From Taklimakanibacter albus (lineage in GTDB: Bacteria; Pseudomonadota; Alphaproteobacteria; Rhizobiales; Aestuariivirgaceae): a stretch of DNA of 64,000 nucleotides. The number at the start of each line of letters is the position of its first letter. Positions within the stretch are counted from its first letter, which is position 1. Positions 1-64,000 of this stretch are shown piece by piece. Both the position numbers and the translations under genes were made by a program. The stretch spans positions 1,992,043 through 2,056,042 of the forward strand of contig NZ_JAENHL010000007.1 of the NCBI RefSeq assembly GCF_016595235.1, in the 5' to 3' direction. A model generated the notes under the pieces. The model saw nothing but the letters and a program-made list of their open reading frames with translations, was not told the DNA's origin and did not search any database.

Positions 1-1
1 G

Positions 2-1204
2 GCCTGGAGGAACTTGAGCGATCGCTTCGGCCGCGACGCGCCGCATATCTTCGCTTTGCTCGGCAGCCCGATGCCGTCCCGCGATCTTCTGCCCTTGGGC
101 TGGAAGGCCTGGCGGGCGCAAGGCGCCGCCTGGATCATCGACACGCTGAAGCTGCTTGTCTCCTCGCCCCGCGCTTTTCTCGACCAGACCTTCGACTCCG
201 AGAAGATCAAGGCGACGCTTGCCGCCTGGGGCCTGCATCTCGATTTCGCGCCCGATATCGCGGGCGGCGCGCTTTTTCCTTATCTCGAGGCGATGGCCGA
301 CCAGAGTTTCGGCATGGCGCTCGGCAAAGGCGGCGCCGATGTGATGATCAAGGCGCTCACCAGCTATCTCAAGGAGCTCGGCGGCGAAATCCATCTCGAC
401 GCCGAGGTCCTGCGCATCGACAGGAGCGCCGGCCGCGCCACCGGCGTCACGCTCGCCGACGGACGGCAGTTCCAGGCGACCCGCGCGGTGATCGCCAATG
501 CCTTGCCGCAGGCCGTTTTCGGCCGCCTCCTCGACGGCGGCAGCGGCGATGCCGAAACCGACCGCCGCATGAAGGCGTTCCGGCCCGGCCCCGGCACGAT
601 GATGATTCATGTCGCCTGCGATGGCCTCCCCGACTGGACGGCGGGGGACGAGCTCAAGCGTTTCGCTTATCTCCATCTCGCCCCTTCGCTCGACATGATG
701 AGCCGCGTCTATCACGAGGCGCTGGCGGGGCTCCTGCCGGCGGAGCCGGTCGTCGTCGTCGGCCAGCCGACCGCCATCGACTCCAGCCGAGCCCCCGACG
801 GCAAGCATATTCTCTGGCTGCAGGTCCGTGTCCTGCCGGCCGAGATCAGGGGCGACGGCAAAAGTGAGATCACCGGCACCGACTGGGACCAGAACAAGGA
901 GGCCTATGCCGACCGCGTGCTCGCCATTCTCGAGACCTACGCGCCGGGCTTCGGCGCCAAGATCCTCGGCCGCGCCGTCTTCTCGCCGATCGATCTCGAG
1001 CGTGAAAATCCCAATCTGCTGGGTGGCGACAATCTCGGCGGCAGCCATCATCTGAGCCAGAATTTTCTCTTTCGCCCGGCGCCCGGATGGTCGCGCTATA
1101 AAACGCCGGTCCCGGGACTTTATCTCGTCGGCGCATCCACTTGGCCGGGGGCCGGCGTCGGCGCCGGGTCGGGTTTCATGCTGGCCAAGATGCTCAGCAA
1201 GTGA
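2..1204 (+). CDS. CrtI-type FAD/NAD(P) oxidoreductase, C-terminal part
   Basis: The reading frame is open to the left edge, so the N-terminus, including the expected FAD-binding Rossmann motif, lies outside the window. About 400 residues remain. The visible part has the second-half layout of phytoene-desaturase-like flavoproteins: a GKGGADVMIKAL stretch followed by a segment that stores the path to a hydride-accepting site, an ADGRQF / ATRAVIAN strand pair of the FAD domain, and the C-terminal PGLYLVGASTWPGAGVGAGS motif that closes over FAD in CrtI and related amine-oxidase-fold enzymes. No carotenoid genes are next to it, so the substrate is unknown; many alphaproteobacterial members are orphan oxidoreductases. 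An internal TTG at 14 could be read as a start but leaves no FAD motif, so a partial gene is the better reading. Confidence 0.8.
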   Translation, partial: AWRNLSDRFGRDAPHIFALLGSPMPSRDLLPLGWKAWRAQGAAWIIDTLKLLVSSPRAFLDQTFDSEKIKATLAAWGLHLDFAPDIAGGALFPYLEAMADQSFGMALGKGGADVMIKALTSYLKELGGEIHLDAEVLRIDRSAGRATGVTLADGRQFQATRAVIANALPQAVFGRLLDGGSGDAETDRRMKAFRPGPGTMMIHVACDGLPDWTAGDELKRFAYLHLAPSLDMMSRVYHEALAGLLPAEPVVVVGQPTAIDSSRAPDGKHILWLQVRVLPAEIRGDGKSEITGTDWDQNKEAYADRVLAILETYAPGFGAKILGRAVFSPIDLERENPNLLGGDNLGGSHHLSQNFLFRPAPGWSRYKTPVPGLYLVGASTWPGAGVGAGSGFMLAKMLSK

Positions 1205-1221
1205 GCTTGCGGGGGATTTAG

Positions 1222-1233
1222 TTTAGACCTAAA
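1222..1233. promoter_or_regulatory. Palindrome upstream of peptide transporter operon
   Basis: TTTAG-AC-CTAAA is a 5+5 inverted repeat in the 75-bp gap between the flavoprotein gene and the binding-protein gene, about 47 bp before the start codon. Its position suits an operator for the following operon, but no regulator gene lies next to it. Low confidence because short AT-rich palindromes arise by chance. Confidence 0.3.
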
Positions 1234-1279
1234 GTATCTATCAATGGCCCGCACAATAAGGGGCGACAGGGAGAGAAAC

Positions 1280-2812
1280 ATGACGACATCCAGGCGTGAT
1301 CTGTTGAAAATCGGTGCCCTTGGCGGCGCCGCTCTGATAGCCGGATTTCCGGGCGCGGAAGTCTCCGCGCAAGGGGCCGAGCTCACCATTGCCTATAATG
1401 TGAACCTGCCCTCCTGGGACCCGACGGTCGGTCCCTCGGCGGTGAACCCGACCATCCAGGCGGTCTATCAGTCGGTCTTCGACATGTATATCGCCCAGAA
1501 CCCCGATCTCTCCTTCGCGCCGGGCCTCGTCACCAAATGGGGCTGGAACGACGACAAGACGAAAGTCGAGATGGAGGTGCGCGACGGCGTCACCTGGCAT
1601 GACGGCTCGCCCTTCACCGCCGAGGATGTCGCCTGGTCGCTCGAGCGCGCCGGCAAGCCCGAGACCGGCAATCCGATCCAGTTCGTGTGGAGCAAGATCG
1701 GCAACTTCAAGGTCGACGGCAATAAGATCACCGCCGATGTGAAGGAGTTCGAGCCGGTCCTGTTCAAATGGATGTCCTTCCTCACCGGCTATGTGCTGCC
1801 CAAGGCCTATTACGAAAAGGTCGGCGCCGAAGGTTTCGAGAAGGCGCCGATCGGTACCGGCCCCTATATGATGGAGAAGTTCGAGCGCAACGCGTTCGTG
1901 CGCCTCAAGGCCAATCCGAACTACTGGGGCGGCAAGCCCGCTTTCGAAACCGTCATAATCAAATTCGTGCCCGATTCGACGAGCCGCGTCGCCGAGGTCG
2001 AATCCGGTTCCTCGCAGGTGACGCTCGAAATTCCCTATGACGAATTCGACCGGCTGAAGGCCAAGGACGGGCTTGCCGGCATCACCACGCCGATCTCCGA
2101 TATCGGCATGATCTTCCTGAACGACATCGATGTGATGCTCGACAAGAATGTCCGCCTCGCCGCCCATCACGCCATCGACAAGCAGCTCATCATCGACCGC
2201 CTGCTTAACGGCTATGGCATTCCGATCGACACGCTCGAGACGCCGCAATATGCGGCCTATGACGCCTCGATCAAGGTCGGCTTTGATCCCGAGAAAGCCA
2301 AAGCGCTTCTGGCCGCCTCGGGCTTCGGGCCCGACAAGCCGGTGAAGTTCAAGATCCAGACCACCAAGGGCTTCAAGCCCAAGGACTACGAGATGATCCA
2401 GGCCATCGTCGGCATGTGGCGCAAGGTCGGCATCGAGGCGGAGATCGAGATCTACGAGATCGCCAAGCATTACGAACTGCGCGCCGCCGACACGCTGGCG
2501 CCGGCCGCTTTCTACAACTGGGGCAATGCGATCGGCGACCCGACCACCTCGACCGGCTTCGCCATGTTCGGCCCGAGCCCGCATTCGGTGTGGGATTCGA
2601 AGGACCTCATCGACATGATCATCCCGCTCTGGGGTGAGAAGGACGAGACCAAGCGCATCGAAGGCTGGAAGGCGGTCAGCAAATACATCGCCGAGCAGGG
2701 TTATGTCATTCCGCTGCTGCAATATGTGCAGCCGATCATTCATGCCAAGTCGGTCAAGGTCACGCCGCATGTCTCGGGCGCCCTCTTGCCCGCGCTGATG
2801 ACGCCGGCCTAA
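1280..2812 (+). CDS. ABC transporter substrate-binding protein, family 5 (peptide/nickel/opine type)
   Basis: A 510-residue periplasmic solute-binding protein of the DppA/OppA family. The N-terminus carries a twin-arginine-like signal (TSRRDLLKIG) followed by a hydrophobic stretch and a likely cut near SAQG. Family features include the WHDGSPFTAEDVAWS segment and the GTGPYMMEKF motif around residue 200. The ATG at 1280 is chosen because a purine-rich GGGAGAG stands just before it and the Tat motif then sits at the extreme N-terminus; an in-frame ATG at 1244 would add 12 residues ahead of the signal. It heads a five-gene operon with two permeases and two ATPases. The ligand (di/oligopeptide, opine or metal chelate) cannot be told from sequence. 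Confidence 0.93.
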   Translation: MTTSRRDLLKIGALGGAALIAGFPGAEVSAQGAELTIAYNVNLPSWDPTVGPSAVNPTIQAVYQSVFDMYIAQNPDLSFAPGLVTKWGWNDDKTKVEMEVRDGVTWHDGSPFTAEDVAWSLERAGKPETGNPIQFVWSKIGNFKVDGNKITADVKEFEPVLFKWMSFLTGYVLPKAYYEKVGAEGFEKAPIGTGPYMMEKFERNAFVRLKANPNYWGGKPAFETVIIKFVPDSTSRVAEVESGSSQVTLEIPYDEFDRLKAKDGLAGITTPISDIGMIFLNDIDVMLDKNVRLAAHHAIDKQLIIDRLLNGYGIPIDTLETPQYAAYDASIKVGFDPEKAKALLAASGFGPDKPVKFKIQTTKGFKPKDYEMIQAIVGMWRKVGIEAEIEIYEIAKHYELRAADTLAPAAFYNWGNAIGDPTTSTGFAMFGPSPHSVWDSKDLIDMIIPLWGEKDETKRIEGWKAVSKYIAEQGYVIPLLQYVQPIIHAKSVKVTPHVSGALLPALMTPA

Positions 2813-2818
2813 CGTCAA

Positions 2819-2849
2819 GCGGGAGGAGCGCCCCCGGCGCCCCTCCCGC
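2819..2849 (+). promoter_or_regulatory. Intraoperon hairpin between binding protein and permease
   Basis: GCGGGAGG and CCTCCCGC flank an inner GCGCC/GGCGC pair, giving a 13-bp GC-rich stem with one A-C mismatch and a 3-base loop. No U-tract follows. It lies in the 63-bp gap between the binding-protein stop and the permease start. Such structures protect upstream mRNA or terminate part of the transcripts, raising binding protein over membrane parts; that role is inferred. Confidence 0.7.
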
Positions 2850-2875
2850 ACCGCTTTGCAAGGTTTCACAAAAGT

Positions 2876-3880
2876 ATGAGCCGAAATCTGCTGATCCGCC
2901 TCGGCTCAACGATGGTCACGCTGTTCGGCGTGGCGTTCATCGTCTTCATCCTGGTGCGGGTCGTGCCCGGCAACCCCATCGCCATGATGCTGCCGCCCGG
3001 CGCCTCCGATGCCGATATCGCTTTGCTCACCGCCCATTACGGCCTCGACAAGCCGATACTGACCCAGTTCTGGATCTGGCTCGGCCGCGCGCTGCAGGGT
3101 GACTTCGGCATGTCGATCTCGCTGCGCCAGGATGTGATGAGCCTGATCTTCGGCCGTCTCCCGGCGACGCTCGAGCTCGCCACTTTGGCGCTTGTCATTG
3201 CCATGGCGCTCGGCGGCGCCCTTGCCATCACCGCTGCGCGTTTCCGCGGCACCGCGGTCGAGACCGGCATCGATCTCGCCAATGGCGCCAGCCTCGCCAT
3301 GCCGGACTTTCTCTGGGGCCTGACCTTCATTCTGCTCTTCGGCGTGCTCATCCCGGTCTTCGCCATATCCGGCCGCGTCTCGCCAAGCCTCGATCTGCCC
3401 TTCGTCACCGGCTTCTATCTGATCGAAAGCATCCTGCGCCTGCGCGTCGACATCTTCCTCGACCTCATGCGCCATATGCTGATGCCGGCCTTGGCTTTGG
3501 CGCTGCCGCTTGCCGCCGTCATCGCCCAGCTGCTCAAGACCTCGCTGAAAGAGGCGATGCAGCAGGATTATGTCATGCTCGCCCGCACCAAGGGCTTTTC
3601 CGAGACCCGCGTGCTGATTTCCGAAGCCCTGCGCAATGCGGTGATCCCGACGCTCACGCTCGCCGGCGTGCAGTTCACCTTCCTGATCGGCGGCACGGTC
3701 ATCGTCGAGCGGCTTTTCTCTTATGAAGGTCTCGGCAATATGGCGATCGACGCGGTCATCAACCGCGACCTGCCGCTGATCCAGGGCATCGTCCTCGTCT
3801 TCGCGCTGATCTTCGTCGTCATCAATCTCATCGTCGATCTGAGCTATGCGCTGCTCAATCCGAGGCTCCGTCATGGCTGA
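2876..3880 (+). CDS. ABC transporter permease, DppB-like
   Basis: A 334-residue inner-membrane permease of the DppB/OppB family with about six transmembrane segments. It opens with the characteristic RLGSTMVTLFGVAFIVFIL helix and VRVVPGNP stretch, then the GLDKPILTQFWIWLGRALQGDFG region, and carries the cytoplasmic coupling loop (EAMQQDYVMLARTKGFSE) that contacts the ATPase. The length is typical. It overlaps the next permease gene by 8 bases, so the two are probably translationally coupled and form the heterodimeric pore with it. Confidence 0.93.
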   Translation: MSRNLLIRLGSTMVTLFGVAFIVFILVRVVPGNPIAMMLPPGASDADIALLTAHYGLDKPILTQFWIWLGRALQGDFGMSISLRQDVMSLIFGRLPATLELATLALVIAMALGGALAITAARFRGTAVETGIDLANGASLAMPDFLWGLTFILLFGVLIPVFAISGRVSPSLDLPFVTGFYLIESILRLRVDIFLDLMRHMLMPALALALPLAAVIAQLLKTSLKEAMQQDYVMLARTKGFSETRVLISEALRNAVIPTLTLAGVQFTFLIGGTVIVERLFSYEGLGNMAIDAVINRDLPLIQGIVLVFALIFVVINLIVDLSYALLNPRLRHG

Positions 3881-4721
3881 GGCGCGTGTCATCCGGGTGA
3901 AAGCAGGCCCGCGGCTGTGGCTGTCGGGCCTGTGGCTCACCTTTTTCGCGCTCGCCGCCATTTTTGCGCCGCTCATCGTGCCGCATGATCCCCTCGCCCA
4001 GGACCTCATGCTCGGCAAATTGCCGCCGGCCTGGGTCGCCGGCCATGAGCCCGGTTATCTGCTCGGCACCGACAGCCTCGGCCGCGATGTGCTGTCACGC
4101 TTGATCTCGGCGGCGCGCCCGGCGCTTTTCGTCGCCATCGGCGCCGGCCTCGCCGCCTGTATCCTGGGCTCGGTGCTGGGATTGATCGCCGGCTTCTTCG
4201 GCGGCTGGACCGATCGCGTCATCTCGCGCATCGTCGATATCTGGATGGCCTTTCCGCCGGTGCTCCTGTCCATCCTGCTGGTCGCCTTCCTCAATCCGAG
4301 CCTGCAGTCGGTCATCATCGCCATCGCCATCATCGACTGGACCCGCTTCTGCCGCGTGGTGCGCGCCGAGACGATGCAGCAGCGCCGCATGGACTATGTC
4401 GAAAGCGCCCGTGCCATGGGCCTGAGCTCGATCGCCACTCTGGCGCGCGAGGTGCTGCCCAATGTCTTGCCGGCGATCATCGTGCTGCTGTCGCTCGAAA
4501 TGGGCATTGCGGTGATCGTCGAAGCCATTCTGTCCTACGTCAATCTCTCGGTGTCGACCGACCAGGCGACCTGGGGCAGCATGATCGCCGAAGGCCGTGG
4601 CATCATCTATCAGGCCTGGTGGGTGCTGGTCTTCCCGATGATCGCCCTGTTCCTGACCGTGCTGGCCTTCAGCCAGTTCGGCGAGGGATTGAAAGAGCGC
4701 TTCGATCCGGTGCTGCGGTGA
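3873..4721 (+). CDS. ABC transporter permease, DppC-like
   Basis: A 282-residue permease of the DppC/OppC family. The N-terminal helix is followed by the family motif LLGTDSLGRDVLSRLISAAR, then five more membrane segments and an ATPase-coupling loop (MDYVESARAMGLSS). The ATG at 3873, inside the end of the upstream gene, gives the normal short N-terminus; an earlier in-frame start at 3846 would add nine residues and overlap more. Its stop overlaps the GTG start of the first ATPase gene (GTGA). Confidence 0.93.
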   Translation: MAEARVIRVKAGPRLWLSGLWLTFFALAAIFAPLIVPHDPLAQDLMLGKLPPAWVAGHEPGYLLGTDSLGRDVLSRLISAARPALFVAIGAGLAACILGSVLGLIAGFFGGWTDRVISRIVDIWMAFPPVLLSILLVAFLNPSLQSVIIAIAIIDWTRFCRVVRAETMQQRRMDYVESARAMGLSSIATLAREVLPNVLPAIIVLLSLEMGIAVIVEAILSYVNLSVSTDQATWGSMIAEGRGIIYQAWWVLVFPMIALFLTVLAFSQFGEGLKERFDPVLR

Positions 4722-5608
4722 CGGAGGCCTACCTCGACATTCGCGATCTGAGTGTCGCTCTCCAGCATAGCGGCGACCGTCTGCTGCGCCGGGTATCGCT
4801 CGCCGTGAGGCCGGGCGAGGTCCACGCTCTGGTGGGTGAGTCGGGGGCCGGCAAGAGTATGATCGCCCGCGCCGTCTTCGGCATCCTGCCGAAAGCGGTG
4901 ACGATCCTCGAAGGACAGGTGACCATCGAAGGAGCCGATCTCAATGGCATGTCGGAGGCCGCGCGCCGTCTGTTCATCGGCAAGCGCGCCGCCTTCATCC
5001 CCCAGGATCCGCTGACCGCGCTCAATCCGTCGAAGCGGATCGCCGATCAGATCTCTGACCGCCTGATCCATATTCTGGGCATGCCCAAGGCCAAGGCGCA
5101 CGAACGCGCCGCGGCCCTCCTCGAAGAAGTGAAGATCGCCGATCCCGAACGGGTGATGCGGCTCTATCCGCATGAATTGTCGGGCGGCATGCGCCAGCGT
5201 GTGCTCATCGCCGCCGCTTTTGCCGGCGAGCCCCGGCTGATCGTCGCCGACGAGCCGACAACGGCGCTCGACGTCACGGTGCAGCGGCAGATATTGGCGC
5301 TCATTGCCGGCATGCAGGCGCGCCACGGCACCGCCCTTCTTTTCATCACCCATAATCTCGGCGTGGTGGCGAAGCTCTGCCAGACGGCATCGGTCCTTTA
5401 TGCCGGCAAGGTGGTCGAGCAGACGAGCGTGCGCCGGCTCTTCGCCGACCCTCGACATGCTTACACGCGCGCCTTGATGGCGGCGACGCCACGCTACGAC
5501 CGACCCGAGGAGTCCCTCAAACCCGCCTCGCCCGAGCTCATGGGTGAGCTCGCCCGCGAAGTGGCCGAGACCGACGCTCTCTGGGCGAAGGAGCGGGCGC
5601 ATGGCTGA
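4718..5608 (+). CDS. ABC transporter ATP-binding protein, DppD-like
   Basis: A 296-residue nucleotide-binding subunit. Walker A is GESGAGKS, the Q-loop region is FIPQDPLTALNPS, the signature is LSGGMRQR, and Walker B is LIVADEPTTALD, followed by the HN switch (FITHNLG). The C-terminal stretch after residue 250 is the oligopeptide/dipeptide transporter extension. The GTG at 4718 overlaps the preceding stop by four bases and places the first beta strand about six residues in, which is normal for the family. It pairs with the following ATPase as a heterodimer. Confidence 0.92.
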   Translation: MTEAYLDIRDLSVALQHSGDRLLRRVSLAVRPGEVHALVGESGAGKSMIARAVFGILPKAVTILEGQVTIEGADLNGMSEAARRLFIGKRAAFIPQDPLTALNPSKRIADQISDRLIHILGMPKAKAHERAAALLEEVKIADPERVMRLYPHELSGGMRQRVLIAAAFAGEPRLIVADEPTTALDVTVQRQILALIAGMQARHGTALLFITHNLGVVAKLCQTASVLYAGKVVEQTSVRRLFADPRHAYTRALMAATPRYDRPEESLKPASPELMGELAREVAETDALWAKERAHG

Positions 5609-6425
5609 CGCTCTGTTCAAGGTCGAAGATCTGCATCTCTCGCTTCCTGATCTGGCGCGCAAGCCGCTCTTCGGCACGGCGCCGCGCATCACGATCCTCA
5701 AAGGCCTGAGCTTCACCGTGCCGGAAGGCGCCATCACCGGCATTGTCGGGGAATCGGGCTCAGGCAAAACCTCGCTCGGTCGCACTTTGATCCGCCTTCT
5801 CACACCTGACGCGGGCCGGATCATCTTTGCCGGACGTGATATTGCCGGTCTCGACGACGAGGCGCTGAGGCCGCTGCGGCGCGACCTGCAGATCATCTTT
5901 CAGGATCCCTTCTCTTCCCTCAACCCGCGCAAGACCGTCGGCGCCATCATCGCGTCACCGCTTCTCCTGCACAAAGTCGCGACGGCCGGCGGCGAGGCCC
6001 GCGATCTCGCTCTGGAAGCGCTGACTCAGGTCGGCTTGCCGGCTTCCTTTGCCGCGCGATATCCGCATGAATTGTCGGGCGGCCAGCGCCAGCGCGTCGG
6101 CATCGCCCGCGCCGTGGCGCTCAAGCCGCGTTTTATCCTGGCGGACGAGATCGTATCGGGTCTCGACGTGTCGAGTCAGGCGCAGATCCTGGCCCTGCTG
6201 ATGGAGCTGCGTGCCCGGATGAACTTCACCATGGCCTTCATCAGCCATGACCTGTCGGTGGTGCGCCGCCTGTGTGACCGCGTGATCGTGATGCGCAAGG
6301 GCGAGATCGTCGAAGACGCCGACACCGTCACACTCTTCGACAAGCCACAGCATGCCTATACGCGGCTGCTGCGCGATTCCATTCCCTTACCGGAAGTGAG
6401 CGACGGCTGGCTCCAGGACGCCTAG
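5601..6425 (+). CDS. ABC transporter ATP-binding protein, DppF-like
   Basis: A 274-residue second nucleotide-binding subunit of the peptide-type importer. Walker A GESGSGKT, signature LSGGQRQR, Walker B FILADEIVSGLD (the usual proline after DE is replaced by isoleucine) and switch histidine in FISHDLS are visible. The ATG at 5601 overlaps the previous gene by 8 bases. The gene ends four bases into the convergent Gfo/Idh gene on the other strand (shared 6422-6425), so no terminator separates the two operons. Confidence 0.92.
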   Translation: MADALFKVEDLHLSLPDLARKPLFGTAPRITILKGLSFTVPEGAITGIVGESGSGKTSLGRTLIRLLTPDAGRIIFAGRDIAGLDDEALRPLRRDLQIIFQDPFSSLNPRKTVGAIIASPLLLHKVATAGGEARDLALEALTQVGLPASFAARYPHELSGGQRQRVGIARAVALKPRFILADEIVSGLDVSSQAQILALLMELRARMNFTMAFISHDLSVVRRLCDRVIVMRKGEIVEDADTVTLFDKPQHAYTRLLRDSIPLPEVSDGWLQDA

Positions 6426-7561
6426 TTGCCGATGCTCGCCACCGACACCCACTGACGGCCCGCAGCCGACTGCTCCATTGCATCGCACACCGCCTGCACC
6501 TTGAGGCCCTGCGCGAAGTCGGGATCCCACGGCCCCTGCGGCCACTTCTCGAGCAGATCGCCGAAATGATTGACGAAGCTCGAGCCATAACCGACGCCCT
6601 GGCCGATCGCCCACCAATTGGCGGCATAAGGATGCGATATATGCTCGGCGCGGATTCGGCGCATGCCATAGAGCTCGACCGCGTCGCTGCCGTCGCCATA
6701 GAGAAGCTCGTTGAGCCTGGCATAATCAAAATGCAGCGTGCCCAGCGTGCCATTCACTTCGACGGTGAAGTCGCAGGGCCGCCGGACGCAGGAACGCGTC
6801 ATTTCCATGATGCCGCGCGCGCCGTTCGAAAACCGCACCAGGGCCGATGAAGCATCGTCGATCTCGACCTTGCGCGTGCCGCCGGGTTTCGCCGGATCGG
6901 TGCGCTCGCGCACGAAAGTCTCCGACTGGGCGCTGACCTCGGCGATATCGCCGACCATCCACTGCGCCATGTCGATCAGATGGGCGCCGAGATCGGCAAT
7001 GGTGGTGCCGCCCATCTTGCGCTCGAAACGCCAGTCGAAGGGGATGTTCGGATCGATGAACTCGTCCGACATCCAGATGGCGCGCCAGTGCTGAATCTTG
7101 CCGACCTTGCCGTCGTCGATCATCCGCTTCATCAGCGAGACAGCCGGGAGCTTGCGGTAGTTGAAGCCGACGGCGTTCAGGACACCGGCTTTCCTGACCG
7201 CCTCGAGCGCCATACGGCCCTCTTCATAGGATGTGGCGAGTGGCTTTTCGGAAATCACCGCCTTGCCATGCGCCGCGGCGGCGGCGGCGATCTCGGCATG
7301 GGTGCCGGGCGGCGTACAGATATCGACGATGTCGACATCGGGGCTTTCGACGATCTTCCGCCAGTCGGCGGTCGAGCGCGCAAAACCGTAGGCGGCGGCC
7401 GCCTTCTCGACGCCGGCTTGATGTCGGCCGCTGATGATATGGAGCTCAGGTTCGACGGGAAGCTTGCGCAAGGTATTGAGCGCCCGATAGGCATAGGAAT
7501 GCGCCTTGCCCATGCCGCCATAACCGATCATGCCGATGCGGACTCTTGGCAATGAAGTCAT
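6422..7561 (-). CDS. Gfo/Idh/MocA family oxidoreductase (A)
   Basis: A 379-residue NAD(P)-dependent dehydrogenase. The N-terminal Rossmann fold has GYGGMG at residues 13-18, the EKP motif is at 105-107 (Lys106), and the C-terminal domain holds D190 and H194 in IADLGAHLID, which with the lysine form the usual catalytic triad. The DWRFE segment before it resembles levoglucosan/glycoside 3-dehydrogenase relatives. The start is ATG at 7561, overlapping the upstream gene stop by four bases and preceded by GGGAGGACGAG. It is the last gene of a four-gene operon starting at 10549. Likely role: oxidation or reduction of a sugar or cyclitol carbon; substrate unknown. Confidence 0.88.
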   Translation of the reverse strand: MTSLPRVRIGMIGYGGMGKAHSYAYRALNTLRKLPVEPELHIISGRHQAGVEKAAAAYGFARSTADWRKIVESPDVDIVDICTPPGTHAEIAAAAAAHGKAVISEKPLATSYEEGRMALEAVRKAGVLNAVGFNYRKLPAVSLMKRMIDDGKVGKIQHWRAIWMSDEFIDPNIPFDWRFERKMGGTTIADLGAHLIDMAQWMVGDIAEVSAQSETFVRERTDPAKPGGTRKVEIDDASSALVRFSNGARGIMEMTRSCVRRPCDFTVEVNGTLGTLHFDYARLNELLYGDGSDAVELYGMRRIRAEHISHPYAANWWAIGQGVGYGSSFVNHFGDLLEKWPQGPWDPDFAQGLKVQAVCDAMEQSAAGRQWVSVASIGN

Positions 7562-8493
7562 CTCGTCCTCCCTTTCATCATGGCGGCCGAAGCCTGCTCG
7601 GCGGCAGTGAGGGCAGCGATCGCATCCGCCGCCGTGGCGCCTTCCGACGGCCGGCCACAGACCGCTTCGGCAAAGCCTTCCGCCTGGAGCCTCAACGCAT
7701 CGAGGAACACTTTCTCGCCGTTGGGCGGCCAGAAGAACCGGCAATCCTCGAAGCCTTTGGTGCCGAAGACCTGCGCCCAGCAGGAATCGCCCAGCGGGAA
7801 ACGACGGCCCAGCGAGATGAGGCCGCTGGCGCCTCCCGACAGGTCGCAGAGCGCTTGGGCGGCATCCGGATCGACCTCGATCCTCTCGGCGAAGACGGTG
7901 TTGGCGGTGGCGACGCGCGGATGGGAGATCTCCTGGCCGGTCAGCCAGCGCAACTGGTCAAATTCATGCACGCCCATGTCGATGAAGGCGCCGCCGCTCG
8001 TGGCGCGGAAGGAAGCGGGCGACGGCATCTCGTCCCACTGATAGCAGGAGACGAGATAGAGATCGCCGAACTCGCCTTGCGCAATCCGGTCCTTGAGGCG
8101 TTTGAGGGCCGGCACGAAACGTCGCCAATAAGCGACCTGGAGCAGCACATTTTCCTTCGCCGCGATCTCGGACGCGATGCGCGCCTCGCGCGCCGTGATG
8201 CCGCAGGGCTTTTCGCACAGGATGGAAAGCCCGGCGACCGCGAGCCGCGCCACCATATTGACGTGATGGCTGCTGGGCACCGCGACCAGCGCGCCGTCGA
8301 TGCCGCCGGCCTTCAACATCTCCTCGACATCGGCATGGAGCTTGACGCCGTCGGGCAGCTTGAGTGAGGAGCGGATCGTTTCCGACGTCTCGGCGACCGC
8401 CACCACTTCGACGCGCTCGCTGCCGGCAAGGGCGCGCAAATGCGTCTGGCCCATCCGGCCCGCACCGACGAGTCCCAGCCGGAACCGCGCCAT
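7558..8493 (-). CDS. Gfo/Idh/MocA family oxidoreductase (B)
   Basis: A 311-residue dehydrogenase, short for the family. Rossmann motif GAGRMG at 10-15, EKP at 94-96, and D172/H176 in GGAFIDMGVHEFDQ give a complete triad. Its similarity in layout to inositol 2-dehydrogenases suggests a polyol or cyclitol substrate, but this is family-level inference. It sits two bases after the isomerase-type gene and overlaps oxidoreductase A by four bases, so three dehydrogenases and one isomerase are translated from one message. The short C-terminus looks intact. Confidence 0.87.
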   Translation of the reverse strand: MARFRLGLVGAGRMGQTHLRALAGSERVEVVAVAETSETIRSSLKLPDGVKLHADVEEMLKAGGIDGALVAVPSSHHVNMVARLAVAGLSILCEKPCGITAREARIASEIAAKENVLLQVAYWRRFVPALKRLKDRIAQGEFGDLYLVSCYQWDEMPSPASFRATSGGAFIDMGVHEFDQLRWLTGQEISHPRVATANTVFAERIEVDPDAAQALCDLSGGASGLISLGRRFPLGDSCWAQVFGTKGFEDCRFFWPPNGEKVFLDALRLQAEGFAEAVCGRPSEGATAADAIAALTAAEQASAAMMKGRTR

Positions 8494-8496
8494 GGC

Positions 8497-9426
8497 TCAG
8501 AAGCCCCGCTGGCTGAGATAATTCAGATTGGCGACCTGGTCCTTGGCCGGCCGGTCGGGCGCCGAAGCATCGGGCAATATGTCCTGCTCGACCACCAGCC
8601 AGCCCGCATAATGCCGGCGCAGGTGATCGAGCACACCGTCGATATCGACGTCACCCTTGCCCAGTGCGCAGAAGGCGCCACGCCGCCAGATCTCGATCAC
8701 CGGTGCGGCTTCTTTGACGATCTTGTCGATCACATTGATGCGCGCATCTTTCAGATGAATATGATTAATGCGCCCGTTCCACTCTTTCAGCGCCTTGACT
8801 GGCTCGCCTTGGCCGAGCAGCAGATGGCCGGTATCGAGGCAGAGATCGATGCTGGTCAGCTCCAGCATCTTCTCGATCTCCCACACCGCTTCGATATGGG
8901 TGCCGGTCTCGTGATGGAATGTCGGCTCATAACCACGCTCGCGGCAGCGCGCCACGGCGCTTTCGAGCCCGTCGGCAAAACGCTTCCAGCCTTCCTTGTC
9001 GAAACCGAGATCACGGTTGGTTGCCGCCTGGCCCGGATGTGCCTTGCGCCTGTCGCTGCCGAGATCGGCGAGCGTCGGTTTGGGTTTGAGGCCGCTCTCC
9101 GGCACGCCCGCCGCGTCGAAGACATCGAGCAGGATGTCGAGCTCATGCAGCGCCGGCCTCATGCGCGCGGGCTCGCTATAGGGCAGCTCCAGATAGCCGC
9201 CGGCGAGGCCGAGCTTGCGGTCGTTGAGGCGTTTCTTCAATTCGTCGCCCTGGCCCAGATAGCCGGCGGGGCCGAGATCGATGCCGCGATAGCCGGCGCC
9301 CGATACGGCATCGAGAATGCCTTCGCCGTCCGGCACATGGGGATCGATGCCGACGGTGATCTCGAAGGCACCGAAGCTCACCGGCGCATTGGCGAGAACG
9401 ATCTTGTCTTTTGCGGTCTGCGTCAT
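8497..9426 (-). CDS. Sugar isomerase/epimerase-like TIM-barrel protein (IolE/MocC-like)
   Basis: A 309-residue xylose-isomerase-like TIM barrel. Likely divalent-metal ligands follow the usual E-D-H-E order: E173 (HHETGTH), D198 (LDTGH), H224 (HIHLKD) and E280 (VVEQD). The N-terminus LANAPVSFGAFE is typical of a subgroup found beside Gfo/Idh dehydrogenases. Relatives isomerise, dehydrate (IolE on 2-keto-myo-inositol) or eliminate from 3-keto sugars, so the gene probably acts on the keto product of a neighbouring dehydrogenase. It is second in the operon, ten bases after the previous stop. The exact reaction cannot be assigned. Confidence 0.82.
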   Translation of the reverse strand: MTQTAKDKIVLANAPVSFGAFEITVGIDPHVPDGEGILDAVSGAGYRGIDLGPAGYLGQGDELKKRLNDRKLGLAGGYLELPYSEPARMRPALHELDILLDVFDAAGVPESGLKPKPTLADLGSDRRKAHPGQAATNRDLGFDKEGWKRFADGLESAVARCRERGYEPTFHHETGTHIEAVWEIEKMLELTSIDLCLDTGHLLLGQGEPVKALKEWNGRINHIHLKDARINVIDKIVKEAAPVIEIWRRGAFCALGKGDVDIDGVLDHLRRHYAGWLVVEQDILPDASAPDRPAKDQVANLNYLSQRGF

Positions 9427-9436
9427 GGTCTGTCCT

Positions 9437-10549
9437 TCAGGCGCTAAAACTCGCCATATCGGTTGGACGCGCGACAGGCTGGCGCGTCAGATGGGCTTTG
9501 ATGATCGACTGGCAGAGCGCGATGTCACGCAAGGCATCGGGCCCGGAGGTGCGGGGGCTCAGTCCCTTGGTCACGCAGTCGTGGAAATGCAGAAGCTCTT
9601 CCTTGAAGCTCTCGCTGTAGGAGACGATTTCTTCATTCCGGTAGGATTTCGCCGACGCCGCATCGCCGCCCTCATCGACGAGGAGCGTCGGCGCGCTGCG
9701 CAGGAACGGCGACGGCATCGACAGAGTAAGGCGCCGCGCCGGCGTGTAGAAGGCGAATTCCATCTGATAACGGGCGATGCCCGGCAGATCGACCCAGTTG
9801 ATCGTGCACTGCGCCTTGCCATAACGCAGGATCGCGGTGAGCCCGGTCTCGCCGATATCGGCGAAGGCGAGTTCATCCGGCTCGCCGAGGATGCCACGCA
9901 CCACGTTGAACTCATGCACCATGCTGTCGAGCAGCACGAGGTGATAGGCCCTGCGCGCCAAGGGATCCTGGGTGGCGATGGCTTTGGTGATGCGTTGGTC
10001 GGTATCGGCGGCGAGCCTGGCGAGCAGATCGGCCGGCACGTGGCCGCCACGATGGAGCACATAATGATCGACATAGGGCTTGAACGGCGATTCAAGCGTG
10101 GTGACACGGATGAGGCGCAGATCCTCGAGCGATCTCGCTTCTTGCTTGAGGCGGACGAAGGCCGGATCATATTGCTTGTTATAGGCGACCATCAACACCA
10201 CGCCGGCATGGGCGGCGGCGGTGATCATGTCCTGGCCTTCCGCCACGGAGAAACACATCGGCTTTTCGACGAGTACATGGATGCCGGCTTCCGCCGCCGC
10301 GATGGCGATCGGCGCGTGGCTGCCGGGCGTGAGGATGAAAACGGCATCGAGCCGCTCTTTCAGCAGGTCGCGCCAGTCGCCGAAGGTCTTGGTAACATTG
10401 TAGTCGCGGGCGCAGGCCTCGCGCACGCTCTCGGAGATATCGCAGAGCGCCACGATCTCATAGCGGTCCGCCAGTTCGCGCAGATAGTTCAGATGCATGA
10501 CCTGCGCGACCAATCCACAGCCGATCACCCCGACACGCAGCCTCTTCAT
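9437..10549 (-). CDS. Gfo/Idh/MocA family oxidoreductase (C)
   Basis: A 370-residue dehydrogenase leading the minus-strand operon. The Rossmann strand RVGVIGCGLVAQ has an unusual GCGLVA in place of GxGxxG, EKP is at 95-97, and D208/H212 in LLDSMVHEFNVV complete the triad. A loop at 155-200 (about 40 residues between the first C-terminal strand and the catalytic helix) is longer than in A and B, which points to a different substrate pocket. The promoter upstream carries a consensus -35 and a LacI-type operator over the start point (10562-10573), so this gene and the three after it are probably repressed by the LacI protein at 11839. Confidence 0.87.
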   Translation of the reverse strand: MKRLRVGVIGCGLVAQVMHLNYLRELADRYEIVALCDISESVREACARDYNVTKTFGDWRDLLKERLDAVFILTPGSHAPIAIAAAEAGIHVLVEKPMCFSVAEGQDMITAAAHAGVVLMVAYNKQYDPAFVRLKQEARSLEDLRLIRVTTLESPFKPYVDHYVLHRGGHVPADLLARLAADTDQRITKAIATQDPLARRAYHLVLLDSMVHEFNVVRGILGEPDELAFADIGETGLTAILRYGKAQCTINWVDLPGIARYQMEFAFYTPARRLTLSMPSPFLRSAPTLLVDEGGDAASAKSYRNEEIVSYSESFKEELLHFHDCVTKGLSPRTSGPDALRDIALCQSIIKAHLTRQPVARPTDMASFSA

Positions 10550-10561
10550 GCAACCCTCTTT

Positions 10562-10573
10562 TGGAACGTTCCA
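10562..10573. promoter_or_regulatory. LacI-type operator O1
   Basis: TGGAACGTTCCA is a perfect 12-bp palindrome with the central CG typical of LacI/GalR operators. It is 13 bp upstream of the start codon at 10549 and, judged by the promoter at 10577-10605, covers the start point of transcription. The identical sequence recurs at 15951 and a one-base variant at 10691. Confidence 0.8.
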
Positions 10574-10576
10574 TAA

Positions 10577-10605
10577 ATCGTAAAAGCCAGTATAAACTCT
10601 GTCAA
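10577..10605 (-). promoter_or_regulatory. Sigma-70-type promoter for Gfo/Idh operon
   Basis: Read on the minus strand, a perfect TTGACA -35 (10600-10605) is followed after 17 bases by TACGAT (10577-10582) as the -10. Transcription would start near 10570, inside operator O1, and give a short leader to the ATG at 10549. This is the best-formed promoter seen in the window. Confidence 0.65.
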
Positions 10606-10690
10606 GAACTCACTTATTGCACTGTTCGGAAATCTTGCTTTCCGGGACCTTTCGTAGGGCGTGCCACAGAATCGCCTAATAAAACTATGA

Positions 10691-10702
10691 TGGAACGATC
10701 CA
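10691..10702. promoter_or_regulatory. LacI-type operator O2
   Basis: TGGAACGATCCA differs from the perfect palindrome by one base. It follows a TATGAT hexamer (10686-10691) and ends one base before the ATG of the plus-strand isomerase gene. Its centre is 129 bp from that of O1, so one repressor could govern both divergent directions, possibly with looping. No Shine-Dalgarno lies between it and the ATG; a weak GGA is inside the operator. Confidence 0.7.
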
Positions 10703-10703
10703 C

Positions 10704-11663
10704 ATGTCTCACCGTCTTCCCCGTCTTGGCCTCGTCACCGAACCGCTCGCCAATATGGCGCTCACCGATCTCATGGACTGGCTCGTCGCCGAAGTTCCCG
10801 AGATCACCGATCTCGAAATCGGCACCGGCGGCTATGCGCCGACCAGCCATTGCGACATGCCGCTCCTCCTGCGCGATCCGGGCGCCCGACAGTCCTGGCG
10901 CGAGGAGATCGCGGCCCGGGGCTTGAGGCTCGCCGCCTTCAATGTCTGGGGTAATGCGCTCCATCCCGATCCGGCGATCGCCCGCAAGCACGACGAGGAT
11001 CTGCGCGCCACGATCCGGCTCGCCGCCGAGACCGGCGTCGACCGCATCGTCGCCATGGCCGGCTGCCCGGCGGGTGCTGCTGGCGACAAGACCCCGCATT
11101 TCGCAGGCGGGGGCTGGCTGCCCTATCTCGAGAATATCCATGACTGGCAATGGCAGGACCGCATCGTCCCCTATTGGACCAGGCTCGCCGACTTCGCCCG
11201 CGAGACTCACCCCGACGTCATGATCTGCCTCGAACTCCATCCCGGCACGATCGCTTACAATGTCGAGACCTTCGAGCGCCTGGCCGCGCTCGGCCCGGCG
11301 ATCTCGGCCAATATCGATCCCAGTCACTTTTTCTGGATGGGCATGGATGCCAATCGCATCGTGGAGCGGCTCGGCAGCCGCATCGGCCATGCCCATGGCA
11401 AGGACGTATTGTTCCAGAAGGACCAACTCGCCCTCAATGGGCTCCTCGACAATCGCTGGCCGAAGCCGCCGGACGAAATGCCGTGGAATTTCGCCACCGT
11501 CGGGCGCGGCAGGAATGCGCAGTGGTGGCGGACTTTCCTGGCCGATCTCGGCAAGTCCGGCACGGTCACGACCCTCGCCATCGAGCATGAGGATCCCTTT
11601 GTCGAGCCCAAGGCCGGCATCATCGAGGCGGGGCGGCTGCTCGCGGCGGCCGCGACCGATTGA
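10704..11663 (+). CDS. Sugar isomerase/epimerase-like TIM-barrel protein (AP-endonuclease-2 fold)
   Basis: A 319-residue metal-dependent TIM barrel, distinct from the one at 8497. The likely ligands are E177 (CLELHPG), D205 (NIDPSHF), H231 (HAHGKD) and E294 (AIEHED), in the family order. It is transcribed away from the dehydrogenase operon from the shared control region and carries operator O2 right at its start codon. Two different barrels beside three dehydrogenases recall levoglucosan and glycoside pathways in which one barrel eliminates and the other hydrates a 3-keto sugar; this is inference. The ATG at 10704 is the first that gives a full first strand (RLGLVTEPLA). Confidence 0.83.
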   Translation: MSHRLPRLGLVTEPLANMALTDLMDWLVAEVPEITDLEIGTGGYAPTSHCDMPLLLRDPGARQSWREEIAARGLRLAAFNVWGNALHPDPAIARKHDEDLRATIRLAAETGVDRIVAMAGCPAGAAGDKTPHFAGGGWLPYLENIHDWQWQDRIVPYWTRLADFARETHPDVMICLELHPGTIAYNVETFERLAALGPAISANIDPSHFFWMGMDANRIVERLGSRIGHAHGKDVLFQKDQLALNGLLDNRWPKPPDEMPWNFATVGRGRNAQWWRTFLADLGKSGTVTTLAIEHEDPFVEPKAGIIEAGRLLAAAATD

Positions 11664-11668
11664 CAGTT

Positions 11669-11766
11669 TAACCTCTCACCCGCGACCGGGGAGAGAGTGC
11701 GGGTGCGAGTATCGAGCTGGCTTGACTTCGCCGGTTCCCTCGCACCCGCTCCTCCCCGCGGTTGAT
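11669..11766. repeat. Intergenic inverted repeat (family B-like)
   Basis: The gap between the isomerase gene and lacI holds a perfect 11-bp inverted repeat, GCGGGTGCGAG (11699-11709) and CTCGCACCCGC (11739-11749), flanked by weaker complementary CCTCTC/GGGGAG and CTCCCC stretches. The sequence style (ACCTCTCACCCGCGACCGGG) matches common alphaproteobacterial intergenic palindromes, as at 61901. It may act as a transcription end or mRNA stabiliser for the upstream gene. Confidence 0.6.
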
Positions 11767-11838
11767 GAGGAATGACAAGCTGGATCAGCCACTTGGTCTG
11801 GAGTAACAGAAGGGCATGAACATGCATGGCCCGAGCTC

Positions 11839-12879
11839 ATGAAAGGCCCGTCCGAATCGGTGAAGCCCGCGACCATTCTCGATGTCGCGCGGCTCGCCAA
11901 GGTTTCCAAGTCGACGGTCTCCAATGTCATCCGCGACGCCAAGGGCATCGCGCCGCAGACCATTGCCCGGGTGCGCGCCGCCATCGATGAGCTTGGCTAC
12001 CGTCCCAATGTGCTGGCCCGCCAGCTCGTCCAGCAGCGCACCAATGTGCTGGGCGTGGTGGTGGGCGATCTCGCCAATCCGTTCTTCTCGGAAATGACCA
12101 AGCAGATCGAGCGTTATGCCGGCCAGCACGGTTATCAGGTGATGTTCTGCAACACCCAGATCGACGAGCATATCGAGCTCGCCGGGCTGCGCGGCCTGCT
12201 CGATTACCGCATCGCCGGTCTGATCTTCCTTGCTTATGCGGGAGATGAGGAAAGCGCCCGCCTCGTCACCGAAAGCCGCGTGCCCGCCCTCTTTCTCACC
12301 TGCACTGCCGATTGGGGCGATGTCGTTTCTCCCGATGACGAGAAAGGCGGGCGCATTGCCACCGAGCATCTGCTCGAGCTCGGCCACCGCCGCATCGCCT
12401 ACATCGCCGATCCTTCCGTCGAGGATGCCGCCGATCAGGCGCGCCAGTCCGGCTATCGCCGCGCCATGGTGAAAGCGGGCCTGCCGACCGCCGTCTATCA
12501 CTGGCAAGGGTCGGAAGGGAAAACGCTCAAGGAGACCACGATCGAGAAGGTACTGCTCGGCGACGACCGGGTGACCGGCGTCTTCTCCTCGAACGATCTC
12601 GGCGCCATCGAACTTCTCGATTGCGCCGACCGTCTGGGCGTCCGGGTGCCGCAGGATCTCTCCGTCGTCGGCTTCGACGACGTCATGCTGGCGAGTCTCC
12701 GGCGGATCAATCTGACCACGGTGGTACAGCCCAAGGAGATGATGGCGCGCATTGCGGTGTCGACGATCGCGTCGCGCATCAAGGGCGAGCTGACCGGCGG
12801 CCATCTGCGCCAGATCGTCGATTGCGGCCTCATCGTGCGCGGCTCGACCGCACCGCTCAAGAAGAGCAAAAGTGGTTGA
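11839..12879 (+). CDS. LacI family transcriptional regulator
   Basis: A 346-residue repressor. The N-terminal helix-turn-helix (ILDVARLAKVSKSTVSNVI) is followed by the hinge helix region (YRPNVLARQL) and a periplasmic-binding-protein-like sugar sensor with the typical FDDVMLASLRRINLTTVVQP end segment. The three TGGAACG-type palindromes in front of the dehydrogenase operon, the isomerase gene and the sugar-importer operon are its probable operators. The inducer is probably the imported sugar or a pathway intermediate. Its stop (12877-12879) directly abuts the stop of the convergent ATPase gene with no gap, so the two transcripts must overlap. Confidence 0.92.
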   Translation: MKGPSESVKPATILDVARLAKVSKSTVSNVIRDAKGIAPQTIARVRAAIDELGYRPNVLARQLVQQRTNVLGVVVGDLANPFFSEMTKQIERYAGQHGYQVMFCNTQIDEHIELAGLRGLLDYRIAGLIFLAYAGDEESARLVTESRVPALFLTCTADWGDVVSPDDEKGGRIATEHLLELGHRRIAYIADPSVEDAADQARQSGYRRAMVKAGLPTAVYHWQGSEGKTLKETTIEKVLLGDDRVTGVFSSNDLGAIELLDCADRLGVRVPQDLSVVGFDDVMLASLRRINLTTVVQPKEMMARIAVSTIASRIKGELTGGHLRQIVDCGLIVRGSTAPLKKSKSG

Positions 12880-13728
12880 TCACACGCCCGCAGCGCGCTT
12901 CAGGCGCGGTTCGGCCGTCGGCTGTGCCGTCTCGCTCGCCGCGATCGCTTCGAGCTCGGCTTCGAGATCGACCAGCTCCTTGCCGCCGGCCATCATGTCG
13001 GTGACTTTCTCGCGCGAGATTTCGGCCTTGGCGAACGTGCCGAGGCTCTTCGCCCTGTTGAGCAGAGTGAATCGGTCGGCGATCGGATAGGCGTGATGCA
13101 CATTGTGGGTGATGAAGATCACCCCGAGGCCCCGCGCCTTCGCCCGGGCGATAAGACGCAGCACGACAGAGGCCTGATGCACGCCGAGCGCCGATGTCGG
13201 CTCGTCGAGAATGAGGATGCGGGCGCCGAAATGGACGGCGCGCGCGATGGCAAGGCACTGGCGCTCGCCGCCCGACAAGGTGCCGACCGCCTGGCGGGGA
13301 TCGCGGATATCGATCCCCATCTTGCTCATCTCGTCGCGCGCAGTGCGGTTCATGAAGTCCCAGTCGAGCCGGCGCAGGACGCCACGCCCTTTGGTCTTCT
13401 CGCGGCCCATGAAGAAATTACGCGCGATGCTCATCAAAGGCACCGTCGCCAGATCCTGATAGACGGTGGCGATCCCCTGATCGAGCGCGTTACGCGGCGA
13501 GGCGAGCGTGACGGCCTTGCCGGCGATACGGATCTCGCCGGCCGTCGGCTGGAACACGCCCGACAGCAATTTGATCAACGTCGACTTGCCGGCGCCATTG
13601 TCCCCGAGCAGACAATGAATCTCACCCGGGCGCACGCCGAAGGAGACTTCCTTCAGCGCGATGACGGAGCCGAAGAATTTGCTGACCTGGGCGAGCTCGA
13701 GAAAATCCGATGTCTCGGTCATGGCCAT
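12880..13728 (-). CDS. Sugar ABC transporter ATP-binding protein (FrcA-like)
   Basis: A 282-residue single nucleotide-binding domain, the short form found in Frc/Rbs-type importers with one NBD per chain rather than the 500-residue tandem RbsA form. Walker [10 protein letters not shown], signature LSGGERQ, Walker [12 protein letters not shown] and switch histidine FITHNVHH are visible, plus an Ala/Glu-rich tail. ATG at 13728 shares its A with the permease stop (TGATG); GTG at 13731 and ATG at 13722 are alternatives. It is the last gene of the binding protein-permease-ATPase operon. Confidence 0.9.
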
Positions 13729-14837
13729 CACCGTGAATAGGTCACTTTGCGGCGGACATAGGTGTTGAACAGCACCGCGATCAGCACCATGGCGCCCATG
13801 AACACCTTGAACCAGTCGGTATCGACGCCGGTGAAGAAGATGCCCATCTGCACCGTGCCGAAAATGAGCGCGCCCAAAGCGGCGCCGATCGCCGAGCCAT
13901 AGCCGCCGGTGAGCAAGGTGCCGCCCACCACCACGGCGATGATCGCCTCGAATTCCTTGAGCTGACCGCGCAGCGTGTCGGCCGATCCCGCTTCGAGAAC
14001 CTGGATGACGGCCAGCAAGGTGGCGGCAAAGGCGGTGCCGATGAAGAGCAGGATCTTCACCCGCGTCACCGGCACGCCGACATTGCGCGCCGCCACCGGA
14101 TCACCGCCGGAAGCGAAGATCCAGTTGCCGAAGCGCGTCTTCATGAGGATCCAGGTGCCGAGCAAGGTGAGCAGCATCCACCAGACTACCGCCATCGGGA
14201 TGCCGGGCGCCAAAGGTGTGCCGTCGGTGCGCATCTGCAGCCAGCCGAGACTGCCCATACACTGGAAGAGGTCCTTGAGCACATAGCCTGAGAAGATCGG
14301 CGCCAGCCAGTCGTCCTTGGCATAGTCGCCAATGCCCGACACGACGGTGCGGTTGGTGGCGGCGCGGGTGAGCGCCAGCGTGAGGCCGCGCAGGATGAAC
14401 ATGCTGGCGAGCGTCACAATGAAGGAGGGAAGTCCGGTGCTGATGGTGAGATAGCCGTTGATGAATCCGATCACCAGGGCGACCAGGAAGGCGAGCAGGA
14501 TGCAGGACCAAAGAGGCCAGCCCCATTCGACTGCCGGGATGGCGATGACGATGCCGGCGAAGCCGATCATCGAGCCGATGGAGAGGTCGAACTCGCCGGC
14601 GATCATCAGAAGCGCCACGGCGGCGGCGAGAATGCCGACCTGGGCTGACACATCGAGGAAGGTGATGATGCCCTTGGCGCTGAACATGCCGGAATCCCCG
14701 GCAAAGGTGAGAAAGAAGCCGAAGACCAGGATGGTGCCGGCAACCGCCCCCAGCTCCGGCCGGCCGAGCAGGAAGCGCCAGGTCGGAATGGCGCGGACCC
14801 TTTCGTCGGACATCTTGCTATGGGCTACAGCGGACAT
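13728..14837 (-). CDS. Sugar ABC transporter permease (FrcC/RbsC type)
   Basis: A 369-residue BPD_transp_2 permease with eight to ten membrane segments. Family hallmarks are [17 protein letters not shown] near residue 105, the [22 protein letters not shown] segment and [20 protein letters not shown] near 310. It is somewhat longer than RbsC because of a periplasmic insertion around 190-225 between two helices. The pore is probably a homodimer driven by the following ATPase. Substrates of this class are monosaccharides, cyclitols and related polyols. Confidence 0.9.
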
Positions 14838-14891
14838 CGGCGTCTCGAAGCTCCATCCTGACAGAATGCGGGAATGATGAAAGCGGGAAAA

Positions 14892-14922
14892 AGCGTGGCG
14901 GCCGGGAGAGAGCCGCCACGCT
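14892..14922 (-). promoter_or_regulatory. Intraoperon hairpin between binding protein and permease
   Basis: AGCGTGGCGG (14892-14901) and CCGCCACGCT (14913-14922) form a perfect 10-bp stem with an 11-base loop, 14 bases after the binding-protein stop and 55 bases before the permease start on the minus strand. No U-run follows. It matches the position of hairpins in four other importer operons here. Confidence 0.72.
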
Positions 14923-14936
14923 GGATCACCAGGGCC

Positions 14937-15890
14937 TCAGCGGAAGCCCTTGCGGCTGAGCTCGATAACGCTGCCGGCCGTGTCCTTGGTGATGAAGCCG
15001 GGCCCGGTCGGCCAAGCCGTGGTCGGCATCACGCCATAAAGTTTGTAGTTCTTGAACAAGGCGACCGGCAGATAACCCATCATGAATTGCTGGGCATCGG
15101 TGGCGAAGAGCAATGTGCCGTCAGCCACCTTCTCCAGGATCTCCGGCGTCATGTCGAAGGTCGCCATCGCCTTGAGGCGGCTCTTGGCGTCCATCTCCTC
15201 GACGGCGGCGAGCATCGGCGATGCGCTGGTGGGGCCGAGCGCGATGATACCGTCGATCGTCTGGTCCTGCTGCAAGGCACTGGCGATGCGGGATTTGGCA
15301 TCGACCGGGTCGGTCATCGTCACCGGCACGATCGTCTGCTTGACGCCCGAGCCGTCCTTCACACCGCGGCAGCGATTGTCGAGATCGGTGTTGCCCACTT
15401 CCATGTTGATACACATGATGTGGGTGGCGCCGGCGGCCTTCAGTTTCTCGCCTACCGCCACGCCGGCCTGGTATTCGTCCTGACCGAGATAAGCGGAAAT
15501 GCCGAGCTCCTTGTATTTGGTGAGGCCGGAATCGATGCCGATCACCGGAATGCCGGCCGCGAGCGCCGACTGGATCGGCGCCTTCAGCGCATCGGCGTCC
15601 GGAATGGAGACGACGATGCCGTCGGGTTTGCGCGCCACGGCCGAGTCGATCATCTTGCCCATCGCCGACATGTCGAACACATCGGGCGCTTCATATTGGA
15701 CATCCGCTTCGAAGGTCTTGGCGGCTTCGGCGAGGCCGTTTTTGATGGCGTTCCAATAGGGATCGCCGGCCTGGCCATGGGTGATGAAGATCACCTGCAT
15801 CTTCTTTTCGTCGGCCTTGAGCTCTGGCGAGACCAAGGTCGAGATCATGCCGGCAATCAGAGCCAGCATGATGATAATCAGTCTTTTCAT
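14937..15890 (-). CDS. Sugar ABC transporter substrate-binding protein (RbsB/FrcB type)
   Basis: A 317-residue periplasmic binding protein of the ribose/galactose fold. A lipophilic signal peptide (KRLIIIMLALIAGMISTL) is followed by the mature start QVIFITHGQAGDPYW, then GIVVSIPDADAL and GIPVIGIDSG, all in their usual places. A cysteine pair (CINMEVGNTDLDNRC) may form a disulphide. The ATG at 15890 has an excellent AAGGAGGT seven bases before it; a longer frame to 15917 lacks a signal at its start. The operator at 15951 lies 61 bp upstream. Ligand unknown, presumably the substrate of the adjacent dehydrogenases. Confidence 0.91.
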   Translation of the reverse strand: MKRLIIIMLALIAGMISTLVSPELKADEKKMQVIFITHGQAGDPYWNAIKNGLAEAAKTFEADVQYEAPDVFDMSAMGKMIDSAVARKPDGIVVSIPDADALKAPIQSALAAGIPVIGIDSGLTKYKELGISAYLGQDEYQAGVAVGEKLKAAGATHIMCINMEVGNTDLDNRCRGVKDGSGVKQTIVPVTMTDPVDAKSRIASALQQDQTIDGIIALGPTSASPMLAAVEEMDAKSRLKAMATFDMTPEILEKVADGTLLFATDAQQFMMGYLPVALFKNYKLYGVMPTTAWPTGPGFITKDTAGSVIELSRKGFR

Positions 15891-15950
15891 GGGCTTACCT
15901 CCTTTTTGAGCCGTCATTACGCCTTGCTCTGCGGCAAGGTTATGAAGATG

Positions 15951-15962
15951 TGGAACGTTCCA
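15951..15962. promoter_or_regulatory. LacI-type operator O3
   Basis: TGGAACGTTCCA, identical to O1, upstream of the sugar-importer operon. Its presence at both places ties transporter and dehydrogenases into one regulon. A 6-bp hairpin (15922-15939) follows in the leader. The MocR gene end is about 90 bp away on the same strand and is not obviously part of this control. Confidence 0.8.
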
Positions 15963-16062
15963 AATCTGATTTCGAAAATAAGCCGGCTCGCGCCGACTTG
16001 CTCCACTCCAATCAGAAGCTTAACCCCTCCATGGCTCCCCCAATAGAGCCAATTTCTGTATT

Positions 16063-17553
16063 TCATATAGAGCCAAGTTTAGGGGCCCGCCGTTTGCCGG
16101 CCTCCGTGAAGCTGGCCTTCAGCGCCATGACTGCGGTCTGGATATCCCGCTCATTGAGAGCGGCGTAACCGAGCAGGAGCCCCTGCTCCGGTGTCTTGTG
16201 ATGATAGTTGATCGAGATCGGTTGCAGGTCGATGCCATGGGCATGGCCGATCTCGGCGATCCTCACATCGTCCATCTTCGCCGTGAAGCGGGCGATCACC
16301 TGCATGCCGGAGTCACTGTCGCTGACCACGATCCACGGATTCAAATGCTGGCGGCACAAAGTGATGAACTCCTTCTGGCGCTCGCCATAGACACGGCGCA
16401 TGCGTTTGAGATGGGTGGCGAAATGGCCCTCCTCGATGAAATCGGCAAGTGTCACCTGCAGGATCAACGGCGTGAATTGGCCGGTGACGCCGACCGCGCG
16501 ATTGAACGGCTCGACCAGTGCATCCGGCACCACCAGGAAGCCGATGCGCAGCGACGAGAACAATGTCTTGCTGAAAGTGCCGAGATAGATGACCCGGTCG
16601 GCGCGGTCGAGACCCTGCATGGCCGGCATCGGCTGACCGCGAAAACGATACTCGCCATCGTAGTCGTCCTCGATGATCCAGGCGCCATGCCGCTCGGCAT
16701 GGCTGAGAAGATGAAGTCGCTCTTCCATGCGCATGGTAGCGCCAAGCGGCCATTGGCAGGCGGGCGTCACATAGATGAGGCGCGGAGCCGGAAGGGCGGC
16801 ATCATCGAGCGCCCAGCCCTCGGCACCGACGGAGAGCGGATGCAGTCTGGCGCCGGCGGCCTCGAGCGCGCTGCGGGCCCCCCAATAGCCGGGCTCCTCC
16901 ATCCACACCGGATCGCCCTCATCGAGCAGCAGCCGCGCCGCGAGATCGAGGCCGGCCTGGGCGCCGGTAACCACCACCACACGCTCAGGACTGCAGGAGA
17001 CACCGCGTGATATTGTGACGTAGTCGGCGATCGCCGCGCGCAGACGCGGATGGCCGGAAAAATGATAATAGCCCAGCAGATCGCCGCTGCGCCGCCTGGC
17101 ATTGCGGGCAAGGAGACGCGCCCAGGTGGCGAAGGGAAAGTTGGAGACTTCCGGAAAGCCTGGCTGGAAATTGATCTTGTCCGGATTGCGCAGAGGTTGA
17201 AGCCGTGTCGCCAGCGCTTCGCCACGCCGCGAGATGGGCGAGCGGTTCTGGGCAGGCGGCGCTCCCGGTGGTGGCGCCGGACGGTCGGGCAGATTGGCCA
17301 CCCAGGTGCCACGTCCCGGCCGCGCCTCGACATAACCTTCAGTGAGAAGCCGCTCATAGGCAGCACTCACTGTGTTGCGGCCGAGCTTCAGTTGCTGCGC
17401 CAGGCCCCGTGTCGCCGGCAAGGTGCTGCCCGCCCTGAGGCGACCGCTAAGGATGAGCGAACGCAGCGTGTCATAGAGCTGGCGATGGGCCGGCAGACGC
17501 GCCGATCTGTCCACCGTCAATATGTCGAAAGGAAAATGCGAACGGTTGCTCAA
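16063..17553 (-). CDS. enuR: MocR/GntR-type PLP-dependent regulator (EnuR-like)
   Basis: A 496-residue fusion of a GntR winged helix (residues 20-85, RQLYDTLRSLILSGRLRAGS and NTVSAAYERL) with an aminotransferase fold-I domain. The PLP aspartate region EDDYDGEYRF and the Schiff-base lysine K329 in GTFSKTLF are present, so PLP binding should be intact. EnuR proteins of this class control ectoine use and sense diaminobutyrate derivatives; the gene follows the eut-type genes on the same strand, which supports that role. The start is TTG at 17553 with GGGAGA before it; no ATG is available nearby. A role for the LacI-type sugar locus on the other side is possible but less likely. Confidence 0.78.
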   Translation of the reverse strand: MSNRSHFPFDILTVDRSARLPAHRQLYDTLRSLILSGRLRAGSTLPATRGLAQQLKLGRNTVSAAYERLLTEGYVEARPGRGTWVANLPDRPAPPPGAPPAQNRSPISRRGEALATRLQPLRNPDKINFQPGFPEVSNFPFATWARLLARNARRRSGDLLGYYHFSGHPRLRAAIADYVTISRGVSCSPERVVVVTGAQAGLDLAARLLLDEGDPVWMEEPGYWGARSALEAAGARLHPLSVGAEGWALDDAALPAPRLIYVTPACQWPLGATMRMEERLHLLSHAERHGAWIIEDDYDGEYRFRGQPMPAMQGLDRADRVIYLGTFSKTLFSSLRIGFLVVPDALVEPFNRAVGVTGQFTPLILQVTLADFIEEGHFATHLKRMRRVYGERQKEFITLCRQHLNPWIVVSDSDSGMQVIARFTAKMDDVRIAEIGHAHGIDLQPISINYHHKTPEQGLLLGYAALNERDIQTAVMALKASFTEAGKRRAPKLGSI

Positions 17554-17597
17554 CGAGGTCTCCCGTGCGCGAGGTTACTGCAATCACCAGTGCAAGA

Positions 17598-18746
17598 TCA
17601 AACCACGATCGGCCCGCTCTTCAGCTGCGTCAGGACTTCCGGCCCGGCCTCGGTCAAGAGCACGGTGTTCGACAGGAAGTCGTCGCCCTGGCCGCTTCCC
17701 ATCAACCAGGAGAGGATATGGAAGCTCATGCCGCTTCTGATCTCGAGATCGGAATCATGCCGTAGCCCCGTCACGCTATTGCCGCCGGTCCAGGACGGCG
17801 GCTGGCCGATACCGACGCAATAGCCGCAATGATGGCGCCGGTAATGCGCGAGCCCGGCCTCATCGACGACCGTTTGCCAGGCGGCATAGACATCGCGCGC
17901 TCTGTTACCCGGCCGGATCGCCGCGACGACCGCGTCGAAAGCCTGTCGGACGATACCTGCGATCCGTGCATCTCCGTCGCGGATCGCGCCGATATGGACA
18001 AGGCGGCCCAAGGGGGCATGATAGCGCGAGACGCAGCCCGACAATTCGAGAAAGACCGGCTCGTCTCTCTTGTAGCGGCCGTCTCCCCAGGTCGCGTGCT
18101 CCTCGCCAAGCCGGCTGCCTGGACGGATGAAAGGGCCAAAGCCCGGCGGATGACCACCGGCGCGGATCATCGCCGCCAAACATTCCGCCGCCACTTCGCT
18201 TTCGTTTGCGCCGTCGGCAATGGCAGAGATTGCCGCCTCCCCCGCCGCATCGCTCACCCGCGCCGCACGGCGCATCAGCACTTGCTCTTCAGTGCTTTTC
18301 ACCAATCGTATCGCATCGACGAAGCCACTCGCATCCGACCAATGCGCCATGACCTGCTTTGTGAGCGAGAGCGCAAGGCCATAGCTCAACCCTGAGGTCC
18401 AACATTCGAGACCGACCGCCTTGCCCGCGAGCTTCAGCTCATGCAGCACACGCGCCATCATGTCGGCGGCTGTCTCGCTGTCGGAATGACCGCAGAAGCG
18501 CGCCGCTTTAACCTGCTTCTCGACCGAGACGCGCTCCATGGCGCGCGTCACCAGCACTGGCTCGCCCTCGAGCGGCACGAGAAGCAAATGCGGCGCGAAG
18601 TAGCCCCAATGATCGAGCCCGGTCAGATAGAAGACATTTTCGGGGCTGGCGAGGATCGCCGCTTCGAGCCCTCGGAGCTCAAGCTCGGCCCGCAGCCGGC
18701 GCAAGCGCCGGGCGATCTCCGCGCCGCTGAAGGGATTGTCGAACAT
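17598..18746 (-). CDS. M24 family metallopeptidase-fold hydrolase, second copy
   Basis: A 382-residue creatinase/prolidase-fold protein with the N-terminal domain (ILASPENVFYLTGLDHWG) and a C-terminal pita-bread domain. It resembles the ectoine hydrolase next to it (18748) in layout but is clearly diverged, for example RYHAPLGRLVHIG against RYHAPLTRTIHLG. One base separates it from that gene, so they are co-transcribed. It may open 5-hydroxyectoine, hydrolyse the acetylated product, or be a redundant copy; sequence alone does not decide. As in ectoine hydrolases, the metal-ligand aspartates of true peptidases are not evident in the LELSGC region. Confidence 0.82.
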   Translation of the reverse strand: MFDNPFSGAEIARRLRRLRAELELRGLEAAILASPENVFYLTGLDHWGYFAPHLLLVPLEGEPVLVTRAMERVSVEKQVKAARFCGHSDSETAADMMARVLHELKLAGKAVGLECWTSGLSYGLALSLTKQVMAHWSDASGFVDAIRLVKSTEEQVLMRRAARVSDAAGEAAISAIADGANESEVAAECLAAMIRAGGHPPGFGPFIRPGSRLGEEHATWGDGRYKRDEPVFLELSGCVSRYHAPLGRLVHIGAIRDGDARIAGIVRQAFDAVVAAIRPGNRARDVYAAWQTVVDEAGLAHYRRHHCGYCVGIGQPPSWTGGNSVTGLRHDSDLEIRSGMSFHILSWLMGSGQGDDFLSNTVLLTEAGPEVLTQLKSGPIVV

Positions 18747-18747
18747 G

Positions 18748-19926
18748 TCAGTCGATCACGATCAATTCGCGCGCGACGTCACACAGCCGCTCGCCGCCTG
18801 TGTCGGTGACGACGAAGGACTCGGAGATCGCGACACCGAAATCCTGGAGCCATACGCCCGACTGAATATGGAAGCACATGCCGGCCTGGAGCGCCGTCTC
18901 ATCGCCGGGCCTGAGGCTCACCGTGCGCTCGCCCCAATCCGGCGGATAAGCGAGTCCGATCGAATAGCCGACGCGGCTTTCCTTCTTGAGACCGTGCTTG
19001 CGTAACACCGCCTGCCAGGCACCTTCGACTTCCGCCGCGGTGTTGCCGCTCTTCGCTTTGGCGAGGCCGGCATCGACGCCCTCGACCACCGCCTTGGCGA
19101 CATCCGTGATCGCTTGCGGCGGCTTGCCCAGATGAATAGTGCGGGTGAGCGGCGCATGATAGCGCCGCCGGGCGCCGGCAATCTCGAGCATGGCGAGGCC
19201 TGACGTCGGCAAAGGCGCATCGCTCCAGGTGAGATGCGGCGTGCTCGTTCCCTCGCCCACCGGCATCAGCGGACAGATGGCGGCATAGTCGCCGCCGGCA
19301 CCCGGCACGCCTATGGTCTGCGCATGATAGATCTCGGCGATCACTTGATATTGCGGCACACCCGGTCTCATCACTTCGATGGCGCGGTTCATCGCATGAC
19401 TGCAGATTTGTCCCGCCTCGCGCATGAGAACGAGCTCTGCATCTGACTTCACCAGCCGCGCCCAGTTGACGAGATCGCCATTGTTGCTGAAGGCTGCTTC
19501 CGGCAATCCATTGGTCAGGTGAGCATGGCAGCGCGCCGTATAATAATGCGCGTCCATCTCGACACCGATGCGGGCTTTGCTCCAGCCGCGCGCCCGGATG
19601 AGCTCGGCAAGCTCGTCATAGGGATGGCCGACCGGATGCTGAATCAGATGTTCCGAGAAGGGCACGATATTCTTCGCCGGCAGATAGGTGGTGAGGTGGG
19701 CGCTCTTGGCGTCCTGGGCGCGGCCGAACCAGATTGGCGTCTCTTCGTCCCGATGCACCAGCACGCATTGCGGCACATAGAAGGACCAGCCGTCGAAGCC
19801 GGTGAGCCAGCCCATATTGGCCGGGTCCTGGCAGACGATGAGATCGAAGCCGGCTATTGCCATGCGGCCTTTGACCTGGGCGAACCTTTCGGCATATTCG
19901 GCGCGCGTGAAGGGAATGTTGCTCAT
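18748..19926 (-). CDS. eutD: Ectoine hydrolase (DoeA/EutD)
   Basis: A 392-residue M24-fold enzyme expected to open the ectoine ring to N-acetyl-diaminobutyrate in the cytoplasm. Length, the start DLIVCQDPANMGWLTGFDGW, the MLEIAGARRRYHAPLTRT region and the C-terminal VWLQDFGVAISESFVV fit the DoeA/EutD group. It lies between eutC and the second M24 gene in one minus-strand operon and opposite ehuBCDA, the ectoine uptake genes. The deacetylase that should act next (DoeB/EutE) is not in the window. ATG at 19926 follows the eutC stop by eight bases. Confidence 0.88.
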   Translation of the reverse strand: MSNIPFTRAEYAERFAQVKGRMAIAGFDLIVCQDPANMGWLTGFDGWSFYVPQCVLVHRDEETPIWFGRAQDAKSAHLTTYLPAKNIVPFSEHLIQHPVGHPYDELAELIRARGWSKARIGVEMDAHYYTARCHAHLTNGLPEAAFSNNGDLVNWARLVKSDAELVLMREAGQICSHAMNRAIEVMRPGVPQYQVIAEIYHAQTIGVPGAGGDYAAICPLMPVGEGTSTPHLTWSDAPLPTSGLAMLEIAGARRRYHAPLTRTIHLGKPPQAITDVAKAVVEGVDAGLAKAKSGNTAAEVEGAWQAVLRKHGLKKESRVGYSIGLAYPPDWGERTVSLRPGDETALQAGMCFHIQSGVWLQDFGVAISESFVVTDTGGERLCDVARELIVID

Positions 19927-19934
19927 TCTATCTC

Positions 19935-20924
19935 TCAGGCTGTGATCTTGGTGCCGATGCCGAGCTTCCGTGCTGCGGCAAAGGCGTAGGAAGCGATGGC
20001 GGTATCCTGAGCACCGGTGCCAGTCAGGTCGCAGAGGGTGATGGCTGTCTCTGACGGCCTCCCCGGATTGGTTCTGGCCACGATGGCGCCGAGCTCGGGC
20101 GGTGTCTCGCCATTCATCAGGCCGGCGGCACGCGCCGCGCGCAATTCTCCGAGAGCGGCGGCTTGGCTCACGCGGTCGCAGACATAGAGATCGGCGAGCG
20201 CCACGGCACGTGGGTCGATCTCGTTCTTGCCGGCCTGGTCGGCACCCATGGCGGTGATATGCAATCCCTTATGCAGCCATTCGGCGCGCAGGATCGGTTT
20301 GCGCGCCGATGTCGTCGTCACCACCAATTGCGCCTCGGCCACGGCGGCGGCGGCATCCTTCACCACGTCCGCCTCGATCTTGAGCGCCGTCGCGATGTCT
20401 TCGGCGCATGCTTGGGCACGCACCGGATCACGGCCCCAGACGATCACTTTCTTGAAAGGCCGCACCTGATGCGCGGCGATGATCTGCAGGCGCGCCTGGG
20501 CGCCGGTGCCGAGCACGGCGGCGGTTTCGACCTTCTTCGGCGCCAGATATTTGGCGGCGATGGCCCCGGCCGCGGCGGTGCGGATATCGGTCAGATAGCC
20601 ATTGTCGAGCAGCAGTGCCGCGACGAGCCCGGTCTTCGCCGAGAACAGGATCATCAGCCCGTTGAGGCTCGGCAGGCCGAGCTTCGGATTGTCGAAGAAG
20701 CCCGGACTGACCTTGATGGCGAAATGCTCGAAGCCTGGCAGATAAGCGGTCTTCACATCGACCTCGCCATGGGCCTCGGCGATTTCCATCGAGAGGATCG
20801 GCGGCATGACGACCTTGCCCGAGGCGAGGAGCCGGAACGCGTCCTCGACGGCTTTGAGCACCGGCGCACCAAGCGTGACCGCGCGGCGCAGATCGGCTTC
20901 GGTGAGAATGGCGATGTCGCCCAT
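19935..20924 (-). CDS. eutC: Ornithine cyclodeaminase/mu-crystallin-like protein EutC
   Basis: A 329-residue NAD(H)-binding protein of the ornithine cyclodeaminase family. The dinucleotide motif AAVLGTGAQARLQ and the substrate-arginine/lysine region VKVSPGFFDNPKLGLPS are visible. Members in ectoine clusters (EutC) are thought to act with EutB on 5-hydroxyectoine or its hydrolysis product, although their exact reaction is not firmly established. It follows eutB by three bases and precedes the ectoine hydrolase by eight, so it is part of a four- or five-gene operon. Confidence 0.88.
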   Translation of the reverse strand: MGDIAILTEADLRRAVTLGAPVLKAVEDAFRLLASGKVVMPPILSMEIAEAHGEVDVKTAYLPGFEHFAIKVSPGFFDNPKLGLPSLNGLMILFSAKTGLVAALLLDNGYLTDIRTAAAGAIAAKYLAPKKVETAAVLGTGAQARLQIIAAHQVRPFKKVIVWGRDPVRAQACAEDIATALKIEADVVKDAAAAVAEAQLVVTTTSARKPILRAEWLHKGLHITAMGADQAGKNEIDPRAVALADLYVCDRVSQAAALGELRAARAAGLMNGETPPELGAIVARTNPGRPSETAITLCDLTGTGAQDTAIASYAFAAARKLGIGTKITA

Positions 20925-20927
20925 GAT

Positions 20928-21923
20928 TTATCCTTTCACCATGCGGTCGCCCACGCGCACCGGCTCGCCCTTCGCCACCGCGATGATCTGGTCGAGATCG
21001 GCATTCTGGCCGGAGATGATCATGGCCGTAGGGCCGTCGAGCTTGAGCTTGCCGGCGAGGAGCGCCGCGATGCCGACGGCACCACCGCCTTCGGCGATAA
21101 GGCGTTCACGCCGGAACAGCGCCTGCATGCCGCGATAGATTTCTTCTTCGCTCACCAGCAACGTCTCATCGGCGAAATCGCAACACAGTTTGAAGGTCCA
21201 CTGATTGGTGAGATTGATGCCGCCGCCCAGTGTGTCGGCGAGTGAGGGGGCTTCGGCGACGTGGATCGGGTGACCGGCCTTGAGGCTCTCGTGCATCGCG
21301 GCGCCTTCTGCCATGCTGACGCCGGTCACGCGGATCGACGGCTTGATCTGCTTGGCGGCGACAGCGATGCCTCCGAGCAGACCGCCGCCCGACAAAGGCA
21401 CGACAATCTGGGTGAGATCGGGACATTCGGTGAGTAGCTCGAGCGCGATCGTCGCCTGGCCGAGAATGACATTGCGATGATCGAAAGGCGAAATGTCGGT
21501 ATAGCCCTTCTCGCGCACCAGCCGGTCGGCTTCCCGCTGCGCATCATCCTGGCTCGTCCCGCAACGCCGGATCGTGGCGCCCTGCGCCGCGATGCCCTGG
21601 ACCTTCGCCTCGGGTACGAGATTGGAGAGGCAGATGGTGGCTTTGATGCCGAGATGGCGTGCCGCATAAGCGACAGCCTTGCCGTGATTGCCGGTCGAAC
21701 AGCAGACGACGCCGCGCCGGCGCGCCGCTTCATCGAGACGCAGCAAGGCATGCGCCGCCCCTCTGATCTTGAAGGCGCCGATCGGCTGCAGGGTTTCGAG
21801 CTTGAGCAGGATGGGCTGGCCCGCCTGGTCCGAGAAGCTTAACGCTTCGACCAGCGGCGTCGTGCGGGCAAGGCCTTGGATGAGCCTGTGCGCCTCCCGG
21901 ACGGCTTCAAGGGAAAACCCCAT
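20928..21923 (-). CDS. eutB: Threonine-dehydratase-like PLP enzyme EutB
   Basis: A 331-residue fold-II PLP enzyme. The Schiff-base lysine is K52 in GAFKIRGA, the phosphate loop is SGGGLLGG and the substrate loop is CSTGNHGKAV. It lacks the C-terminal ACT regulatory domain of biosynthetic threonine dehydratases. In ectoine clusters this enzyme (EutB) is proposed to help convert 5-hydroxyectoine toward ectoine with EutC. It is the first gene of the minus-strand eut operon, facing ehuB across a 162-bp control region. Confidence 0.88.
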   Translation of the reverse strand: MGFSLEAVREAHRLIQGLARTTPLVEALSFSDQAGQPILLKLETLQPIGAFKIRGAAHALLRLDEAARRRGVVCCSTGNHGKAVAYAARHLGIKATICLSNLVPEAKVQGIAAQGATIRRCGTSQDDAQREADRLVREKGYTDISPFDHRNVILGQATIALELLTECPDLTQIVVPLSGGGLLGGIAVAAKQIKPSIRVTGVSMAEGAAMHESLKAGHPIHVAEAPSLADTLGGGINLTNQWTFKLCCDFADETLLVSEEEIYRGMQALFRRERLIAEGGGAVGIAALLAGKLKLDGPTAMIISGQNADLDQIIAVAKGEPVRVGDRMVKG

Positions 21924-22020
21924 CGAACTCCCTAAATGTGCACAACATTACCTTATCGTTGTGCCCTTTCGTGTTATTCACGCCAAATTACATCTTCGCT
22001 TGCGGTATGTCTAGATAAGA

Positions 22021-22028
22021 TGTATACA
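22021..22028. promoter_or_regulatory. TGTATACA palindrome in eut/ehu control region
   Basis: A perfect 8-bp palindrome with the GT-AT-AC core seen in many GntR-family operators, 58 bp before the ehuB start. A second 8-bp palindrome, TGTGCACA, lies at 21937-21944 near the eutB start. Either could serve the GntR protein at 25272 or the MocR protein at 16063. Assignment is tentative. Confidence 0.35.
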
Positions 22029-22085
22029 ACAATGACACCCGGCGATGAGACCGGGCAGGAAACGCGACAATCCCGGGAGATACGC

Positions 22086-22949
22086 ATGTCCAAGATGATC
22101 ACGCGCCGCCGCCTGCTCGCGGGAACGGCCGGCCTTACTTTTACCGCCACGACTTTCACGTCGATCGCTCATGCCGAGACGACACTGGAGCGCGCCAAGG
22201 CTCAAGGGTACATCCGCATCGGCTTCGCCAATGAAGCGCCCTTCGGCTATGCGACGCCCGACGGCAAGCTCACCGGCGAAGCGCCGGAAGTCGCCAGGGC
22301 GGTGCTCGCCAAGATGGGCGTCGCCCAGGTCGACGGCGTGCTCACCGAATTCGGTTCGCTCATTCCCGGCCTCAAGGCTGGCCGCTTCGACGTCATCGCC
22401 GCCGGCATGTTCATCAACCCGAAGCGCTGCGCCGAGATCGCCTTCTCGGAACCCTCTTACGGCATCGGCCAGGCCATGCTGGTGAAGAAGGGCAACCCCA
22501 AGGCCATCAAGGACTATGCGAGCTTCAAGGACAATTCCGCCCTCAAGCTCGCGGTAATGGCGGGCGCCGTCGAAGCCGGCTACGCCAAGGACGCGGGCGT
22601 ACCGCAGGAGCAACTCGTCATTCTTCCCGACCAGTCGAGCCTCGTCGCCGCCGTGCAGTCGGACCGCGCCGATGGCGCCGCTCTGACCGCGCTTTCCATC
22701 GCCGACATGGCGAAGAAGGGTGAAGGTGTGGAATCGACGACGCCTTTCGGCGAGGTCGCCGGCAAGTCGGTGAAAGGCCATGGCGCCTTCGGCTTCCGCA
22801 AGGACGACACCGATCTCATCGACGCCTTCAACACGCAGCTGAAGGCCTTTCTCGGCACGCCGGAGCATATCGCGCTGGTGACGCCCTTCGGCTTCGGCAA
22901 AGACTACCTGCCGAACAAGACGATGGAACAGCTCTGCAAGGGTGAATAA
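22086..22949 (+). CDS. ehuB: Ectoine/hydroxyectoine-binding protein EhuB
   Basis: A 287-residue family-3 periplasmic binding protein. A twin-arginine signal (ITRRRLLAG) precedes a cut near AHAE. The mature start RAKAQGYIRIGFANEAPFGY and the GMFINPKRC motif match EhuB. Aligned to Sinorhizobium EhuB numbering recalled from its structure, E21, F24, F80 and R85 are kept, while the third aromatic (Tyr60) is Phe. The ATG at 22086 is preceded by GGGAGA and puts the Tat motif at the terminus; the longer open frame to 21936 runs through the control region. It heads ehuBCDA and the GntR gene. Confidence 0.92.
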   Translation: MSKMITRRRLLAGTAGLTFTATTFTSIAHAETTLERAKAQGYIRIGFANEAPFGYATPDGKLTGEAPEVARAVLAKMGVAQVDGVLTEFGSLIPGLKAGRFDVIAAGMFINPKRCAEIAFSEPSYGIGQAMLVKKGNPKAIKDYASFKDNSALKLAVMAGAVEAGYAKDAGVPQEQLVILPDQSSLVAAVQSDRADGAALTALSIADMAKKGEGVESTTPFGEVAGKSVKGHGAFGFRKDDTDLIDAFNTQLKAFLGTPEHIALVTPFGFGKDYLPNKTMEQLCKGE

Positions 22950-22980
22950 TCTCTGTCACGCCGACATGGTGAGCTAGGCC

Positions 22981-23089
22981 CCTCACCCTGAGGTGCGAGC
23001 GTAGCGAGCCTCGAAGGGTGTGTTGCAGCATATTCGCCCTATCCTGATGGGCGCTTCGAGGGCCGCTTCGCGGCCACCTCAGCGTGGGG
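22981..23089. repeat. Dispersed palindromic repeat A, copy 1 (complete)
   Basis: Two arms, CCTCACCCTGAGGTGCGAGC and, at the right, a stretch ending in CCACCTCAGCGTGGGG, are complementary over their outer and CCTCGAAG/CTTCGAGG parts. It fills most of the ehuB-ehuC gap. A second complete copy is at 50921 and a half copy at 34941. Expected to fold into a long cruciform or hairpin in RNA. Confidence 0.75.
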
Positions 23090-23114
23090 TCGTTGAAAGG
23101 GGAGAAGCAAACGT

Positions 23115-23843
23115 ATGGGCATTCGCACGCTCATCGTCATGCTGGTGGCGTCCATTTTGCTGATCGCCTATCTGGCGACGCGCGACACCTACAGTCTGTT
23201 TCTCCCCGGCCTCCTCCAGGGCGCGGCGCTCACTGCCCAGATCACCGTGCTCGGCTGCCTTCTCGCCGTCGCCATGGCGATCCTCTCGGCGCTGGGCAAA
23301 CTCTATGGCCCCACGCCGATCCGCTGGCTCGCCAATCTCTATATCGAGATCTTCCGCGGAACTTCGGCTCTGGTCCAGCTCTTCTGGCTGTTTTTCGTCC
23401 TGCCGCAATTCGGAGTCAGCCTCGATCCCTTCGCTGTCGCGGTGCTGGGCCTCGGCCTCAATATCGGGGCTTATGGCGCCGAATGCGTACGCGGCGCCAT
23501 TCAGTCGGTGGCGCGCGGCCAGTGGGAAGCCGCCACCGCCCTCAACATGACGCGCATCCAGATGCTGCGCCGGATCATCCTGCCGCAGGCTTTCATCGCC
23601 ATGATCCCGCCCTGGGGCAATCTTTTCATCGAGCTCTTGAAATCGACGGCCCTCGTCTCGCTGATCACTTTGTCCGATCTCGCTTTCAAGGCGCAGCAGA
23701 TGAACCAGACGACGATGAAGACCATCCCGATCTTCACCCTCGTTCTCCTGATCTATCTCGTTCTGTCGCTTCTCATCACCATCGGCATGCGCCTCCTCGA
23801 ACAGCGCGCCGCGAAGGGCCTCGCCCGCGGGAGGACCGCCTGA
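23115..23843 (+). CDS. ehuC: Ectoine ABC transporter permease EhuC
   Basis: A 242-residue polar-amino-acid-type permease (HisM/GlnP family). Five or so membrane segments surround the RGTSALVQLFWLFFVLPQFG motif and the coupling loop (QWEAATALNMTRIQMLRRIILPQA, in part). Length suits the family. ATG at 23115 stands 14 bases after an AAAGGGGAGAAG purine run. Its stop overlaps the start of ehuD (TGATG). It forms the pore with EhuD. Confidence 0.92.
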   Translation: MGIRTLIVMLVASILLIAYLATRDTYSLFLPGLLQGAALTAQITVLGCLLAVAMAILSALGKLYGPTPIRWLANLYIEIFRGTSALVQLFWLFFVLPQFGVSLDPFAVAVLGLGLNIGAYGAECVRGAIQSVARGQWEAATALNMTRIQMLRRIILPQAFIAMIPPWGNLFIELLKSTALVSLITLSDLAFKAQQMNQTTMKTIPIFTLVLLIYLVLSLLITIGMRLLEQRAAKGLARGRTA

Positions 23844-24499
23844 TGTGGGACTGGGCTTTCACCTTCGAGATCCTGCCCACCCTCGCCAAGGCGGCGGTGA
23901 TCTCGATCGAGGCGACACTCTTCGGCTTTGTGCTCGCCGCGACGCTCGGCCTCGTCCTCGCGCTGCTGCGCATCGCTTTTCCCTGGACAGCTTGGCCGAT
24001 CTCGGTGCTGGTCGAGCTCATCCGCTCGACGCCGCTCCTTATCCAGATCTTCTTTCTCTATTTCGTCTTCCCCTCCTTCGGCGTGACGCTCGACGCCTTC
24101 ACCGCGGGTGTCCTGGCGCTTGGCATCCACTATGCCGCTTACTGCTCCGAGGTCTATCGCGCCGGCTTCGACAATATCCCGCGCGGCCAGTGGGAAGCCT
24201 CCATCGCCCTCAATCTGAGCCCCTGGACGACCTTCCGCGACATCATCATCCCGCAGGCCATTCCACCCATCGTGCCGGCGCTCGGCAATTATCTGGTGGC
24301 GCTTTTCAAGGAGACGCCGCTGCTCTCGGCCATCGCTGTCCTCGAATTGATGCAGACCGCCAAGATCATCGGCTCGGAGACCTTCCGCTATACCGAGCCC
24401 ATCACCTTGGTCGGCTTGTTCTTCCTGGCGATGAGCCTCGTCTCCGCCACTTTCATCCGCGCCGCCGAACGCCTGCTCAACCGGAGACCAGCCCGATGA
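23843..24499 (+). CDS. ehuD: Ectoine ABC transporter permease EhuD
   Basis: A 218-residue partner permease of the same family. ELIRSTPLLIQIFFLYFVFP and the loop FDNIPRGQWEASIALNLSPW are the expected motifs. The ATG at 23843 shares a base with the ehuC stop; a much longer open frame reaching back to 23084 is an out-of-phase shadow of ehuC. The 3' end overlaps ehuA by four bases (ATGA). Confidence 0.92.
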   Translation: MWDWAFTFEILPTLAKAAVISIEATLFGFVLAATLGLVLALLRIAFPWTAWPISVLVELIRSTPLLIQIFFLYFVFPSFGVTLDAFTAGVLALGIHYAAYCSEVYRAGFDNIPRGQWEASIALNLSPWTTFRDIIIPQAIPPIVPALGNYLVALFKETPLLSAIAVLELMQTAKIIGSETFRYTEPITLVGLFFLAMSLVSATFIRAAERLLNRRPAR

Positions 24500-25275
24500 C
24501 AGATCGACCGATGGTTCGTTTCGACAAGGTCTCGAAGCGCTACGGCCCGCTGACCGTGCTCGATTCGCTCGAGCTCGACATCGCCCGCAATGAGAAGGTC
24601 GCCATCATCGGCCCGTCGGGTTCGGGTAAGACCACGGTCCTGCGCATGCTGATGACGCTCGAGGCGATCGATGACGGGGTGATCTGGGTCGAGGGCGAGC
24701 CGCTCACCCATATGGAGCGCAATGGCAAACTGATCCCGGCCGACCGCGCCCATATCCGCAAGATCCGCGCCAAGATCGGCATGGTGTTCCAGTCGTTCAA
24801 TCTCTTCCCGCATATGACGGCGATGGCCAATTGCATCGAGGCGCCGATCACCGTGCTCGGCATGAACCGCAAGGAGGCCGAGGAACGCGCCGCGGGTCTG
24901 CTCGAGATGGTGGGGCTCAGCCAGAAGAAGGAGCATTATCCCGCCCAGCTGTCGGGCGGCCAGCAGCAGCGCGTCGCCATCGCCCGGGCTCTTGCCATGC
25001 GCCCGAAAATCATGCTGTTTGACGAGGTGACCTCCGCCTTGGACCCGGAGCTCGTCGGAGAGGTGCTTCAGGTGATCCGCAGATTGGGCAGCGAACATGA
25101 CCTGACCATGCTGATGGTGACCCATCAGATGGGCTTCGCCAAGGAATTCGCCGACCGCGTCTGCTTCTTCTATCAGGGCAAGATCTGCGAGCAGGGTCCG
25201 CCCAAGGCTTTCTTCGGTAATCCGCAGAATGAGCGCACCAAGCAGTTCCTGCATGCCGTCCTGGAGGCCGGATGA
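24496..25275 (+). CDS. ehuA: Ectoine ABC transporter ATP-binding protein EhuA
   Basis: A 259-residue nucleotide-binding subunit of the polar amino acid type. Walker [10 protein letters not shown]-loop [12 protein letters not shown], signature LSGGQQQR and Walker [15 protein letters not shown] (Val after DE) are all in place, with the switch histidine in VTHQMGF. An insert around residues 65-85 ([17 protein letters not shown]) is typical for EhuA. It overlaps ehuD and the GntR gene by four bases each. Confidence 0.92.
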
Positions 25276-25964
25276 GTATTGCCGCCGACAATGACGACAA
25301 GCCGCTGACGCTGGCGCGCGAGCGTTTCGAGCGCATCTACAATACGATCCGCGACCGCATCTGCCTGATCGAATATGAGCCGGGCGCGCGCCTTGCCGAA
25401 GAGGAGCTGGCGCGCGAATTCGGCGTCTCGCGCACGCCCTTGCGTCGCGTGCTGAGCCGTCTCGAGGGCGAAGGCCTGCTCGAAAGCCGGCATGGCGTCG
25501 GCACCTTCGTCATCAATGTCGATCTCGACGCCTTGCTTCCCGTCTATCGCTTGCGCATGGAGCTCGCGGCCCTGATGGGCAAGCTCGATCCGATCCCGCG
25601 AACGCCGGAGGATCTCGCCCGCGTGCGCGCCTTGCTCGGCCGCTGCGACGCGCTCATCCAGGCCCCGGACCCCAAGGCCTATGCCCGGCTCAATATGGAT
25701 TTCTTCCATGAGCTCGCGGCGATGATCGGCAACCAGCCGCTGCGCGAGATCTCCGAACGCCTCTATTTCCTGACCAACCGCGTCTGGCTCCGATCGGCGC
25801 CATTGCTCGACCTCAAGGACGAGGTCGCCGTTTTCCGCCGCGAAGTGGCCGACATCCTCGCCGCCATGGAGCTCGGCGACTGGGAAAGTGTCGGTTATAT
25901 CCGGCGCAGCCACATCGCCATGTGGGTTCGCCGCATGCAGCAGCATCAGGAAGAAGGAAGATGA
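25272..25964 (+). CDS. GntR family regulator, FCD-type
   Basis: A 230-residue regulator. The winged helix spans residues 15-75 (IRDRICLIEYEPGARLAEEELAREFGVSRTPLRRVL in part), followed by an all-helical FCD domain with MDFFHELAAMIGN, where the histidines and aspartate of FCD proteins usually bind a metal and a carboxylate ligand. It is translationally coupled to ehuA, so it probably senses ectoine or a breakdown product and controls ehu/eut. The last 19 bases overlap the convergent hydrolase gene. Confidence 0.9.
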   Translation: MSIAADNDDKPLTLARERFERIYNTIRDRICLIEYEPGARLAEEELAREFGVSRTPLRRVLSRLEGEGLLESRHGVGTFVINVDLDALLPVYRLRMELAALMGKLDPIPRTPEDLARVRALLGRCDALIQAPDPKAYARLNMDFFHELAAMIGNQPLREISERLYFLTNRVWLRSAPLLDLKDEVAVFRREVADILAAMELGDWESVGYIRRSHIAMWVRRMQQHQEEGR

Positions 25965-26692
25965 CAGCCGGCCTTGCGCAGCCCGGCCAGATATTCATCG
26001 ATCAGCTGCCTGTAGCGCACCGGCCCGAAGCTCGGGAAATGGCCGCCATGCACGATGCTCACCGGCAGTGACCGGATACGCTCGAAGGTCGCCTGATAGT
26101 CACGACGGTCCGAATGATAGGCATCGTCGATCAGCGGCCCGTCATAGACGACATCGCCCGACAGGAAGATGCCGGTCTTGCGCTCGAAGAGCCCGATGCC
26201 ACCCGGTGAGTGGCCGGGCGTGTGGATGACCTCGAAGGCGCGGTCGCCCAGATCGACGATGTCGCCGGCCTTGAGGATACGTTCCGCCGGCGCCGGCTTG
26301 ATGCGATAGGCTTCCGTTTTCCAGCCTTCGGGCGCTCGGTCGAACATCTCTTCCGTCGCATAATTGTCGGCACAGGTCAGCTCGTTACGCGGGTCGGCGA
26401 GAATGGCGGCTTCGGCTTCATGCACCGCCCGGTCGGGGAACTCATGATGGCAGCCGATATGATCGAAATGCGTATGGCTCGCGACGCATAAAAGCGGTCG
26501 CTCACGCACCAGCGCCACATGCCGGCGCAGGCTGAAATGTCCGAGCCCTGAATCAAACAGCAAATCGCGGTCGCGCCCGCGCACATGCCACATATTGCAG
26601 CGATAGAAGGGCTTGATCCACGGTTCATGGATGAGGGTCACGTCGTCCGCGAGGCGGATCGTCTCATACCAGTCGGTGGCGGAAACCCTCAT
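25946..26692 (-). CDS. MBL-fold metallo-hydrolase coupled to importer
   Basis: A 248-residue metallo-beta-lactamase-fold hydrolase. The zinc motif HTHFDH is at residues 73-78, with HTPGHSPGG and LSGDVVYDG further on, so both metal sites look complete. There is no signal peptide, so it acts in the cytoplasm. Its ATG at 26692 overlaps the stop of the ATPase gene by four bases, making it the last gene of the importer operon; it probably hydrolyses an ester, lactone or amide brought in by that importer. The substrate is unknown. Confidence 0.88.
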   Translation of the reverse strand: MRVSATDWYETIRLADDVTLIHEPWIKPFYRCNMWHVRGRDRDLLFDSGLGHFSLRRHVALVRERPLLCVASHTHFDHIGCHHEFPDRAVHEAEAAILADPRNELTCADNYATEEMFDRAPEGWKTEAYRIKPAPAERILKAGDIVDLGDRAFEVIHTPGHSPGGIGLFERKTGIFLSGDVVYDGPLIDDAYHSDRRDYQATFERIRSLPVSIVHGGHFPSFGPVRYRQLIDEYLAGLRKAGCHLPSS

Positions 26693-27735
26693 CGCGTCAG
26701 CACCAGCACATGTTTGGGATCACAGGCGAAATGAACCATATCACCCGTCTGCACTACAGCATCGGCGGGCAGACGCGCCAGCAGCATCAGGCTCTCGTCC
26801 TTGACGAGACTTGCGGTGACACGTTTGAAGCTGCCTTGGAAGACGACATCGCTGACGCGGCCTTCGCCGAGTGGCAACAGCTGCTTCTGGTCGATGACGA
26901 CATGTTCGGGCCGGAGCGCCAGAACGATCTCGCTGCCGGGCTTGACGTCGGTTGCAAGCTGCCAGCGGCCGAAGACGGTCTCGATCTCGCCTGAGCCGAT
27001 GACGCGGCCAGAGAAGATCGTGCTTTCGCCCATGAAGGTGGCGCTGAAGCGGCTCGCCGGCTTCGAATAGACGCGTTCGGCCGGACCTTCATCCTCGATA
27101 CGGCCATTGCTCATCACGACGCAGTGGTCGGCGAGCGCCATCGCCTCTTCCTGGTCATGCGTCACATGGACGAAGGCAGTGCCGACCCGCTTCTGGATCG
27201 CCTTCAGCTCTTCCTGCATCTGGCGCCGGAGCTTGAGATCGAGCGCGCCCAGAGGTTCGTCGAGCAGAAGCACCGACGGCTCGACCACCAACGCACGGGC
27301 GAGCGCCACGCGCTGGCGCTGGCCGCCCGAGAGCTGATGCGGCTTCTTGCCGAAGGCTTCCGGCAGGCCGACAAGCTTCAGCACCTCTTGCGCCCGCTTG
27401 TCACGCTCAGAGGAAGCGACGCCGCGCATACGCAGGCCAAAGCCGACATTGGCGCCGACCGTCATATGGGGAAACAGCGCATAGTCCTGGAACACCGTCG
27501 TGGTCGGCCGCTTGGCCGGCGGCATGCCAGTGCAATCCTGTCCTTCGATCAGCACCTGGCCGGTGGTCGGGACCAGGAAGCCACCCAGGATTGACAGCAA
27601 GGTCGTCTTGCCCGAGCCCGAAGGACCGAGCAGCACTGTGTAGCTCCGGGGCGCGATATCGAGTGAGACATCATCGAGGGCGCACATGGCGCCGAATTTC
27701 TGCGAGACGGATTTGACCTGGACCAGTGGTGTCAT
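26689..27735 (-). CDS. Polyamine-type ABC transporter ATP-binding protein (PotA-like)
   Basis: A 348-residue nucleotide-binding subunit with a C-terminal TOBE/OB regulatory domain (residues 240-348), as in PotA. Walker [11 protein letters not shown]-loop VFQDYALFPHMTV, signature LSGGQRQR and Walker B VLLLDEPLGALDLK are visible. It lies between the permease PotC-like gene and the hydrolase gene, overlapping both by four bases. Substrates of this class include polyamines, opines and related cationic compounds. Confidence 0.92.
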   Translation of the reverse strand: MTPLVQVKSVSQKFGAMCALDDVSLDIAPRSYTVLLGPSGSGKTTLLSILGGFLVPTTGQVLIEGQDCTGMPPAKRPTTTVFQDYALFPHMTVGANVGFGLRMRGVASSERDKRAQEVLKLVGLPEAFGKKPHQLSGGQRQRVALARALVVEPSVLLLDEPLGALDLKLRRQMQEELKAIQKRVGTAFVHVTHDQEEAMALADHCVVMSNGRIEDEGPAERVYSKPASRFSATFMGESTIFSGRVIGSGEIETVFGRWQLATDVKPGSEIVLALRPEHVVIDQKQLLPLGEGRVSDVVFQGSFKRVTASLVKDESLMLLARLPADAVVQTGDMVHFACDPKHVLVLTR

Positions 27736-28514
27736 GATCTGGATTTCCGGAAGAAGACGAGTTCGAACAGGAGCACGAAGGCGATCGACACCAGGAAGAC
27801 GAGCGAGCCGACCGCATTGGTCTTGGGGTTCAGGCCGGAGCGCAGCAAGTTCCAGATCTCGACCGGCAAGGTGGTGTCGAAGCGGGTGAGCAGGAACGAG
27901 ATGACGAATTCATCCCAGGAGAACGTCATCGACAGGAAGAAGCTCGCGAACAAGGCCGGCCACAGCATCGGCGCGGTGACCAGCGTCAGCACCTGCCATT
28001 CCTTGGCGCCCAGATCGCGCGCGGCGCGTTCGATATTCGCCTGATGCTCGCCCATCTGGCTGTAGAGAATGGCGAAGCAGAGCGGCAGGTTGATCACGAC
28101 ATGTCCGATGCCGGCGGCGGTGAGCGATTTGGGAAAGCCGATGCTGTTGAAGAGGACGAGGAGCCCCATGCCGATGATGAGATAGCTCACCGTCAGCGGC
28201 AGGGTGATGAGGCCGCGCATGAGGGCGGAGGCCGGCAGCCGGAAGCGCGCGAATCCCCAGGCGGCGAGGAAACCCAAAAGTGTCGCTACCGCCGAGGAGA
28301 TCACGGCGACGGCCAGCGAATTGAGAAGCGCCGAAGTGAGGCGTGCATCACCGAGCACCGCCTGGTACCAGCGCAAGGACGGACCGCTGAAGGGCGGGAT
28401 CGGAAAGGACGTGGCCTGGAAGGAAAACAGGACGAGCGTCACCACCGGCAGGAAGATGAAGCCATAGATGAGAACGGCGTAGATGATGGTGGCGAGGCGG
28501 ATCGCGCTGCGCAT
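27732..28514 (-). CDS. ABC transporter permease (PotC-like)
   Basis: A 260-residue inner-membrane permease with six predicted helices. The N-terminal IIYAVLIYGFIFLPVVTLVL helix, the PFSGPSLRWYQAV segment and the coupling loop (NIERAARDLGAKEWQVL) fit PotC/YdcV relatives. It overlaps the ATPase start by four bases and follows the other permease stop by one base. Confidence 0.92.
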   Translation of the reverse strand: MRSAIRLATIIYAVLIYGFIFLPVVTLVLFSFQATSFPIPPFSGPSLRWYQAVLGDARLTSALLNSLAVAVISSAVATLLGFLAAWGFARFRLPASALMRGLITLPLTVSYLIIGMGLLVLFNSIGFPKSLTAAGIGHVVINLPLCFAILYSQMGEHQANIERAARDLGAKEWQVLTLVTAPMLWPALFASFFLSMTFSWDEFVISFLLTRFDTTLPVEIWNLLRSGLNPKTNAVGSLVFLVSIAFVLLFELVFFRKSRS

Positions 28515-28515
28515 A

Positions 28516-29361
28516 TCAGGCCCGCTCGATCTTGAGCCAGCGGGCGCAGGCGAGATAGGCGACCGTCACCACCAGCATGAGCAGGATCGACAAGGCGGAG
28601 GCGAGCGGGAAGTCGCCGCGCCGGCCGATCTGCAGCATGATGAGCTGCGGCATCAGCAGTTCATTGTTACCTCCGAGAATTTGCGGCGTGATGTAGTCCC
28701 CGGTCGCGAGCACGAAAGTGAGAAAGGCGCCGACCATGATGCCGGGCAGGGTCAATGGCAGAATGATATGCAGGAAAGTCCTGACCGGCCCGGCGCCCAG
28801 ATCGGCGGCGGCCTTGCGGTAGCTCGGGCTCAGCTGCTTGAGATTGGCGAAGATCGTCAGCGTCAGCAGCATCACGAAGAAATGCACGAAGCCGGTGACA
28901 GTGGCGAAACGCGTATTGGCGAGCTGGATCGGTTCGGCGATGAGGCCCAGCTGCACCAGCGTATTGTTGACGACACCCTTCTCAGCGAGCACCAGCAGCC
29001 AGCTATAAGAGCGCACCACATAGGAGGTCCAGAAAGGCAGGATCGCCAGGATGAGGGCCAGCCGCTGCCAGCGCTCGGGGATCTGTTCGGCAAGGATCCA
29101 GGCGAAGGGATAAGCGAGCAGGATCGAAATCACCGTCACGATCGCTGTGACTTCGAGCGAATTGAACAGCGCCCGATAATAGCTCGGATCGGTGAAGAAC
29201 TGCTGGTAGTTGGCGAGCGAGAAGCCGCCGCCCTTCACCGTGACGCTCACCAGCGCCATGGCGATGAAGGGCGCGGCGAAGAAGGCCAGCGTCCACAGGA
29301 GTGCCGGCCCCACCGCCACCCAAGGCACGGCGCCGCCACGGGCATTCGCGCTTTGCGTCAT
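28516..29361 (-). CDS. ABC transporter permease (PotB-like)
   Basis: A 281-residue permease with six helices, matching PotB/YdcU relatives: a long first periplasmic loop (FSLANYQQFFTDPSYYRAL), the LPFWTSYVVRSYSWLL motif and the coupling loop YRKAAADLGAGPVRTF. It is the first membrane gene after the binding protein, separated from it by only 31 bases, which contain no more than a small imperfect hairpin (CTGAGGTC/GACCTTCAG). Confidence 0.92.
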   Translation of the reverse strand: MTQSANARGGAVPWVAVGPALLWTLAFFAAPFIAMALVSVTVKGGGFSLANYQQFFTDPSYYRALFNSLEVTAIVTVISILLAYPFAWILAEQIPERWQRLALILAILPFWTSYVVRSYSWLLVLAEKGVVNNTLVQLGLIAEPIQLANTRFATVTGFVHFFVMLLTLTIFANLKQLSPSYRKAAADLGAGPVRTFLHIILPLTLPGIMVGAFLTFVLATGDYITPQILGGNNELLMPQLIMLQIGRRGDFPLASALSILLMLVVTVAYLACARWLKIERA

Positions 29362-29392
29362 CAGACAGTCCGCCTGAGGTCAGACCTTCAGA

Positions 29393-30466
29393 CTACTGCG
29401 CCTGCAGCATCTGGGTCCACACATCCTGCATCTGCTTGTCGAGCTTCTCGTCGGGCGCCGGATAGAGCTGGGCGCGGGCGAGGAAGCCCGGCTGCTCGTC
29501 GAAGCGCAGCACCTTCTTCTGCTCATCGGTGAGCGTCGCCTTCTGGTTCGACGGCATGCCCCAATAGCAGGATGAGGTGGCGAGCCGCGCCTGGCCTTCC
29601 GGGCTCAGCACATATTGGATGAATTTGAGCGCCGCATCCTTCTTCTGGCTGGCCGCCAGCATGGCGAGCGACTGCGACCAGAGAATGCCGCCTTCTTTCG
29701 GGATTGAGAAGTCGAGCGCCGGATTCTCCTTGGCGAGTCCGGCCGTCACCCATTCGCCGCCGCCGACCAGGATGTCGACCTCGCCGGTGGCAAGCGCCGT
29801 CTGGCTGGCGGTCACCTCGCCGACGAGCTTGGCATTGGCTTTCATCTTGAGGAGCACGTCCTTGATGGCGGGCAGATCGGCCTCGGTGAGGTCGGCGGTC
29901 TTCTTGCCGGCGGCCAGCGCCGCCATGCCCATCACCGGGAGATAATAGTCATAGATGGCGATGCGGCCCTTGTATTTGTCGCTCACCAGCGACTGCAGCG
30001 TCTGCATGTCGCTGCCGTCGACCTTATCCTTGTTGAAGCCGATAGTGTTGTAGCCGAATTTCTCGGTGATGCCGTAGCGCTTGCCGTCGAGCTTGGTGAA
30101 GGCATCGAGAACCACTTGTGGATAGAGATCGCCGAAGGGCAGCTTGTCCTCGGGCAGCGGTTCGAACAGCCCCTTCTCGACGCCGCGGCGCACGTCGATG
30201 GAATCGATCACCATCACGTCCCAGTCGCCGGGTTGCGACTGATCGAGCAGCGCCATGCCGGCGCCGGTGCCTTCGAATTCCTTCACATTCACCTTGATGC
30301 CGCTCGCATCCTCGAAGGGTTTCAGGAATTCGGGCGCCGAGTGATCGCACCAGACCAGCGCATTGATCTCCTCCGCGAGCGCCGGCGAAAGGCCGAGCGC
30401 CACAAGGGCGGTGGCGGAGAGCGCCAATTTGCGGAAAGCGTTCTTGAAACGCGTCAGAGTTTTCAT
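29393..30466 (-). CDS. Extracellular solute-binding protein (PotD/PotF class)
   Basis: A 357-residue periplasmic protein of the spermidine/putrescine-binding class. A signal peptide (RKLALSATALVALGLSPALA) is cut before EEINALVWCDHSAPEFL. The mature WCDHSAPEFLKPFEDASGI and GKRYGITEKFGYNTIGFN segments are family features. Acidic residues that clamp polyamines in PotD are not clearly conserved, so another ligand such as an opine or an amino-sugar derivative is possible. The gene faces a divergent TetR gene across an 89-bp AT-rich control region. Confidence 0.88.
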   Translation of the reverse strand: MKTLTRFKNAFRKLALSATALVALGLSPALAEEINALVWCDHSAPEFLKPFEDASGIKVNVKEFEGTGAGMALLDQSQPGDWDVMVIDSIDVRRGVEKGLFEPLPEDKLPFGDLYPQVVLDAFTKLDGKRYGITEKFGYNTIGFNKDKVDGSDMQTLQSLVSDKYKGRIAIYDYYLPVMGMAALAAGKKTADLTEADLPAIKDVLLKMKANAKLVGEVTASQTALATGEVDILVGGGEWVTAGLAKENPALDFSIPKEGGILWSQSLAMLAASQKKDAALKFIQYVLSPEGQARLATSSCYWGMPSNQKATLTDEQKKVLRFDEQPGFLARAQLYPAPDEKLDKQMQDVWTQMLQAQ

Positions 30467-30501
30467 GTCTGCTCCTCCCAGAATTTATGTTATGAAATAA
30501 A

Positions 30502-30531
30502 AAATGAACCATTTCTAAAATTGAGTCAATT
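30502..30531. promoter_or_regulatory. Twin palindromes, probable TetR operators
   Basis: AAATG-AAC-CATTT (30502-30514) and AATTGA-G-TCAATT (30519-30531) are related 13-mers with centres 17 bp apart, fitting AAWTGARYCAWTT. They lie between the divergent binding-protein and TetR genes. The arrangement suits two TetR dimers controlling both directions. Confidence 0.6.
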
Positions 30532-30555
30532 CCAAAAATATGCCAGAGTGAGTCC

Positions 30556-31179
30556 ATGACAGGACTGCGCGCACGCCAGAAGGCCGACCGGCATCAGCGG
30601 ATTCTACAGGCCGCATCAGAGCTATTTCGCAGCTCCGGCTACGAAGGCGCCAAGATCGAGGCTATCGCCTCTCTGGCCGAGGTTTCAATCGGCACGATCT
30701 ATAATTACTACGAGAACAAGGGTGACCTGCTCGTCGCCATCGTCGCCATGGAGGTCAACGAGGTTCTCAATGCCGGACACCAGGTGATCGAGAACCCGCC
30801 CGCCCATGTCGCCAAGGCGGTCGACAAGCTCGTCATCGGCTATATCGAACATTCCCTCGTCTATCTGAGCAAGGAAATGTGGCGCCAGGCGATGGCGATC
30901 TCGACGCAGCAGCCGGAAAGCCCGTTCGGCAAGACTTATGGCGATCTCGACCGGGCGCTGACCGACCAGACCTGCGCGCTGATCAAGCGCCTGCAGGAAT
31001 TGAAGCTGGTCCACCGTGACATCGATGCGAAGAGCGTCGGCGAGATGATCTTCAACAACACCAATATGATGTTCACCGTCTTCGTGAAGACCGAAGCCAT
31101 GACCATCGCCGAACTGCGCGCCGCCATCCGCCGGCAGAACAAGCTCTTGCTCGACGCCGCGGCGACGGAAAAAGATTAA
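30556..31179 (+). CDS. TetR family transcriptional regulator
   Basis: A 207-residue repressor. The helix-turn-helix occupies residues 10-55 (ILQAASELFRSSGYEGAKIE, VSIGTIYNYYENKGDLL) and an all-helical ligand domain follows. Being divergent from the importer/hydrolase operon with twin palindromes between, it is the likely controller of that operon and of itself. The start codon is ATG at 30556; sequence before it is AT-rich with a GAG-type ribosome site only (CAGAGTG). Its ligand should be the imported compound or its hydrolysis product. Confidence 0.9.
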   Translation: MTGLRARQKADRHQRILQAASELFRSSGYEGAKIEAIASLAEVSIGTIYNYYENKGDLLVAIVAMEVNEVLNAGHQVIENPPAHVAKAVDKLVIGYIEHSLVYLSKEMWRQAMAISTQQPESPFGKTYGDLDRALTDQTCALIKRLQELKLVHRDIDAKSVGEMIFNNTNMMFTVFVKTEAMTIAELRAAIRRQNKLLLDAAATEKD

Positions 31180-31192
31180 ATCCACTTTCTTT

Positions 31193-31206
31193 TTGCACTG
31201 CAACAA
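31193..31206 (+). promoter_or_regulatory. Fnr/NnrR-type box upstream of nirK
   Basis: TTGCACTGCAACAA fits TTG(A/C)-N6-xCAA with one mismatch. Its centre is 64 bp before the nirK ATG, and TACTCT stands where a -10 would be if the box is centred at -41.5. Probably bound by the regulator encoded at 34167 or by a FixK/Fnr protein. Confidence 0.5.
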
Positions 31207-31263
31207 AGACCGTCTGCGCGGTCACACCTACTCTTCCCGTCATGACATCTTTGATGGAGGAGA

Positions 31264-32370
31264 ATGTCGATGCTGACACGCCGCGAAGCTCTGTGGGCAG
31301 GCGCGATGGGAGCGGCCGCTGCCGCCTCCCTGCCCTTCGCCCCGACACCGGTTCAGGCCGCCGAGATTGCCGGCCTGGCGCGCGAGAAGATCACCCTGAT
31401 TGCCCCGCCATTCGTGCATGGCCACAAGCAGGTCGCGACCGACGGCCCGAAGGTGGTCGAGTTCACCCTGACCATCGAGGAGAAGCCCTTCGTCATCGAC
31501 CCCGATGGCACCAGGATCTGGGCCATGACCTATAATGGCAGCATGCCCGGCCCGATGATGGTCGTTCACCAGGGCGACTATGTCGAGATCACCTTGATCA
31601 ATCCGGCGAGCAACGAGCTGCCGCATAATATCGACTTCCACGGCGCGACCGGCGCCTTGGGCGGCGGCGCGCTGACCGAGATCAATCCCGGCGAGCAGGC
31701 GGTGCTGCGCTTCAAGGCGACCCGCCCCGGCACCTTTGTCTATCATTGCGCGCCACCCGGCATGATTCCCTGGCATGTCGTTTCAGGCATGAGCGGCGTG
31801 CTGATGGTGCTGCCGCGCGACGGCCTGAAGGACGGAGACGGCAATCCGCTCAAATATGACCGCATCTTCTATGTCGGCGAGCACGACCTCTATGTCCCAC
31901 GCGACGGCGACGGCAAATACAAGGCCTATGACTCGATCGGCGAGAGCTACGAGGACACGTTGAAGGTGATGCGCGGCTTGATCCCGACCCATGTCGTGTT
32001 CAACGGCGCCGTCGCTTCGCTCACCGGCGACAAGGCGCTCAAGGCCAAGGTCGGCGAGACCGTGCTGATGGTGCATGCGCAAGCCAATCGCGATACCCGC
32101 CCACATCTGATCGGCGGCCATGGCGATTTCGTCTGGGAGATGGGCAAGTTCAACAACCCGCCGGCGCGTGATCTCGAGACCTGGTTCATCCGCGGCGGAT
32201 CGGCGGGAGCGGCGCTCTACACGTTCCTGCAGCCCGGCCTTTACGCCTATGTGAACCACAATCTGATCGAGGCGGCCGAGCTTGGCGCGACCGCGCATGT
32301 GATGGTGGATGGCGAATGGAACGACGACCTGATGACCCAGGTCGTAGCCCCGGGTCCGATCCCGGCCTGA
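31264..32370 (+). CDS. nirK: Copper-containing nitrite reductase NirK
   Basis: A 368-residue two-cupredoxin-domain enzyme reducing nitrite to NO in the periplasm. Type-1 copper ligands are H121, C162, H171 and M176; type-2 ligands are H126, H161 and, from the neighbouring subunit, H332; catalytic D124 and H281 are present. The signal is twin-arginine-like (TRREALWAG) with a cut near VQAAE. GGAGGAG is just before the ATG at 31264; ATG at 31270 is an alternative. Nearby nnrS, pseudoazurin and nnrR genes complete the set; no NO or N2O reductase gene is in the window. Confidence 0.96.
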
Positions 32371-32373
32371 GTG

Positions 32374-33576
32374 TCAGGCGGGCGCGGCGAGAGGCTGCGC
32401 CCGCTTTCTGGGCTTGAGTAGGAGAGGCGCGAAGAAGACGGAAAATCCCAGAAAGGCCACAGCCCAGGTCACGCCGGAGAACGGCATCAGCCCGGCGAGG
32501 GAAGGATGACAGGCGGCGGCGAGCCGCAGCAACGCCGCGACGATGACCGCCAGAAGGATCAGACACGTGCCTGGTCCGGCTTTGAGCGCTTGCCCCGTAT
32601 GGCCGAGCGTGGCGCGGGTCATCACCGCGAGCGTCATCGCGCCGATGGCGCCTGAGCCGAAGGCGTGAATGCCGGCCGCCGCTGGGACGAGATCAGGCGC
32701 CAGGGCTGCAAGTCCATTAAGCAGAAAGCCGAGGGGCACAAAGGCATAGGCGACATGCAGGATGAGCACCAGCGGATCGCGCCAGGTGCGATAACCGGCC
32801 CAGCGCAGAAGGCGCGCGGCATTGAGGCCGGCGGCGAGGATCAGCAGCACGCCGGTCTCGGCATGCTCGGGCACAAAGGTCCAGGCCGCCAGCGTTACCG
32901 CCGAGAACAGGGTCACCCCCGCGTCGAAGCGATTGAACGAAATGGGAAGGCGTCCCGGATTCTCGCGCATGAGCCAGTTATGGGTGAAGCTCGGAATGAT
33001 GCGCCCGCCAATGACCATGATGAGCACGATGACGGCACCAAGGCCGAGCCTGCGGCTGAAATCGGTGATGCCATACTGGCTGGCCTCCCAATGAAACAGG
33101 AGATTCGCCGCGAACAGCATGCTGACCGGCGCCAGGACTTTGAGATTGCGCCAGTTCTTGCCGGCGATGATCTCGCGCGCCGCCACCATGACCACGGCGA
33201 GGAGGAAGGCGCCATCGATCGCGGCCGCGATCATCCAGCCTGTCTCCTCCGAACAGAACACCGCAACCCGACCGGCGAGCCAGAGCAGCACGAGGCCGAG
33301 CAGCGGCAGGCCTTGCACCGGCAGGCGCCCGGTCCAGTTGGGAATGGCGGTGAGCAGGAAGCCGGTCATGACTGCGGGCAGATAGCCGAACAGCATCTCA
33401 TGCACATGCCAATCGATCGGCGCGAACAAGCTCCTGGTGGCGAGCTCGCCATGGAAGAGCGGCAACCAGAAGACGATCGCGAACCCCGCCTGGAGTGCCC
33501 CCAGCAGGAAGAATGGCCGGAAGCCGTAAGAGAGGACTGCCGGATAATTGCCAGGCCTGACGCGCGCGATCGCCAT
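32374..33576 (-). CDS. nnrS: NnrS family haem-copper membrane protein
   Basis: A 400-residue membrane protein with about twelve helices. The FRPFFLLGALQAGFAI start and the HVHEMLFGYLPAVMTGFLLT and PNWTGRLPVQG motifs are those of NnrS, a haem- and copper-binding protein linked to NO metabolism and protection. Its gene is convergent with nirK (three bases between stops) and follows the pseudoazurin gene on the minus strand by 13 bases, so it is probably transcribed with the latter. Confidence 0.92.
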   Translation of the reverse strand: MAIARVRPGNYPAVLSYGFRPFFLLGALQAGFAIVFWLPLFHGELATRSLFAPIDWHVHEMLFGYLPAVMTGFLLTAIPNWTGRLPVQGLPLLGLVLLWLAGRVAVFCSEETGWMIAAAIDGAFLLAVVMVAAREIIAGKNWRNLKVLAPVSMLFAANLLFHWEASQYGITDFSRRLGLGAVIVLIMVIGGRIIPSFTHNWLMRENPGRLPISFNRFDAGVTLFSAVTLAAWTFVPEHAETGVLLILAAGLNAARLLRWAGYRTWRDPLVLILHVAYAFVPLGFLLNGLAALAPDLVPAAAGIHAFGSGAIGAMTLAVMTRATLGHTGQALKAGPGTCLILLAVIVAALLRLAAACHPSLAGLMPFSGVTWAVAFLGFSVFFAPLLLKPRKRAQPLAAPA

Positions 33577-33589
33577 GGGTTTAACGTCC

Positions 33590-34030
33590 TCAGTTGTTCG
33601 GCGGCATCTCCGCGAAGATCGCCTCGAACCGCTTCTTGGCGAAGCCCGGATGCTTCACGGCCTTCGCCGTATCGAGATTGACCGGCTTTCCGGCCACCGC
33701 CAGAAACACCATGCCCATGCCGTAATGGGGCGTGCATTTGACGCCATAGACGCCTTCCTGGCCGAGCGTGAGCGTGAAGGTCTCGTTCACCGCGCTTTTG
33801 AAGCTTGCCGCCCCTTCCGGCAGCATGCCCTTGATCGCTTCGGCATTGTGCGACTTGTCGGTGGGAATGAAAGTGATCGTGTCGCCGGGCACCGCCGCGA
33901 CGAAATCCGGTTCGAACACCATGGTTCCCTTGGCACCCTTGTTGAGCATGTGGACCTGATGATCCGCTGCGAGCGCATCGCCCGCGCCGAGCACCAGGAG
34001 GGCGGCCAACGGCAGGGCCAGAATTCTCAT
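33590..34030 (-). CDS. Pseudoazurin
   Basis: A 146-residue blue-copper electron carrier, probably donating electrons to NirK. The signal peptide is residues 1-21 (cut after GDALAA). Copper ligands in the precursor are H61, C99, H102 and M107, in the CTPHYGMGM loop. The ATG at 34030 has GGAGAC seven bases before it and gives the normal size; the frame is open much further back, across the control region and into the opposite gene, and this extension is discarded. Confidence 0.94.
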   Translation of the reverse strand: MRILALPLAALLVLGAGDALAADHQVHMLNKGAKGTMVFEPDFVAAVPGDTITFIPTDKSHNAEAIKGMLPEGAASFKSAVNETFTLTLGQEGVYGVKCTPHYGMGMVFLAVAGKPVNLDTAKAVKHPGFAKKRFEAIFAEMPPNN

Positions 34031-34090
34031 GACACAGTCTCCATTCGCTTCGTTACGGCCAACTATTGACTTGTCCCGCCCTCTCTGACT

Positions 34091-34104
34091 TTGCTGCACC
34101 GCAA
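34091..34104. promoter_or_regulatory. Fnr/NnrR-type box between pseudoazurin and nnrR
   Basis: TTGCTGCACCGCAA fits TTG(A/C)-N6-(T/G)CAA exactly. Its centre lies 68 bp from the pseudoazurin start and 69 bp from the regulator start, so one site may serve both directions. AATAGT at a suitable distance toward pseudoazurin may be its -10. Confidence 0.6.
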
Positions 34105-34166
34105 ATAACCGGCATGCGAGACTGCGACCTTCCGTCCCGTCCGCTGCTGGCAGGAGCGCCTTTCGC

Positions 34167-34859
34167 GTGTACACGCTCGACCGATCTTTGATTGCCGGCC
34201 TGCCGCCTTTTTCAGGCCTGAGCCGCCCCGATCTCGATGTGATCCTGGAGAAGGCGCGGCCGCTCCGCATCGCCGCGGGCCAGGCGGTGTTCGAGCAGGA
34301 TACCGAGGCGCATTCCTTCTTCCTGCTGCTCGACGGTCATGTCCGCGTCGTGAAAACCACCGCCGACGGCCAGCAGGTCATCATGAGATATATCAGCGCC
34401 GGTCAGCTCATCGGCATCGCCACTGCGCTCGGCCGCACGACCTATCCGGCGACGGCGATCGCCGCCGTCGATTCGCTGGCCCTCGCCTGGCCGAACGAGG
34501 CCTGGCACGAGCTCGCCCGCCTCTATCCGGCCTTTGCCGCCAATACCTACAAGATGGTCAGCGCCCGCATGGAGGAGGCGCATGAGCGCGTCGTCGAGCT
34601 CGCCACCGCCCTCGTCGACCGGCGCGTCGCCCATGTGCTTCTGCGCCTCATCGAGCAGACCGGGCGGCGGACCGAATATGGCATCGAGATCGGCTTTCCG
34701 ATTTCCCGCCAAGACATCGCCGACATGACCGGCACGACCTTGCACACGGTGAGCCGCCTGCTCACCGCCTGGGAGCATCAGGGTTTCGTCCGCAGCACCC
34801 GCAAGCGCGTCACCGTCGTCGATGGTGCGCGCCTGCTCGACCATGTCGGACGTGTGTAG
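34167..34859 (+). CDS. nnrR: Crp/Fnr family regulator (NnrR-like)
   Basis: A 230-residue protein with a cyclic-nucleotide-binding-like beta barrel (residues 20-125, FFLLLDGHVRVVKTT) and a C-terminal helix-turn-helix (SRQDIADMTGTTLHTVSRLLTAW in part), where the TLHTVSR helix belongs to the Fnr/NnrR class. No N-terminal cysteine cluster is present, so it is not an oxygen-sensing Fnr; the location beside nirK, pseudoazurin and nnrS points to NO/nitrite-responsive NnrR. It probably binds the boxes at 31193 and 34091. Confidence 0.85.
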   Translation: MYTLDRSLIAGLPPFSGLSRPDLDVILEKARPLRIAAGQAVFEQDTEAHSFFLLLDGHVRVVKTTADGQQVIMRYISAGQLIGIATALGRTTYPATAIAAVDSLALAWPNEAWHELARLYPAFAANTYKMVSARMEEAHERVVELATALVDRRVAHVLLRLIEQTGRRTEYGIEIGFPISRQDIADMTGTTLHTVSRLLTAWEHQGFVRSTRKRVTVVDGARLLDHVGRV

Positions 34860-34867
34860 AGCTACCA

Positions 34868-34912
34868 CCCCTACCCCCGAGGTGCCCGCCGAAGGCGGGC
34901 CTCTAAGGGGGG
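34868..34912. terminator. Hairpin between convergent nnrR and ccoS
   Basis: GAGGTGCCCGCC and GGCGGGCCTC pair around a GAA loop with a two-base bulge, extended by CCCC/GGGG outer pairs. Located just after the nnrR stop in the space between two converging genes, it can serve as a bidirectional transcription end, though no strong U-run is present. Confidence 0.5.
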
Positions 34913-34940
34913 CAAGCGGCAAGGCCCATGTACCTGGATC

Positions 34941-34979
34941 ATGCTTCGAGGCTCGCTACGCTCGCACCTCAGCATGAGG
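34941..34979. repeat. Dispersed palindromic repeat A, half copy
   Basis: ATGCTTCGAGGCTCGCTACG and following bases to CATGAGG match, in reverse orientation, the left arm of the repeats at 22981 and 50921. Only one arm is present, so this copy is a solo or decayed element in the nnrR-ccoS gap. Confidence 0.65.
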
Positions 34980-34987
34980 ATATCGCT

Positions 34988-35137
34988 CTAACGCTCCATC
35001 TCGTCATCGAGCAGGATGCGCTGGGCGGCGCCGTCGAGATCTTCATACTGGCCGCTTTTGAACGACCACAGGAACGCCCATAGCGCCGCTCCGCCGAGGA
35101 GCAAGGCCAGGGGGACGAGATAGACGAGACTGCTCAT
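34988..35137 (-). CDS. ccoS: cbb3 oxidase assembly protein CcoS
   Basis: A 49-residue single-helix membrane protein (MSSLVYLVPLALLLGGAALW) with the cytoplasmic sequence FLWSFKSGQYEDLDG typical of CcoS/FixS, needed to place haem and copper in CcoN. The start codon overlaps the ccoI stop by four bases (ATGA), which supports co-translation. It is too short for usual gene-length cut-offs. It ends the minus-strand cco cluster. Confidence 0.92.
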   Translation of the reverse strand: MSSLVYLVPLALLLGGAALWAFLWSFKSGQYEDLDGAAQRILLDDEMER

Positions 35138-37299
35138 GTGGCCCTCCCGCGCAATCGGAGCGCATTGGCGACGACGACGATCGATGACGCCGACATGGCG
35201 AGCGCCGCAAGCAGCGGCGTGACATAGCCGGCCATGGCGAAAGGCAGCGCCAGGACATTGTAGAAAATGGCGAGCGCGAAATTTTGTCCCACCAGCTTCT
35301 TCGCCTCCCGCGCGATGCGCATGGCGAAAGGCACGGCGGTGAGCGAGCCATGCAGGAAGACGAAATCGGCGGCATTGCGCCCGATATCGGCAGCACTTGC
35401 AGGCGCCATCGAGGCATAGGCGCGCGCCAGCGCCGGCGCGTCATTGAGCCCGTCGCCGACCATCAGCGCCTTGCCGAGACCCGCGACATAGTCCGTCTTC
35501 TCTTTGGGCAGCATGGCGCCCATCGCCTCTTCGATACCGAGCCCATCGGCGAGGCGGCGCACGATGGGCCGCGCATCGCCCGACAGAATGAGAGGTGTTG
35601 CTCCCAAAGCGCGAACCTCAGCCACGGCCTCCTTGGCGCCCGGCCGCAGATCGTCCTCGAAGATGAAGCTGGCGACCGGCTTGCCGTCTTCGCACAGCAC
35701 TGTGGCGTCTTTATCGCCCCCACCAGCCCACGCGGAACGCCCGAGCCGATAGAGACGCCCGTCGATCCTGGCCTCGATCCCCGAACCTGGAACCTCGGTG
35801 AAATCCGTCGCGACATGCGTCCGGCCATCGTCGTGAAGTGACAGCGCCCGACAGAGCGGGTGGTTCGACTGCTGCGCCAAGGCAGCAGCAATATTAAGCG
35901 CCCGCTTGTCGATCGTCGCCTCATTGACGAGACGCGGACGGCCCAGCGTGAGCGTGCCGGTCTTGTCGAAGGCGACCTGGTCGATCTCGGCGAGGCGCTC
36001 GAGCGCGGCGCCGTCCTTGACCATGATGCCGCTTTCGAATAGCCGCCGCGCCGCCACCGCCTGAACGATCGGCACGGCAAGGCCCAGCGCGCAGGGACAG
36101 GTGATGATGAGGACGGCGATGGCGATGCTGATCGAGCGGTACCAGTCGCCGGTGGCGATGAGCCAGCCGACGAGGGTCAGCAGCGCCAGGCTGTGCACGA
36201 CTGGCGCGTAATAGCTGGCGGCCCGGTCGGCGACACGGCGGTAATGGCCGCGGCTGTTTTCGGCCGCCTCCATCAATTGCGTCATCTCGGCGAGGAAGGA
36301 GTTGGCGACACTCGATTGCGCCCGCAAGGTGAGAGCACCGGTGAGATTGAGCATGCCGGAGCGGAGCTTGTCGCCGGCCGCCACCTTTTGCGGCTGCGTC
36401 TCACCGGTGGCGAGCGAGCAGTCGATGTCGGACTGGCCGGTTTCGACCACGCCGTCGACCAATATGCGCTCGCCCGGCGTCACCTGCAGCAGCATCTCAG
36501 GCTCGATGGCCTGAGCGGGCAGATAGTCTCTGGCGCCATCGGCGTGGATGACCGTGGCGCCGCGGGGCGTGAGCCGCACGAGCCCCTGGACCGCCGAGCG
36601 TGCTTTCTCACGCATCAGGTGATCGAGCACGCGCCCGATCAGCAGAAAGAAGATGAGCGAGACGGCGGCATCGAAATAAGCATGGGCACCACCGATGATC
36701 GTATCATAGAGGCTCAAGCCGAAGGCGAGCAGCACGCCGATCGAGATCGGCACATCCATATTGGTGCGCCCGCGCTTCAGCGCCGACCAGGCGGAGAGAA
36801 AGAAGATGCGGCCGGAATAAACGAGCGCCGGCAGAGCGAGACCGGCCGAGATCCAGTGGAAGGCCTGGCGCGTATCGGGCTCCGCGCCGGACCACACCGA
36901 TACCGACAGCAGCATGATGTTCATCGAGCAGAAGCCGGCCACCGCCATGGCACGGATGAGACGGGCGAGCTCGGGATCGCTGCGTTCCTCCGGCGTGAAG
37001 AGATGCGCGTCATAACCCAGATCGCGCAAGGTCTCGATGATCGGCGGCGCCGCGGCGCCCCGCCATTTCACCGCAACCCGCTTGCTCGACAGATTGACCC
37101 GCGCCGCCTCGACGCCGGTGACGTGTTTGAAGGCGCTTTCGATGGCGCCGATACAATGCGCGCAATGAATGCCGGGAACCGAAAGATCGCTCTGGCGCAG
37201 GCCGTCGCCGAGATCGCGGCTGGCGAGGATGACCTCGTCGGCCGATGGCGGCCCGAGCAGCTGGGCGCCGGCCGTCGCCGCCTGGCCGCAGCAGCTCAT
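35134..37299 (-). CDS. ccoI: Copper-translocating P1B-type ATPase CcoI/FixI
   Basis: A 721-residue pump that supplies copper for cbb3 oxidase assembly. An N-terminal Cys-rich start (MSCCGQ) and an HMA domain with GIHCAHC precede eight membrane helices; the intramembrane metal motif is CPCALGLAVP, the phosphorylation site DKTGTLTLG and the hinge GDGLNDAPAL. Length and the CPC motif fit the FixI subgroup rather than CopA. It overlaps ccoS and the DUF2189 gene by four bases each. Confidence 0.94.
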   Translation of the reverse strand: MSCCGQAATAGAQLLGPPSADEVILASRDLGDGLRQSDLSVPGIHCAHCIGAIESAFKHVTGVEAARVNLSSKRVAVKWRGAAAPPIIETLRDLGYDAHLFTPEERSDPELARLIRAMAVAGFCSMNIMLLSVSVWSGAEPDTRQAFHWISAGLALPALVYSGRIFFLSAWSALKRGRTNMDVPISIGVLLAFGLSLYDTIIGGAHAYFDAAVSLIFFLLIGRVLDHLMREKARSAVQGLVRLTPRGATVIHADGARDYLPAQAIEPEMLLQVTPGERILVDGVVETGQSDIDCSLATGETQPQKVAAGDKLRSGMLNLTGALTLRAQSSVANSFLAEMTQLMEAAENSRGHYRRVADRAASYYAPVVHSLALLTLVGWLIATGDWYRSISIAIAVLIITCPCALGLAVPIVQAVAARRLFESGIMVKDGAALERLAEIDQVAFDKTGTLTLGRPRLVNEATIDKRALNIAAALAQQSNHPLCRALSLHDDGRTHVATDFTEVPGSGIEARIDGRLYRLGRSAWAGGGDKDATVLCEDGKPVASFIFEDDLRPGAKEAVAEVRALGATPLILSGDARPIVRRLADGLGIEEAMGAMLPKEKTDYVAGLGKALMVGDGLNDAPALARAYASMAPASAADIGRNAADFVFLHGSLTAVPFAMRIAREAKKLVGQNFALAIFYNVLALPFAMAGYVTPLLAALAMSASSIVVVANALRLRGRAT

Positions 37300-38084
37300 C
37301 TCATGGCCTTATAGGCATGCCAGGTGGCATGGCCGAGCAGCGGGAAGACGATGATGAGCCCGATGAGCGCCGTCGCCACGCTCACCAGGAACAGCGCCAG
37401 CACGATGATGCCCCAGGCGATCATCACCGGCAGATTGTTCCACACCAACGAGATGCTGGTGCCCATGGCGGTGAAGGCGTCGACATCCTCGTTGAGCAGC
37501 ATCGGAATGGAGAAGGTGCTGATGGCAAAGGAAAAGGCGGCGAAGAGTCCGCCGACCGCCGTGCCGACCAGCAACATGGCCCAGCCGGTCCAGGTGGTGA
37601 ACAGCATCTGGGCGATGTGATCGAGGCCCGGAAACGGCGTCAGCCCGAAGAACAGGGCATAGATCAGCACGGCGGCGCGCATCCACAGCAGCATCAGGCC
37701 GCACAGGATGGCACCGGTGAACCAGATCTGCCCGCCCGAGCGCGGCCTGACGAAGATCATGCGGGCGAGCGAGACCGGCTCCTTGTTGGCGAGGGCGCGG
37801 CTCTTCTCGTACAGACCCACGGCGAGGAGCGGCCCGACCACCATGAAACCGGCAAGCGCCGGAAAGAGGATATAGTCATAGCCGAGCCGGTAGAGGCCCC
37901 AGACGATGGCGAGCGACACGGCGAAGACGGCAAGCCCATAGGCAAGGCTCGGTCCTGGCTGGGTGAGGAAATCGCGCCAGCCGGCCTTGAGCCATGCGAA
38001 AGCGGCGCCGGCCGGCAGATTGCGGCGGTTGCGCTCGATATAGGGCCGATCACCGGTCTCATTCGTCGTGCTCGAGGCGGTCAT
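37296..38084 (-). CDS. DUF2189 membrane protein
   Basis: A 262-residue integral membrane protein with about six helices, matching the DUF2189 family (LKAGWRDFLTQPGPSLAYGL and RPRSGGQIWFTGAILCGL). Members are often found beside cytochrome oxidase genes, but no function is established. The ATG at 38084 is chosen because sequence from there is collinear with the family; the frame is open to 38264 but that stretch reads as the opposite phase of the small upstream gene. It overlaps ccoI by four bases, suggesting a part in the oxidase or its copper supply. Confidence 0.83.
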   Translation of the reverse strand: MTASSTTNETGDRPYIERNRRNLPAGAAFAWLKAGWRDFLTQPGPSLAYGLAVFAVSLAIVWGLYRLGYDYILFPALAGFMVVGPLLAVGLYEKSRALANKEPVSLARMIFVRPRSGGQIWFTGAILCGLMLLWMRAAVLIYALFFGLTPFPGLDHIAQMLFTTWTGWAMLLVGTAVGGLFAAFSFAISTFSIPMLLNEDVDAFTAMGTSISLVWNNLPVMIAWGIIVLALFLVSVATALIGLIIVFPLLGHATWHAYKAMR

Positions 38085-38098
38085 CCCGGATCTCCCTT

Positions 38099-38287
38099 TC
38101 AACAGGCGGACTTCGCGGCCTGATAGGCGCCGCCTTCGCCCTTTTGATGCGGCACGCAATCGGGCTGCGACGTCACCGCGACATAAACGAGATGCGCATT
38201 GGCGGCGAGGAGGATGACGAGACAGAACCCCGCCACGGCAAAGGCGAAGAACCGCCACGACCATCGCCCTCTGGCCAGCACCGTCAT
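38099..38287 (-). CDS. Small single-helix protein in cco operon
   Basis: A 62-residue protein with one membrane helix (FFAFAVAGFCLVILLAANAH) and a short periplasmic tail carrying two cysteines (QPDCVPH and a C-terminal Cys). Its ATG at 38287 overlaps the ccoP stop by four bases, so it is translated with the oxidase. It is not recognisable as CcoH (which is longer) and is not CcoQ, which has its own gene. It might be an accessory or small subunit; function unknown. Confidence 0.75.
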   Translation of the reverse strand: MTVLARGRWSWRFFAFAVAGFCLVILLAANAHLVYVAVTSQPDCVPHQKGEGGAYQAAKSAC

Positions 38288-39162
38288 TGTGGTGGCCTCA
38301 GTGCGTCGACATAGAGCGCCAGGATCTTGATATCGACATCCGAGAGTCTGCTGCCCCAATGCGGCATGTGACCTTGCCGGCCGGAATAGACGCTGGTGAA
38401 GACGGTATCGAGACTGCCGCCATAGATCCAATATTTGTCGGTGAGGTCCGGCGCGCCCATATCCTGCTTGCCCTTGGCGTCCTCGTCGTGACAGCTCACG
38501 CAATTGGCGGCAAAGACTTCCTTGCCGACTGCGACGGCCGGCGCTTCCGCCGGATCGTCGCTTCCAAGACCGGAGAGCGAGCGCACATAGGCGACGACAT
38601 TGCTGATCTGCGTCGCATCGAGCACGCCGTCGCGGCCGAAGGCGGTCATCTGCGAGATGCGTGTATCCTCATTGGTCGAGTTGATGCCGACGCGGATCGT
38701 CTCGGCGATCTTGTCGGGCTCACCCCCCCACAGCCAGGACTTGGCGCTGAGATTGGGGAAGCCCGGACCGCCGCTCGCCTTCACACCGTGGCAAGCGGCG
38801 CAATTGTCCTCGAACAGCGTACGACCGGCGATCTGGACCCGGCCCATGAGATCGGGATCGGCCTGAATGGCGGCGAAATCCATCGCCGCGATCTTGTCCA
38901 CCCAGGGCGCCCGCCCCTGGCGGGCCTCCGCCACCTGCTTGGCCACGATCTCGCGCTGGTCGATGCCCAATATGCCCTTGGTATAGGTCGACCACAGAGG
39001 CCAGGCCGGCATCGCGATCCAGTAGCCGATGGCGAACAATGTCGTGACGGTGAGGAAGAACAGCACGACGCGCGGCACCGGCGTGTCGAGCTCCTCGATG
39101 CCGTTCCATTCATGACCGGTCGTCTCGCGGCCGGTGATCGGATCACGCTTGCCTAGCTCCAC
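38284..39162 (-). CDS. ccoP: cbb3 oxidase dihaem cytochrome c subunit CcoP
   Basis: A 292-residue membrane-anchored cytochrome c. The N-terminal helix (residues 31-50) is followed by two haem sites, CAACH at 121-125 and CVSCH at 221-225, each with a later methionine. Electrons pass from here to CcoO and CcoN. The start is GTG at 39162, overlapping the ccoQ stop by ten bases. The DEWNG-like N-terminus (HEWNGIEELDTP) is the CcoP hallmark. Confidence 0.95.
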   Translation of the reverse strand: MELGKRDPITGRETTGHEWNGIEELDTPVPRVVLFFLTVTTLFAIGYWIAMPAWPLWSTYTKGILGIDQREIVAKQVAEARQGRAPWVDKIAAMDFAAIQADPDLMGRVQIAGRTLFEDNCAACHGVKASGGPGFPNLSAKSWLWGGEPDKIAETIRVGINSTNEDTRISQMTAFGRDGVLDATQISNVVAYVRSLSGLGSDDPAEAPAVAVGKEVFAANCVSCHDEDAKGKQDMGAPDLTDKYWIYGGSLDTVFTSVYSGRQGHMPHWGSRLSDVDIKILALYVDALRPPQ

Positions 39163-39314
39163 GGTCTGTCATCCTTGTCGAGAATGCTGTTCTTGGCGCG
39201 GGTGAAGCCCGCGCGGTTGGCCGGCCAATAGGCATAGATCACCACGCCCACCGCCAGCGCGATGAGATAGAAGAGGCCCCAGCTCTTGGAGAAGGCGACG
39301 ACCATATCATGCAT
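39153..39314 (-). CDS. ccoQ: cbb3 oxidase small subunit CcoQ
   Basis: A 53-residue single-helix protein (MHDMVVAFSKSWGLFYLIAL, then VVIYAYWPANR). Size, the helix and the WPANR ending are typical for CcoQ/FixQ, which stabilises the oxidase. ATG at 39314 lies three bases after the ccoO stop in overlapping context; GTG at 39320 would add two residues. It sits in the canonical place between ccoO and ccoP. Confidence 0.92.
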   Translation of the reverse strand: MHDMVVAFSKSWGLFYLIALAVGVVIYAYWPANRAGFTRAKNSILDKDDRPWS

Positions 39315-39316
39315 GA

Positions 39317-40060
39317 TCACTCTCCAATCTTGGTCTGTTCGGTCTTCTGGGCGGCGTCGGTGAGCTTGCCCAGGATCTGCAGATAGGCGACGAGCGCATC
39401 CATCTCGGTGAGCCGTCCGGCATTGCCGTCGAAGGCGCGCATATGCGTCGCCGCGCCATAGCGCTCGGTGACGCCGGCGGCCGCGTCGCTTTCGGGCGTC
39501 GCCTGGCCGAAAGCATCCTTCGCCGCATTCTCGATCATCGCATCCGTATAGGGCACGCCGACATCGCGCATGGCTCTCAGATGGCCGGGAAGGTCATCGA
39601 TCTTCAGTTCGTTGCGCAATAGCCAGCGATAGGCCGGCATGACCGATTCCGGCACGACGTCACGCGGATTGTAGAGATGCGCGACATGCCAGGCGTCGGA
39701 ATATTTCTCGCCGAGGCGGGCGATGTCGGGCCCGGTGCGCTTCGAGCCCCACAGCATCGGATGATCATATTGCGACTCGACCGCCAGCGAATAAGGCCCA
39801 TAGCGCTCGACCTCGTCGCGCAAGGTACGGATCATCTGCGAGTGGCAGGCATAGCAGCCTTCCCGCATGTAGATATTGCGCCCGGCGAGCTCGAGCGGCG
39901 TATAGACCCGCATGTCGGGGGCCGCCTCGACCGTGTTCTTGATGGTGAAGAGCGGTGCGATCTCGACGATGCCGCCGATCGAGGCGACAAAGATGATGGC
40001 GAGCACGAAGCGTATCGTATTGCGTTCGATCTTGCGGTGGAATTCGGACATGTCCGTCAC
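39317..40060 (-). CDS. ccoO: cbb3 oxidase monohaem cytochrome c subunit CcoO
   Basis: A 247-residue membrane-anchored cytochrome c with one N-terminal helix (residues 17-37) and the haem site CYACH at 69-73 (REGCYACHSQMIRTL). Axial methionine candidates follow in ESVMPAYRWL. It overlaps ccoN by four bases (ATGA). Length is normal. Confidence 0.96.
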   Translation of the reverse strand: MTDMSEFHRKIERNTIRFVLAIIFVASIGGIVEIAPLFTIKNTVEAAPDMRVYTPLELAGRNIYMREGCYACHSQMIRTLRDEVERYGPYSLAVESQYDHPMLWGSKRTGPDIARLGEKYSDAWHVAHLYNPRDVVPESVMPAYRWLLRNELKIDDLPGHLRAMRDVGVPYTDAMIENAAKDAFGQATPESDAAAGVTERYGAATHMRAFDGNAGRLTEMDALVAYLQILGKLTDAAQKTEQTKIGE

Positions 40061-41715
40061 TCCCCCGCCTGCAGGACCGGATCGCGGCCATAGCTCGGCA
40101 CATCGGTCCCACCATCGCTTTGCGCCCGCTCCCGCTTGGCGACGCGGATCGTCATCAGCACATTATAGGTGCCGACGATCGCGCCCAGGAGGAACAGCAG
40201 GCCGCCAAAGGCGCGCGCGATATAATAGGGATGCATCGCGACGAGCGAGTCGATGAAGGAATAAGCGAGCGTCCCGCTGTCCGTATAGGTCCGCCACATC
40301 AGCCCCTGGATGATGCCGGAATTCCACATGGCGAAGACGTAGACGACGGTGCCGACGAGGGCGAGCCAGAAATGCACCTCGATGAGGCGCGCCGAATACA
40401 TCGTCTCGCGCTTCCACATCCACGGCACCAGCGCGTAGATCGAGCCGAAGGTGATCATCGCCACCCAGCCAAGGGCGCCCGCATGCACATGACCGACAGT
40501 CCAGTCGGTGTAATGCGACAGCGAGTTTACGGCGCGGATCGCCATGAACGAGCCCTCGAAGGTCGAGATGCCGTAGAAGACGGCGGCGACCATCATGAAG
40601 CGCAAGGTGGCGTCGTCGCGCACCTTGTGCCAGGCGCCATTGAGGGTGGCGAGCGCATTGCCCGCCGATGCCCAGGACGGCACCAGGAGCACGATCGAGA
40701 AGGTCATGCCGAGGGTCTGCACCCATTGCGGCAGCGCCGTGTAATGCAGGTGGTGCGAGCCCGCCCACATATACATGAAGGTGATGCCCCAGAAGCTGAT
40801 GATCGACAGACGGTAGGAGAAGATCGGCCGGCCGGCGCGCTTCGGCAGGTAATAATATAGCATGCCGAGGAACCCGGCGGTCAGGAAGAAGGCCACCGCA
40901 TTATGGCCGTACCACCATTGCGTCATCGCGTCCTGGACGCCCGAGAAGGCCGAGTAGCTCTTGAAGCCGCCGAACGATACCGGCACCGCCAGGTTGTTGA
41001 CGATATGGAGGATCGCCACGACCAGGATGAAGGCCATGTAGTACCAGTTGGCAACATAGATATGCGGCTCCTTGCGGCGCGCCAGGGTGCGGATATAGAT
41101 CAGGAAATAGACGACCCAGACGATGACCAGCCAGATATCGGCATACCATTCGGGCTCGGCATATTCCTTCGACTGGGTGACGCCCATCATATAGCCGGTG
41201 GCGGCGACGATGCAGAACAGGTTGTAGCCGAGGAGCACGAACCACGGGCTCAGCTGGTCCGGCAAACGGGCGCGTGAGGTGCGCTGCAGCACATGGAACG
41301 AGGTGGCGATCAGCGCATTGCCGCCGAAGCCGAAGATGACGCCGCTGGTATGGATGGGGCGGAGGCGGCCGAAGCTCGCCCAGGCGGCATCGATGGTGAG
41401 GTCCGGCCAGGCGAGCAGCGCCGCGACCCAGACACCCACGAACATGCCGGCGATCGCCCACAGCATCGCGAGCACGATGCCGACCTTGGTCGGATCGTCG
41501 TAATATTGTTCAAATTGCGCAGGATTTGGCTCCGGAGCGTAGAATTTACGCAAGAGCGGGATGCCGACGCCGATCGAGGCGGCAATGACCAGGAAGCCAT
41601 GCAGGCCGAAGGGTGTGCCGCGTCCCGCCACCGCCATGGCGAGGCCCAGAAACGACATCACAATAAGAATGAGTAAAGCCGATTGCCGTTCGGCGACCGT
41701 CAACCGTGCAATCAT
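40057..41715 (-). CDS. ccoN: cbb3 oxidase catalytic subunit CcoN
   Basis: A 552-residue haem-copper oxidase subunit I with at least twelve helices. Segments such as FGFGGNALIATSFHVLQRTS, WWYGHNAVAFFLTAGFLGML and FEGSFMAIRAVNSLSHYTDW carry the conserved histidines for low-spin haem, CuB and haem b3. ATG at 41715 is preferred over an open frame reaching 41811, because the latter runs through the FixK-type box and has no membrane character. It leads the ccoNOQP operon. Confidence 0.95.
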   Translation of the reverse strand: MIARLTVAERQSALLILIVMSFLGLAMAVAGRGTPFGLHGFLVIAASIGVGIPLLRKFYAPEPNPAQFEQYYDDPTKVGIVLAMLWAIAGMFVGVWVAALLAWPDLTIDAAWASFGRLRPIHTSGVIFGFGGNALIATSFHVLQRTSRARLPDQLSPWFVLLGYNLFCIVAATGYMMGVTQSKEYAEPEWYADIWLVIVWVVYFLIYIRTLARRKEPHIYVANWYYMAFILVVAILHIVNNLAVPVSFGGFKSYSAFSGVQDAMTQWWYGHNAVAFFLTAGFLGMLYYYLPKRAGRPIFSYRLSIISFWGITFMYMWAGSHHLHYTALPQWVQTLGMTFSIVLLVPSWASAGNALATLNGAWHKVRDDATLRFMMVAAVFYGISTFEGSFMAIRAVNSLSHYTDWTVGHVHAGALGWVAMITFGSIYALVPWMWKRETMYSARLIEVHFWLALVGTVVYVFAMWNSGIIQGLMWRTYTDSGTLAYSFIDSLVAMHPYYIARAFGGLLFLLGAIVGTYNVLMTIRVAKRERAQSDGGTDVPSYGRDPVLQAGE

Positions 41716-41797
41716 GATGTTGCTGCCACTATAGTCAAGATGATCATCGCGTGACCCCCCTTGCACTATCTCTAGACGAGCGCTTTCCGCCCCGTCT

Positions 41798-41811
41798 TTG
41801 ATCTGGCGCAA
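41798..41811 (-). promoter_or_regulatory. FixK/Fnr box upstream of ccoN
   Basis: TTGATCTGGCGCAA fits TTG(A/C)-N6-(T/G)CAA on both strands. Its centre is 89 bp before the ccoN start; GATAGT (41765-41770, minus strand) stands at the right distance for a -10. Low-oxygen activation of the cco operon is expected. The remaining 288-bp gap to the HlyD gene shows nothing else. Confidence 0.6.
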
Positions 41812-42003
41812 ATTCCGCCGCCAGCCGACCAGACAGCCCCCTGGTCAAGTTCCATTCAAGCACGAGACGGCGCGCGACGCAAAACCCGGGTGGCGGAGAA
41901 GACGCACGCCGGAACGGGGGCATTTGCCAGTATTGCCTTCGCGCAAATCCCCGCCGATGATGCCGGAACGTGAGTCTTCCATCTGTCACTACCGAGGGCT
42001 GTC

Positions 42004-43101
42004 GTGGAAAAACCAGTCGAGCCTCCCCCCGCTCAACGCTCCAGGCCGTCGGGCCGACCCAGCGCCACACCGCCATCCACACCATCTCCACCCCGACCGC
42101 CCCCCAGGAAGGCCCCAGCTTCCGGATGGATCGCGCCTACCATCGTTGTGCTGATCTCGCTCGCTATCGCCGCGCTGTCGATCTGGTATCTCATTCATCC
42201 GGAACCGCTGATCGTTCAGGGCGAGGTCGACGCCACTCGCCTCGATATCGCGGCGCGCGTCGATGGGCGGGTGAGCGAGGTCGTGGCCGAACGCGGTCAG
42301 AATGTCGCCTCGGGTGCCGTTCTGGTGAAGATCGACAATCCCGAGACAGTGGCCAAGCACGAGCAGGCCGTCGCGGCCAAAGCGGTCGCCGAAGCCCAGC
42401 TCGCCAATATCGCAGCAGGAACGCGCGCCGAGGTTATAGCCCAGCGCAAGGCCGCGCTCGAACGTGCAGAAGCGGGCGTCGTATTCGTGCAGAAGTCTTT
42501 TGATCGGGTCAACCAGCTCGTGGCGCGCGGCAATGCCCCGCAGGCCAGGCTCGACCAGGTTTCGGACGAACTGCATGAAAGTCAGCGCGGTGTCGACCAG
42601 GCCCGATCCGCCTATGACCAAGCCGTCAACGGTTATACGGCCGAGGAACGCCAGATCGCTGCCGCCAATGTGGACAAGGCCGCGGCCGACATCGCCGCGG
42701 CGCAGTCGATCATCGATCAGATGACCGTCTACGCGCCGCTCGCCTCCCAGGTCTATCAGCGCAATATCGAACCGGGCGAATATGTCTCGCCGGGCGCCAC
42801 GCTGGTGACGCTGATCGATCTCTCCGATGTCTGGGTCCACTTCGACCTGCGTGAGGATTTGGTCAGAGACATCAAGGTCGGCAACCGCTTCACGGTCCGC
42901 ATCCCGGCGCTCGCCGATCGCGCGATCGAGGTCGAGGTCAAGCTGATCGCCACCAAGGGCGAATATGCGAGCTGGCGCGCCACCCGCTCGACCGGTGATT
43001 TCGATCTGCGCACCTTTGCGATCCGCGCCTATCCGGTTACGCCGGTGCCGGAGCTCAGGCCCGGCATGAGCGCCTATCTCGATTGGCGCGCGCGCAAATG
43101 A
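42004..43101 (+). CDS. HlyD family membrane-fusion protein (first)
   Basis: A 365-residue periplasmic adaptor. A proline-rich cytoplasmic N-terminus (residues 1-40) precedes one helix (VVLISLAIAALSIWYLI), then a biotinyl-lipoyl-like half (ARVDGRVSEVVAERGQ), a long alpha-helical hairpin (residues 115-235) and a beta-barrel end. The GTG at 42004 follows GAGGG by seven bases. It is coupled by a four-base overlap to the tandem permease gene and probably links it to an outer-membrane channel. Confidence 0.88.
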   Translation: MEKPVEPPPAQRSRPSGRPSATPPSTPSPPRPPPRKAPASGWIAPTIVVLISLAIAALSIWYLIHPEPLIVQGEVDATRLDIAARVDGRVSEVVAERGQNVASGAVLVKIDNPETVAKHEQAVAAKAVAEAQLANIAAGTRAEVIAQRKAALERAEAGVVFVQKSFDRVNQLVARGNAPQARLDQVSDELHESQRGVDQARSAYDQAVNGYTAEERQIAAANVDKAAADIAAAQSIIDQMTVYAPLASQVYQRNIEPGEYVSPGATLVTLIDLSDVWVHFDLREDLVRDIKVGNRFTVRIPALADRAIEVEVKLIATKGEYASWRATRSTGDFDLRTFAIRAYPVTPVPELRPGMSAYLDWRARK

Positions 43102-45416
43102 AAAGACCGGCGAAACCTGGTTTCTGGCTCGTCGCCCGGCGCGAATGCCGCTGGCTGTTTCACGACCGTACCGCCCTCATCCTCATCTTCGGCGTGCCGC
43201 TCTTCGCCTTTCTGGTGCTGAGCGCCGTCTTCAGCCAGCCCGTCATCCGCGGGCTGGGCACGGTGGTCGTCGATGCCGATCGCTCGGAGACCTCGCGGGC
43301 CTTCATCGAGGAGGTCGCAACCGCTCCCGGCCTCAAGATCGTCGAGCGCCCAGGCGACCTCGCCGAAGCGGCGCGCGCGGTCAGGGCCGGCGATGCCATT
43401 GCAGCTATCTATATTCCGGCGAATTTCGAGCGGGACCTGAAGGCGCAGCGTCGCCCGCAGGTCGTGGCCTTCCACAATCAGCAGTTCCTGACCGCCGCCG
43501 GCATAGCCTCACAGGGCCTGGGCGATTCCCTCGCCGCCGCGGTGACGAAGGCAGCCCCTATCCGTGCCACGGCGCCTGCCGCCTCGCGGAGCGGATCGCT
43601 CGTCCCCGAAACCATCGCGCTCGTCAATCCGCAGCGCAACTATGCGCAATTCCTGCTGCGCGCGTTGCTGCCCATGGTCATTCATGTGGTGATCACCATC
43701 GCCGCCGGTTATTCGGTCGGGTCGGAGTTCCGGCGCCGCAGCATGCGCAGCTGGCTCGCTTGCGCCGGGGGAAACCCGATCGTCGCGCTCGCCGGCAAGA
43801 TGGCGCCGCTCTTCGCCATCTTCGTCGTCATCATGCTGTCTGTAGTGCTGATCCTCGAAGGCTGGTTCCAGATTCCCTTCAAGGGAAATGTAGCGATGAT
43901 GATCGCCGCCGGCATGCTGCTGATCGTCGGCTATATGGCGCTCGGCGCGCTCCTGCAGCTTCTGGTGCGCGACCTCGCCACCGGGCTGGGTCTCGCCGGC
44001 CTCATCGTCTCGCCGGCCTTCGGTTATGCCGGCGTAGGATTCCCGACACTCGGCATGAACGCCTTCGCGGAAGGCTGGAGCACCATCCTGCCCTTGCGCT
44101 GGTACATGGCCGTCCTGCTGGGCCAGGCGGCGCGCGGGCTGCCGCCGCATCAGTCGGCGCATGCCTTCGCCATGCTCGCCGCTTTGGCCGTCGGCCTGTC
44201 ACTGCTCGCTTTGTTCCGTCTCGGGGCGATCATCCGCAAGCCCTCTCGCGAAAAAGAAGTGGCGCCGGCGAGATCGATCACGGAAGCACCCCGCGGACTG
44301 GGCCAGGCCTTCGCCACAGAATGGCGGCGCGTTCTTGCGACCCGCGGCGCCTTCGCTTTGCTCGTCCTCGCACCGCTGATCTACGGCGCCTACTATCCGC
44401 AACCTTATCTCACGCAGATCCTGCGCAAAGTCCCTATCGTGGTCGTGGACAACGACCTCAGTGAGCTCAGTCGCGCTCTGGTGCAGACACTCGATGCCAG
44501 CGGGGCCGTGCGGGTGGCGGCGAATGTGGCTACATTGGCCGAGGCCCACGATGTCATTCAGCGCGGTGAGGCCTTCGCCGCCGTGGGCATTCCGACCGGC
44601 ACCGAGCGCGACGTGCTCAAGGGCAATAAAGCGCATATTCCGGTCTATGCCGACGCCACCTATCTGTTCATCTTCAGATCGACGGCAAGCGCCATCGCCG
44701 TCGCCATCAACACGCTCTCCTCCGACATCGCTCTCGCCGGCGCGCGCCGCGACGGCAGTCTGGCCCGGACGACGCTCGCTTCCGTCAGTCCCGCCAATGT
44801 CCTGCTCCAGCCGATCTTCAATCCGGTGGGCGGCTATGCCAATTACATCGTGCCGGCGGCCTTCGTGCTGATCCTGCAGCAGACCTTGCTCATCGGCGCC
44901 GCCATGATGACCGTCGGCACGACGCTTCATGGCAGCGCCTTCACCAACGTGCTCGGTCGCGGTGTTGCGCATCTCACGCTCTATCTGCCGGTGCTCGCTC
45001 TCTATCTCATCGTCCTGCCGCGCTTCTACGGTTTCTCGGCGCTCGGTGATCCGTTGCAGCTCGCCGTACTGGCTTCTCTCTTCGTGCTCGCCACCAGCTT
45101 CATGGGGCAGATGGCGGGCGCCTGGTTCAAGAATCCCGAAACGCCCACACTTATCTTCCTGGCCACCAGCCTGCCGCAGTTCTTCCTGACCGGCTTCTCC
45201 TGGCCGCGCGAAGCCATTCCGGATGCAGTCCTAGCCGCCGGCCGCATTTTTCCGGCCGATCCGGCGATCGATGGACTGGTGCGCATCAATCAGCTCGGCG
45301 CCCGTCTGTGGGAAGTGGGGCATGACTGGCGCGATCTCGCGATCCTGACCGTCGTCTATCTTCTGCTCGCAGTGATTTCCGCTTATTTTCTGAGGCGAGA
45401 CCATGTCAAAGCGTAG
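43098..45416 (+). CDS. Tandem ABC-2 type permease (fused duplicate)
   Basis: A 772-residue inner-membrane protein made of two similar ABC-2 permease units of about 380 residues. Each begins with a helix, then an extracytoplasmic domain (VVVDADRSETSRAF in unit 1, VVVDNDLSELSRAL in unit 2), then five helices. The internal match of those motifs shows duplication and fusion. No ATP-binding subunit is encoded on either side, which is odd for this exporter class. ATG at 43098 overlaps the previous stop. Confidence 0.88.
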   Translation: MKRPAKPGFWLVARRECRWLFHDRTALILIFGVPLFAFLVLSAVFSQPVIRGLGTVVVDADRSETSRAFIEEVATAPGLKIVERPGDLAEAARAVRAGDAIAAIYIPANFERDLKAQRRPQVVAFHNQQFLTAAGIASQGLGDSLAAAVTKAAPIRATAPAASRSGSLVPETIALVNPQRNYAQFLLRALLPMVIHVVITIAAGYSVGSEFRRRSMRSWLACAGGNPIVALAGKMAPLFAIFVVIMLSVVLILEGWFQIPFKGNVAMMIAAGMLLIVGYMALGALLQLLVRDLATGLGLAGLIVSPAFGYAGVGFPTLGMNAFAEGWSTILPLRWYMAVLLGQAARGLPPHQSAHAFAMLAALAVGLSLLALFRLGAIIRKPSREKEVAPARSITEAPRGLGQAFATEWRRVLATRGAFALLVLAPLIYGAYYPQPYLTQILRKVPIVVVDNDLSELSRALVQTLDASGAVRVAANVATLAEAHDVIQRGEAFAAVGIPTGTERDVLKGNKAHIPVYADATYLFIFRSTASAIAVAINTLSSDIALAGARRDGSLARTTLASVSPANVLLQPIFNPVGGYANYIVPAAFVLILQQTLLIGAAMMTVGTTLHGSAFTNVLGRGVAHLTLYLPVLALYLIVLPRFYGFSALGDPLQLAVLASLFVLATSFMGQMAGAWFKNPETPTLIFLATSLPQFFLTGFSWPREAIPDAVLAAGRIFPADPAIDGLVRINQLGARLWEVGHDWRDLAILTVVYLLLAVISAYFLRRDHVKA

Positions 45417-46374
45417 CATCGGCAAGCTTGCCATCGCCCTTCTGCTCCTCGCCGGCGTCGGGGCTGGATTTGCCCTGTGGCCATCGGCCGAACCACAACC
45501 GGCTTTGGGTGTCGTCCGGGCTACCCAATTGCGTGTCGCGCCCGAAGTGGGCGGGCATCTCGCCACGATCAAGGTCCGCAAAGGCGATCACGTCGCGGCG
45601 GGTGACATCGTCGCCGAATTGTCGGCGCTGGAGCTGACCGCATCGGTCGGACAGGCCCGTGCGACTCTCGCCGCAGCTCGCGCCGAGCGCGATCACATCT
45701 ATGCCGGCGTGCGCGCCGAGGAGATCGCGGTACTGGCAGATGAGGTCTCCAAGACCCAGTCCAGCCTGAGCTTCTTCGAGAAGGAGCTCGAGCGCTCCAC
45801 CTATCTGGCGTCGCGCGATTTCGCCTCGCAGCAGTCGCTCGACGAGGCCACCAGGAATGTCGCGACCACCCGCGCCGCCCTTGCCGGTGCCAAGGCCGAA
45901 CATGCGGCGGCGGTAGCCGGCGCGACGCCGCAGGAGCGGGCAATCGCCGATGCGCAGGTCCATGCCGCCGAAGCCGCGCTCGCGGTGCTCGAGCGCCGCC
46001 TGGAGAAAACTGTTCTGCGGGCGCCGACCGACGGGACCGTCAGCGTGATCGTCGGCGAGATCGGTGAGGCGGTGCGCGCCGGCCAGCCGGTGCTGGCCAT
46101 CGAAGCGAATGGCAAACCCTGGCTTTCCATCAATTTGCGTGAGGATGGATTACGCGGCCTGGCCATCGGCTCGACCGTCAAGGTCGCCCGCGCGGGCAAG
46201 GACGGCGTCACCCAGGCGGTGGTGAGCGAGCTCATGCCGATCGGGACCTTCGCGACGTGGCAGGCCGAGCGGACAGTAGGTGACCACGACCGCAATACGT
46301 TGCGTCTGCGTCTCGACCCGCAAAGCGACCAAGCCGAGTTTCAGCCCGGCATGACGGTGCGTCTCGTGCCTTAG
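45403..46374 (+). CDS. HlyD family membrane-fusion protein (second)
   Basis: A 323-residue adaptor: one N-terminal helix (LAIALLLLAGVGAGFALW), lipoyl half (RVAPEVGGHLATIKVRKGDH), a helical hairpin of about 110 residues and a beta barrel with NLREDGLRGLAIGS. It overlaps the permease gene by 14 bases and differs in sequence from the first adaptor, so the pair may form a mixed ring or serve two halves of the fused permease. Confidence 0.88.
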   Translation: MSKRSIGKLAIALLLLAGVGAGFALWPSAEPQPALGVVRATQLRVAPEVGGHLATIKVRKGDHVAAGDIVAELSALELTASVGQARATLAAARAERDHIYAGVRAEEIAVLADEVSKTQSSLSFFEKELERSTYLASRDFASQQSLDEATRNVATTRAALAGAKAEHAAAVAGATPQERAIADAQVHAAEAALAVLERRLEKTVLRAPTDGTVSVIVGEIGEAVRAGQPVLAIEANGKPWLSINLREDGLRGLAIGSTVKVARAGKDGVTQAVVSELMPIGTFATWQAERTVGDHDRNTLRLRLDPQSDQAEFQPGMTVRLVP

Positions 46375-46424
46375 CTGCGGCTTTCCACGACGCGCATAGC
46401 ACCGTCCACAAAAGACTGAGCCGA

Positions 46425-46442
46425 CTGTCACAGAACTTTTAC
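46425..46442 (+). promoter_or_regulatory. PHO box upstream of phnG
   Basis: CTGTCAC-AGAA-CTTTTAC has the 7-4-7 layout of PhoB sites; the first half is a strong match, the second weaker. It ends 23 bp before the phnG start at 46466. Phosphate-starvation control is expected for a carbon-phosphorus lyase operon. Confidence 0.5.
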
Positions 46443-46465
46443 AATGGGCTGTTTGATAGCCCGCC

Positions 46466-46933
46466 ATGGCCCTCGATTCCCCGCAATCCAAGAATGAAAC
46501 AACGGCGCGCCAGAAATGGATGTCGCTGCTCGCTGGCGCCAGGAAAGAGCGGCTCGATGCGCTTTTTCCACGCGACCGCCGCCCCTCCTTCACCTATTTG
46601 CGCAAGCCCGAGACCGGTCTCGTGATGCTGCGCGGTCGCCAGGGCGGCACCGGCAGCCCGTTCAATGTCGGCGAAGCCACGCTGACGCGCTGCAGCATCC
46701 GCCTCGCCAATGGCACGGTCGGCCATGCTTTCGTGATGGGCCGCTCGCATGAGCATGCGGTGAGCGCCGCGGTCTGCGACGCTCTGCTGCAGGGCGCCGA
46801 AAACGCGCAGCTGACGGAAGCGGTGATCACGCCGCTGGCCCATGAGCGCGCCGAGCGCGAACGCCAGATGGCGCTCAAGAACGCCGCGACGAAAGTAGAC
46901 TTCTTTACGATGGTGAGGGGCGATGTCGACTGA
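46466..46933 (+). CDS. phnG: C-P lyase subunit PhnG
   Basis: A 155-residue subunit of the PhnGHIJ core complex, which moves the alkylphosphonate onto ribose and cleaves its C-P bond. The RQKWMSLLAGARKERLDALF start, the ETGLVMLRGRQGGTGSPFNV segment and the SHEHAVSAAVCDALLQ helix are typical. It is the first gene of the phnGHIJKL operon and overlaps phnH by 11 bases. Confidence 0.94.
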   Translation: MALDSPQSKNETTARQKWMSLLAGARKERLDALFPRDRRPSFTYLRKPETGLVMLRGRQGGTGSPFNVGEATLTRCSIRLANGTVGHAFVMGRSHEHAVSAAVCDALLQGAENAQLTEAVITPLAHERAERERQMALKNAATKVDFFTMVRGDVD

Positions 46934-47522
46934 ACTCTTGAGCGGTTTCACCGACCAGGCGCGCGGCAGCGCTGAAGCCTTCCGGGTGATGCTCGACGCC
47001 ATGGCGCAGCCCGGCCGTATCCTGCCGCTGAAGCCTGATTTCGCGGCGCCGGCGCCGCTCTTCGACTCCACCGCGGCGATCTGCCTGACCCTGTGCGACT
47101 ATGACACGCCGCTCTGGCTCGACGACAGCCTGCGAGAGGCGGCCGTCATCGACTATCTGCGGTTCCACACGGGTGCACGCATCGAGAATGACAGCTCGCA
47201 GGCGAGCTTCCTTCTCTGCACGCCGGCAACCGCCGCCGAAGCGCTAGCCCGGGCCAGTATCGGCAATGCCGAATACCCCGATGCCTCGGCGACCCTCGTC
47301 ATCCAGGTCCCCGATTTCTCAGGCGACAGGCTGACGCTGAAGGGTCCCGGCATCAAGGACGAACGCGCTTTCACCACCGCCGGCCTCGACGCTCGTTTCT
47401 GGGCGCTGATGGATGAAAATCACCAGCTCTTCCCCTTGGGACGCGATGTCTATTTCGCCGCGCCTCAGGAAATCGCGGCCCTGCCGCGCTCGACGCAAAT
47501 CAAGAGAGAAGGTCAGGCCTGA
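46923..47522 (+). CDS. phnH: C-P lyase subunit PhnH
   Basis: A 199-residue subunit of the C-P lyase core. The GFTDQARGSAEAFRVMLDAM start and AQPGRI motif, and the FSGDRLTLKGPGIKD segment, identify it. It overlaps phnI by one base (TGATG). No separate catalytic residues are known for this subunit, which is a distant pyridoxal-transferase-fold relative. Confidence 0.94.
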   Translation: MSTELLSGFTDQARGSAEAFRVMLDAMAQPGRILPLKPDFAAPAPLFDSTAAICLTLCDYDTPLWLDDSLREAAVIDYLRFHTGARIENDSSQASFLLCTPATAAEALARASIGNAEYPDASATLVIQVPDFSGDRLTLKGPGIKDERAFTTAGLDARFWALMDENHQLFPLGRDVYFAAPQEIAALPRSTQIKREGQA

Positions 47523-48604
47523 TGTATGTCGCGGTCAAAGGTGGAGAAAAGGCTATCGATGCGGCGCATCGCCTCCTTGGCGAAGAACGCCGTGGAAATC
47601 CCGACATTCCCGAAATCACCACCACGCAGATCGGCGAGCAGCTCACCTTGGCCGTCGACCGGGTGATGACCGAAGGCTCGCTGTACGACCGTGAGCTCGC
47701 GGCCGTGGCGATCAAGCAGGCGCGCGGCGACCTCATCGAGGCGATCTTCCTCATCCGTGCCTCACGCACCACTTTGCCGCGCTATGGTTATTCGACGCCG
47801 ATCGAGACCTCGGACATGCTGATCCGCCGCCGCATCTCGGCCGCCTTCAAGGACATGCCGGGCGGCCAGATCTTAGGCCCCACTTTCGACTACACCCATC
47901 GCCTCCTCGAATTCGAGGCGAGCGAGACTCCAGCAGCGCCTGTCGAAACCGGTCCCGCCGATCTCGACCGCACCATGCCGCGCGTTCTCGACCTGATCGG
48001 CGCCGAAGGCCTGATCGAAGCCGCTTCCTCGACCTCGGGCGAACCGGGCGATCTCACCCGCGAGCCGCTCGCTTTCCCGGCCGATCGCGACCTGCGCCTG
48101 CAGAGCCTGGTGCGCGGCGATGAAGGTTTCCTGCTGGCGCTCGGCTATTCGACCCAGCGCGGTTATGGCCGCTCGCATCCTTTCGCCGGCGAGATCCGTT
48201 ATGGCGAGGTAGCGGTGAGCTTCACGCCGGAAGAACTCGGCTTCGAGATCGAGATCGGCGCCATCGACATCACCGAATGCGAGATGATCAACCAGTTCAA
48301 AGGCTCGGCCGGCGTGCCGCCGCAATTCACCCGCGGCTACGGCTTAAGCTTCGGCCAGTGCGAGCGCAAAGCTATGTCGATGGCGCTCGTCGATCGCGCT
48401 CTGCGGGTACGTGAGCTCGACGAGGAGCAGACGGCGCCTGCTCAGGATGAGGAATTCGTGCTTTCGCATGCCGACAATGTGCAGGCGACGGGTTTCGTCG
48501 AGCATCTGAAGCTGCCGCATTATGTGGATTTCCAGGCCGAGCTCGAATTGCTGAGGCGCCTGCGCCGCGAAGCGCAAGGCCTCGATCAGGAGGCGGCGGA
48601 ATGA
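47522..48604 (+). CDS. phnI: C-P lyase subunit PhnI
   Basis: A 360-residue subunit. MYVAVKGGEKAIDAAHRLL, the QARGDLIEAIFLIRA segment and GYSTQRGYGRSHPFAGEIRY are family marks. PhnI, with PhnG and PhnH, exchanges the adenine of a nucleotide for the phosphonate. It overlaps phnJ by four bases. Confidence 0.95.
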   Translation: MYVAVKGGEKAIDAAHRLLGEERRGNPDIPEITTTQIGEQLTLAVDRVMTEGSLYDRELAAVAIKQARGDLIEAIFLIRASRTTLPRYGYSTPIETSDMLIRRRISAAFKDMPGGQILGPTFDYTHRLLEFEASETPAAPVETGPADLDRTMPRVLDLIGAEGLIEAASSTSGEPGDLTREPLAFPADRDLRLQSLVRGDEGFLLALGYSTQRGYGRSHPFAGEIRYGEVAVSFTPEELGFEIEIGAIDITECEMINQFKGSAGVPPQFTRGYGLSFGQCERKAMSMALVDRALRVRELDEEQTAPAQDEEFVLSHADNVQATGFVEHLKLPHYVDFQAELELLRRLRREAQGLDQEAAE

Positions 48605-49437
48605 CCACCGGCTACAACTTCGCTTATCTCAACGAACAGACCAAACGTATGATCCGGCGGGCGCTTCTGAAGGCGGTCGCCATTCCGGGCTACCAGGTGC
48701 CCTTCGCCAGCCGCGAAATGCCGATGCCTTATGGCTGGGGCACCGGCGGCGTCCAGGTGACGGCGTCGATCCTCACCCCCGGCGACACGCTGAAGGTCAT
48801 CGACCAGGGCGCCGACGACACCACCAATGCGGTGAGCATCCGCAAATTCTTCGTGCGCACCGCCGGTGTGGCAACGACCGAAGAAACCGAGAAGGCTTCG
48901 ATCATCCAGACCCGGCATCGTGTTCCCGAGGCCAGCCTGCGCGAGGACCAGATCCTCGTCTATCAGGTGCCGATCCCCGAACCTTTGCGTTTCCTCGAGC
49001 CGCGCGAGACCGAGACCCGCAAGATGCATGCGCTCGAAGAATACGGCATCATGCATGTGAAGCTGTATGAGGATATCGCGCGTCACGGCCATATCGCCAC
49101 GGCTTACGCCTATCCGGCCAAGGTGAACGGGCGATATGTCTTCGATCCCTCGCCGATCCCCAAATTCGACAATCCCAAGCTCGACGATTGCGCCGCCCTC
49201 CAGCTTTTCGGCGCCGGCCGCGAGAAGCGCATCTATGCCGTGCCGCCTTATACGAAGGTGACGAGCCTCGATTTCGAGGACCATCCTTTCAGCGTGCAGA
49301 AATGGGAAGAGCCTTGCGCGCTCTGCGGCTCGACCACCACCTATCTCGACGAGATCATTCTCGACGACAAGGGCAAGCGCATGTTCGTCTGCTCCGACAC
49401 CGACCATTGCCGCAAGGCGCAGGAGAAAGCGGCATGA
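48601..49437 (+). CDS. phnJ: C-P lyase radical SAM subunit PhnJ
   Basis: A 278-residue iron-sulphur enzyme that breaks the C-P bond. The cysteines C239, C242, C264 and C270 fall two residues before those of the E. coli enzyme (241, 244, 266 and 272), so the cluster ligands and the radical-carrying cysteine are conserved. Its glycine-rich GYQVPFASREMPMPYGWGTG segment is also intact. It overlaps phnK by four bases. Confidence 0.96.
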   Translation: MTTGYNFAYLNEQTKRMIRRALLKAVAIPGYQVPFASREMPMPYGWGTGGVQVTASILTPGDTLKVIDQGADDTTNAVSIRKFFVRTAGVATTEETEKASIIQTRHRVPEASLREDQILVYQVPIPEPLRFLEPRETETRKMHALEEYGIMHVKLYEDIARHGHIATAYAYPAKVNGRYVFDPSPIPKFDNPKLDDCAALQLFGAGREKRIYAVPPYTKVTSLDFEDHPFSVQKWEEPCALCGSTTTYLDEIILDDKGKRMFVCSDTDHCRKAQEKAA

Positions 49438-50207
49438 CCAAACCTCTGCTCGTTGCCGAGAATATCAGCAAATATTACGACGGCCGCGTCGCCTGCGAGA
49501 AAGTGAATTTCGAGCTGTGGCCGGGCGAGGTCCTGGCGATCGTCGGGGAATCGGGCTCGGGCAAGACCACCTTGCTCAAATGCCTGTCGATGCAGATCGC
49601 CCCCAATGCCGGGCGCGTGCTTTATTCCCTGCGCGATGGGCGCACCGAGTCGCTGTCAGATCTGAGCGAGGCCGAGCGCCGCTTCCTGATGCGCACCGAC
49701 TGGGGCTTCGTGCATCAGGATCCGCGCGAGGGCCTGCGTATGGGCGTGTCGGCCGGCGCCAATGTCGGCGAACGCCTGATGGCGGTGGGCGAACGCCATT
49801 ATGGCCGCATCCGGTCGACCGCGCTCGACTGGCTCAACCGCGTCGAGATTGCAGGCGACCGCATCGATGAAAGCCCGCGCAATTATTCCGGCGGCATGCG
49901 TCAGCGCCTGCAGATCGCCCGCAATCTCGTCACCGCCCCTCGCCTGGTTTTCATGGACGAGCCGACCGGCGGCCTCGACGTCTCGGTGCAAGCCCGTCTG
50001 CTCGACCTTCTGCGCGGGCTGGTGCGCACGCTGGGCCTGTCGGTCGTCATCGTGACGCACGATCTCGCGGTGGCGCGCCTTCTCTCCACCCGCATCCTGG
50101 TCATGCAGCAGGGCAAGGTCATCGAGACCGGTCTCACCGACCAGGTGCTCGAGGACCCGCAGGCGCCCTACACCCAGCTTCTCGTCTCCTCCGTCCTGCA
50201 AGTGTGA
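49434..50207 (+). CDS. phnK: Phosphonate C-P lyase ATP-binding protein PhnK
   Basis: A 257-residue ABC-type ATPase that associates with the C-P lyase core rather than with a membrane pore. Walker A GESGSGKTT, signature YSGGMRQRLQ and Walker B LVFMDEPTGGLD are visible, and the N-terminus LLVAENISKYYDGRVACEKV is typical. ATG at 49434 overlaps phnJ; a longer open frame to 49188 lies within phnJ and is rejected. Confidence 0.94.
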   Translation: MTKPLLVAENISKYYDGRVACEKVNFELWPGEVLAIVGESGSGKTTLLKCLSMQIAPNAGRVLYSLRDGRTESLSDLSEAERRFLMRTDWGFVHQDPREGLRMGVSAGANVGERLMAVGERHYGRIRSTALDWLNRVEIAGDRIDESPRNYSGGMRQRLQIARNLVTAPRLVFMDEPTGGLDVSVQARLLDLLRGLVRTLGLSVVIVTHDLAVARLLSTRILVMQQGKVIETGLTDQVLEDPQAPYTQLLVSSVLQV

Positions 50208-50211
50208 CCCG

Positions 50212-50901
50212 ATGCGCACCATTCTCAAGATCCGCAATCTCGCCAAGCAGTTCCGCCTGCATCTCCAGGGCGGCGTGCGCATTCCGGTCTTCGACGACCT
50301 CCATCTGGAGCTCGCCGAGGGCGAGGCGCTGGCCGTCACCGGTCCGTCCGGCAAGGGCAAGAGCTCGCTGCTCAAGATCATCTACGGCACCTACAAAGCA
50401 GGCCAGGGCGAGATCCTGGTGCGCCATGACGACAGCTGGGTCGATCTCGCGCAGGCCGAGCCGCGCCAGGTGCTGGAAGCGCGCCGCCGCACGATCGGTT
50501 ACGTCACCCAGTTCCTGCGCGTCATCCCGCGCGTGCCGACCCTCGATATCGTTTCCGAGCCCTTGCTCGAACGCGGTATTGCTCCGGAGCTGGCGCGCGA
50601 ACGTGCCGCCTTGCTGCTCGAAAGGCTGAACATCCCCGAGCGCCTGTGGTCGCTTTCACCCATGACCTTCTCGGGCGGCGAGCAGCAGCGTGTGAACATC
50701 GCCCGTGGTTTCGCCGCGCACTATCCGATCCTGCTCCTCGATGAGCCGACCGCCTCGCTCGATCAGGAGAACAAGGCGCGCGTCCTCAAGATGATCGACG
50801 AAGCGCGGGACCAGGGCTCCGCCATCATCGGCATCTTCCACGACGCATCCGACCGCAAGGCCGTGTGCACGCGTGAATTTGATTTGACCCGAGCGGCTTA
50901 A
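50212..50901 (+). CDS. phnL: Phosphonate C-P lyase ATP-binding protein PhnL
   Basis: A 229-residue ABC-type ATPase. Walker A GPSGKGKSS (Lys replacing the usual Ala/Ser), signature FSGGEQQRVNIA and Walker B ILLLDEPTASLD are present. It works with PhnK on the core complex. It is the last gene of the first phn segment; a palindromic repeat follows. Confidence 0.94.
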   Translation: MRTILKIRNLAKQFRLHLQGGVRIPVFDDLHLELAEGEALAVTGPSGKGKSSLLKIIYGTYKAGQGEILVRHDDSWVDLAQAEPRQVLEARRRTIGYVTQFLRVIPRVPTLDIVSEPLLERGIAPELARERAALLLERLNIPERLWSLSPMTFSGGEQQRVNIARGFAAHYPILLLDEPTASLDQENKARVLKMIDEARDQGSAIIGIFHDASDRKAVCTREFDLTRAA

Positions 50902-50920
50902 GGGCTTGCGGCTTCATTTC

Positions 50921-51029
50921 CCTCGTCCTGAGGTGCGAGCGCAGCGAGCCTCGAAGGACATGTTTCACCAGGCTCGCTCTATCCTGAGGGATGCTTCGAG
51001 GGCCGCTTCGCGGCCACCTCAGCATGAGG
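50921..51029. repeat. Dispersed palindromic repeat A, copy 2 (complete)
   Basis: CCTCGTCCTGAGGTGCGAGC at the left and an arm ending CCACCTCAGCATGAGGG at the right; near-identical to copy 1 (22981) except for the central 30 bases. It lies between phnL and the opposing NTF2-like gene, where it could end transcription from both sides. Confidence 0.75.
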
Positions 51030-51063
51030 GTCTTAGAGAGGCTTTCTGAACCGATACTCGGTC

Positions 51064-51411
51064 TTACGTAACCGAATAACGATCGATCACCCACAGCCAC
51101 GTCCCACCCGATTGCCGGCGGGCGACCTCGGCGGTGATGCTGCCGTCGGGTAGATGCGTCGAGGTGAGCGCCACATCGCCATTGATCACGGCCGGGCTCT
51201 GCTTGCCCTTGGCGAACTTTCGACCCTCGGCGGCAAAGCCCTCAAACAGCGCCCGGATGGCCTCGTGGCCGCGAATCAATGCCCCCTCGCCCGTGTCGAT
51301 GACCGCATCGGGCGCGAACAACGCCACCATGCCGTCGATATCGCCCGCCCATTGCCGCTCGATCAGGAACTGCTCGAGATCCTGAGGGTCGCGTGCCTTT
51401 TCTGTCGTCAT
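51064..51411 (-). CDS. NTF2/SnoaL-like fold protein
   Basis: A 115-residue single-domain protein of the NTF2-like superfamily (LEQFLIERQWAGDIDGMVAL, FAPDAVIDTGEGALIRGHEAI). It faces the opposite way between phnL and phnC. ATG at 51411 is preferred because GGGAGGA is seven bases before it; GTG at 51414 is an alternative. Members bind small molecules or act as isomerases or hydrolases; a role in phosphonate breakdown is suggested only by place. Confidence 0.82.
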   Translation of the reverse strand: MTTEKARDPQDLEQFLIERQWAGDIDGMVALFAPDAVIDTGEGALIRGHEAIRALFEGFAAEGRKFAKGKQSPAVINGDVALTSTHLPDGSITAEVARRQSGGTWLWVIDRYSVT

Positions 51412-51502
51412 CACAAGTCCTCCCGCAATCGTGAACAGTGGAATTTAGGGAGAATGCCTGTGTTTTTCCACAGGCAGTGGAACACCACGTCTCTTAGTCC
51501 GA

Positions 51503-51531
51503 CTGACACAAAGCCTTCAGATGATTGTCAC
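51503..51531 (+). promoter_or_regulatory. PHO box with three 11-bp units upstream of phnC
   Basis: CTGACAC, CCTTCAG and TTGTCAC start at 51503, 51514 and 51525, spaced exactly 11 bp as PhoB monomers require, with A-rich linkers AAAG and ATGA. The last unit is 26 bp before the phnC ATG, leaving a very short leader if the usual promoter spacing holds. Confidence 0.5.
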
Positions 51532-51557
51532 ACAACGCCGCTACGCGTCTGGAAACC

Positions 51558-52412
51558 ATGAAGGGGATGACGTTGGACGCGATCCGTATCGAACGATTGA
51601 GCAAGACGTTCAGCAGCGGCAAACGAGGATTGGACGATATTTCACTGACCATCCGCCAGGGCGAGATGGTCGCGCTGATCGGTGCTTCCGGTTCCGGCAA
51701 GTCCACCCTCATCCGTCACATCGCCGGCCTCGTCACCGCCGACAAGGAGCAGGGCGGCGCCATTTCCGTCCATGACCGCGCCGTTCAGGCACAAGGCCGC
51801 ATCGCCGCCAATGTGCGTGACATCCGCCGTGAGATCGGCGTCATCTTCCAGCAGTTCAATCTCGTCGGCCGCATGTCGGTGCTCACCAATGTGCTGACCG
51901 GCGTGCTCGGCAGGATCCCGGCCTGGCGCGGCAGCGTCGGCGCTTTCCCGCTCATCGAGCAGCAGGCCGCCATGGCGGCCCTGACGCGCGTCGGCATCGC
52001 CGAGACGGCGCGCCAGCGCGCCTCCACGCTTTCCGGCGGCCAGCAGCAGCGCGCCGCCATCGCCCGCGCCCTCGTTCAGGGTGCGCGCATCCTCCTCGCC
52101 GACGAGCCGATCGCCTCGCTCGATCCGGCTTCCGCCCGCCGCGTGATGGAGACGCTCGAAAACATCAACCGCCAGGACGGCATCACCGTCGTCGTGGCGC
52201 TGCACCAGGTCGAATATGCCCGCCGTTTCTGCGCGCGCACCATCGCCATGCAGGCGGGCACGGTCGTCTTCGACGGCCCGAGCACTCAGCTTTCGAATGA
52301 GCGCCTCCGCCAGATTTACGGATCGGCCAGTGAAGAGCTGATTCTGCCAGATGCGGGCGAAGTCCGCCGGCCCTCCTCTCTCGTGGAAGGGCTCGCGGCG
52401 GCCGCCGCATAG
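51558..52412 (+). CDS. phnC: Phosphonate ABC transporter ATP-binding protein PhnC
   Basis: A 284-residue ATPase of phosphonate import. Walker [10 protein letters not shown], signature [12 protein letters not shown] and Walker [14 protein letters not shown] are visible, with the switch in VALHQVEYA. The ATG at 51558 is used; a TTG at 51525 would lie inside the PHO box, and ATG at 51567 would leave three fewer residues with AAGGGG touching it. It leads phnCDE. Confidence 0.93.
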
Positions 52413-52452
52413 TTGCGTCTACATAAGAACGTTACATATCAGGAGAAGTCAG

Positions 52453-53454
52453 ATGAGATGGATCGCAAGACCGCTTGCCACGATGGCGGCGGCCGCCTTC
52501 ATGGCCACGGCCGCCTATGCCGAGACCAAGGAAATCAATTTCGGCATCATATCGACCGAATCGACGCAGAATCTGAAGCAGTATTGGACGCCGTTCCTCT
52601 CCGACCTGGAAAAGGAAACCGGCATCAAGATCAATCCGTTCTTCGCCTCCGACTATGCCGGCATCATCGAGGGCATGCGCTTCGGCAAGGTGCAGATGGC
52701 CTGGTACGGCAATAAATCCGCGATGGAAGCGGTCGATCGCGCCGACGGCGAAGTCTTCGCCCAGTCCGTCGATGTCGAAGGTAATCCCGGCTACTGGTCG
52801 CTGCTCGTCACCAATGTCGACAACACCAGCATCAACACGGTCGACGACGTCCTCAAATGCGACAAGACTCTGAGCTTCGGCAATGGCGACCCGAATTCGA
52901 CCTCGGGCTTCCTGGTGCCGTCGGTCTTCGTCTTCGGCGCCCACAATGTCGATCCCAAGACCTGCTACAAGGCCGTCACCAACGCCAATCATGAGACCAA
53001 TCTTATGGCGGTGGTGAACAAGCAGGTCGACTTCGCCACCAACAACACCGAGAATATGCGCAACTTCGCCAAGTCGCATCCGGAAGAGCTGAAGAAGATC
53101 AAGGAAGTCTGGCGCTCGCCGCTCATCCCTGCCGACCCGATCGTGTGGCGCAAGGACCTCGACCAGCCGACCAAGGACAAGCTGCTCTCCTTCTTCATGA
53201 CCTATGGCCGCCAGGGCTCCGTCGATGAAGTGAAGACGGCGCGCGAGAACCTCAAGAAGCTGAACTGGGCGCCCTTCAAGCCCTCTTCCGATGCGCAGCT
53301 CTATCCGATCCGCATCCTGGAAATCTCCAAGGCCATGAACAAGATCAAGGCCGACGAGCAGCTGGCCCAGGCCGACAAGGACGCCAAGCTCAAGGAGCTC
53401 GAGGCCAAGAAGGCCGAGTTCGAGAAGCTGATGGCCGAAGTGCCGCAGACCTGA
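52453..53454 (+). CDS. phnD: Phosphonate-binding protein PhnD
   Basis: A 333-residue periplasmic binding protein. The signal peptide (LATMAAAAFMATAAYA) is followed by KEINFGIISTESTQNLKQYW; the FFASDYAGIIEGMRFGKVQM and SFGNGDPNSTSGFLVP segments carry residues that bind the phosphonate group. A coiled-coil-like Lys/Glu-rich tail (after residue 295) is unusual in length. AGGAGAAG is just before ATG at 52453. Confidence 0.95.
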   Translation: MRWIARPLATMAAAAFMATAAYAETKEINFGIISTESTQNLKQYWTPFLSDLEKETGIKINPFFASDYAGIIEGMRFGKVQMAWYGNKSAMEAVDRADGEVFAQSVDVEGNPGYWSLLVTNVDNTSINTVDDVLKCDKTLSFGNGDPNSTSGFLVPSVFVFGAHNVDPKTCYKAVTNANHETNLMAVVNKQVDFATNNTENMRNFAKSHPEELKKIKEVWRSPLIPADPIVWRKDLDQPTKDKLLSFFMTYGRQGSVDEVKTARENLKKLNWAPFKPSSDAQLYPIRILEISKAMNKIKADEQLAQADKDAKLKELEAKKAEFEKLMAEVPQT

Positions 53455-53463
53455 TCCCTGACA

Positions 53464-53489
53464 GGCGGGAGGGGTCGACCCCTCCCGCC
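53464..53489 (+). promoter_or_regulatory. Perfect 26-bp palindrome between phnD and phnE
   Basis: A perfect inverted repeat with GGCGGGAGGGG as one arm around TCGA, nine bases after the phnD stop, followed by GATTTTC. It should form a very stable hairpin in the message. It fits the pattern seen between binding-protein and permease genes in four other operons here. Confidence 0.75.
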
Positions 53490-53506
53490 GATTTTCGGAA
53501 GCGACG

Positions 53507-54301
53507 ATGACCACCACAGCGATCCATATTCCACCCGTGCCGGCGGCACAGCGTTACGGCCGCCTGGCCTTCTGGTCGATCCTCGCTGTGCTTCTGGCCT
53601 GGAGCTTTTATCCGGCCGAGATCTACCGCGCCCCCCTCCTCGTCACCGATGCCGGCAACATGGCGCGCTACGCGTCCGGCTTCCTGGCGCCCAATTTCGC
53701 CGACTGGAAGCTTTATGTCAGCGAGATGCTGATCACCGTGCATATCGCCATCTGGGGCACGTTCCTGGCGGTGCTGTTCGGCATTCCTCTTTCCCTTCTC
53801 GCCTCCAACAATGTGGCGCCGGTCTGGGTCGTCCAGCCGGTGCGCCGCCTGATGGATGCCTGCCGCGCCATCAACGAGCTCGTCTTCGCCGTGTTGTTCG
53901 TCGTCGCCGTGGGCTTGGGCCCCTTCGCCGGCGTCATGGCTGTCTTCGTGCATAATCTCGGCATCGTCTCGAAGCTCTTCTCGGAAGCCGTCGAGGCTTC
54001 CGACCCGCGCCCGGTCGAGGGCATCCGCGCCACCGGCGCCACTAAGCTGCAGGAAGTCATCTACGGCATTGTCCCGCAGGTCATGCCGTTGTGGTTGAGC
54101 TACGGCCTCTACCGTTTCGAATCCAATGTCCGTGGCGCCACCGTGCTCGGCATCGTCGGCGCCGGCGGCATCGGCCAGTTGCTCTTTGAGAATATCCGCG
54201 GCTTCTATTATGGCGAGACCGCCGCGATCATGATCGTCGTGGTGATCACCGTCGCCGTCATCGACATCATCTCGCAGCGCCTGCGCAAGGTGCTGGTATG
54301 A
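53507..54301 (+). CDS. phnE: Phosphonate ABC transporter permease PhnE
   Basis: A 264-residue membrane permease with six helices. RRLMDACRAINELVFAVLFVV and the VEASDPRPVEGIRATGATKLQ coupling loop are PhnE features. Only one PhnE gene is present, so the pore is probably a homodimer. It overlaps the DUF1045 gene by four bases. Confidence 0.94.
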   Translation: MTTTAIHIPPVPAAQRYGRLAFWSILAVLLAWSFYPAEIYRAPLLVTDAGNMARYASGFLAPNFADWKLYVSEMLITVHIAIWGTFLAVLFGIPLSLLASNNVAPVWVVQPVRRLMDACRAINELVFAVLFVVAVGLGPFAGVMAVFVHNLGIVSKLFSEAVEASDPRPVEGIRATGATKLQEVIYGIVPQVMPLWLSYGLYRFESNVRGATVLGIVGAGGIGQLLFENIRGFYYGETAAIMIVVVITVAVIDIISQRLRKVLV

Positions 54302-55020
54302 GCGCCCGCTACGCCCTTTATTACGCGCCGGCTCCCGACACGCTGTTCCATGCGCTGGGCGCCAGCTGGCTCGGTCGCGACGCCTGGTCGGGCACGGTGA
54401 CGGGCCAGCCTTCTGTCGAGAACATTACCGGTCTCACCACCGAGCCGCGCCGCTACGGCTTTCATGCGACGCTGAAGGCACCCTTCGAGCTCGCGCCGTG
54501 CAAAAGCCGCGCCGAGCTTTCCGCCTTCGCCGAAGCCTTCGCGCAGCGCCAGGCGCCGGTGATGCTGCCGAAGCTGCGGCTCGCGGCGCTCGACGGCTTC
54601 CTCGCTTTGCTGCCCGACAGCGAGACCGATCACCTGCACGAGCTCGCCGCCTGCTGCGTCATGGATTTCGACGCGTTTCGCGGACCGCTGCTGCCTGATG
54701 AGATCGCGCGCCGCCACCGCTCCGGCCTCAGCCACCGCCAGGGCCGGCTGCTGCTCAATTGGGGCTATCCCCATGTGCTCGATCAGTTCCGCTTTCACAT
54801 GACGCTCAGCAACAAGCTGGGCGCCGCCGACATGGCGAAGCTGCGCGCCGAGGCCGAGCGGCATTTCGCGCCCGTGATCGGCGTTCCGGTCCGGCTCGAT
54901 GCGATCACCATCTTTTGCGAGGCCGAAAAAGGAACGGCCTTCCGGGCCGAGGAGCGTTTCGCCCTCACCGGCAAGGCCGACACGATCTGGCCGGAAATCT
55001 GGAAACTGGGTGTAAGATGA
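54298..55020 (+). CDS. DUF1045 2H-phosphoesterase-like phosphonate protein
   Basis: A 240-residue protein with two HxT motifs, H56-A-T58 (YGFHATLKAP) and H167-M-T169 (FRFHMTLSN), as in the 2H phosphoesterase superfamily. Family members occur almost only in phn operons and may open or process the cyclic ribose phosphate made by C-P lyase, a task done by PhnP in E. coli, which is absent here. Four-base overlaps couple it to phnE and phnM. Confidence 0.9.
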   Translation: MSARYALYYAPAPDTLFHALGASWLGRDAWSGTVTGQPSVENITGLTTEPRRYGFHATLKAPFELAPCKSRAELSAFAEAFAQRQAPVMLPKLRLAALDGFLALLPDSETDHLHELAACCVMDFDAFRGPLLPDEIARRHRSGLSHRQGRLLLNWGYPHVLDQFRFHMTLSNKLGAADMAKLRAEAERHFAPVIGVPVRLDAITIFCEAEKGTAFRAEERFALTGKADTIWPEIWKLGVR

Positions 55021-56162
55021 CGAAGGAAAAGATCTTCAACAATGCGAAGATCGTGACGGCGGATGAGATCATCGATGGCGCGGTCCTCGTCCGCGACGGC
55101 ATGATCGCGGATATCAGCACGAGTGCGGTCGCCACGGCCGATGTCGATCTCGACGGCGCCTATCTGCTGCCGGGCCTGGTCGAGCTCCACACCGATCACC
55201 TGGAAAGCCATTACCGGCCGCGTCCGGGCGTGAGCTGGCCCGCCATCGGCGCGCTGCTCGCCCACGACGCGCAGATCGCCGCCGCCGGCATCACCACCGT
55301 CTTCGACGCCTTGCGCGCCGGCACGTTCGACTCCGAGACCGGCGGCCTGCGCCGCGCCAATGACCAGCTCTCGGGCGCGATCAGCGAAGCGCGCAAGGCC
55401 AATATGCTGCGCGCCGATCATCGCGTGCATCTGCGCTGCGAATTGCCCTGCGCCGACACCTTCGACACGGTCGAGGAGCTGGTCGAGCAAGGTCTCGTCG
55501 AGCTGCTCTCGGTCATGGATCATACGCCGGGCGAACGGCAATTCGTCAGCATCGACAAGTTCCGCGAATATTATCTCGGCAAAGGCATCATGAGCCCGGA
55601 ACGGCTGGAAGTCTTCATAGTGGAGCGCCGCGAGCTGAACCAGCTTCATTCCGAGCGCAACCGCCGCGCCGTCGTCAATCTCGCCCTCTCAAAGGGACTG
55701 AAGATCGCGAGCCATGACGATGCGACCGAGGCGCATGTCGCCGAGGCGATCGCCGACGGCGTCGTGATCGCCGAGTTCCCGACCACCGAAGCGGCGGCGC
55801 GTGTCGCCCATGACAGCGGCCTCGCGGTGCTGATGGGCGCCCCCAATCTGGTGCGCGGCGGCTCGCATTCGGGCAACATCCCGACCGCCGACGTCGCCAA
55901 GGCCGGCTGCCTCGACCTCATGTCGTCGGACTACGTGCCGGCGAGCCTGCTGCACGCCGCCTTCGCGCTGCCCGACAATGTCCCGGGCATCACGCTGCCG
56001 GAAGCCGTCAAGGTCGTGTCGCGCAACCCGGCCCGCGTGATGGGCCTCGATGATCGCGGCGAGATCGCCCTTGGCAAACGCGCCGATGTCATCGAGGTGC
56101 GTCTCGTCGACAGACATCCGGTGGTGCGCTCGGTGTGGCGCGCCGGCGAGCGCGTTCTCTGA
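55017..56162 (+). CDS. phnM: Alpha-D-ribose 1-methylphosphonate 5-triphosphate diphosphatase PhnM
   Basis: A 381-residue amidohydrolase-fold enzyme that removes diphosphate from the ribose triphosphate adduct before C-P cleavage. The metal motif HTDHLE is in LPGLVELHTDHLES, further ligands lie in SHDDATEAHV and SSDYVPAS. The ATG at 55017 overlaps the DUF1045 stop; the longer frame to 54759 lies in that gene. Confidence 0.94.
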   Translation: MTKEKIFNNAKIVTADEIIDGAVLVRDGMIADISTSAVATADVDLDGAYLLPGLVELHTDHLESHYRPRPGVSWPAIGALLAHDAQIAAAGITTVFDALRAGTFDSETGGLRRANDQLSGAISEARKANMLRADHRVHLRCELPCADTFDTVEELVEQGLVELLSVMDHTPGERQFVSIDKFREYYLGKGIMSPERLEVFIVERRELNQLHSERNRRAVVNLALSKGLKIASHDDATEAHVAEAIADGVVIAEFPTTEAAARVAHDSGLAVLMGAPNLVRGGSHSGNIPTADVAKAGCLDLMSSDYVPASLLHAAFALPDNVPGITLPEAVKVVSRNPARVMGLDDRGEIALGKRADVIEVRLVDRHPVVRSVWRAGERVL

Positions 56163-56167
56163 TCACC

Positions 56168-56746
56168 ATGCCCAGCCCCGGAAGACTGGTCCTCGTCGTC
56201 GGCCCGAGCGGCGCCGGTAAGGACAGTCTATTGCGCGAGGCGGCGAAGACGCTTGCCGCCGACCGCCACATCATCTTTCCACGCCGCGTCATCACGAGAC
56301 TCAGTCATGACGAGGCGGAGGCGCATGACAGCCTCACCGTCAAGGAATTCATCGAAGCGCAAGGTCAAGGTCGCTTCGCACTGTCCTGGCAGGCGCATGG
56401 GCTGCATTACGGCATTCCGGTCTCTCTCCTCGACGAGCTGAAAGCGGGCCGCACCGCCGCCGTCAATGTCTCGCGCGCCATCATCACAGAAGCCGCGGCG
56501 CGCTTCCCGAATGTCGCCGTCCTCAATGTGACGGCACCGGCCGAGATCATCGCCGCACGGCTCGCCCAGCGTGGCCGCGAGGCGCCCGCCGACATCGCCC
56601 AGCGCATCGCCCGCGAGGCGCCGCGCTCCGATTCATGGGTCGAGACCCTCACCATCGTCAACGACACCACGCTCGAAGCCGCCGCCCGCGCCTTCACATC
56701 GGCGCTTCTGCAGCTCTCCAAGGAGTCCTATGCCGCAGCTGTCTGA
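56168..56746 (+). CDS. phnN: Ribose 1,5-bisphosphokinase PhnN
   Basis: A 192-residue P-loop kinase with GPSGAGKDSL at its start and the guanylate-kinase-like layout. It turns ribose 1,5-bisphosphate into PRPP, returning the sugar from the C-P lyase pathway to nucleotide synthesis. ATG at 56168 is used because it puts the first strand (RLVLVV) at the terminus. It overlaps the next gene by 17 bases. Confidence 0.93.
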   Translation: MPSPGRLVLVVGPSGAGKDSLLREAAKTLAADRHIIFPRRVITRLSHDEAEAHDSLTVKEFIEAQGQGRFALSWQAHGLHYGIPVSLLDELKAGRTAAVNVSRAIITEAAARFPNVAVLNVTAPAEIIAARLAQRGREAPADIAQRIAREAPRSDSWVETLTIVNDTTLEAAARAFTSALLQLSKESYAAAV

Positions 56747-57374
56747 GAAGCCTTATCTGCATGAGGGCGCCACTGTCACCGGCTCGACCTTGGGCCGTTA
56801 TGTCGAGATCGGCGCCGGCGCCCGTATCGTCGAGAGCGTGTTCGGCGACTACAGCTACACCGACCGGTATGCCGACATCGCCTATTCGACGCTCGGCAAA
56901 TTCGCCAATGTCGCGGCCTTCGTGCGCCTCAATCCGAGCGAGCATCCCTATCAGCGCGCCTCATTGCATCACTTCATGTACCGCTCGGAATATTACTGGC
57001 CCGAAGAGAAGAGTGAGAAGGCTCTTTTCGACTGGCGCCGCTCGCGCCCGGTGACGCTCGGCCACGATACCTGGATCGGCCATGGCTCGGTGATCATGAA
57101 GGGTGTCACCATCGGTGATGGCGCCATCGTCGGTTCGCTGTCGGTCGTCACCAAGGACGTTCCGCCTTATGCCATCGTCGCGGGCAAGCCGGCGCAGTTC
57201 CTCAAATGGCGCCACCCGCAGGAGATCGCCGAGCGTTTGCAGGCACTCGCCTGGTGGGACTGGGACCACGAAACTTTACGCGAAGCTCTACCCGACTTCC
57301 GGGCGCTGTCGGCGGAGGCCTTCCTCGAGAGATACGAGACCTCTGAAGCCGCGGCGCGCCGCGTGGCGGGCTGA
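56730..57374 (+). CDS. Hexapeptide-repeat acetyltransferase-like protein of phn operon
   Basis: A 214-residue left-handed beta-helix protein with hexapeptide repeats (residues 15-60, 105-150) and the xenobiotic/chloramphenicol acetyltransferase-like loop and histidine (RASLHHFMYRSEYYW). Such transferases are common in phn operons and may acetylate aminoalkylphosphonates, as PhnO does in enterobacteria; that is inference. The AAGGAG before ATG 56730 lies within phnN. It is the last phn gene. Confidence 0.88.
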   Translation: MPQLSEKPYLHEGATVTGSTLGRYVEIGAGARIVESVFGDYSYTDRYADIAYSTLGKFANVAAFVRLNPSEHPYQRASLHHFMYRSEYYWPEEKSEKALFDWRRSRPVTLGHDTWIGHGSVIMKGVTIGDGAIVGSLSVVTKDVPPYAIVAGKPAQFLKWRHPQEIAERLQALAWWDWDHETLREALPDFRALSAEAFLERYETSEAAARRVAG

Positions 57375-57824
57375 GCCAGATCCGCTGTTCTTTTTCACGG
57401 AGCAGCGGAATTCTGCAGCGGATTAGCAGCGGATCTGCAGGGATCTACAGGGAATTTCGCCGATTCCCTTTTAACAGCGGATGGCGAAGCTTGAGGCCGG
57501 GCAGCGCCACCGGCGAAATATTTAACGTCCAACCGCACAAATTGGCAATGACCGGCATCCGCCCGCCCCGCAGCAGGAGATTGCGCCACGTCGGACCTTC
57601 GGAGACCGGGGAAGCACATGGTTACGGCGCGCCGAGTCTGTCGAGGCGACGGCTGGAATTCTGATGATGCCCGGCGGCCCATCAAAAGCGAAATCAGGAC
57701 TTGGCACGCGACGCGCCCCACGTTGAAGATCAGAAGCTTCGGATATCCCCCTCGATGCGCCCGGCAGATTTCCGCTCGGACATGCATGGAATGTGGATCA
57801 ACCGCCTCTCAAGCAATGCGATAC
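57375..57824. other. Non-coding stretch with periodic motif, phn-mscS gap
   Basis: About 450 bases between the last phn gene and the convergent mscS gene. Apart from the tandem CAGCGG-type array at 57403-57453 and its inverted CCGCTG at 57382, nothing is recognised. Short open frames here have no family-like sequence. Confidence 0.5.
57403..57453 (+). repeat. Short tandem array with ~11-bp period
   Basis: CAGCGG at 57403, 57416 and 57427, then CAGGGA at 57438 and 57448: steps of 13, 11, 11 and 10 bases. One further CAGCGG lies at 57475 and an inverted CCGCTG at 57382. Spacing near one helical turn would place units on one face of DNA. Function unknown. Confidence 0.55.
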
Positions 57825-59072
57825 TTATTTTAACGGCGCCAGTGCGATCCCAGCCTCTTTCAGCGTATCCCACACCAGGAAATGGACATCAGAGCCATAA
57901 CCGTTGGTCCCGGCGACCCAATAAGTCAGGCTGAACTGGATGCCTTTGTCGCCGAATAGCTTGATCTCGCAAGCCGGGCCCGAGGGCCTCGCCAGGATAT
58001 GGGGGTGCTTGGCGGCGGCGATCTGGATGAGGTCGGGAATCCGGTGGATATCGGCGTCATAAGGCACCGAGAAAGCCACCTCGAAGCGCTGCAGGGGATC
58101 GGATTTGGTCCAGTTGACGAAGGCGGAGGTGATGAACTTCTCGTTCGGCACCGTGATCTCCTTGCCATCGCCGGTATGGAGCGTCGAGGAGCGCATATTG
58201 ATCTCGTGCAGCGTGCCGGCCATGCCGCCGCCGACCTCGACATAGTCACCTACCTTCATCGAACGCTCGAACAGCAGAATCATGCCGGAGATGAAGTTGG
58301 AGGCGATCTGCTGCAGGCCGAAGCCCAGGCCGACGCCCAAGGCGCCGCCGAAGACGGTGAGCGCCGTCAGATCGAGGCCGAGCACCTGCAGGAGCAGGAT
58401 GAACAGCAGCACAAACAGGCCGGTTTGGAATATCTTGGCCAGCAATTCGCGGGTCGGGATATCCAGCGCCTCCTGCTTGCGGATGGCCTTCTGGCCGGCA
58501 TCGTTGGAGAGGCGTCCGAGCCAGAACAGCACCCCGCCGAACACCGCGGCCTTGACCAGCGTATAGAGCGAGAGCCTGATATTGCCGGCCTCGAGCGACA
58601 CCGAATCGAGATAGAGCGATACATTGTCGAGGACGCCGAAGACCTGCAGCGTCGCGATCGGGATGCCGATCCAGCGCGCCGCGGCATTGATCAGCGGGTG
58701 GCGGACGAAGCGCTTGATCGCCGCATAAAGCACAGCGATCACCGCGATGCTCTGGGCGAAACGGACGAGCCAGGAGGAGCCCACCGAGCCTTCCGCCACC
58801 TGGACGGCGATGGCCAGCATCAGGACGCACAGGATCGGAAACAGAAGGTCGCGGCAGCTATAGAGCCAGCGCCGCGCCTTGAGCAGCGGCTCCTGCTCCG
58901 GCGGGCTCCTGAAATAGGGGGTCTTCGCCTTGATCTGGCGATTGGCGAAATGGGCGACCGCCACGGCCAGGATGACGGCGCCGATCTGGGCATAGAATTG
59001 CGGGCTGACCAGCCAGCCCAGCAGAATATCCAATACTCTCGTTGCTTCGATCTCGGCCTGCTCGATCGTCAT
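57825..59072 (-). CDS. MscS-type mechanosensitive channel
   Basis: A 415-residue membrane protein: about five helices (residues 20-230), then the MscS pore helix and beta domain (LTALTVFGGALGVGLGFGLQ, FISGMILLFERSMKVGDYV, VPNEKFITSAFVNWT). Such channels release solutes on hypo-osmotic shock; this fits a strain that takes up ectoines. The gene stands alone, convergent with the phn operon. Confidence 0.92.
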   Translation of the reverse strand: MTIEQAEIEATRVLDILLGWLVSPQFYAQIGAVILAVAVAHFANRQIKAKTPYFRSPPEQEPLLKARRWLYSCRDLLFPILCVLMLAIAVQVAEGSVGSSWLVRFAQSIAVIAVLYAAIKRFVRHPLINAAARWIGIPIATLQVFGVLDNVSLYLDSVSLEAGNIRLSLYTLVKAAVFGGVLFWLGRLSNDAGQKAIRKQEALDIPTRELLAKIFQTGLFVLLFILLLQVLGLDLTALTVFGGALGVGLGFGLQQIASNFISGMILLFERSMKVGDYVEVGGGMAGTLHEINMRSSTLHTGDGKEITVPNEKFITSAFVNWTKSDPLQRFEVAFSVPYDADIHRIPDLIQIAAAKHPHILARPSGPACEIKLFGDKGIQFSLTYWVAGTNGYGSDVHFLVWDTLKEAGIALAPLK

Positions 59073-59339
59073 ATTAGCCCGCTATGTGCTTTGCGCGGCA
59101 CCGGCGCTTCGTCCTGCCGGGGCGTAAGCGATGTGATGCCGCAACGAATCGAGACCGCCCCCTTCTTCACGGTAGGTACTCTGAATATTCTTCACAATTG
59201 CAGCAGCTGTCACTTCCTGACGCTTGCGAACACTCAAGGATGCTTTGAACGACCGCTGCGTATTTCTCGAAGGGCGGCGAACGGTTCAATTTTTCACAGA
59301 CAGGTTCCGCACCACCATTCTATTCGGTGAAGGCGAAAC

Positions 59340-59530
59340 CTAACCCGCGAATTGCGTGCAAGGGGAGAAGCATGCCGGACTTTGGGCCCTTCGGCGCAGC
59401 CGGCTCACTATAGTGTCGAGGTGAGCATAGTTGAAGTCATAGACATCCGCGCCCAGGGCTTCGACGAGCGCGCGCCGGTCGACGGCTTGCCGCGCTCACT
59501 GAACAAGCGTTTTACCGCACCGGGATCGGG
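59340..59530 (-). pseudogene. Remnant of OmpR-type response-regulator DNA-binding domain
   Basis: On the minus strand, VDRRALVEALGADVYDFNYA followed by HLDTIVSRLRRRA reads like the recognition part of an OmpR/PhoB-type winged helix. A second frame just upstream gives AVKRLFSERGKP, which would precede it, so a frameshift separates them. The expected receiver domain is absent and the frame ends at a TAG (59340-59342) without the usual final wing. It is therefore a broken fragment; similarity is judged by eye. Confidence 0.5.
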
Positions 59531-59646
59531 GTGAGATTCTCGGATCAAGGTTATCCATAGCGCCGGCGGGAACGCTGCGCAGAACCTGGATTTCCGCGGG
59601 AGGGAGGGGGGAGCGCAAGCGGCAATGGACGAGCGGCGCCCGCCCC

Positions 59647-59674
59647 TTGACGCTCTGTCGGCCCTGACTATAGT
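59647..59674 (+). promoter_or_regulatory. Promoter-like pair upstream of SDR gene
   Basis: TTGACG (59647-59652), 16 bases, TATAGT (59669-59674). The start point would be near 59681, giving a 39-base leader to the ATG at 59720. It is a plausible promoter for the SDR-transporter operon. Confidence 0.5.
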
Positions 59675-59719
59675 GACTTCCGATATCTCAGATCAAGGTC
59701 CAACATTACGGAAAAGCGC

Positions 59720-60496
59720 ATGGGCTTGCTCGCCGACAAGATTTGCCTCGTCAGCGGCGCGGGCCAGGGGCTCGGCCGTGCCATCGCGCGCGAGATGGCC
59801 AAGGAAGGCGCCGTCGCCATCCTGCTCGAGCGCAATCCCGACACGGCCGCCGCCGTCGCGAAAGAGATCACGCAAGCGGGTGGCCGGGCCGAAGCCCATG
59901 CGCTCGATGTCACCGACTATGACCGTTACGGCGAGATCGTTGCCGACGTCGCCGCCCGCCATGGCCGCATCGACGTGCTGGTCAACAACGCGGCGATCAA
60001 CCCGCCGACCCGCACCATCCTCAACGACACGCTGGAGGAGTGGCGGCGCACCATCACCATCAATCTCGAAGCCGTCTATATGGGCAGCAAGCTGGTGGCG
60101 CCGCATATGGTGAAGCAGCAGGACGGCCGCATCATCCATATCGCCTCGATCCAGGGCTTCGCCTCGAGCGGTGATTGCGGACCTTATAACGCGGCCAAGG
60201 GCGGCATCATCGCTTATACGCAATCCATGGCGGTCGAGCTCGGCCGCTACAACATCCTCGTGAATTCGGTGGCGCCGGGTTTCATGGTGACGCCGATGTC
60301 GGTGGTCAATGGCGTCGACGAGACGACGACGCCGGACTATATCGAATGGTACATCACCCGCCGCAAGATCCCCTTGGCCCGCAGCGGTCAACCGGAGGAT
60401 GTCGCGGGCACCGTGGTGTTCCTCGCCTCCGACTATTGCCGCTACATGACCGGCCAGCTTCTGGTGGTCGATGGCGGCCTGATGAGCACGTTCTGA
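59720..60496 (+). CDS. SDR family oxidoreductase
   Basis: A 258-residue classical short-chain dehydrogenase. Cofactor motif SGAGQGLGRAIA, NNAAINP, catalytic serine in IASIQGF and the YNAAK tyrosine-lysine pair are present, so it should be active with NAD(P). It begins an apparent operon with a sugar-type importer and an epimerase-like gene, so a sugar or polyol is the likely substrate. Start ATG 59720 gives the usual short first strand. Confidence 0.92.
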   Translation: MGLLADKICLVSGAGQGLGRAIAREMAKEGAVAILLERNPDTAAAVAKEITQAGGRAEAHALDVTDYDRYGEIVADVAARHGRIDVLVNNAAINPPTRTILNDTLEEWRRTITINLEAVYMGSKLVAPHMVKQQDGRIIHIASIQGFASSGDCGPYNAAKGGIIAYTQSMAVELGRYNILVNSVAPGFMVTPMSVVNGVDETTTPDYIEWYITRRKIPLARSGQPEDVAGTVVFLASDYCRYMTGQLLVVDGGLMSTF

Positions 60497-60535
60497 TAAG
60501 ATGCAGTCATAAGTGGAAACAGGGAAGGGCAAACA

Positions 60536-61879
60536 ATGGACAGTAGAAGACACCTCTCGCGTCGTGATCTCCTGAAGACTTCGGCCATGCTGGGCGCAGG
60601 CTCTGCGCTCTCGGGCCTTCTCCCCGCCTTCGCCGCACAGGCGCAGGACAAGACGCTCGACATGTGGTGGTGGGGCGAGCAGGAATTGCCCGGCCTGCAG
60701 AAATTCGTCGACAGCTCGATCGCCGGCTACAAGGAGGCGACCGTCAAGCCGATGCTGCAGGATACCGCCGTGGTGATCTCGCAGTTCCAGACGGCCGCTG
60801 CCGCCGGCAAGGCGCCCGACATCCAGTATCTCTGGAACGGCGTCTACCATATGGAAAGCGTGTGGCTCGGCTATCTGAAGGGCCTCAAGGGCCTGGTGAG
60901 CGACGATGTGCTCACCGCCTCCAACCCGACCGCGCTCAGCCGCTTCGGCGGCGACATCTACCGGGTCGGCTGGTATCCGCTGCCGATGTTCTGGTGCTAC
61001 AACAAGACGCTGTTCGAAAAGGCCGGCCTCGATCCGGAGGCGCCTCCCGCCACCTGGGACGCGCTGCTCGCGGCTTGCGAGAAGCTCAAAACCGCCGGCA
61101 TCGAGCCTCTCGGCGGCGGCATCCAGGACGGTTACTGGAGCGAATGGTACATCACCCACTCCCTGCCGCAGAATCTCGACACGCTGGGCGAAGCGGTCGA
61201 GCTCTTCATCGGCGAGAAGGATTTCCGCGATCCCAAATATCATGAGCATTGGACGAAGTTGGCGGAGCTGAAGACCCGCGGCTATCTCAACAAGGACATG
61301 TCCTCGCTCGAGCTCTATCCGGGCATCGACCTCGTCGCCGCCGGCAAGCTCGCCATCGGCCAGTCGATCGGCACCAGGCTTCCGGCCGACAGCAAGGCGA
61401 CCGGCGGCAAGATCGGCTACATGACCATGCCGGTCTTCGGCAAGGGCAAGCTCGCCGGCGTGCCGGTGGTCGACGTGCAGGGGCTCGGCATCTCGACCAA
61501 TGCCGAAGACCCGAAGACGGCTGCCGCTTTCCTCGAATATCTCCATTCGCCGGAGCGGCTGAAGGCGTTCTGGGACGCGACCGGCTGGATCCCGTCCAAC
61601 AAGAACTTCGACACCAGCGTCATCGCCGATGCCTCGGTGCGTGGTCTGTGGGAGAATTGGGGCCTGAAGCCCAACATCTCCAACGTGACCAATCTCGTGC
61701 CCGGCCAGTTCTATGAGCGCGCCGCCATCCCGACCGGACAGCAGATCGTCCAGGGCTCGATGACCGGCGAGCAGGCGGGCGAGCTCGCGTCCAACACCGC
61801 CAAGGAATGGCGCGAGTTCAACCCCGACATGGTCGAGAACTACCGCAAATGGGCGCTCGATCTGTCGGCGCCGCTGTAA
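60536..61879 (+). CDS. ABC transporter sugar-binding protein, family 1
   Basis: A 447-residue periplasmic binding protein of the UgpB/MalE-like class. A twin-arginine signal (HLSRRDLLKTSAM) leads to a cut near AQAQD; the mature part opens KTLDMWWWGEQELPGLQKF. Motifs APDIQYLWNG and YNKTLFEKAGLDP are typical. It lies 39 bases after the SDR gene. The ligand is probably a sugar or polyol; it cannot be named. Confidence 0.91.
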   Translation: MDSRRHLSRRDLLKTSAMLGAGSALSGLLPAFAAQAQDKTLDMWWWGEQELPGLQKFVDSSIAGYKEATVKPMLQDTAVVISQFQTAAAAGKAPDIQYLWNGVYHMESVWLGYLKGLKGLVSDDVLTASNPTALSRFGGDIYRVGWYPLPMFWCYNKTLFEKAGLDPEAPPATWDALLAACEKLKTAGIEPLGGGIQDGYWSEWYITHSLPQNLDTLGEAVELFIGEKDFRDPKYHEHWTKLAELKTRGYLNKDMSSLELYPGIDLVAAGKLAIGQSIGTRLPADSKATGGKIGYMTMPVFGKGKLAGVPVVDVQGLGISTNAEDPKTAAAFLEYLHSPERLKAFWDATGWIPSNKNFDTSVIADASVRGLWENWGLKPNISNVTNLVPGQFYERAAIPTGQQIVQGSMTGEQAGELASNTAKEWREFNPDMVENYRKWALDLSAPL

Positions 61880-61900
61880 TCTGAAAGACCTCCCTGGGTT

Positions 61901-62037
61901 TCCCCTTCTCCCGCGCGGTACGCGTGGGAGAAGGTGCCCGAAGGGCGGATGAGGGCTCTTCTGTGAGAGCTACGAATTCTAAGAGCCCTCACCCGGCCTT
62001 CGGCCACCCTCTCCCATCCTTCGGACGGGAGAGGGAG
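61901..62037. repeat. Intergenic triple palindrome (family B)
   Basis: Three inverted repeats in a row: TTCTCCC/GGGAGAA around a CGCG-rich centre, GGATGAGGGCTCTT paired with AAGAGCCCTCACCC, and CCCTCTCCC/GGGAGAGGG around a TTCGGA loop. It fills the gap between the binding-protein and permease genes and belongs to a widespread alphaproteobacterial intergenic type. Confidence 0.75.
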
Positions 62038-62066
62038 AAAACTGGAGATATGAGCGCGTTTCCGAC

Positions 62067-62951
62067 ATGACCGCATTACAAAGCCAGAAGCTCAAGCCCT
62101 ATCTCTATGTACTGCCGCTGATCCTGCTGCTGGCTTTCGTCTTCGGCTATCCCTTGCTGCGCATCTTCGAATTCAGCTTCAAACTGGTGCGTGGCATCGA
62201 CGGGCCGTGGATCGGCCTGCGCAATTACGAATTGATCCTTGGCCAGTCGCTGTTCTGGGAATCGGTGCTGCATAATATCCAGCTCCTGCTGGCGATCCCG
62301 GCGATGGTGGTGATCTCGCTCCTCATCTCCATCCTGCTCTATGAGCGCATCACCGGCTGGAAGCTCTACCGCATCATCGTCTTCGTGCCCTTCGTGCTCG
62401 CCATCCCGATCATCGCGGTGGTGATGAAGCGCATGTTCCAGTTTTCCGGACCCGTCAACGAGGTGCTGCGCTGGCTGAGCCTCGATTTTCTGGCGCTCGA
62501 CTGGATCGGCTCCTCCGACGTGGCGTTGTGGACAGTGATGATCCTGATCGTCTGGCGCGAATCGGCGCTCGGCATCATCCTGTTCCTCGCCCGGCTTCTG
62601 AGCCTCGATGAATCGATGCTGGAGGCGGCACGCCTCGAAGGCGCCAATTGGTGGCAGCGCGTCTGGCACATCATCCTGCCGCAGATGCGCGGCGTCATCG
62701 AATTTTATGTCGTGGTCTCGGTCATCACCATTCTCGCCGCCGTGTTCTCTTATGTCTATGTGGTGGGCGGCGGCCGCGGCGGGCCGGGCACCGCTACCAT
62801 GGTCATCGAATTCTACATCTTCAATGCCTTGATCCGCACCAGCCTGCCCGGCATCGCGGCGGCCGCCTCCGTACTGCTGTTCCTGGTCTCGGTGCTGCTC
62901 ATCTTCCCGATGTTCCGCGCCCGCCGCCGGGTTCGGGAAGAGGAGGCATGA
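62067..62951 (+). CDS. ABC transporter permease, CUT1/MalF-like
   Basis: A 294-residue permease with six helices (LYVLPLILLLAFVFGYPLLR start, VPFVLAIPIIAVVMKRMFQF, coupling loop LEAARLEGANWWQRVWH). It is of the UgpA type without the large periplasmic loop of MalF itself. It overlaps the next permease by four bases. Confidence 0.92.
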   Translation: MTALQSQKLKPYLYVLPLILLLAFVFGYPLLRIFEFSFKLVRGIDGPWIGLRNYELILGQSLFWESVLHNIQLLLAIPAMVVISLLISILLYERITGWKLYRIIVFVPFVLAIPIIAVVMKRMFQFSGPVNEVLRWLSLDFLALDWIGSSDVALWTVMILIVWRESALGIILFLARLLSLDESMLEAARLEGANWWQRVWHIILPQMRGVIEFYVVVSVITILAAVFSYVYVVGGGRGGPGTATMVIEFYIFNALIRTSLPGIAAAASVLLFLVSVLLIFPMFRARRRVREEEA

Positions 62952-63817
62952 CGATGTCCGAGATCGCCACCCAAGACAGAAGACGCCGCGCCCGCGCGCA
63001 GACCGCCCTCGGCGATGCGCTCAAGCAGGGTGTCCTCCTTATCGCCTCCTTCGTCGCTCTGGTGCCGACCTTCTACATGATCATGACGGCACTCAAGAGC
63101 GAGGAGGAATATGCGATCGACAAGCTCGGCCTGCCCGACGCGCCGATCCTCGACAATTTCCGCGCCGTGCTCGTCGACAGCCCGTTTCTCGCCTGGATGC
63201 TCAACAGCTTCATCCTGGTGGTGGGGTCGGTCGCGCTCAGCATCGTGGTCTCCTGCCTCGCCGCCTATGCCATCGCGCGGATGGAGTTCAAGGGCCGCGA
63301 GACGCTCCTGGCGCTCAGCACCTCGCTGATGGCGGTGCCGCCGGTGGTCATGATCGTGCCGCTCTTCGTGCTCTATACCCAGCTCGACCTGATCAGCACC
63401 TATCAGGGCGCCATCATCATCTATGCCGGCCTGATCACGCCGTTCTCGGTCTATCTGCTCACCACCTTCTTCCGCACCGTGCCGAAGGAATTGTTCGAAT
63501 CGGCGAAACTCGACGGTGCCGGCGACCTTTTGATCCTGTGGAAGATCGTGCTGCCTTTGTCGCTGCCGGCATTGGTGACCCTGGTTGTGGTGAACTCGCT
63601 TTATGTCTGGAATGACCTCTTGATCGCCATTATCTTTCTGCAGGAAGATGCCAAGCGGACGCTGATGGCCGGCATCAGCGTCTTCCAGGGCCGCTACAAC
63701 AACCAGGTGCCCTTGACCATGGCCGGCATGGTGATCGCCAGCGCCCCGATGTTCATTCTCTATATCGCCTTCCAGAAGCATTTCATCCGAGGCCTCATGG
63801 CGGGCGCCATCAAATGA
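62948..63817 (+). CDS. ABC transporter permease, CUT1/MalG-like
   Basis: A 289-residue partner permease. After a basic N-terminus (RRRARAQTALGDALK) come six helices; the coupling loop is ELFESAKLDGAGDLLILWKI and the C-terminal FQKHFIRGLMAGAIK is the MalG-type end that contacts the ATPase. ATG at 62948 overlaps the MalF-like stop; ATG at 62954 is an alternative. No ATPase gene is seen before the window ends. Confidence 0.92.
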   Translation: MTMSEIATQDRRRRARAQTALGDALKQGVLLIASFVALVPTFYMIMTALKSEEEYAIDKLGLPDAPILDNFRAVLVDSPFLAWMLNSFILVVGSVALSIVVSCLAAYAIARMEFKGRETLLALSTSLMAVPPVVMIVPLFVLYTQLDLISTYQGAIIIYAGLITPFSVYLLTTFFRTVPKELFESAKLDGAGDLLILWKIVLPLSLPALVTLVVVNSLYVWNDLLIAIIFLQEDAKRTLMAGISVFQGRYNNQVPLTMAGMVIASAPMFILYIAFQKHFIRGLMAGAIK

Positions 63818-64000
63818 TCATCCTCGAAAGCGCCGAACTCCAGGTCGCGGTCAGCTGCCAAGTCGGCGGCAGCATCACCCGCATGACCGTCAAGGAGAGC
63901 GGCCTCGATGTGCTGGGTGAAGTCCCCTGGCCGGTGACGGATGAGCCGATCGCCAGTGGCGCGGCGCGCGATGAGCCCGAATTCCTGACCCGCTTCACGG
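63814..64000 (+). CDS. Aldose 1-epimerase-like protein, N-terminal part
   Basis: The frame starts with ATG 63814, overlapping the permease stop by four bases, and runs off the right edge after 62 residues. VSCQVGGSITRMTVKESGLD matches the first strands of galactose-mutarotase-fold proteins (GGxIxxL-type opening). Only the start is visible, so the assignment is provisional; it fits an importer operon for sugars. Confidence 0.6.
   Translation, partial: MIILESAELQVAVSCQVGGSITRMTVKESGLDVLGEVPWPVTDEPIASGAARDEPEFLTRFT

Follow-up and report, generated by a model that had tools for sequence, protein, structure and literature searches.

The locus described here probably encodes a MocA-based route for the catabolism of a cyclitol that feeds the iol pathway, and the likeliest substrate is an amino-inositol of the scyllo-inosamine or rhizopine type; the probability of this reading is put at about 0.6. 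Rhizopines are amino-inositols produced in the nodules of legumes. The locus sets MocA in a compact group of five enzymes under a clean operator, and relatives carry iol genes next to the cassette, so that it offers defined proteins for working out the chemistry.

Organisation of the locus

Nine genes, all present as open reading frames at 6422–15917 by the frame calls of the window (the whole 64,000-nucleotide stretch of Taklimakanibacter albus DNA that was analysed), make up the block. Their orientation is mixed: G3, G2, B2, G1 and the importer genes lie on the minus strand, and B1 and the LacI gene on the plus strand. Pfam assigns Gfo/Idh domains to G1–G3, AP_endonuc_2 barrels to B1 and B2, and LacI, ABC_tran, BPD_transp_2 and Peripla_BP_4 domains to the regulator and importer genes, the importer being of the CUT2 type. 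The dehydrogenases G1, G2 and G3 are 26–35% identical to one another, over partial alignments only, and all three keep the EKP lysine and the Asp-x3-His motif. B1 and B2 share no significant similarity by BLASTP, and a metal motif of four ligands is retained in each. Pfam matched no kinase, aldolase or glycosidase family among the nine genes. The inventory of the earlier note, namely three distinct Gfo/Idh/MocA dehydrogenases in full frames, two different metal-site TIM barrels, a LacI regulator with an importer, and none of these three other enzyme classes, is therefore upheld.

A MocA orthologue among three dehydrogenases

Judged by identity and tree, G2 (7558–8493, minus strand) is an orthologue of rhizobial MocA, the rhizopine catabolism dehydrogenase. 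It is 60% identical over 98–99% to the MocA proteins of the rhizobial moc loci L059 and L061, and 62% identical over 287 residues to MocA of a third. When MocA was used as a query in the host genome, G2 was the best match at 404.9 bits and the next reached 118.5 bits; tree support for the G2–MocA pairing is 95/99. To call the pathway uncharacterised, as had been done, is too strong for a locus with this MocA.

G3 (6422–7561, minus strand) has an ATG at 7561, although most analyses used 6422–7555, two residues shorter. It is placed in the levoglucosan/scyllo-inositol dehydrogenase branch of the Gfo/Idh enzymes, and its top PDB matches are 4h3v, 6a3f (260.6 bits), 4gqa and 5ya8. G1 (9437–10549, minus strand) is assigned by PF01408 only, and no Pfam model matches its C-terminal part; residues K96, D208 and H212 correspond to the conserved dehydrogenase positions.

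Two dissimilar TIM barrels

By profile and structure model, B2 (8497–9426, minus strand) is an IolE-like TIM barrel with the metal motif H171/D198/H224/E280, in which Glu173 aligns with the position of a histidine in IolE. The comparison with IolE that had been proposed was run on a predicted structure (pLDDT 90.0), and the best matches were IolE structures (TM 0.76–0.81). B2 scores 131.8 bits against the IolE model TIGR04379, below the cut-off of 290, and G2 scores 166 bits against IolG, below the cut-off of 355; a plain iol operon was rejected on these two scores. Identity between B2 and MocC is 29–31%, and the locus holds no MocC orthologue.

B1 (10704–11663, plus strand) carries the motif E177/H179/D205/H231/E294. 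The best match of this barrel (predicted structure pLDDT 89.2) is the uncharacterised protein 2zds (profile E 2.8e-15, TM 0.82), followed by structure 8ro4 of AtHYD, a 2-hydroxy-3-keto-glucal hydratase (profile E 1.6e-9, TM 0.71–0.73). The suggestion of an eliminating and a hydrating barrel fits the resemblance of B2 to IolE and that of B1 to AtHYD, the latter ranking second to an uncharacterised protein. The O-/C-glycoside beta-elimination and levoglucosan routes, as described in PMC7676230, PMC10066097 and PMC10628242, use the enzyme families found in the locus and possibly share their chemical logic with it.

An operator shared by cassette and importer

The LacI-family regulator (11839–12879, plus strand; PF00356/PF13377) is 52–60% identical to the LacI proteins of six Dormibacterota/Chloroflexi cassette loci and has an identical recognition helix. 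Three putative operators precede the transcription units, in agreement with the earlier proposal of one LacI-controlled unit: O1, TGGAACGTTCCA (10562–10573), before the G1-B2-G2-G3 operon, in a place conserved in relatives; O2 (10691–10702), with one mismatch, directly before B1; and O3 (15951–15962), a perfect palindrome, before the importer operon. The 7.17-Mb host genome contains exactly two exact copies of TGGAACGTTCCA, one before G1 and one before the importer. An operator was found before G1 in 11/11 Dormibacterota/Chloroflexi cassette loci, and the 23 related loci together hold 55 sites (49 without six counted twice in overlapping loci) versus 0.4 expected. In the six actinobacterial cassette loci, no operator was found outside genes. 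Because the operator is shared in the host and its site is conserved in relatives, the cassette and importer appear, on this sequence evidence, to make up a single LacI regulon, which has passed from one phylum to another. An operator with at most one mismatch just before B1 was seen only in L001 and L005 of 10 relative loci scanned, and L007 has two operator-like sites with three mismatches there; with so few relatives, LacI control of the iolG side is not established.

Uptake and the MocR-family gene

The importer comprises an ATPase (12880–13731) and a permease (13728–14837), both assigned by Pfam, and a solute-binding protein (SBP) of the inositol/rhizopine type (14937–15917, with a better start probably at 15890), all on the minus strand. 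It resembles those of two alphaproteobacterial CUT2 importer loci with iolG: one on a Rhizobium plasmid, where it adjoins iolG (L024; SBP 47%, permease 53%, ATPase 63%), and one in Thioclava, within an iolE-iolD-iolC...iolG operon (L051; 47%, 53% and 60%). The window enzymes differ from those loci in falling below the IolG and IolE cut-offs. The best PDB match of the SBP is 4ru1, whose ligand is myo-inositol. Against the rhizopine SBP model NF052284 it scores 352 bits, below the cut-off of 420, and it has no match at 1e-5 to the SBPs in the moc position of L059 and L061. NF052284 is a doubtful yardstick for MocB, because those two SBPs themselves miss it at 1e-20. A same-genus locus (L055) carries another importer, with an SBP above the rhizopine cut-off.

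Adjoining the nine-gene block is a gene for a MocR-family (GntR-aminotransferase) regulator (16063–17553, minus strand), which scores 743.6 bits against NF052281 (cut-off 650) and is 53–54% identical to MocR of L059 and L061. It also exceeds the PdxR cut-off, as do those two MocR proteins. The gene sits 44 bp behind ectoine-type genes, and its product may act for these, for the importer, or for the two together. In genome G247 no MocA orthologue was found (best 117 bits), so the presence of MocR does not imply that of MocA.

A scan for the moc box, made after the MocR match and not beforehand, gave a direct repeat at 16045–16079 (minus strand; two 11-mers, 13 bp apart, 3/22 mismatches). It is the best in the window, the next best having 6 mismatches; the best score in 200 shuffles was 4 mismatches, reached once. 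One half of the repeat lies inside the MocR coding end, and the whole is 128–162 bp before the SBP start at 15917, or 155–189 bp from 15890. The mocB promoters of three moc loci have 3, 4 and 3 mismatches to the moc box, and the same-genus MocR locus L055 has no such repeat (best 6 mismatches).

Relation to the rhizobial moc system

The locus resembles mocCABRDEF of Sinorhizobium meliloti L5-30, compared via L059 and L061, in its MocA orthologue and MocR-family protein. A barrel of the IolE family, an ABC importer and, possibly, the moc-box-like repeat are further points of likeness, and use of the inositol pathway is assumed. According to its title, given in the reference list of PMC3454389, Galbraith 1998 reports that rhizopine use depends on that pathway. 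The locus differs from the moc system in the subfamily of its SBP and in adding B1, G1, G3 and the LacI regulon. Correspondingly, the moc loci L059 and L061 gave no B1 match and only partial or weak matches to G1 and G3, and no mocDEF-type genes occur among the nine genes or in the MocR gene. With a MocC orthologue and a positional MocB orthologue both absent, the locus is not a full moc system.

Conservation and inositol genes

The order B1-G1-B2-G2 is colinear in 16/23 related loci, from Dormibacterota/Chloroflexi and Actinobacteria. The scan required exact peptide patterns, which possibly left out near relatives of the host, and genes in the loci were called with a codon-usage script, so that their starts are approximate. 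A G3 orthologue follows G2 in 11/16 cassettes; none was seen in 5/6 actinobacterial cassettes, within the sequence examined. Genes for iolD and/or iolB stand beside the cassette in 8/16 loci, checked as equivalogs in L007 only, and thus indicate inositol catabolism. The host itself encodes IolE (390 bits), IolD (935), IolB (327) and IolG (402) outside the locus, all above cut-offs, with the IolE, IolD and IolB genes ~235–245 kb away on the same contig. IolE above the cut-off was found in 0/12 cassette genomes searched, six of them without an IolE-like match >135 bits, so B2 may stand in for IolE there.

Proposed pathway and alternative substrates

We infer the substrate, the step order, the group that is eliminated and the part played by each regulator as follows. 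The CUT2-type importer would take up the cyclitol. LacI would sit on the TGGAACGTTCCA operators ahead of G1, of B1 and of the importer genes and repress them until an inducer is present, and MocR would possibly add activation at the moc-box-like site. A ring hydroxyl would be oxidised by one or more of MocA/G2, G1 and G3, beta-elimination by B2 would remove a substituent as ammonia, methanol or water, B1 would then rehydrate or isomerise, and a further Gfo/Idh enzyme would set the oxidation state, giving the suggested order of oxidation, elimination, hydration and reduction. The product, a keto-inositol or trihydroxycyclohexane-dione, would enter the host IolE/IolD/IolB pathway.

Among the anhydrosugar, glycoside and cyclitol offered by the earlier note, the cyclitol is favoured because of the iol neighbours and the importer's kin inside iol loci. 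These two observations fit equally well a nitrogen-free cyclitol, either a rare stereoisomer of inositol or an O-methyl-inositol such as pinitol or ononitol. G1–G3 would then interconvert keto-inositols, and the barrels would act as epimerases or remove methanol or water; rhizobial MocA would have been borrowed for rhizopine later. Plant O-methyl-inositols are commoner than rhizopines, B2 is possibly a plain IolE stand-in in cassette genomes, and no MocR was seen among the annotated genes of the Dormibacterota/Actinobacteria loci (a subset of genes scanned). A nitrogen-free substrate is nevertheless rather unlikely, given that a MocR-family gene and a moc-box-like repeat adjoin the importer and that transporters of amine-type families accompany the cassette in other loci: an amino acid permease family in L007 and a PotABCD-like transporter in L011, with none of its components above cut-off. 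A literature search returned nothing useful on genes that degrade O-methyl-inositols, nor on inositol in connection with Dormibacterota.

CUT1-type importers beside the cassette in L014 and L015, the nearness of G3 to levoglucosan dehydrogenase and the AtHYD resemblance of B1 would suit an inositol glycoside, but this is improbable beside an SBP of the rhizopine type, a MocA tied to monocyclic amino-inositol and a B2 closest to IolE, which acts on the inositol ring. The levoglucosan-type anhydrosugar pathway (LgdA-B1-B2-C) shares enzyme families with the locus, and G3 matches both 6a3f and the LgdA model NF052479. That match is 304 bits against an equivalog cut-off of 650, which no host gene passes, and the pathway was rejected on this ground; the iol neighbours in relatives, the presence of MocA and the G3 orthologue unseen in 5/6 actinobacterial cassettes, within the sequence examined, also make it highly improbable. 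Against the amino-inositol reading, the match to the moc system is confined to G2 and the MocR-family gene, and the CUT1-type importers fit larger substrates as well.

Occurrence and wider bearing

Wide occurrence of the locus was rejected: at 1e-60, the host alone carried window G1 among 385 genomes sampled for the class, and B1 was found in 2/297 genomes of the order, with 37% identity in the second. Similarly, G1 of L011 at 1e-90 occurred in 1/297 genomes of its order (itself), and window G1 at 1e-80 in 2/396 genomes of the phylum of L011.

Tentatively, the five-gene cassette could be a second, older inosamine/rhizopine route in soil Dormibacterota and Actinobacteria, in which B2, with Glu for His, would expel ammonia or methanol by beta-elimination so that MocDEF demethylation is unneeded, and from which rhizobial MocA would have been drawn. 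Gardener and de Bruijn, in a 1998 study cited by PMC10591227, reported non-rhizobial rhizopine users, and the cassette provides candidate genes for such users. If soil relatives consume inosamines, this would bear on engineered rhizopine signalling. A metallophosphoesterase also stands beside the Dormibacterota cassette, its only PDB match being an uninformative one (E 0.0042).

Locus organisation and regulation

The locus holds a genuine MocA cassette that is co-regulated with an importer of inositol type and has moved horizontally; no paper describing the cassette was found in literature searches, which covered open-licence papers. The block proposed in the earlier note, with three diverged Gfo/Idh dehydrogenases (G1–G3), two TIM barrels (B1 and B2), a LacI regulator and an importer, was borne out, and all nine genes are open. 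Genes G3 (6422–7561), G2 (7558–8493), B2 (8497–9426) and G1 (9437–10549) lie on the minus strand, at most 10 bp apart or overlapping, with G3 overlapping G2 from its ATG at 7561; given this spacing, they look like a single operon. B1 (10704–11663) and LacI (11839–12879) lie on the plus strand, and the ATPase (12880–13731), permease (13728–14837) and solute-binding protein (SBP; 14937–15917, better start probably 15890) of the CUT2-type ABC importer lie on the minus strand. Pairwise identity among G1, G2 and G3 is 26–35%, in partial alignments only, and B1 and B2 have no significant BLASTP similarity to one another. Beside G3, on the plus strand, translations suggest a peptide-type ABC importer operon (1244–6425).

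The predicted LacI operator, TGGAACGTTCCA, occurs in perfect copies at 10562–10573 and 15951–15962, and with one mismatch at 10691–10702, against 0.09 matches expected in the window. A search for perfect sites in the 7.17-Mb host genome returned exactly these two. Importer and cassette are thus tied by a common operator, besides position, and are co-regulated via this predicted site.

Distribution of the cassette

B1 relatives were collected from genome contigs at 23 loci. In 16 of these (L001–L004, L006–L012, L015, L019–L021 and L023), B1, G1, B2 and G2 stand in that order on one strand, followed in 11 by a G3 orthologue. The contig of L005 ends after B2. At six loci (L013, L014, L016–L018 and L022) the B1 relative is accompanied by none of G1, B2 and G2; one of them, L013, has a G3 orthologue.

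The 23 loci hold 55 operator sites with at most one mismatch, compared with 0.4 expected, or 49 after removal of six double counts from the overlaps L006/L016 and L007/L017. All are intergenic or at a predicted gene start, bar one in L011. A perfect operator precedes G1 in 11/11 Chloroflexi/Dormibacterota cassette loci, L005 included; in several of these, extra operators also stand in front of a zinc alcohol dehydrogenase gene, an amino-acid-type permease and a CUT1-type importer. In the six actinobacterial cassette loci, no operator lies outside a gene. The recognition helix of the window's LacI is common to the LacI of six of the Chloroflexi/Dormibacterota cassette loci. L014 carries at 8795–13593 a B1 paralogue together with an amidohydrolase and two dehydratase-like genes of the enolase superfamily; a one-mismatch operator stands at the start, and the group may form another branch of the regulon.

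BLAST with L007 genes placed iolD and/or iolB near the cassette in eight of the 16 loci (L001, L002, L003, L006, L007, L009, L010 and L015). In L007, iolD (915 bits), iolB (340) and methylmalonate-semialdehyde dehydrogenase (MMSDH; 604) exceed their equivalog cut-offs, and iolG (298) falls below its cut-off of 355. Neither iolD nor iolB was matched in the stretches compared from L008 and the Arthrobacter/Mycobacterium loci L011, L012 and L019–L021; those from L004 and L023 contain almost no DNA upstream of B1. L011 encodes a PotABCD-like importer, with relatives in L012, L019 and L020, and in L021 for the permeases only. PfkB and Cgl0159-like genes adjoin iolD and iolB in L015. The Dormibacterota/Chloroflexi iol operon of L007 has a transaldolase-family gene (6214–7260) between iolD and MMSDH, and neither a PfkB kinase nor the usual aldolase among the neighbours scanned; it perhaps encodes a variant lower iol pathway. 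In L007 (16926–18645) the cassette is joined by genes for a metallophosphoesterase and a nucleotidyltransferase-like protein, and in a Thermoleophilia MAG (L013, 6015–7720) such a pair adjoins B1.

The window and all cassette loci but L003 and L023 (14 of 16) were compared in a tree of four proteins, with the six actinobacterial rows as root; in it the window is sister to the eight Chloroflexi/Dormibacterota rows with 100/100 support. Among 385 genomes sampled from the host's class, G1 was found in the host itself alone. Horizontal gain by the host is the simplest account.

Relationship to rhizopine catabolism

NCBIfam identifies 16063–17553 as rhizopine MocR (743.6 bits, cut-off 650). The rhizopine catabolism (moc) loci L058, L059 and L061, from strains other than Sinorhizobium meliloti L5-30, were taken from 15 listed of 1,243 plasmid relatives (identity 52.7–53.9%). 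Their gene order agrees with the account of moc in PMC10107442: a Gfo in the MocA position is followed by the SBP, a divergently oriented MocR and genes of MocE/FAD type, and in both L059 and L061 the series starts with a barrel named iolE and a further Gfo gene. G2 is 60% identical to MocA of L061 and L059 over 98–99% of its length; G1 and G3 are not close to either. A MocA query matched host G2 at 404.9 bits (next gene, 118.5) and found its best match at the cassette G2 in all five cassette genomes that were queried (255–315 bits). A tree of 33 Gfo proteins, rooted at its midpoint and including G2 from nine of the 16 cassette loci, unites MocA and cassette G2 in a clade separate from IolG (100/100); the window's G2 groups with the three MocA proteins (95/99), not with Dormibacterota G2.

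The window's best pair resembling the moc-box, a direct repeat before mocB, has 3/22 mismatches and lies between the MocR and SBP genes, with one half inside the coding end of MocR (runner-up, 6). In 200 shuffled controls the lowest score was 4 mismatches, reached once, and the repeats before mocB of the three moc loci have 3, 4 and 3. A second host MocR-family gene (720.8 bits; L057, G000:C8:1545000-1564000) adjoins two Gfo/Idh genes and has a moc-box-like repeat with 4 mismatches at its start.

Several observations count against a simple moc label. The locus has no MocC orthologue, no mocDEF-type gene occurs among its nine genes and MocR, and its SBP, unlike that of moc, belongs to another subfamily. 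The MocR-family gene lies 44 bp behind ectoine-type degradation genes on the same strand (17598–21923, minus; two DoeA-like proteins, an EutC-like cyclodeaminase and EutB) and may serve them; EutB and a cyclodeaminase model score above cut-off, EutC reaches 429 of 472 bits and DoeA 480 of 613, and the MocR-family gene itself scores only 143.5 bits on the ectoine regulator model. MocR equivalogs also occur without MocA at the second host locus and in the same-genus genome G247, whose locus L055 (8601–16714) lacks a moc-box-like repeat (best, 6 mismatches). L055 unites a MocR-family gene (746 bits), divergent from a Gfo gene, an IolE equivalog (381), an SBP above the rhizopine cut-off (441), permease, ATPase and a G3-like gene; G247 has no B1 match at 1e-60.

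The window's SBP scores 352 bits on the NCBIfam rhizopine-SBP model, below the cut-off of 420. How well this model measures MocB is doubtful, because the moc-position SBPs of L058, L059 and L061 do not match it at 1e-20. Related importers adjoin iolG in a Rhizobium plasmid (L024) and lie within a Thioclava operon, iolE-iolD-iolC-Gfo-importer-iolG (L051). The same Thioclava plasmid, p3, carries a LacI gene, sugar ABC importer, Gfo and two TIM barrels (L052).

Barrels and proposed chemistry

G1, G2 and G3 each retain the EKP lysine and an Asp-x3-His motif. Glu177, His179, Asp205, His231, Glu294 and Glu296 are invariant among 18 B1-type sequences, as are His171, His224 and Glu280, and nearly so Asp198, among 15 B2 sequences. 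According to PMC10628242, the eliminase AtOGE binds its metal through His132, Asp163, His189 and, weakly, Glu233, His134 is catalytic, and Glu replaces His132 in the C-glycoside enzymes. By motif alignment of sequences, the AtOGE His132-x-His134 position would correspond to Glu-x-His in B1, His-x-Glu in B2 and His-x-His in aligned IolE.

The predicted B2 structure (pLDDT 90.0) best matches solved IolE structures (TM 0.76–0.81), and a profile search concurs (3cny, E 1.7e-36); B2 scores 131.8 bits on the IolE model, below the cut-off of 290. The B1 model (pLDDT 89.2) best matches uncharacterised 2zds (TM 0.82; profile search, E 2.8e-15), followed by the 2-hydroxy-3-keto-glucal hydratase AtHYD (8ro4, TM 0.71–0.73; profile search, E 1.6e-9). 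From these likenesses the barrels look like one dehydratase-type and one hydratase-type enzyme, in agreement with the earlier guess of an eliminating and a hydrating barrel. None of 12 cassette genomes has IolE above cut-off; six have an IolE-like gene at 168–185 bits and six have nothing above 135 bits. In the latter six B2 may act as IolE, and its role would then be less distinctive.

A cyclitol is well supported as the substrate class, with an amino-cyclitol the best single guess; levoglucosan is disfavoured. The substrate of IolE is scyllo-inosose. According to PMC6668481, MosB converts scyllo-inosose into scyllo-inosamine by transamination. MocA could oxidise the amine carbon, yielding scyllo-inosose directly; alternatively, a neighbouring carbinol would be oxidised and B2 would expel ammonia, yielding the IolD substrate without IolE. 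As host IolG, IolE, IolD and IolB, all above cut-off, are encoded outside the locus, the product of either route could be burned. B1, G1 and G3 might process O-methyl or stereoisomeric variants. The host's main iol cluster also contains a G3-like gene (L029, 2850–3953; 36% to G3), which reaches 344 bits, short of the cut-off, when scored with the levoglucosan dehydrogenase model.
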